Virus record (IMG/VR): IMGVR_UViG_3300037070_000273
Location: 1 to 21,876 of that record
Reading direction: 5' to 3' (one strand)
DNA length: 21,876 nucleotides
Origin: a virus
Shown: positions 1 through 21,876 of the stretch, piece after piece
How the letters are laid out: every line of letters begins with the position of its first letter
How positions within the stretch are numbered: position 1 is the first letter of the stretch
The notes under the pieces: model-generated
What the model saw: only the letters and a program-made list of their open reading frames with translations
Told to the model about the DNA's origin: nothing
The model's database searches: none
Program-made: the position numbers and the translations under genes

Positions 1-7
1 GACAATA

Positions 8-2158
8 ATGGCTATTCGTCCTCCAAGTAATCTACCGCCAGAGGCACAGATTCTAGAGTCTATGGACGAGGATATGCCAGAAGGTGTGGCGCAAGTCACA
101 CCTTCCCCTGGCTATCAAGTCCTTGGGCCAAAGGTAGTAGTTAGCAAAGCCTTCGGCAAGAACGTAGAACGCCGCAAACAAGCTGCAATCGTGGCTTACG
201 AACAGGTGCGCTCTGCTTGGGACGAAGCATATAGATACTATAACCACAATCAAGTTAAGGACGACATTTTTCGTTCTTCTGCTGACCGAGCTTTTCGCTC
301 TGGTGACGGTTTCGAGAACCTAGTTTACGCTAACACTTCGACCATGATCCCGGCTATTTATGCCAAGAACCCTGACGTTGCTTTCTCTACTGACCAAGAC
401 GAAGACAAAGCCTTCGCCAAAGTCTTAGCTCGCGCAGTAAACGCTATCTTCAACAAGAAAACCTCTCCCGGTATCAATCTCAAGCCGAGAATGAAGAAGG
501 CAGCTCTACACGCTGAGTTGACTAACTTAGGCATAGTTAAGCTCGACTACATAAGGAAGGAAGATTCTCGCGAGGCCGCAGAGTTTGAGATTCAAGACTT
601 ATATACCGAGCTTGAAAAAGCTAAGGATATGAAGATTGTTAAGGAATTAGAGGGCAAGATGCAGGCTCTTGAGAGCCAGATGGAATGGATGGAGCCAAGT
701 GGATTCAAGTTAAGTAACGTGTTCCCAAGAAATCTCATCATCGACCCTTGCGCTGAGAACGAAGACGGCAGCGATGCTAACTGGATGCTGGAAGAAATCT
801 ACCTATCCACTGACTTCCTTAATGCTAAGTTTACTACCAAGAAGAAGGACGAGTTTAAGAGCATCTACAAGCCTAGTCATAAGGTCAAGTTGGAAGGCCC
901 AGGCAGTAGAGAAGACGCCCTCGGTATGGTCCTAGAAGCTATCGAAGGTGGAAAAGAGAGTGCACCAAGTAATATTGACGAGCAACAGCAGAGCTATATC
1001 TACCAGAATATGACCAAATGCTACTACTATTGGGACAAGACCACGAGAAGAATCTATCTCTTTGCCGACAACGATTGGACTTGGCCGATATGGGCATGGG
1101 AAGACGAATTAAGAACGTCTCGGTTTTACCCTTACTTTTTCGTTCAATTTGCTCCTGCTACTGGTGGTGTAGTCAGTCCCGGAGAAGTTAGCTATTACCT
1201 CGATCAGCAGGACGAAGTTAATAAGATTAACAGAGAGGTAGTTAGAATTCGTCGTGCCGTGTTTAATATCTTAGTTTACAACAATAATAAGATCAAACCT
1301 GACGATGCTAAGAAGCTCGCAAACTATCTCAAAGACGGTACTGGCGATAACGTCCTAGGCATCGACGTACCCGATGGTATGTCAATTAAAGATGGCATGG
1401 AAACTCTGGCGCCTCCAAGTATCAACTACAAAGAACTCTTCGACAAAGGTAACTTATATGCTGCGATTGATAGAATTAGCTCTGTCAATGACGCTATTCG
1501 TGGCGCTCAGTTCAAGACAAATACGACAGAAGATGCAGTGCAGGCTTATACTTCTGCCGCACGTATTCGTGTGGGCAATAAGACCGACGCCGTAGAAGAC
1601 TGCGTACAAGACTTATCTTGGACGATTGCAGAGATTCTTGTTTCTAAGGTTCCCACAGAGGTCATTCGTGGTCTTGTTGGGGATAAGTTAATCGCAGATT
1701 GGAAGTCTATGGAGATTTCTGACTTAAACGCTTCCATGACTGTGAAGGTTGCGGCAGGTTCGAGTGAGAAGCCTACAAGCACGTTTAAGAAGAAAGAGGC
1801 TATTCAGATTGCTCAGGCAGTCGGACAGTTCGCTAAGGCAGCTCCAGGTGCTGCATTGAAGATTATCTTGAAGTTACTCAAGGGCGCGTTCCCTGAGCTA
1901 GACGTTACTGATGAAGATTGGGAAGCTATTACGCAAGAAACCATGATGCAACTACAAAGAGGCACATCTGCTGAGGGTGCGCCTCAACCTCCAGGTGCTT
2001 CGGAAGGGCAAGGTGGCAAGCCTAATGGCTTAATGAACGTCCCTGACAACGTGAAAGCTATGGTCGTGGACGCAGTGAATAAAGGTGCAACCCCTCAACA
2101 GGCGCTACAGCCAGTGATGGAGAAATTAAATGCCAGCCCCAAGAAAGAAGCAAGTTGA
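8..2158 (+). CDS. portal protein
   Basis: Probable portal: the dodecameric ring at one capsid vertex through which DNA is packaged and ejected, and the platform for the tail. The 716-residue length fits large P22-like portals. After a flexible proline-rich N-terminus comes an Arg/Lys-rich helical stretch (about residues 45-80). A strand-rich region follows near residues 229-270, with the LIIDP then acidic then LEEIYLS pattern typical of this family. Near residues 388-420 is the SPGEVSYYLDQQDEVNKIN segment that usually precedes the stem helices. The C-terminus is Gln/Pro/Gly-rich. The ATG overlaps an upstream TAA at 6-8, so an unseen gene, perhaps the terminase large subunit, probably ends there and is translationally coupled. 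The 3' end overlaps the scaffold gene by 29 bases. No exact copy of the 13-bp palindrome lies inside it. The family call rests on recognition of pattern and position; no search was run. Confidence 0.85.
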   Translation: MAIRPPSNLPPEAQILESMDEDMPEGVAQVTPSPGYQVLGPKVVVSKAFGKNVERRKQAAIVAYEQVRSAWDEAYRYYNHNQVKDDIFRSSADRAFRSGDGFENLVYANTSTMIPAIYAKNPDVAFSTDQDEDKAFAKVLARAVNAIFNKKTSPGINLKPRMKKAALHAELTNLGIVKLDYIRKEDSREAAEFEIQDLYTELEKAKDMKIVKELEGKMQALESQMEWMEPSGFKLSNVFPRNLIIDPCAENEDGSDANWMLEEIYLSTDFLNAKFTTKKKDEFKSIYKPSHKVKLEGPGSREDALGMVLEAIEGGKESAPSNIDEQQQSYIYQNMTKCYYYWDKTTRRIYLFADNDWTWPIWAWEDELRTSRFYPYFFVQFAPATGGVVSPGEVSYYLDQQDEVNKINREVVRIRRAVFNILVYNNNKIKPDDAKKLANYLKDGTGDNVLGIDVPDGMSIKDGMETLAPPSINYKELFDKGNLYAAIDRISSVNDAIRGAQFKTNTTEDAVQAYTSAARIRVGNKTDAVEDCVQDLSWTIAEILVSKVPTEVIRGLVGDKLIADWKSMEISDLNASMTVKVAAGSSEKPTSTFKKKEAIQIAQAVGQFAKAAPGAALKIILKLLKGAFPELDVTDEDWEAITQETMMQLQRGTSAEGAPQPPGASEGQGGKPNGLMNVPDNVKAMVVDAVNKGATPQQALQPVMEKLNASPKKEAS

Positions 2159-3161
2159 AGAAGTAGATGACACAACGACTGATCTCGAGAATTCTATCCT
2201 TTCTCAGTTTGGAGAAGAAGAGGAAGAAGACGGAGAAATCGAAGAGACGGAAGGTGAAGAAGAAGAAGAAGAAGAAGAAACTGAGGATGCCGAAGGCGAT
2301 GTAGAAGAAGAAAGCGACGAAGATACTGTTGACGTAAGTGCTGATGCAGTTAGGCCAGACAAGAAGGGCAACCTGATTGACCCTAAAACTGGCAAAATTG
2401 TTGCGCCTTCTGGTCCAGCAAGACGTTTCTATGAAGATTTACACAGAACTAGAGCGCAATTAAACGAGACTAATCGTCAGTTTAATGAAAATCGGCAACT
2501 TATGGGTCGTGCTGCCCAAGTTATGACCGATATGAAGGCAAAAATTGACGCTTTTGAAGGACAGAATAATCTACCACAACAATTAGGCTTATCGCCCGAC
2601 GAGCACGCCGAAGCTCTTCAGTTTATGGCGAAGTTCAAGAACCCAAGCACTGCTGTTGATGCGATTAAGTTAATCTTGACTCGGGCCGCACAACGTGGTA
2701 TAAATATGGAAGGATTACAGCAATCTCCACTCGATCTCTCTGTTCTTACTCAAGACATTTACAAGAAGATCGAAGACCAAATAGCTCCGATAACTAACCG
2801 CCTCAAGGCGAGTAACGAGCAGGAAGAGCAGCAGAAGAAAGCCGACGCTGAGGTTCAAAACTTCTTCTACCAGAACCCACAAGCTAGGCAATTTGCTCCA
2901 GTTCTCGTTAAAATGGCGCAAAGACCAGAGCTAGCTCATTTGAGTCTCAGCGAATCTTGGCTTATGCTCCAAAACTACCTGCTAAGGCAGCGACAGGAAC
3001 CGGAGGGAGGAAATGCCTCTCCGAGTAGGCCGGGTGGTAGAGCGACCGCAGGAACAAGAGCGTCAAACAAACCTGACGACTCACCTGTGACCGTAGACGC
3101 CTCCTATAGAGACATTGTCAAGTCTGTTGTCAAGGACCATGGCGGTCTTGATTTCAGTTAG
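2130..3161 (+). CDS. capsid scaffolding protein
   Basis: Probable internal scaffold that guides procapsid assembly and is then lost. It lies between portal and major capsid genes, the usual place. The 343-residue protein starts with a basic patch (PAPRKKQ) and then has an extremely acidic stretch at about residues 20-70, including eight consecutive glutamates encoded by a pure GAA run (2256-2279). A predicted coiled, Gln/Glu-rich middle (about 95-260) and a basic, disordered, Gly/Arg/Ser-rich tail follow. This charge layout is common in phage scaffolds. GGAGA at 2119-2123, six bases before the ATG, is a good ribosome site inside the portal gene. The gene carries an exact 13-bp palindrome at 2663-2675, read as Ile-Lys-Leu-Ile, followed at once by a strong sigma70-type promoter. 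Its TAG stop abuts another palindrome copy. Confidence 0.8.
   Translation: MPAPRKKQVEEVDDTTTDLENSILSQFGEEEEEDGEIEETEGEEEEEEEETEDAEGDVEEESDEDTVDVSADAVRPDKKGNLIDPKTGKIVAPSGPARRFYEDLHRTRAQLNETNRQFNENRQLMGRAAQVMTDMKAKIDAFEGQNNLPQQLGLSPDEHAEALQFMAKFKNPSTAVDAIKLILTRAAQRGINMEGLQQSPLDLSVLTQDIYKKIEDQIAPITNRLKASNEQEEQQKKADAEVQNFFYQNPQARQFAPVLVKMAQRPELAHLSLSESWLMLQNYLLRQRQEPEGGNASPSRPGGRATAGTRASNKPDDSPVTVDASYRDIVKSVVKDHGGLDFS
2256..2279 (+). repeat. (GAA)8 trinucleotide run in scaffold gene
   Basis: Eight consecutive GAA codons encode eight glutamates within the acidic N-terminal region of the scaffold. Slippage here would change the length of the acidic tract without breaking the frame. Confidence 0.9.
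2663..2675. repeat. 13-bp palindrome copy 1 (inside scaffold CDS)
   Basis: GATTAAGTTAATC, a perfect 6-1-6 dyad. It is read in the only stop-free frame as Ile-Lys-Leu-Ile. The next base begins a -35 hexamer, so the palindrome directly abuts a promoter as an operator would. Confidence 0.95.
2676..2704 (+). promoter_or_regulatory. internal sigma70-type promoter abutting palindrome copy 1
   Basis: TTGACT (2676-2681), a 17-base spacer, then TATAAA (2699-2704): one mismatch from consensus in each hexamer with ideal spacing. The predicted transcription start is near 2711, about 490 bases upstream of the major capsid gene, so it could raise capsid mRNA above portal mRNA. The palindrome ends at the base before the -35. 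The hexamers and spacing are seen; promoter function is inferred. Confidence 0.6.
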
Positions 3162-3174
3162 GATTAAGTTAATC
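3162..3174. repeat. 13-bp palindrome copy 2 (after scaffold stop)
   Basis: GATTAAGTTAATC starts on the base after the scaffold TAG stop (3159-3161). Its GAT TAA is in frame, giving a second stop. The symmetry extends outward, making a hairpin at 3154-3182 with one mismatch. Confidence 0.95.
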
Positions 3175-3204
3175 CTACTTGACTTAACGCTAAGGTAAAA
3201 GCAA

Positions 3205-4158
3205 ATGGCATCCGTAGAGACAATCGTACATGCCATGCTTACCCGTAGCCGCAAGAAACTGATGCTTGCGAGTGCTCTGTCAAACACTGTCTATGCCTAT
3301 TTGTTTGCACAGAAGCGGGTACACATGGAGGACGGTGGGCCAAGTATCACTAACCCACTGATTACTGGCAGAAATCCGAATATCGCGAGTATGTCGTATT
3401 ACGATACCGTGCCTGTCGCTCAGACCAACGAGTTTGACACGGTGAGTTACACGATGGCTCGCGTTGTCGGAACTGTCATTATTTCTGACCAAGAAATGGA
3501 CGAGAATAAGGGCAATTCGGTGATCTTCAAGATTCTAGAGGGCAAGATTACCGCTCTCGATGAGTCGATTAAGGAGAAGTTCTCCGACTACCTTGTGTCA
3601 ACTGGTGCGGGAACCGATCCTAACGGTCTTCCGAACCTTATTCCAGACGATCCTACCACCGGCTCAGTTGGTGGGATTAACTTAGCCACAGAACCACAGT
3701 TTAGACCATCGGTTTACAACTTCGCTGGCGCACTCAATGCTAACAACATTGAAGAAGCTTTCGACGATGTGCTGATGGACTTGACTAGAAACTCTGAGAA
3801 GCCTGACGTCATCTTTGCAGGACGGAATATCTACCGTCTGCATAGAACTGCTGCCAGAGACAAGATGCAGATTAGTTTAGACTCATCTGGCACCGGCAAG
3901 GCGTTAGTCAATCTTGGTATCGTCGGTACTACTCACCAAGGAACACCACTTCTGTTCGATGAAAAGCTGGACCCAAATACAGCTTACTTCATCAACTCGA
4001 AGTATCTCTCCCTTCATATTCTCTCTGGAGTCAATATGAAGGTCAAGCAGCTCACTGCTCCTTGGAACGTCGATGCCATCGGACGTAGAATTGTGTGGGA
4101 AGGTCAGCTTTGTGCCTGGCGGATGCACCGCACTCATGGCAAGATTCTGAACACCTAG
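3205..4158 (+). CDS. major capsid protein, HK97 fold
   Basis: Main shell subunit. At 317 residues it is of usual size for HK97-fold capsid proteins of podovirus-like phages. The N-terminal half has an Arg/Lys-rich helix start and a long extended segment (about 40-85) as expected for the N-arm and E-loop. The C-terminal part (about 235-315), with a TPLLFDEKLDPNTAYFINSK stretch followed by LTAPWNVDAIGRRIVWEGQ, matches the P-domain and A-domain pattern of such proteins, where a receptor-like loop precedes 'Y.IN.KYL.LH'. AAGG at 3192-3195 lies nine bases before the ATG. The gene stands between two palindrome copies (3162 and 4159). Its mRNA may come both from read-through and from the promoter at 2676-2704. 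No N-terminal protease or delta domain is evident; the separate scaffold gene fits this. Confidence 0.85.
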   Translation: MASVETIVHAMLTRSRKKLMLASALSNTVYAYLFAQKRVHMEDGGPSITNPLITGRNPNIASMSYYDTVPVAQTNEFDTVSYTMARVVGTVIISDQEMDENKGNSVIFKILEGKITALDESIKEKFSDYLVSTGAGTDPNGLPNLIPDDPTTGSVGGINLATEPQFRPSVYNFAGALNANNIEEAFDDVLMDLTRNSEKPDVIFAGRNIYRLHRTAARDKMQISLDSSGTGKALVNLGIVGTTHQGTPLLFDEKLDPNTAYFINSKYLSLHILSGVNMKVKQLTAPWNVDAIGRRIVWEGQLCAWRMHRTHGKILNT

Positions 4159-4171
4159 GATTAACTTAATC
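4159..4171. repeat. 13-bp palindrome copy 3 (after capsid gene stop)
   Basis: GATTAACTTAATC begins right after the TAG stop at 4156-4158, placing an in-frame TAA at 4162. The central base is C, so the orientation is opposite to copy 2. Confidence 0.95.
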
Positions 4172-4189
4172 GAAGGAAGGAGAAAGCAA

Positions 4190-4621
4190 GTGCAATCTCA
4201 AGTCCAAGGTGCTCGACTTGCTTATGTGGTGAAAAAGCTCGAAGGTAAGGTGGCACGCACCAACTTCAAGTTCAACCGCCGCATTGGCAAGATCGAGCCA
4301 TACGAAGTTGAGGAAGACGCTGGCTATCTAGTGTTCTTTCCTCGGGGACACTACTTGCGTATTCGTACCAAGGAAGACCTTGTTCGTTACCGGCTTAACT
4401 ATAAGCCGTCAATCATCTCCATGACGGGTCTTACTGACCCTAATAGTCCTGTCGGCAAGCTCATGGCCGCACAAGATGAAGGAGAGAGAATCAAAGCATG
4501 GGAAGATATGGAGGCTGATGTTGCTGCCCTTGTTCGCAAGAACGTGGGACCAATGTCGATTCCTGGCTATGACAAGCCTCTTCCTCTACCAACTCGTAGT
4601 GAGGAGGTAAGTTATGTCTAA
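4190..4621 (+). CDS. hypothetical head-associated protein, GTG start
   Basis: I do not recognise the family. The 143-residue product is soluble, without membrane segments or signal. A basic N-terminal third (KKLEGKVARTNFKFNRRIGK) leads into an FFPRGHYLRIRTKEDLVRY stretch, and the C-terminus is helical and acidic then Pro-rich. Position directly after the capsid gene suggests a capsid-associated or head-completion role, which is inference only. The GTG start is chosen because AAGGAG at 4177-4182 sits seven bases upstream, just downstream of palindrome copy 3. The last eight bases overlap the next gene, which points to translational coupling and a shared function; this internal junction lacks a palindrome. 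Confidence 0.75.
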   Translation: MQSQVQGARLAYVVKKLEGKVARTNFKFNRRIGKIEPYEVEEDAGYLVFFPRGHYLRIRTKEDLVRYRLNYKPSIISMTGLTDPNSPVGKLMAAQDEGERIKAWEDMEADVAALVRKNVGPMSIPGYDKPLPLPTRSEEVSYV

Positions 4622-5294
4622 CGTCGCACCACAATACTACCCGCGTGGCATTAACACCTATGTTCCTGCCATGCAATACTCAGAAGAGGCAGTAACCGAA
4701 GGACTCGTTAGGGTCAACTTCGGCTCACCGCCAGTTGCGAGTGCTGCTGGTATCTTATCCGCAACGTCAATCGCGACAGCGGTAGATACGTCTACATTCG
4801 CAACAACCTACACCGAAACAAACATGGCCCCTTACGGGCGCACTATCAACATTGTTGCTTCGGGTGCAGCTACGTCCAACGTCAAAGTCTATGGCGAGGA
4901 CTATCTTGGTCAGCCTATGTGCGAGTCTTACACGCTTAACGGCACCACGCCTGTCGTGGGTAAGAAAGCCTTTAAGCGCGTCACTCGCGTCACCGCTGGT
5001 GTTACTGGCGGCACGACCATCAACGTTGGATGGGCAGACAAACTTGGACTCCCTTATGTGTCGGTTGCTGTGATCCGTGAGTTTGCCGATAACGTGCTGC
5101 AATCTGCTGGTACGTTTGTGGCGCCGATCTTCACGGACCCACAGACGCTAACCACAGGCGATCCAAGGGGAACCTACGATCCTACTGTTACGCTGGACGA
5201 TACTGCTGTGGTCGAGATTGACGTTCGCGTGAGCGACTTTGTCAACTCTTCTGGTCACGGTGGTTTGCAAGGCATCGCACACGTAGTCGCTTAA
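4614..5294 (+). CDS. probable capsid decoration or head protein
   Basis: Unrecognised 226-residue protein. It is rich in Thr, Val, Ala and Gly with alternating hydrophobic residues, as in all-beta virion proteins. The middle (about 75-160) with repeated TxNxxV- and GGTTINVGW-like strands could be a beta-sandwich. Such proteins beside the capsid gene are often decoration or head-surface proteins, so that is the best guess, not a firm call. GGAGG at 4603-4607, six bases before the ATG, is a strong ribosome site located inside the preceding gene. After its TAA stop (5292-5294) there are 22 bases before palindrome copy 4, one of only two junction copies not anchored to a stop codon. A long hairpin follows. 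Confidence 0.7.
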   Translation: MSNVAPQYYPRGINTYVPAMQYSEEAVTEGLVRVNFGSPPVASAAGILSATSIATAVDTSTFATTYTETNMAPYGRTINIVASGAATSNVKVYGEDYLGQPMCESYTLNGTTPVVGKKAFKRVTRVTAGVTGGTTINVGWADKLGLPYVSVAVIREFADNVLQSAGTFVAPIFTDPQTLTTGDPRGTYDPTVTLDDTAVVEIDVRVSDFVNSSGHGGLQGIAHVVA

Positions 5295-5303
5295 GGGGAC
5301 GGA

Positions 5304-5342
5304 GAGGCAGGAGTGTGATTAAGTTAATCATGCTCCTGCTTC
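5304..5342 (+). other. 39-base near-perfect hairpin centred on palindrome copy 4
   Basis: Pairing outward from base 5323 gives an almost continuous stem. The palindrome forms the top, then T-A, two G-U type pairs, then GGCAGGAG against CTCCTGCT and flanking pairs down to 5304/5342. No run of T follows, so it is not a classical intrinsic terminator. It sits at the head/tail gene boundary and could act as an RNA-processing or pausing site. Confidence 0.6.
5317..5329. repeat. 13-bp palindrome copy 4 (head/tail boundary)
   Basis: GATTAAGTTAATC, 22 bases after the upstream stop. An ATG follows at once (5330) but opens only a 20-codon frame ending at 5392, in a different frame from the gene starting at 5355. 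Confidence 0.95.
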
Positions 5343-5354
5343 CTCTGTATATTT

Positions 5355-6017
5355 ATGGCCACGTTCTCGGAAACGACCCAAGAGATTATTAAGTCTATTG
5401 GTGAGGTAGAGGGTACGTCTGTGCAGACGTATTCCGAACCCCGTGTTGAAGCTGCGCTTACGCAGATATTTGGCATGTGCTTTAGGAAATATTGGTGGCC
5501 TCAGTATATGACTTGGTCGCAGAGAACGCTTGATGGAACACTAGGAATCCTAACCGCAAACATCTCAGACATTAGAGAACTTAGAGACATAAGAACTATC
5601 ATTCCAGACGGTAGAGAAAAAGGCATACCTCAGCTACCATTTGGCAGAAACCCGTTCAATCTCACAGGTACAACGCCTCTCTATTACGAAAGTTTAGATA
5701 GCACTCACGCTAGCTTCGCCACTAGATTGCTTCAGTTTTGGCCTAAGTCTGCCACTGGCGACGTGTTCATTCACGCTCGCCTATTTCCTACGATCATTAA
5801 CTCGACCGAGTTGTATCTGGACCAGAAGATGCTAATAAATGGCTCCGCCTGGATCATCTTGGAAGACGAAGACATTAACCCTAATGCTGCCCAGCTTCGG
5901 AAGGATTTATTTGAAGAGAACTTCGCCGCAATCATGAAGGAGTATAGCGAACAACCAATAGAAAACTCAGGTGTGAATACAAACGAACGATTTATGTCTG
6001 AATGGTTCCTGACCTGA
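5355..6017 (+). CDS. probable tail adaptor (tail tubular protein A-like)
   Basis: At 220 residues, and lying between head genes and a large nozzle-like gene, it fits a head-tail adaptor of the T7 gp11 / P22 gp4 type, which binds the portal and carries the tail. The N-terminal helix (ETTQEIIKSIGEVEG) and the mid-protein aromatic stretch FRKYWWPQYMTW are seen; the later segment LFPTIINSTELYLDQKMLI is typical of adaptor cores. The family call is moderate. The ATG at 5355 is the first start after an in-frame TAA inside the palindrome at 5325. It has no Shine-Dalgarno sequence: the upstream bases are pyrimidine-rich and part of the hairpin. The TGA stop (6015-6017) abuts palindrome copy 5. Confidence 0.7.
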   Translation: MATFSETTQEIIKSIGEVEGTSVQTYSEPRVEAALTQIFGMCFRKYWWPQYMTWSQRTLDGTLGILTANISDIRELRDIRTIIPDGREKGIPQLPFGRNPFNLTGTTPLYYESLDSTHASFATRLLQFWPKSATGDVFIHARLFPTIINSTELYLDQKMLINGSAWIILEDEDINPNAAQLRKDLFEENFAAIMKEYSEQPIENSGVNTNERFMSEWFLT

Positions 6018-6030
6018 GATTAACTTAATC
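6018..6030. repeat. 13-bp palindrome copy 5 (complete stop-to-start spacer)
   Basis: GATTAACTTAATC fills the whole gap: TGA stop, 13-bp element, ATG of the next gene, with no other base. No Shine-Dalgarno sequence fits in this space. Confidence 0.97.
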
Positions 6031-7866
6031 ATGCTAAGCCCGTTCAACGTCATCAGTAATAAGCAAAGATCGCGTCGTGGACGTATCGTCACTAAGATAC
6101 GCTCTACGACTATTCGTGAGTTTGGTGGTGGCTGGAACGTGATCGACGCTCCGGCAGCGTTAAGCACCAAATACGCAAGTGTTCTCAAGAATTGGTTCCG
6201 TAAACAAGACGGAAGTCAAGCTATCAGATATGGCACCAAGTATATCGCTAATGTCTCTGCCATCGTATCTGGCAATATATTAGATATCAAGTATTTCAAC
6301 GGTCAGATCATTGTCGTTACTGTAGATGGCAAGATTGCTGCTGTAGACTCTGATGGTGTCGTGACACTCATTTGGGATAGTGCGATTGCAGCATTGCTTC
6401 CCGGTGCGCCGTCTGGTTGGTCTACGGACTTAGAAATTGTCACCTTTACTGAAATTAAAGGTAGCTTAGTCTTATGCAACGGTGTAGATAAGCCTCTGGA
6501 GATTCAGTCTAGCTTTGTCCCTCGCTATCTCCAAGACCTAGCTACCGGCTCAAACGTCAACACGCCTATTGGTAAATACTGCACGACTATATCTGACTAC
6601 TTAATTATTTCTGGCGTACCTAGCGAACCTAATGTGGTCTATATTGCTGCTCGTAGCACAGTCGGAGTATTTCCAGGTGACGATGCACCTAATGACTCTC
6701 TAGCATTTGACGTAGGTGCCTATGCACCAGAAGAAAACGAAACTATCCGTGGTATCTCTAGTTTCAGAAACTTTCTCTTTGTCCATTTCTTCTCTTCAAC
6801 TATCCAAGTTATCCTTGGCGAGTATAACACGGACGCCGATCATGTGCCGCGCGTAGGCGATACATTCGCCAAGTTTGGAGCAGTTGGCCACCGTGCTATC
6901 GTTCCTGTCATTAACGACCTAATCTTCAACGATATCGCTGGCGTGAACACGGTTAAGAGAAACATTATCTCTAGCGCCGTCGATCCAGATAGAATTAGTG
7001 CCCTAATTGCTCCAGAATATCAGAGACAAATTGCCACGGTCACTCAGGCCGATATGCTCACAAGTGTCTTTGCTGTCTATGACCGTCTAAATGGACACTA
7101 CATGCTCTTCATACCTTCCGAAGATGGTGTGAGGGCCTTTGTTTTTACCTTTAACGAGCGCATGAAAGTCAAAGCATGGAGTGAGTTTGTTGGTTGGGAT
7201 TGGATAGCGGCAACTTCAACTGCCCTAGGCCGCGTGTTCTTCGCTAGAGACACACGCCTATATCAGTACGGAAACGAGGCTTATTCTGCTGAAACCTACT
7301 CTGCTGACTTTATTGCTGAGTTTGACGGAAGCTGGGCAAACAATACAGCTTATGCTGTGGGCGATAGAATTAAAGACACAGTAAGTACGCAGGTATATAT
7401 CGCCCTAATTGCTCACACTAGCGCCCTAGCAGGTACGTTTGAAGACGATCGTGAAACTAATGAGACGTTTTGGGAAGAGTACGAAGGCGAGGATATTAAC
7501 TTCGATTGGGAGTTTCCTTGGACAGATGTTAACAGTAGAGCCAAACTTAAGCGTCTAGCTAATATCGGTTTCGACACTCAGGGCACAAGCCAGTTTAACG
7601 TGGACGTGTTTGTAGATAACATTTATCTCGATCAGTTCCAAGACTACGATCCTGCTCTAACCTTCGGCTTCACAGGCGGTGAGAGTCTTGGTTACGGTGG
7701 TGGCGATCAACCTTATGGTGGAGGAAGACGTACTTCTGACGAACGCTTATGGTCCCATCCTGTTAAGTTTAGGATCATGAAGCCAAGGCTCTATGGCTCA
7801 ACTAAAAAGCCACTTAGAGTTGTCTCTGCGATCTTCTTGTTCGCAGAAGGCAAATACGGAAGGTAA
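6031..7866 (+). CDS. tail nozzle / tail tubular protein B-like, with inserted sugar-binding-like module
   Basis: 611 residues, of the size and position of the tail nozzle or stabilisation proteins of podoviruses (T7 gp12 or P22 gp10 type), which form a beta-propeller-like hub closing the tail. Repeated beta stretches such as ILDIKYFNGQIIVVTVDGK and GISSFRNFLFVHFFSSTIQV are seen through residues 60-430, consistent with propeller blades. Residues 431-485 are a module with Trp, Tyr-x-x-Gly-Asp, His-Thr-Ser and a closing Asp-Arg-x-x-Asn-x-Thr-Phe-Trp that also occurs in the tailspike (8056) and the fibre (15619); it looks like a small carbohydrate-binding insert. A Gly-rich loop follows near 555. 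The start has no Shine-Dalgarno sequence because the palindrome occupies the upstream 13 bases. Reinitiation from the previous gene is plausible. Confidence 0.75.
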   Translation: MLSPFNVISNKQRSRRGRIVTKIRSTTIREFGGGWNVIDAPAALSTKYASVLKNWFRKQDGSQAIRYGTKYIANVSAIVSGNILDIKYFNGQIIVVTVDGKIAAVDSDGVVTLIWDSAIAALLPGAPSGWSTDLEIVTFTEIKGSLVLCNGVDKPLEIQSSFVPRYLQDLATGSNVNTPIGKYCTTISDYLIISGVPSEPNVVYIAARSTVGVFPGDDAPNDSLAFDVGAYAPEENETIRGISSFRNFLFVHFFSSTIQVILGEYNTDADHVPRVGDTFAKFGAVGHRAIVPVINDLIFNDIAGVNTVKRNIISSAVDPDRISALIAPEYQRQIATVTQADMLTSVFAVYDRLNGHYMLFIPSEDGVRAFVFTFNERMKVKAWSEFVGWDWIAATSTALGRVFFARDTRLYQYGNEAYSAETYSADFIAEFDGSWANNTAYAVGDRIKDTVSTQVYIALIAHTSALAGTFEDDRETNETFWEEYEGEDINFDWEFPWTDVNSRAKLKRLANIGFDTQGTSQFNVDVFVDNIYLDQFQDYDPALTFGFTGGESLGYGGGDQPYGGGRRTSDERLWSHPVKFRIMKPRLYGSTKKPLRVVSAIFLFAEGKYGR

Positions 7867-7872
7867 TTCCCT

Positions 7873-8031
7873 ATGCCACTAAAGAAGGGTAAGAGTAAGA
7901 AGACGATTAGTGATAACATTAGAGAATTGAGGCATAGTGGTCGTCCTCAAGATCAAGCTATTGCCATCGCTATGTCAGAAGCAGGAATGAGCAAGAAGAA
8001 AAAGAAGAAAGGGAAGAGCAAGCTCGATTAA
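7873..8031 (+). CDS. small basic virion-region protein (52 aa)
   Basis: A 52-residue protein starting [10 protein letters not shown], with a helical middle ([20 protein letters not shown]) and a C-terminal lysine run. Small proteins of this pattern, with SGRPQ-x-QAIAIA-x-x-x-AG, recur among podovirus-like tail genes; their role is not known to me. The basic ends could bind DNA or a polyanionic surface. GGAAGG at 7858-7863, nine bases upstream, serves as the ribosome site, within the end of the nozzle gene. The stop TAA (8029-8031) lies inside palindrome copy 6, so the protein's final Asp codon and stop are both provided by the element. Confidence 0.85.
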
Positions 8032-8038
8032 CTTAATC
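8026..8038. repeat. 13-bp palindrome copy 6 (supplies stop codon)
   Basis: GATTAACTTAATC, whose GAT TAA are the last codon and stop of the 52-residue protein. It is followed by a small GC hairpin (GTGCG-GAG-CGCAC, 8039-8051). Confidence 0.97.
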
Positions 8039-8051
8039 GTGCGGAGCGCAC
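8039..8051 (+). promoter_or_regulatory. small hairpin presenting the tailspike ribosome site
   Basis: GTGCG and CGCAC form a five-pair stem with loop GAG. The Shine-Dalgarno GGAG (8043-8046) lies across the stem top and loop, nine bases before the ATG at 8056, so folding could limit tailspike translation. The pairing is seen; the regulation is inferred. Confidence 0.4.
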
Positions 8052-8055
8052 TATC

Positions 8056-10488
8056 ATGCCTGATCCAACACCAAATCTCGGTCTAGCCCGACCTAACTTC
8101 AATGTCGTCACTTGGCACGACGAGGTTAATGGTAACTTCACGATCCTCGACGCCGCGGTCGCAGGGTTGGTGAACATCTCTGGCGTATGGGACAACAATC
8201 TCAGTTACATAGTCGGAGACTTCGTTGTTGATGCAACGGACTCCTCGATTTGGGAGTGCCTCGTCAGTCACACAAGTGCCGCTATTGGCATTATGGCGGC
8301 AGATAGAGCCGCAAATCCTACTTACTGGCAACTGTCTTCTGACATTGCGACACTTGTAGGAGACGCAGCGGACTCTGCCGAGGAAGCTGCCAATAGTGCT
8401 GCTGCTGCTGCTGCGTCTGCTGCTGCTGCCGCCGCTAGTGCCGGGACAGGACAAGGACGCTATATTGACATTCGTAGCTTTGGTGATGTAGAGCCAGATG
8501 GGGACATTACCGCACCATTGCAGGCAGCTATTGACTATGTGGCGAGCATCACCGATGGCGGCGCTCCGTCTATCCTGATCCCAAACACTCTCCCGACTAC
8601 CGATGGAGCAAATGGTTCATATACTTTGGGCAACATTGTTTTTCCAGAGGCAAACATTGACATTTTGATTGCAATGGGTGGGTTCGCCATCTTCCTCGAT
8701 GATGGTGTTAGCTTAGAGCTGAATCATGGAAACTCAATTCGTGGGGTAGCTTGGCATAGAACATCACCACAAGGACCAGTTCCGTATGCTGCAATTATTG
8801 GTTCCGCCACATCAAACCCGGTTATCAGGCTTAACAACGGCACCAATGTCCTAGAAAACCTTAAGATAGTGCCCGATGTGGGTTGTATCGGGATTCATCT
8901 CGATGGCACTACTGTTCCTACTGCTCTTATCCACATTAAGCATTGTAGTAGTTTTGGCGCTACTGGCGATCCAACCTCCATACCGTTCGTGGCCGAGAAT
9001 GTGTTTTGGGTCTGGATGGACGATTGTGTCTTTGGCTCCAACGCCACCTACCCTGTTCAGTTCAGGACCACCATAGACGTTTTCCAAACGATGGGCCTTG
9101 TCCAGTGCCGCAACTTGCACCTTGAGAACAACGGGGTTCTTATCAAGTCGCAGTATTCTGACTGTGACAATATGCAGTTCTACGACACACAGTCGGAGAA
9201 CTTCACTGGTGGAGCGATGTTCAACTTCGATACCAGTGCTGGAGACGCCGAAGGTAACGGCATCAGCAACATTGACATTATCAGGCCACAGATTTTCGAC
9301 AGTGGCGATCCGGTCATTAAAGCCATTGGGCTTGGTGTAAGCGGCATAACGGTTAGGGAAACAGCCGCGGACCACGATGTTATGGATGAGACTTCTGACC
9401 GAATTAACGGTCTGTCGGTTCACTACAATTCTGTTGGGGGTGAGTTTGGGCGCCCCCCCGCAGTCCCGAGCTACATACCAGCGATCAAGACAGAGTTCTT
9501 TAACGCTCTAGACACCCAACTTATCTCTGCACCTAGAGCGCCGCAATGGGTCCCGTTCACACCGCTGCCGATTGAACAAGACCCGACTCTTTGGGACGAC
9601 GATGTGGATGCGGTTGTCACCGGGGGTGTTCAAGCGCCCGATGGTTCACTGATGGCAGGGGCCGTTACCGGGATAGATGGCGATGTTTACTTGTATAACG
9701 AGGAACACACTGTCAATGTAGGCGATTGGGTTGTTGTCGGCATCTGGATGCAGGGGACTACTGACGACCCACCAACACCCACGATCTTAACTTTGCGCGA
9801 TTGGACTATTGATGATGCTGGAGCAGAGATTAACGGTATTCCCATCGATGATGAAACATTCAACTCCGGGTTCATTCCTGTTACGGACGGCAGCCATGAC
9901 CGCATAACCGATGGTGGCTGGAAGTGGACTTGGGCAGCTCGCAAGCTCACGGCTATTGGCACTGGAGACTTGAACATAATTTGGCGTATCTCACCCGCAG
10001 GAGACTTTGCTAATCCAAGTAACTATTTCAACCCGTGCGCGTTCTTAATCCCCGCTAGTGCAGGATGGTCAGACGGCGACATTCTTGCTACACTCAGGTC
10101 GTTCAAAGGTGGCTGGCCCAATACTGTGGTCCCAGGTGAGGTAGCTCTACTCGATCACCAATCACTAAAGGTTGGAGGGGTTAGGTATCCACCTAACGAG
10201 CGTAATGTGACTGCGGCAGGTGCCGTAACGGTAGATGCTGTTTCTGACGATACCATCTTTATCAACAAGACCGTGGGTGCTGCAACCACGGTTAATCTCC
10301 CTGCTGCCGCGACAAGAAGTGGAGCTATTAAGATCGTGGACGGCAAACTTGATGCCGCGACTAACAATATAACAATCACACCTAACGGTGCTGAGACAAT
10401 CATGGGCTTATCGACCTACGTTATTCGGTTCAACGGTGGCTCAGTGTCCTTATCCCCGAGGCCCGACGGAGCAGGGTGGTACGTTTAA
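8056..10488 (+). CDS. tailspike / receptor-binding protein
   Basis: 810 residues. Residues 6-38 (NLGLARPNFNV, then WHDEVNGNF) form a virion-anchoring domain that also begins the fibre at 15619. Residues 41-95 are the shared Trp/His-Thr-Ser/Trp module, likely a small sugar-binding fold. An alanine-rich linker (about 113-131) precedes YIDIRSFGDVEPDGDITAPL at 136, the usual opening of a right-handed parallel beta-helix as in pectate-lyase-like tailspikes; repeating strands with Asn/Asp ladders continue to about 450. A beta-rich middle follows, then a C-terminal domain (about 716-810) of a type common at phage fibre ends. Polysaccharide-cleaving activity is possible, but I cannot assign catalytic residues. 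GGAG lies nine bases upstream. The TAA overlaps the next ATG by one base. A seven-C run is present at 9453-9459. Confidence 0.8.
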   Translation: MPDPTPNLGLARPNFNVVTWHDEVNGNFTILDAAVAGLVNISGVWDNNLSYIVGDFVVDATDSSIWECLVSHTSAAIGIMAADRAANPTYWQLSSDIATLVGDAADSAEEAANSAAAAAASAAAAAASAGTGQGRYIDIRSFGDVEPDGDITAPLQAAIDYVASITDGGAPSILIPNTLPTTDGANGSYTLGNIVFPEANIDILIAMGGFAIFLDDGVSLELNHGNSIRGVAWHRTSPQGPVPYAAIIGSATSNPVIRLNNGTNVLENLKIVPDVGCIGIHLDGTTVPTALIHIKHCSSFGATGDPTSIPFVAENVFWVWMDDCVFGSNATYPVQFRTTIDVFQTMGLVQCRNLHLENNGVLIKSQYSDCDNMQFYDTQSENFTGGAMFNFDTSAGDAEGNGISNIDIIRPQIFDSGDPVIKAIGLGVSGITVRETAADHDVMDETSDRINGLSVHYNSVGGEFGRPPAVPSYIPAIKTEFFNALDTQLISAPRAPQWVPFTPLPIEQDPTLWDDDVDAVVTGGVQAPDGSLMAGAVTGIDGDVYLYNEEHTVNVGDWVVVGIWMQGTTDDPPTPTILTLRDWTIDDAGAEINGIPIDDETFNSGFIPVTDGSHDRITDGGWKWTWAARKLTAIGTGDLNIIWRISPAGDFANPSNYFNPCAFLIPASAGWSDGDILATLRSFKGGWPNTVVPGEVALLDHQSLKVGGVRYPPNERNVTAAGAVTVDAVSDDTIFINKTVGAATTVNLPAAATRSGAIKIVDGKLDAATNNITITPNGAETIMGLSTYVIRFNGGSVSLSPRPDGAGWYV
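8398..8436 (+). repeat. GCT-type alanine codon repeat in tailspike linker
   Basis: Five GCT, then GCG TCT, three GCT, two GCC and a GCT encode an Ala-rich flexible or helical linker between the N-terminal modules and the beta-helix. Copy-number slippage would change linker length in frame. Confidence 0.85.
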
Positions 10489-13400
10489 TGAACAAGATTA
10501 AGTTAATCATAGCTCTTGCTCTTGCGCTTCTTATTGCTCCTGCCTACGCGCAGCAAAATATTGGGCTTATCCCAACTGATAGTTTGCTTGGGCGTGACTC
10601 TCCTGGCACTGGACAGATCGAAGTCATCACACTTGGGGCGAATTTATCCCTCAACGGTTCTGGCGTCTTATCAGCCACGGGTGGTGGTGGAGGTATTACT
10701 TCCTCTGGTACTCCGGTTGACAACCAGATAGCTATTTGGACAAGCGCCACCAACCTCGAAGGTGATACTGGTTTTACGTTTAACACGACTAACGATGACT
10801 TGATTATCGCAGCTTCTGGCAACTTGCTCTTCGGAGCGGTGACGATATTAGACGATAATGCTGGCACTATGACGCTCGATAACATCGACACTCTTGGCGC
10901 CACGACTGAGACTACTGTAGAAGCTGCGATTGATACGCTCGCCAATTTGACGAGCATACAAGCTCGCACCGTCACGCTCGCAGATGCGGGCGCAAATGCC
11001 ATCTTCGGTTGGGACGATGGTGCGAGCGCCTATGAAAACCTGACCAAGGCTGAAGCCCAAACGATCCTGGGCCTACAAACTTCCACTACTGACAACCAGA
11101 TTGTGCGCTATGACAGCACGGCTGGAAATCAGCAAGGCTCCGCGCTCGTCATTGCCGACACTACTGGCTCAATCTCTGGTGCTACCTCAGGTTTCTCGAT
11201 TGAGTTCTTCGGGGCGACGGGAACCGACACGACCCTTACTTCTCCATCAGCCGGGAACTTAAACATTGAAGGTAATGCTATCTGGCGCACAGGTGGTTCC
11301 GCCTTGGCGTCGATGGCTAATCTTGGCACGTTGCTTAGTGATGAAGCCGCTGGTTGGATAACATTCGGCACTACGCCAAGCATGGCGAACCTCGGCACGT
11401 TACTCACGGACGATGCCTCTGGCTGGATCACGTTTGGAACGACCCCTACAAGTGCAAACCTGAGAAGTTTACTCACGGACGAAATAGGAACAGGCGTGCT
11501 TGTGTTTCTCGGTACACCTGCCGATGACCAAGTGTCTGTTGGCGATAGTGCTTCTGCTGTAACATGGAGGACCATCCCTGACTCCGATGCCGCCACACAA
11601 AAACTCCAATACGACCAAGCAACAAACACGTTCTCGGCTGGCACGGACGACGACGTGCCTGATTCGGGTGATTATACTAATCTTACTGGCGGTACTGGTA
11701 TCACTAACACCGCTGGTACTCTCTCTGTTGATGGGACGGAACTAGCCACAGTTACATGGGGCGCTGGCGCGACACTTACTTGGACATTCGACGCTGGCAC
11801 TAACGATACTGTGCTTACGGTCGCTTCTAGCTCGATCACTTGGGCAGTAACGGCAGCGACGTTTAACTTAGACGACGAGATGGAGCTTCGCTTCTTTGAG
11901 GAAGATGCTGGAGGCGCCAATTATATTGGATTCAAAGCTCCTGCTGCTGTCACAGCTAACGTCACTTGTACGTTTGAAAACGACTCAAATCCAATACCTG
12001 ACTCGTGCGTTGGAAATGGTGTAGATGATGGTGGCGCTGGCTCCGTTTCTATATCAGGCACTCCGGCTGATAATCAGGTTGCTGTATGGACAAGCACAAC
12101 TGCAATCGAGGGTGACACTGCTTTCACGTTCGACACAACTACAGATGCGCTAAGTATTGGGACAAGTGGCGTCTTCACTGCCGGAACGATTGAACTAGGC
12201 GCGGCGACAGATACAACCATTGCGCGCTCTGGTGCTGGCACTCTTACCGTAGAGAGTGTGGGTATTGTACGTGGCGCGACTGGTGGCACCGACAACTCAA
12301 TCCTGCGTGCTGATGGTACAGGTGGAACGCTGTTGCAGAATAGCGTGCTTGTCATAGCCGATACCACTGGTTCAATCTCGGGTGCAGCTTCGGGATTCAG
12401 CATTGAATTCTTTGGTGCAAGTGGCACGGATACTACACTAACCTCGCCATCCGCAGGTAATTTGAACATTGAAGGAAATGCCATCTATCGCGCTGGCGGT
12501 ACTGACGTTGCTGTGGCTGATGGTGGTACAGGTGCGAGTACGCTGACTGACTTAATCACACTAACTACCATGACCTCGGGCGTTTATGTGGCGCAAGTGG
12601 CTGATGGTACAGGTATTGACGGTACGGCTAACGCAGAAGGTGCGACATACACTCCAACACTAGATTTGACTGAGATAAGCACTGCCACGTTCGGTGCAGG
12701 AGCGTTTACCACACTTATCTTTGATGCCGGTGCAACTGATCCCACGTTTACCTTCGCATCTAACTCCACAACTGTGAGCAATAGTGCTACGTTTAGTCTC
12801 GGTACGAGCGCCGCATTTACCACAGGCACGATTGAGTTAGGCGCAGCTACGGACACGACCATTGCTAGAACAGGCGCAGGAGCAATAAGCGTTGAAGGTA
12901 GTGCGGTACAACTAGCATCCACGGTCGATGTTGTGCAGGTTGCTGACGGAACCGGCATAGACGGAACTTGTAGCACGGCTTCTTGCACATACACTCCTAC
13001 ACTTGATCTAACAGAACAGAACACTCAGACGTTTGGCTCGGGCACTTTCACCACTGCCACGTTTGACGCTGGCGCTGTTGATCCAGTGTTGACGTTTGGC
13101 TCAGGCACGTTGTTAATTGAGGCAGTTGTGAGCTTCCGCCAAGCTGATGCGGCTAACGCTGGAGGTTCGATTAAGTTACTCGAAGATCCAGGGACAGGAT
13201 CGAATTTCATCGCGTTCCTCGCTCCTGCGAGCATCACTTCTGATGTTACTTGTACGTTAGAGAACGACTCTAATCCTATCCCTGATAGTTGTGTTGGCGA
13301 TGGTACAGACGGTGGAGGCGCTGGCTCACAAACGCCTTGGACGAGCAACATTGACGCCGATGGGTTTAATTTGCTCTTTGATGACGCCACTGGAATCAAA

Positions 13401-14507
13401 TCGGCCGAGGCCGGCAATCCGTCGCTGTTGCTGTTCACAAGCGCAGCGAGTGCGGTTAATTATTTCACCATTCAGAACTCTGCAACCGGCGTTGACCTTG
13501 GCTTCCTCGCGACAGGTAGCGATACCGACATTGACATTGACATAACCCCGAAAGGTGCGGGGGTTGTTCAGGTAACGGGGACGAACAAGCTAATAACCAC
13601 CATCAACACAAATGACGAGGCTTTTGCTGAATCTATTACGATGCTTGCTCCTAACCTAACGGCGAGTAACCGCATTTGTAACATCCTTGGACGTAATAGT
13701 GCATCGGGGAACTGGAACAATCTTTGCTTCCTATACAATGGAAATGACGACAACACGAACGCCTTCGACATTGCTTTTAACTCTAAGCCATCAAGGTTTA
13801 GGGTGTTTAATGGTGGTGGTATTGCCATTGGAGAACTCACCTCTCCTGGAGATGGCAATATCGCCCTCGGGTCCACTGGTACTATTGAGTTTGACAATAG
13901 TACGGCAACTTCTCTTACTGATGCCGGGGCGGGAGAACTCACCATTGAAGGCAAGAGGATAAAACACGCTGGACGGCAAACCGTCTCACTACTTGCGGCT
14001 TCTGGTATATCGAGTGGCACGGCAACGCCTACTGGTTGCACGCCAGTAGGTAATGTTGATAGTGGCTCGAATGACATTATCACAAGGCAATGTCAGTTCT
14101 CTGCTGGCACTGATAACTCGATGTATTGGACGATCGTTCCGCCAAAGGGCACTGATGAAAGTGTTGATCTTGCTGCCCGTGTTGACTGGACAAGCACCAC
14201 AGGTACAGATGCGACCGATAATGTGATCTGGACTATGGCATGTGTGGCGTTCAGCAATGATGACTCAATGAACGGCAACGCCTTTCCTTCTCCTGATACT
14301 GTCACTGACACACAAACTGCTGCTGGCGACTTCCTATCAAGTGGAGAAATCACTGGCATCACACCCGCTGGTACATGGACTGAGGGCGATGCGTTAGTAT
14401 GTCGTGTCACGAGAGACGCTGATGCTGCTGGTGACAACTTCAACGGCACGGCGGATTTGATAAATGTGCAACTTTACTTTACCGACAGTGGTAGCACTGA
14501 TGATTAA
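10488..14507 (+). CDS. giant repeat-rich fibre-like protein with Sec signal peptide
   Basis: 1339 residues. The ATG at 10488 overlaps the tailspike stop (TAATG); an in-frame GTG at 10476 is possible, but the later start yields a classic signal peptide: MNKIK, hydrophobic LIIALALALLIAP, cleavage AYA|QQ after residue 21. The body is rich in Thr, Gly, Ala and Asp and built from interspersed beta repeats. Pairs include GTP-x-DNQ-x-A-x-WTS (from 74 and 524), ADTTGSISGA (222-270 and 623-671), ENDSNPIPDSCVG (from about 470 and 897) and QVADGTGIDGT (from 701 and 815). Such ladders suggest an elongated trimeric fibre or adhesin. No endosialidase-type autochaperone end is evident. Palindrome copy 7 lies within codons 3-7 and encodes part of the signal peptide. 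An exported phage fibre is unusual: it may be displayed on the infected cell, or the leader may serve another role. Confidence 0.8.
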   Translation: MNKIKLIIALALALLIAPAYAQQNIGLIPTDSLLGRDSPGTGQIEVITLGANLSLNGSGVLSATGGGGGITSSGTPVDNQIAIWTSATNLEGDTGFTFNTTNDDLIIAASGNLLFGAVTILDDNAGTMTLDNIDTLGATTETTVEAAIDTLANLTSIQARTVTLADAGANAIFGWDDGASAYENLTKAEAQTILGLQTSTTDNQIVRYDSTAGNQQGSALVIADTTGSISGATSGFSIEFFGATGTDTTLTSPSAGNLNIEGNAIWRTGGSALASMANLGTLLSDEAAGWITFGTTPSMANLGTLLTDDASGWITFGTTPTSANLRSLLTDEIGTGVLVFLGTPADDQVSVGDSASAVTWRTIPDSDAATQKLQYDQATNTFSAGTDDDVPDSGDYTNLTGGTGITNTAGTLSVDGTELATVTWGAGATLTWTFDAGTNDTVLTVASSSITWAVTAATFNLDDEMELRFFEEDAGGANYIGFKAPAAVTANVTCTFENDSNPIPDSCVGNGVDDGGAGSVSISGTPADNQVAVWTSTTAIEGDTAFTFDTTTDALSIGTSGVFTAGTIELGAATDTTIARSGAGTLTVESVGIVRGATGGTDNSILRADGTGGTLLQNSVLVIADTTGSISGAASGFSIEFFGASGTDTTLTSPSAGNLNIEGNAIYRAGGTDVAVADGGTGASTLTDLITLTTMTSGVYVAQVADGTGIDGTANAEGATYTPTLDLTEISTATFGAGAFTTLIFDAGATDPTFTFASNSTTVSNSATFSLGTSAAFTTGTIELGAATDTTIARTGAGAISVEGSAVQLASTVDVVQVADGTGIDGTCSTASCTYTPTLDLTEQNTQTFGSGTFTTATFDAGAVDPVLTFGSGTLLIEAVVSFRQADAANAGGSIKLLEDPGTGSNFIAFLAPASITSDVTCTLENDSNPIPDSCVGDGTDGGGAGSQTPWTSNIDADGFNLLFDDATGIKSAEAGNPSLLLFTSAASAVNYFTIQNSATGVDLGFLATGSDTDIDIDITPKGAGVVQVTGTNKLITTINTNDEAFAESITMLAPNLTASNRICNILGRNSASGNWNNLCFLYNGNDDNTNAFDIAFNSKPSRFRVFNGGGIAIGELTSPGDGNIALGSTGTIEFDNSTATSLTDAGAGELTIEGKRIKHAGRQTVSLLAASGISSGTATPTGCTPVGNVDSGSNDIITRQCQFSAGTDNSMYWTIVPPKGTDESVDLAARVDWTSTTGTDATDNVIWTMACVAFSNDDSMNGNAFPSPDTVTDTQTAAGDFLSSGEITGITPAGTWTEGDALVCRVTRDADAAGDNFNGTADLINVQLYFTDSGSTDD
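10496..10508. repeat. 13-bp palindrome copy 7 (in signal-peptide codons)
   Basis: GATTAAGTTAATC overlaps codons 3-7 of the 1339-residue gene, read as Ile-Lys-Leu-Ile inside the signal peptide. It starts eight bases after the tailspike stop. Confidence 0.95.
11151..11297 (+). repeat. fibre repeat A, copy 1 (49 codons)
   Basis: Encodes residues 222-270, paired with 12354-12500. Comparing the two by eye, 45 of 49 residues are identical, while 29 codons differ synonymously and only 4 change the residue. Confidence 0.9.
11895..12044 (+). repeat. fibre repeat B, copy 1
   Basis: Encodes the module ending in ENDSNPIPDSCVG and a Gly-rich stretch. Its partner is at about 13176-13328. Each copy holds two cysteines (TCT-x-END and DSCVG) at matching positions. 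Confidence 0.8.
12354..12500 (+). repeat. fibre repeat A, copy 2 (49 codons)
   Basis: Encodes residues 623-671. It is protein-level near-identical to 11151-11297 but heavily diverged at third codon positions. Confidence 0.9.
12588..12756 (+). repeat. fibre repeat C, copy 1
   Basis: Encodes a QVADGTGIDGT ... YTPTLDLTE ... FDAG module (from residue 701). Its partner begins at 12930. Confidence 0.8.
12930..13100 (+). repeat. fibre repeat C, copy 2
   Basis: Second QVADGTGIDGT ... YTPTLDLTE ... FDAG module (from residue 815), following closely on the first and carrying an inserted cysteine pair (TCSTASC). Confidence 0.8.
13169..13181. repeat. degenerate palindrome, one mismatch (fibre gene)
   Basis: GATTAAGTTACTC, one change at position 11, within codons for Ile-Lys-Leu-Leu. 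Confidence 0.35.
13176..13328 (+). repeat. fibre repeat B, copy 2
   Basis: Second copy of the ENDSNPIPDSCVG module, with conserved cysteines and a following GGGAGS-like linker. Confidence 0.8.
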
Positions 14508-15282
14508 GTTAATCCTAGCTATCTTCTTCTCCCTAACCTTAAGCATCTCATCGTGCTTGGCTGGGTATCTTGGTGGAATGTCAGCTGGATGGAACACGGC
14601 ACGTGGCCAAACTGTGATATGGCGCGCTACATGTGCTTCTGACATTAGCAATCTAACTACCTACACCTTTAGCGTCTCGCCCACTGGCTTGTCAGATGAC
14701 CAAGAGGTTTTGGTTGCAGTCGTTTTTCTTGGTGAAGATTCCGCAACCGATTTTGGTGTCAACTCTGCCACCATTGATGGGGTCGCTGCTCTTGAGGCAG
14801 CCGATGAGAATGGCTCAGGTATGCTTGTTAGTTCCTCTGTGTATTTCTTAAATGCATCACCCCGGAGCGGTATGGCAACTTTTGATATTACCGCAACTTG
14901 GTCAGAACCAATCACAGGAGCCGTGGCTTGTGCATGGGCTTACTACCCAATGCAAACCGATCACGGAGGGGAGACGTGGGCCGCTTCAATATCGGACAAT
15001 GATACCGCATCTGCTGCTTTAACTTTGACCTTAAGTCCCAATGTAAACTCCGTAACACCTGGTGCGTACATGGTAGCTGCTTGTGCTACCACTGGTATTG
15101 TTGACTCAACGACTTGGGCAGTTGCTACTGAGCGGGAAGATACACAAAACGCAGAATTTGATTACTCTAGTGCTGATGCAGCCATGACGACAAGTCCAGC
15201 GAATATTACTTGTGACTGGACCGGGACTCAAGATGCCGCTGGATCAGCAATAGCACTCAATCCAAACTGGTGGCAGGACTAA
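14500..15282 (+). CDS. candidate exported lipoprotein, beta-sandwich-like
   Basis: 260 residues from the ATG at 14500, which overlaps the previous gene by eight bases; an earlier ATG at 14464 would add 12 residues. The N-terminus MIKLILAIFFSLTLSISSC is a signal sequence ending in Ile-Ser-Ser-Cys, a match to the lipobox, so lipidation at Cys19 is likely; a plain cleavage after Leu-Ala just beyond is the alternative. Leu after the Cys would favour outer-membrane sorting in a Gram-negative host. The mature part is Thr/Ala/Ser-rich with alternating strands (ATIDGVAALEAADENGSG; TPGAYMVAACATTG), as in small beta-sandwich modules associated with phage fibres. Candidate roles are surface display, masking of receptors or superinfection exclusion, by analogy with the lipoprotein Llp of phage T5, although no homology is claimed. 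Codons 2-5 are encoded by palindrome copy 8. No clear Shine-Dalgarno sequence; coupling to the upstream stop is likely. Confidence 0.7.
   Translation: MIKLILAIFFSLTLSISSCLAGYLGGMSAGWNTARGQTVIWRATCASDISNLTTYTFSVSPTGLSDDQEVLVAVVFLGEDSATDFGVNSATIDGVAALEAADENGSGMLVSSSVYFLNASPRSGMATFDITATWSEPITGAVACAWAYYPMQTDHGGETWAASISDNDTASAALTLTLSPNVNSVTPGAYMVAACATTGIVDSTTWAVATEREDTQNAEFDYSSADAAMTTSPANITCDWTGTQDAAGSAIALNPNWWQD
14502..14514. repeat. 13-bp palindrome copy 8 (stop of one gene, start of next)
   Basis: GATTAAGTTAATC supplies the Asp codon and TAA stop (14505-14507) of the 1339-residue gene. In another frame it supplies the last base of the ATG and codons 2-5 (Ile-Lys-Leu-Ile) of the lipoprotein. 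Confidence 0.97.
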
Positions 15283-15293
15283 GGGAGAAAAAG

Positions 15294-15605
15294 ATGGTAG
15301 ATCGCACTAAACAAGATTGGAACGAGGACGAGTTGCTACAGGCAGCGCGTCTCAGTCGTTCAGCTAAAGAAGCCGATAATGCTCTTGCCCTTATCGACGG
15401 GACAGATAATTTAATCGTACAGGTGCGTGAAGGGAGAATCCCAATCACACCTGCTGATCCAGAATGGGTGGATATTGTCACGGCTATCAAGTCCGTGGCC
15501 GCAAGGCGCAAAGCGGAGCTTGACACGAGCTTAGGAAGCCTTGGAGTAACTCTCAAGCTCAATCCTCCTGTTGAGATACCTCCTGGGGACGTAGAGATAG
15601 GTTAG
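15294..15605 (+). CDS. hypothetical 103-aa protein
   Basis: Not recognised. It is a soluble, charged, mostly helical protein: WNEDELLQAARLSRSAKEAD opens it, a short strand region (LIVQVREGRIPITPADPEW) follows, then a helix and a Pro-rich acidic end. There is no signal or membrane segment, so it is likely cytoplasmic or a virion component. GGGAG at 15283-15287, six bases before the ATG, fixes the start; it lies in the 11-base gap after the lipoprotein gene, with no palindrome there. The two genes form one block between palindrome copies 8 and 9. Its TAG stop (15603-15605) abuts copy 9. A chaperone or assembly factor for the neighbouring fibres is conceivable by position only. Confidence 0.75.
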   Translation: MVDRTKQDWNEDELLQAARLSRSAKEADNALALIDGTDNLIVQVREGRIPITPADPEWVDIVTAIKSVAARRKAELDTSLGSLGVTLKLNPPVEIPPGDVEIG

Positions 15606-15618
15606 GATTAAGTTAATC
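15606..15618. repeat. 13-bp palindrome copy 9 (complete stop-to-start spacer)
   Basis: GATTAAGTTAATC is the whole gap between TAG (15603-15605) and ATG (15619), the same layout as copy 5 but with the opposite central base. Confidence 0.97.
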
Positions 15619-16953
15619 ATGGTCGAGTTCACCGCCAAATATGGATTATACAAACCAGACTTCAACGTGTCTGGTTGGCATCAGCAGGTTAATGGAAACT
15701 TCGACTCCATTGACTCCTTGCTGTTTGCTGTGCTTGGCTTGGGCAACTTCGTGGGTGAATGGACTAACTCAACTAACTACACAGAACAGCAACGTGTTTT
15801 TGATCCTGACGACGGAACGATCTGGAACTGCTTAGTCGATCATACTAGCGCCGCTACAGACTCTTTCTCAGACGACCGTGCGGACAATCCAACCTTCTGG
15901 AACTCGGTTAGTAGTGTTCCGATTGCGCGTGGTGCTTGGCAAAACGACACGCTATATGGCGCAGGAGATATAAGTTACGATGCCGGTGAGAGCTTGGTTG
16001 GTATTGCCGACACGACTCACACAAGTTCGAGTAGTCCGAACACAATGCGGGATGACGCGGCGAACTGGACCTTCATTGCTGACTTGTCTCTCGCTGCCGT
16101 ACTGGTCAACTCGGTCAACGCTCAGACTGGCACTGTGGTACTGGACGCGGACGATATAGCAGAGACGGCAACACGCAAATGGGCTGGCGCTACTGACGCA
16201 GCGGACCTAGATGCCGTCATGGCCGCGATAGCAGGTTACACAACTATCGTCACTAGGAGCATTGACTCAATGCTTCCTCCCACGGGCATGATGATGCCGT
16301 GGCCCTCCAGCACCGATCCAACACAAGTGAACGGAAACGGAACAACACCTTCTTGGTTAGTCTGTGACGGTGGGACGATTGGAGATGTGAGTTCGGGCGC
16401 CACCGAACGCGCCAACGCAGATATGCAAGCCTTGTTCTCCTTCCTGTGGACTAACTCAGCGAACGCAGAATTACACATTCAAACTTCTGCTGGCGCTCCT
16501 ACGACCAGGGGAGCTAGTGCCGCCGCTGACTTCGGCGCAAACAAACGTATGCCCATACCAGACTGTAGAGGGGGCACGATTTACTTTGGTGATAATGGCG
16601 CGGGCAGAATTACAGCTACGGGGCACTCAACTAACTTTGATCAACTTGGTGCTGAGTCGGTACTCATTGAGCAAGAGAACTTACCGGACATAACCTTCCC
16701 TAACGATCTGAGTGGTGAGCTGGATAGTGCTGCAATTAACAACGGTACTCAAGTTGCGAGAAATCCAAGTACGAATAACAATGCACAATCTGGTGGTGGC
16801 TCGAATATCGTCAACGCTGTTTCCACAGTCACCTTAACCGTCAATGATACTTCGGTTACTATTAGTGGTGATGTTGAGTCTGGTGGTGGAGATATACCAC
16901 TGACGACCCTAAGTCCAGGTACAGTGATAAAGAACATGGTGATAAAGACATGA
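15619..16953 (+). CDS. tail fibre with collar-type C-terminal domain
   Basis: 444 residues. Residues 8-40 (KYGLYKPDFNV, then WHQQVNGNF) are paralogous to the tailspike N-terminus, so both probably dock on the same tail site. Two copies of the Trp/His-Thr-Ser module follow at 44-98 and 103-157; the second is diverged. A short coiled or linker region leads to a tail-collar-like domain from about 218 (MLPPTGMMMPWPSS, then SWLVCDGGTIGD, then RMPIPDCRGG near 311), which in other phages trimerises at fibre tips and binds receptors. The C-terminus is Asn/Ser/Gly-rich beta structure. There is no Shine-Dalgarno sequence, since the palindrome directly abuts the ATG. The stop overlaps the lysin start (ATGA). 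It may be an alternative or additional receptor-binding protein to the tailspike. Confidence 0.8.
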   Translation: MVEFTAKYGLYKPDFNVSGWHQQVNGNFDSIDSLLFAVLGLGNFVGEWTNSTNYTEQQRVFDPDDGTIWNCLVDHTSAATDSFSDDRADNPTFWNSVSSVPIARGAWQNDTLYGAGDISYDAGESLVGIADTTHTSSSSPNTMRDDAANWTFIADLSLAAVLVNSVNAQTGTVVLDADDIAETATRKWAGATDAADLDAVMAAIAGYTTIVTRSIDSMLPPTGMMMPWPSSTDPTQVNGNGTTPSWLVCDGGTIGDVSSGATERANADMQALFSFLWTNSANAELHIQTSAGAPTTRGASAAADFGANKRMPIPDCRGGTIYFGDNGAGRITATGHSTNFDQLGAESVLIEQENLPDITFPNDLSGELDSAAINNGTQVARNPSTNNNAQSGGGSNIVNAVSTVTLTVNDTSVTISGDVESGGGDIPLTTLSPGTVIKNMVIKT

Positions 16954-17369
16954 CAGAACCAAAGTGGCTGACACTCGCAAGGAAAGAACTAGGGACAATA
17001 GAGATTCCTGGGCCAAGAAGCAATCCAAAAGTAGTGCAATACTATTTAGACGTAACAGGAAAGAAGTTTGGTGATGCTGTGCCTTGGTGCGCCGCCTTCG
17101 TAGGGGCAATGCTTGTAAGAGCAGGAGTGAGAAGCTCTGGTAGTCTTATGGCACGGAGCTATAGCAAGTATGGAAGTAAATGTGCTCCACAATCAGGGGC
17201 TATAGCTGTATGGCCAAGAGGCAGAAGTCCTGTCTTTGGTCATGTTAACTTTGTGGAGAGTGTGTCTGGAAACTATGTAATTTGTATCGGTGGCAACCAA
17301 GGCGATGCTGTGACAAGGCAGAAATATGATAAGCGTAAAGCCGTAACTTTTCGCTGGCCCCCTGATTAA
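16950..17369 (+). CDS. peptidoglycan peptidase (CHAP/NlpC-P60-like endolysin, TIGR02594 type)
   Basis: 139 residues. Cys47 in PWCAAFVGAML, His98 in FGHVNFV and Asn116 in CIGGNQG form the expected Cys-His-Asn set of CHAP-like cysteine peptidases of the TIGR02594 type, which cut peptide bonds in the cell wall. There is no signal peptide and no separate wall-binding domain; it is a single compact domain. The start overlaps the fibre stop by four bases (ATGA), so translation is coupled. Release would need a holin, and none is recognisable nearby; alternatively it is a virion component used at entry, as its place between fibre and ejection genes allows. The TAA stop (17367-17369) lies inside palindrome copy 10. 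Confidence 0.85.
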   Translation: MTEPKWLTLARKELGTIEIPGPRSNPKVVQYYLDVTGKKFGDAVPWCAAFVGAMLVRAGVRSSGSLMARSYSKYGSKCAPQSGAIAVWPRGRSPVFGHVNFVESVSGNYVICIGGNQGDAVTRQKYDKRKAVTFRWPPD

Positions 17370-17376
17370 CTTAATC
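17364..17376. repeat. 13-bp palindrome copy 10 (lysin stop; abuts promoter)
   Basis: GATTAACTTAATC provides the final Asp codon and TAA of the lysin. The next base begins TTGACA, the -35 of a consensus promoter. Confidence 0.97.
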
Positions 17377-17405
17377 TTGACAAAGAGAGGATAGAGAGCT
17401 ATAAT
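17377..17405 (+). promoter_or_regulatory. perfect-consensus sigma70 promoter abutting palindrome copy 10
   Basis: TTGACA (17377-17382), exactly 17 bases, TATAAT (17400-17405): no mismatch in either hexamer. The -10 overlaps the ATG at 17404, so RNA would start near 17412, inside the GNAT-like gene. It would then serve mainly the genes from 17850 on, while the GNAT gene depends on read-through or an internal start. The palindrome touching the -35 looks like an operator. Confidence 0.7.
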
Positions 17406-17850
17406 GTCAGAAGTATCACCCGCAATAGCGGCGAGCAATTTGAAGGTGCGCCGCTATGTCCAATCCGACATAGGTAAGATTTTATCCTTGGCGCACGAAG
17501 CGTGTGAGCGCGAAGGCGTGCCATTTAGTATGGCGCGTCTAAAGTTCGTTCTCGACAACAACTTGAGAAATCTGCTTCTCTGCGTGAACGTGCTAATTGA
17601 TCTGACTGAGGTTGTGGGTGTGATAATTGCACAAATGAATAAGAACATTCTCAATGACGACACGATAGCTGAGGATAGTTTTTTCTATCTCTCTCGGGAC
17701 TACCAAGATTATGTTAATCTTATGTACGGAGAATATGTAGATTGGGCAAAGCAGAGAGGGTGTAGAGAGGTTAGAGAATCTGACCACTTTATGCCTGGCG
17801 CTATTTCATCACCGCGTACTCAGTTTAAGGTTTGGAAGGAGGCAATCTAA
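17404..17850 (+). CDS. GNAT-like N-acetyltransferase fold protein
   Basis: 148 residues. The opening LKVRRYVQSDIGKILSLAHE (residues 13-32) is the typical first strand and helix of GNAT proteins, and the strand LTEVVGVIIAQM near 67-78 fits the central sheet. The usual acetyl-CoA pyrophosphate-binding loop (Q/R-x-x-G-x-G/A) is not obvious, so catalytic activity is doubtful. GNAT-like proteins occur in podovirus structural regions (T7 gp13 is one noted case), usually with an unknown or virion role. The purine-rich AGAGAG at 17393-17398 may serve as ribosome site, inside the promoter spacer. Its stop overlaps the next ATG (TAATG). A one-mismatch palindrome lies at 17707-17719. Confidence 0.65.
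   Translation: MSEVSPAIAASNLKVRRYVQSDIGKILSLAHEACEREGVPFSMARLKFVLDNNLRNLLLCVNVLIDLTEVVGVIIAQMNKNILNDDTIAEDSFFYLSRDYQDYVNLMYGEYVDWAKQRGCREVRESDHFMPGAISSPRTQFKVWKEAI
17707..17719. repeat. degenerate palindrome, one mismatch (GNAT gene)
   Basis: GATTATGTTAATC differs at position 6 only. In this reading frame the exact element would read GAT TAA and end the protein; the A-to-T change gives GAT TAT. Confidence 0.5.
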
Positions 17851-18773
17851 TGAGCATCTTCAGTGGTAGTAGCGAAGCTGCTGCGGCAAGACGGCGCAAG
17901 GCTGCGAAAGTAAAGAAGAAAGAAAAGAAGGCTGCGGAGAAAGAAAAACAAGATATAGAGCAGCAATCAAAGCAGGATGAATCGCGCTTCCAAGAGAACC
18001 TTGGTGAGGCTCAAGGGTACGCTGGTGAAGACATAAATCAGTATTTCACCAATCGTGGTCTTGACCCAGGTGCGTACCAAAGCGATATTGACCGCGCTAT
18101 CCAACAAGCAACGCTTGGGGTTCCAGATTTGGCTGAGAATATACCTGGGTATTTCTCAGGTATCGCGGATAACTTGTATAGTGAGTTGGAGAGTGGCGCC
18201 CGGACACGCGCACTTAGCGGCTTAGACAGTCTGCTCCCACAAGGGTTTGAGCAGAACCTAATTCCTAGCACGGCAGATGACGCGATCATTCAGGAGATTC
18301 TAGGCACGAGTCGCGGTGAAGCTGACAAGTATGTGCAGAATCTATTTGACCGCGGCGTTGTGACTAACGCAGGGTTCCAAGCTGCACAAGGCGACGTAAC
18401 CGCACAGGAAGCGAAAGTTAGGGCGTTGCTAAATCAGTTAGGTGGTCAAGTGCTAGGAGAGGGTCAAGCGCGACTAGGTGGGATAGCTAATGAAGGCAGG
18501 ATGGCAGCAAGTAACCTTAATCTCGGTCAAGCGTTCGATCCAAACACGTACAAGACTCGGATAGATCAGGCGTTTAATGAGATTACGGCAGGTTTGCCTG
18601 ATGCCTTGAAGGCTCTGATACCAGAAAAGGGCTTGTTCCAGACGAGTGGCCTTGCTGCTCGCGCTGGTGCTGGACAGGGAGCGCAAAACACCGTGTTCTC
18701 ACCTAATGCTCTAGCTGGAGTCTACGAGCCAGAGGAAGAGAACCGTAAAGCTGCACCGTTGAGCATCTTCTAG
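17850..18773 (+). CDS. probable internal virion / DNA-ejection protein (307 aa)
   Basis: Not assigned to a named family. Residues 8-45 are an Ala/Lys/Arg/Glu-rich coiled coil (AAAARRRKAAKVKKKEKKAA). The rest is helical with recurring Gly and Gln, including FDPNTYKTRIDQAFNEI near 230-246. The protein begins MSIF and ends LSIF, a small symmetry. Basic coiled-coil proteins placed after the tail genes of podoviruses are often ejected into the host to form a DNA conduit, so that role is the best inference. The ATG at 17850 is preferred over the in-frame TTG at 17832, because AAGGAGG at 17836-17842 lies seven bases before it and TAATG couples it to the GNAT gene. Its TAG stop abuts palindrome copy 11. 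Confidence 0.7.
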   Translation: MSIFSGSSEAAAARRRKAAKVKKKEKKAAEKEKQDIEQQSKQDESRFQENLGEAQGYAGEDINQYFTNRGLDPGAYQSDIDRAIQQATLGVPDLAENIPGYFSGIADNLYSELESGARTRALSGLDSLLPQGFEQNLIPSTADDAIIQEILGTSRGEADKYVQNLFDRGVVTNAGFQAAQGDVTAQEAKVRALLNQLGGQVLGEGQARLGGIANEGRMAASNLNLGQAFDPNTYKTRIDQAFNEITAGLPDALKALIPEKGLFQTSGLAARAGAGQGAQNTVFSPNALAGVYEPEEENRKAAPLSIF

Positions 18774-18786
18774 GATTAACTTAATC
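18774..18786. repeat. 13-bp palindrome copy 11 (after ejection gene stop)
   Basis: GATTAACTTAATC directly follows TAG at 18771-18773, again with in-frame GAT TAA. Fourteen bases then separate it from the next ATG. Confidence 0.97.
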
Positions 18787-18800
18787 ACAGGTATATCCTC

Positions 18801-19805
18801 ATGGCCCCTCTAATTATAGCTGCCTTGATTTCTGCCGCTGCCGCCATCGGTGGACAGGCTATGAACGCGAGTGCGAAGAAGAAAGAGCAGGGAATACTCT
18901 CTGGCTCTATGAATCAGCAAGCTCGCGATGCTCAAGCGCAAATGAAGCTGGCAACTAGCACAAAAACGGACCCATATGGGAATAAGTTAATCTACACTCC
19001 TGGCATTGGCTGGCATTATGACTTAACGCCTCAGCAACAAGCACTAAACGCAGCTAGTCGTGGTGAACAGTTAAAGTCTCTCACGCAAGACACCACTATG
19101 AATAGGCAAGCGAGAGAGCGCGCCGATGAGAGAGCTAGAGCTGGCGAAACAGACTGGTATAGGAAGCTCGCAGAGGCCAGATACGGTGAGCAACCGAGCA
19201 AAGAGTCGAGTATTGCCGATTATACACGACTTGGGCTTCTTGGCTATGAGCGTGGCGCCAGAGAAGGCAGCAATTTGCTCGCCAAACAAGCTCTAAGGAT
19301 GAATAATTCTAGCCTTTTGCCTAAAATCTCTCGTCTTACCAACGAACAACTTGGTGGAAGACTAGAAGAGGCAATGCTTAAGGGTAAGCTACAAGGCACA
19401 GAGGCTTATCAGAAAGAGCGCGCTTCTAACACGACTGACTTAACCAACTGGCTAAGGACTTATAGTGGCATTGCTGGTGGTGCACCGCAGGCAACGATAG
19501 CGCAACCGGGTAGTGCTGGTGGCGACTTGAGCGCACCAGATATGTCAAGTCTTATACAGGCGTTACAGAACGCATCTAGTGGAAATAGAAGTGCCGCGAC
19601 AAGTTTAGCCACTTCTAGTGGCTCACCGGGATTTGATCTTGGCGCTATTGGTCCTAGCCTCTCAGCACTCAGTCTTGCTATAATGAAGAACCAGAACCCA
19701 GGCACTGAAGGAATTACGGACCCTTGGCAAACTACAGTAACGCCAGAAAAGGGTTGGTGGGGTGAGTCAACACAGGGCATGGGGCCTTGGGATATCTACA
19801 AATAA
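18801..19805 (+). CDS. probable DNA-ejection protein with hydrophobic N-terminus (334 aa)
   Basis: The first 25 residues are a hydrophobic, Ala-rich helix (PLIIAALISAAAAIGGQAMN) that could insert in a membrane, as in T7 gp14-like ejection proteins that pierce the outer membrane. This is not a cleavable signal by pattern. A helical Gln/Arg/Lys-rich body (about 28-215) follows and then a Gly/Ser/Pro-rich tail with low complexity (about 225-290) and a Trp-rich end (WWGESTQGMGPWDIYK). Position and layout support an internal virion protein; the exact family is unknown. The ribosome site is weak (AGG ten bases upstream). The next gene follows after 16 bases with no palindrome between. A one-mismatch palindrome lies at 18980-18992. 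Confidence 0.65.
   Translation: MAPLIIAALISAAAAIGGQAMNASAKKKEQGILSGSMNQQARDAQAQMKLATSTKTDPYGNKLIYTPGIGWHYDLTPQQQALNAASRGEQLKSLTQDTTMNRQARERADERARAGETDWYRKLAEARYGEQPSKESSIADYTRLGLLGYERGAREGSNLLAKQALRMNNSSLLPKISRLTNEQLGGRLEEAMLKGKLQGTEAYQKERASNTTDLTNWLRTYSGIAGGAPQATIAQPGSAGGDLSAPDMSSLIQALQNASSGNRSAATSLATSSGSPGFDLGAIGPSLSALSLAIMKNQNPGTEGITDPWQTTVTPEKGWWGESTQGMGPWDIYK
18980..18992. repeat. degenerate palindrome, one mismatch (ejection gene)
   Basis: GAATAAGTTAATC, one change at position 3, within codons for Asn-Lys-Leu-Ile. Confidence 0.4.
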
Positions 19806-19821
19806 GGAAGGATGAATAACT

Positions 19822-20340
19822 ATGGACATTCAGTCGTTGATTCAGATGCTTACACAAGGCGGTATGCCACAGAGGCCGCAGGGAACAGGTATGAGTATGC
19901 CTCCACAAGGCGGGATGGACCCAAGTATGAGCGGAGGCGGCGCATTTACTCCCCCTCCTATGAGTGAAAGTCCTATTACGAGTGCGCTAGCTCGTCCTGT
20001 AGGCCCCGACATTATGAGCTTAATTAGGATGCTCACACAAGGTGGAGCAGGGGGCGGCGTTCCTCTTCCTCCGCTTGACCAAGGTGCTATGATAGCAGGA
20101 CTTGGTGGGGCCGGTGCGCCTCCCATAGCTAACGCGCTTACCGAAGCTCCTACTCCTGCAAGGCCCGCACCGCCTAAACCACAACCGAGAACACGGCCAA
20201 AGAAGGTGAGAAGTGAACGCGAGGATGAATCTCGAGCTGGCAAGATGGGCATTAAGACTCAAAGAGGTAATAGCAAGAACAAGCCTCCTAAAGGTCGCTC
20301 GTCATACGAAGAGAGATTTGCCAGCAGCATGAAAGATTAA
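19822..20340 (+). CDS. Gly/Pro-rich small virion-region protein with internal repeat
   Basis: 172 residues, unrecognised. A short amphipathic motif is present twice: SLIQMLTQGG near residues 5-14 and SLIRMLTQGG near 65-74, each followed by a Gly/Pro/Met-rich disordered stretch. The last third is strongly basic (RPKKVRSEREDESRAGK, then KNKPPKGRSS). This layout suggests a flexible linker or DNA-binding protein packaged with the ejection proteins; inference only. GGAAGG at 19806-19811, ten bases upstream, is the ribosome site. The stop TAA (20338-20340) lies inside palindrome copy 12. Confidence 0.7.
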   Translation: MDIQSLIQMLTQGGMPQRPQGTGMSMPPQGGMDPSMSGGGAFTPPPMSESPITSALARPVGPDIMSLIRMLTQGGAGGGVPLPPLDQGAMIAGLGGAGAPPIANALTEAPTPARPAPPKPQPRTRPKKVRSEREDESRAGKMGIKTQRGNSKNKPPKGRSSYEERFASSMKD

Positions 20341-20347
20341 CTTAATC
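20335..20347. repeat. 13-bp palindrome copy 12 (stop of one gene, abuts next ATG)
   Basis: GATTAACTTAATC gives the last Asp and TAA of the 172-residue gene and ends at the base before ATG 20348. The junction therefore has neither extra spacer nor Shine-Dalgarno sequence. Confidence 0.97.
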
Positions 20348-21876
20348 ATGTTTGTAATCTTACCGGAAGACCCACCACCTATAGAAGATTGGGAGGCTTT
20401 CCAGGCTTGGGTAAGGCGACAAGCGCAGCCTAAGCCTGTAGAGGATATGTTTGCGGAACCGAGAATAACTCCCACGGTTCCTCCGCCTCCTGTTGAACCT
20501 GCACTGCCACCGTTAAGTCAGGAAGAGATAACTTCTGGCCGCGCATTTAAGGTGCCAGAGAAAGAGGATGAAAGTATCCTCGATCCTGTTACTCGCGTGC
20601 TTGGCGAGATGAAGAAGCGCGCTGCGGAGGAATTTCGTCCAGACGAGCCTCTAGGTCCACCAGAAGAAGAAGTGCAGAGAATACAGGGGCTTGGGCCATT
20701 GACTCCTAGCGTCCAAGATGTGGCTCGTGGCTTCGGTCGCGCTGCTGACTTTGCTACGCGCTCTCTAATGGGTGGTATAGCTGGCGCTTCTGGTGGGTTC
20801 GAGCAAGGTTTAATTGAAGCTGGAACTAGTCCCACAACGGCAGGGCAACTGACAAGGGACCTGAACTTAGAGGTATTGCGTCGTCAAGGAGGTATTACGC
20901 ATGGCGCACCAAGAGCCAAGCCTATTGAAGCAGCGAAGCATATCTTTACTAAAGAGATAGAGCCAGTCGTTAGAAAGCCTGAGATAACTAAGTGGGTTGA
21001 AGAGAATCCTAGAGCAGAATTTGTAGAAGAACCTCCGATTAAGTTAATCCCAGAAGCTCAGCTTAATTCTATTGGTACGCTAGAGAGAAGAAAGGTCATC
21101 AACCGTCAAGGCACCGTTCATACTAAGGTCAACGAGACATTCAAAGTAGGCGACGAAGAACTGCTAGTGCAATATAGTGTCTCTAAGGCTAGATCGGGTG
21201 GTGATCGAGCAGAGATTGACTTCACAGTTTATACACCACCTAAAGAAGGTGAAAGTTTACTATCTAGGAGACGTGAATCTGGTGCACCAGCACCAACAGT
21301 GAAGCAGGGGAGAGATACTTTATTCACTGTGGCTAGTAGTGTGGAAAAGTTCATCGAGAAAACCAAGCCTGAGAGTGTAGCGTTCCTTGCGGCAGACGAT
21401 AGACTAATTCCTACATACGAAGCTTTTGCTCACTCACTAGCCAGAAAGTACGACGGCCAAGTTGTCACCCTGCCAACAGATACAGGCGTGGCTACGGTTG
21501 AGTTTCCTAGGAATAGAGGAAATCTATTCGACCCAAATGTGCTTGGCTCTGGCTTTGGTGATTTCTCTGCTATCATGGGTGGTGCGTATGTTGCTGCTGG
21601 TAGCGCGCCATATCTTATTCGCGCAGGTGTTAATGCTGCGAAGAAAGCGTGGCCCAAGATGGGTATACGAACGGGTACAATTTTGGACCCAACTGAGACT
21701 CTTGGACCAAAAGTGTTGATGAACTTTGACCGTCCAAAGGATTTAATGAAGACGATTACTTCAAGTCCTGTCTCAGGTATGCTTAGTTTGCTTAAAGGTC
21801 TAGGTTATAATAAGAAGGCTATGTTTGATGCTTTTGAGAGTAACACGCTGGCAAGCGAAGGCCAGAAGATTGCCAT
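20348..21876 (+). CDS. large virion protein, 3' end beyond window
   Basis: The frame is open from ATG 20348 to the window edge, at least 509 residues. The start is Pro-rich and acidic (LPEDPPPIEDWEAFQAW, then PTVPPPPVEPALPPL) to about residue 60 and looks disordered. A Gly/Ala-rich helical patch follows near 135-155. At about 255-395 is a compact domain with a KVGDEELLVQYSVSK strand, then TLFTVASSVEKFIEKTKPES leading to VAFLAADD and a helix with AFAHSLARKYDG; I have seen similar phrases in large phage proteins, but cannot name the family. From about 415 a hydrophobic GGAYVAAGSAPYLI segment may contact membrane. This is probably the large internal virion (ejection) protein. There is no Shine-Dalgarno sequence, since palindrome copy 12 abuts the ATG. 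Copy 13 lies inside the gene. Confidence 0.75.
   Translation, partial: MFVILPEDPPPIEDWEAFQAWVRRQAQPKPVEDMFAEPRITPTVPPPPVEPALPPLSQEEITSGRAFKVPEKEDESILDPVTRVLGEMKKRAAEEFRPDEPLGPPEEEVQRIQGLGPLTPSVQDVARGFGRAADFATRSLMGGIAGASGGFEQGLIEAGTSPTTAGQLTRDLNLEVLRRQGGITHGAPRAKPIEAAKHIFTKEIEPVVRKPEITKWVEENPRAEFVEEPPIKLIPEAQLNSIGTLERRKVINRQGTVHTKVNETFKVGDEELLVQYSVSKARSGGDRAEIDFTVYTPPKEGESLLSRRRESGAPAPTVKQGRDTLFTVASSVEKFIEKTKPESVAFLAADDRLIPTYEAFAHSLARKYDGQVVTLPTDTGVATVEFPRNRGNLFDPNVLGSGFGDFSAIMGGAYVAAGSAPYLIRAGVNAAKKAWPKMGIRTGTILDPTETLGPKVLMNFDRPKDLMKTITSSPVSGMLSLLKGLGYNKKAMFDAFESNTLASEGQKIA
21037..21049. repeat. 13-bp palindrome copy 13 (inside the last CDS)
   Basis: GATTAAGTTAATC, read in the stop-free frame as Ile-Lys-Leu-Ile between prolines. 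No promoter-like hexamers follow. Confidence 0.95.

Follow-up and report, generated by a model that had tools for sequence, protein, structure and literature searches.

A palindrome abutting a consensus sigma70 promoter is probably one site of a lineage-specific, genome-wide array in a clade of podophages

The DNA analysed here (the window), a viral record 21,876 bp long, is a linear fragment with genes for a P22-like portal, a major head protein, a CHAP endolysin and a GNAT-like protein, and the question it raises is what a perfect palindrome is doing immediately upstream of a perfect sigma70 promoter between the last two of these genes. The palindrome, GATTAACTTAATC, occupies positions 17364–17376 and is odd-centred, with no strand assigned, running from G (17364) through ATTAA, a central C and TTAATC to its last base (17376); its first half, GAT TAA, doubles as the end of the upstream CHAP endolysin ORF (16950–17369), for which it supplies the stop codon. 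It is adjoined with no gap by a −35 hexamer on the plus strand, TTGACA (17377–17382), a 17-nt spacer (17383–17399; AAAGAGAGGATAGAGAG, which is Shine-Dalgarno-like) and a −10 hexamer on the same strand, TATAAT (17400–17405), from which an RNA start is predicted near 17412. Checking the sequence bore out the contiguous arrangement given in a preliminary description of this DNA, as well as the rarity which that description attributed to a zero-mismatch promoter: TTGACA-N15–19-TATAAT has a single match in the whole window and none in 100 dinucleotide-preserving shuffles.

The −10 hexamer does overlap ATG 17404, from which the GNAT-like ORF was called (17404–17850, plus strand; PHROG 1249, E 1.4e-8). 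In an N-terminal alignment, GNAT homologues from three relatives (G004, G006 and G009) begin M-I-RRY and align with residue V15 of the window protein, encoded by GTG 17446, and thus the overlap is probably a start-codon error, the GNAT gene starting at GTG 17446. If so, the overlap disappears and the gene would have a 34-nt leader, so that a promoter tentatively assigned before to the downstream ejection block could drive both GNAT and the genes that follow it. In searches of viral contigs, neither GNAT nor the virion protein encoded next had a relative, and the junction at 17364 is therefore not directly comparable with others.

The palindrome is not confined to this promoter. An exact search of the 21.9-kb window for GATTAA[C/G]TTAATC returned 13 copies where fewer than one is expected, and allowing up to two mismatches gave 20 matches against 0.66 expected. 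Copies, all unstranded, lie directly after stop codons, supply the stop themselves (GAT-TAA) or are translated as IKLI. Three of the twelve further exact copies are found around the capsid gene: inside the scaffold ORF (2663–2675, adjoining the −35 hexamer of another sigma70-like promoter), at the scaffold/capsid junction (3162–3174) and right after the capsid stop (4159–4171). Others fall between a stop codon and the ATG at 6031 (6018–6030) or 15619 (15606–15618), directly 3′ of a stop codon (18774–18786), or at a position where the copy supplies the stop codon and is followed by ATG 20348 (20335–20347). The copy at 14502–14514 combines the stop codon of one ORF with IKLI of the next, those at 10496–10508 and 21037–21049 also translate as IKLI, the former at a signal-peptide-like start and the latter inside an ORF, and the same search located copies at 5317–5329 and 8026–8038. 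Of the exact copies, 85% are no more than 40 nt from the end of a gene, compared with 9% of random positions. We rejected this bias as a functional signal, since the window motif has TAA in two of three frames on either strand and the stop codons contained in GATTAA and CTTTAA motifs probably explain much of it as tolerance. We also noted that two large ORFs in this region (8056–10488, 810 aa; 10476–14507, 1343 aa) possibly encode tail or surface proteins, the longer having internal repeats (D3, D5 and D9) and the signal-peptide-like start beside a palindrome.

Comparisons were made with nine relatives whose capsid proteins are 61–85% identical, and then with a wider set. The window palindrome has no copy in the nine capsid relatives, which carry arrays of other sequences: GATAAnnnTTATC in L002 (8 in 9.8 kb), CTTTAAnTTAAAG in L003/L004 and CTACA or TTACA types in the remainder, while the wider set adds the classes GTGTGAnTCACAC, TTACAAnnnTTGTAA and TACAGnnnCTGTA. 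Across the relatives the classes, which also include GATAAAnTTTATC and CTACARnnnYTGTAG, are all perfect palindromes, and near-complete genomes of 43–48 kb carry 32–60 sites each against a shuffled mean of at most 0.45. The same places are occupied by different sequences. Right after the capsid stop there are six versions, namely GATTAACTTAATC in the window, GATAATGTTTATC in L002, aaCTTTAACTTAAAG in L003/L004, tctGTGTGAGTCACAC in L027, CTACAGGAGCTGTA in L040 and gcaTTACAAGGGTTGTAA in L051, and at the scaffold/capsid junction a site of differing sequence is present in the window phage, L002, L003, L026, L027 and L029. In the capsid tree all carriers fall on one side of a branch with support of 100/100, and the window phage, L002 and L003, with three different palindromes, group together (support 81/86). 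Concerted change of so many sites is what would be expected of co-evolution with a trans-acting binder, and would not be expected of drift or mobile repeats.

A pattern scan for the window palindrome identified one further array, with 14 copies in the 13.5 kb of contig L131 (IMGVR_UViG_3300037071_001084, 1–13478), which encodes the replication half of a related phage. This early-gene contig belongs to a phage of the same specificity and may supply the missing half of the genome in a very close relative. No such array was found in distant relatives from the phage collection (Mx8, BUCT555, ppBjS10J-1 and ctMlz233), and a search of bacterial genomes with the capsid protein returned nothing, giving no host or prophage evidence. 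G045 (L118–L120) and L092 show a weak even-centred repeat, TTATACGTATAA, which may be an independent array.

Sites are spaced more evenly than random placement would give (coefficient of variation 0.48–0.74 versus approximately 0.96; window 0.89), with P at or below 0.0044 in seven of ten contigs and approximately 0.04–0.06 in the window, G003 and G012. This evenness extends to the CTACA classes, in which most sites are inside genes, and the role of the array therefore seems tied to genome coverage and not to individual promoters. The sequence GANTC is the methylation target of CcrM in alphaproteobacteria. It is contained in the GTGTGAnTCACAC class (G011 and G012; L106–L108 and L115–L117) and in no other, and CcrM methylation was accordingly rejected as the role of the array.

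What, then, of the promoter? On the sense strand of the window, just two sequences match sigma70 at 10/12 or better; they lie at 2676 and 17377, each beginning with the base that follows a palindrome. The first, TTGACT-N17-TATAAA (2676–2704, plus strand), lies inside the scaffold ORF, 530 bp before the capsid ATG. With starts predicted at 2711 and 17412, each palindrome would be centred at −42; at sigma70 promoters with class II activator sites, such as those of CRP, the regulator site is centred near −41.5. From position counts, the chance of both promoters falling at that offset is approximately (13/21876)^2 = 3.5e-7 before the choice of offset is considered, and below 1e-4 allowing for some 100 offsets. 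At the place equivalent to 2676, relatives L002, L003/L004, L025/L026, L028 and L029 have TTGACA-N17-TA(T/C)A(A/G)(A/C) 494–583 bp before the capsid ATG, and several relatives that lack a palindrome have 9–11/12 sigma70 matches 489–576 bp before it. This conservation is suggestive only, since coding constraint (LTRA..QRGI) contributes to it; the synonymous codons CAACGTGGTATA are identical at the promoter in the window phage, L002 and G003. A conserved sigma70-like promoter within the scaffold gene probably drives the capsid gene, and its conservation makes host-type promoters plausible in the late region of the window. The occurrence of the promoter in relatives without the palindrome indicates that the promoter is the older element and that only in the window phage does a palindrome adjoin it, and for that reason we discarded 2676 as independent proof of coupling between palindrome and promoter. 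Among the relatives, strong promoters near sites showed no clear enrichment and no fixed offset (G003, one versus 0.6 expected; G012, none versus 0.8), and G006 has five versus 2.2 expected within 101 offsets, with the offsets scattered.

From the comparison of these sequences, we consider it probable that the copy at 17364 belongs to an array extending over the whole genome, and that the sites are recognised by a DNA-binding protein which the phage itself encodes and which is probably dimeric. As the symmetry of the sites suggests, the protein would bind each palindrome as a dimer, and the array would span the genome at about one site per 0.7–1.5 kb, wherever coding sequence tolerates it. Each lineage of the podophage clade would have switched its recognition sequence at all sites together, in the way that co-evolution of a binding protein with its sites would predict. 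With some 30–60 sites occupied in each genome, the protein could impede or halt RNA polymerase, or else give structure to the DNA; the most likely action genome-wide would be that of a transcription obstacle or insulator, in the manner of mycobacteriophage stoperators, where the bound protein stops RNA polymerase during elongation, or of a sequence-specific nucleoid-like protein. At 17377 and at the conserved capsid promoter at 2676, the bound protein would also touch or block RNA polymerase should these promoters fire; at such consensus hexamers it could equally repress or be neutral.

The alternative that fares best would separate the array from transcription altogether, making it a phage-specific nucleoid, a means of self-marking or an aid to packaging, with the promoter next to 17364 arising incidentally where TATAATG follows a purine-rich ribosome-binding region. 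Such a reading would suit the even spacing, the mostly intragenic sites of several classes, the want of clear promoter coupling in the relatives and the Shine-Dalgarno-like spacer. Against it, both strong sense promoters of the window adjoin a site at the same offset and the one at 2676 is conserved, and we give this alternative a minor but real chance of being right.

The preliminary description proposed that a dimer on the palindrome would contact RNA polymerase at the −35 in the class II manner, that is, that 17364 is a dedicated activator or repressor site for the ejection-block promoter. The geometry on which this was based is sound and is seen twice, the centre lying at approximately −42 and the palindrome adjoining the −35 of a perfect promoter at 17377 and that of a near-consensus one at 2676. 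Promoter specificity did not hold up, however: the palindrome recurs twelve more times, mostly without a promoter, 11 of the 13 window sites having no such sigma70 promoter, and the relatives swap in other sequences genome-wide. Moreover, unlike a typical class II arrangement, the −35 and −10 here are at or near consensus, so that an activator would not be needed, and the palindrome is a genome-wide repeat. A dedicated site is thus improbable.

We regard it as very doubtful that the palindromes act in RNA, as transcript hairpins for processing, stability or termination. Some classes do fold weakly to moderately (−1.0 to −6.0 kcal/mol), and the sites of G003 (L011–L013) are polar with respect to transcription, with C at the centre in 27 of 32 and AA on the 5′ side in 28 of 32 (sense strand, AACTTTAACTTAAAG). 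Such polarity was seen in G003 only, and the centre base gave no sense preference in the window, G011 or G012; for the site of the window itself the folding energy is only −1 kcal/mol, and no U-run follows the sites. Boundary sequences kept for recombination between phages are hardly credible, for although sites do lie at gene junctions in the window, L002 and G003, their sequences differ among close relatives, which would prevent exchange, and many sites of other classes are intragenic.

A search of open papers found no description of arrays like these, and two known systems offer the closest comparison for the array proposed here. Cluster A mycobacteriophages such as L5 and TipsytheTRex carry more than 20 stoperators, 13-bp sites distributed over the genome, many of them in short intergenic spaces; these are asymmetric, oriented with transcription and bound by a monomeric HTH repressor, and related phages differ in the recognition sequence and, with it, in the binding protein (PMC9283540, PMC6550527). 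The likeness lies in the many sites of approximately 13 bp genome-wide, here 13 in 21.9 kb and 32–60 per near-complete relative, whereas the sites described here are palindromes at even spacing, often lie inside genes and for the most part seem unoriented. Stoperators go with an HTH immunity repressor and a temperate lifestyle; the carriers showed no integrase and no general HTH_3 repressor, the window itself being a fragment, and no prophage was found. Stoperators are the nearest working analogy, but membership of that class fails on the symmetry of the sites, which for the most part also seem unoriented, and on the lack of an HTH immunity repressor or integrase in the carriers. The second system, the SPBRE of SPbeta, is a 15-bp repeated intergenic element bound by one phage protein, MrpR, a tyrosine-recombinase-like repressor, at about ten promoter-linked sites of a temperate phage (PMC10516654). 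It resembles the present case in being a repeated element of one phage genome with a single phage protein as binder (here a candidate), but near-complete genomes here have 32–60 sites, the candidate is unrelated, and PF00589 (tyrosine recombinase) had no match in the carriers. In contrast to the promoter-region sites of SPBRE, only two of the 13 window sites are so placed, and the relatives are without clear enrichment.

Our best, although unproven, candidate for the palindrome binder is an uncharacterised protein family of approximately 310–350 aa, whose gene lies between those for terminase and those for replication. It is present in all eight near-complete carriers (G003, G004, G006, G009, G011, G012, G024 and G033) and in the partial contig G008, and L131 holds its C-terminus (E 1e-12); the window fragment contains no copy of its own. 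Of the two non-carriers examined in full, neither G029 nor G045, with its weak repeat only, encodes it. The family is highly divergent, G003 and G012 members being 20% and 13% identical, respectively, to that of G006 over the alignment, unlike the capsid proteins of G003 and G006, which are 61% identical; homology was supported by hhalign (E 7e-6). In the comparative screen three other small families and two structural ones shared its presence pattern. Since the presence of candidate and arrays has a single evolutionary origin, their co-occurrence is confounded by it and is kept as a lead only. No convincing relative of the family was found in Pfam, PHROG, PDB or by Foldseek, and one member had no match in the phage collection, for a scan of which the family alignment was unusable because it has no conserved stretch. 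AlphaFold modelling improved from a pLDDT of 62 to 77.8 with nine sequences; no DNA-binding fold was recognised in the model, and neither PDB nor viral models yielded a significant Foldseek match. Directly before the palindrome 3′ of the candidate gene, L131 (355–402) and G003 (28590–28627; L012) have a hairpin and T-run resembling a rho-independent terminator.

The promoter is a secondary point in all this, one of two late promoters where the array would touch RNA polymerase. The replacement of some 30–60 sites per genome wholesale between phages with 61–85% identical capsids would be an extreme case of co-evolution of a protein with its DNA sites, and the natural series of at least six specificities would help in learning how recognition sequences switch. 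More tentatively, these phages may define a new class of phage DNA recognition, in which lytic-looking podophages organise, silence or mark their own DNA through an uncharacterised protein family that recognises a palindrome peculiar to each lineage, present throughout the genome about once per kb. The recognition sequence would have been switched wholesale time and again, perhaps through exclusion between competing phages. If the protein is confirmed, it would be a genome-wide regulator or nucleoid-like protein without known relative, and the question of why lytic-looking phages label their own DNA would become testable.
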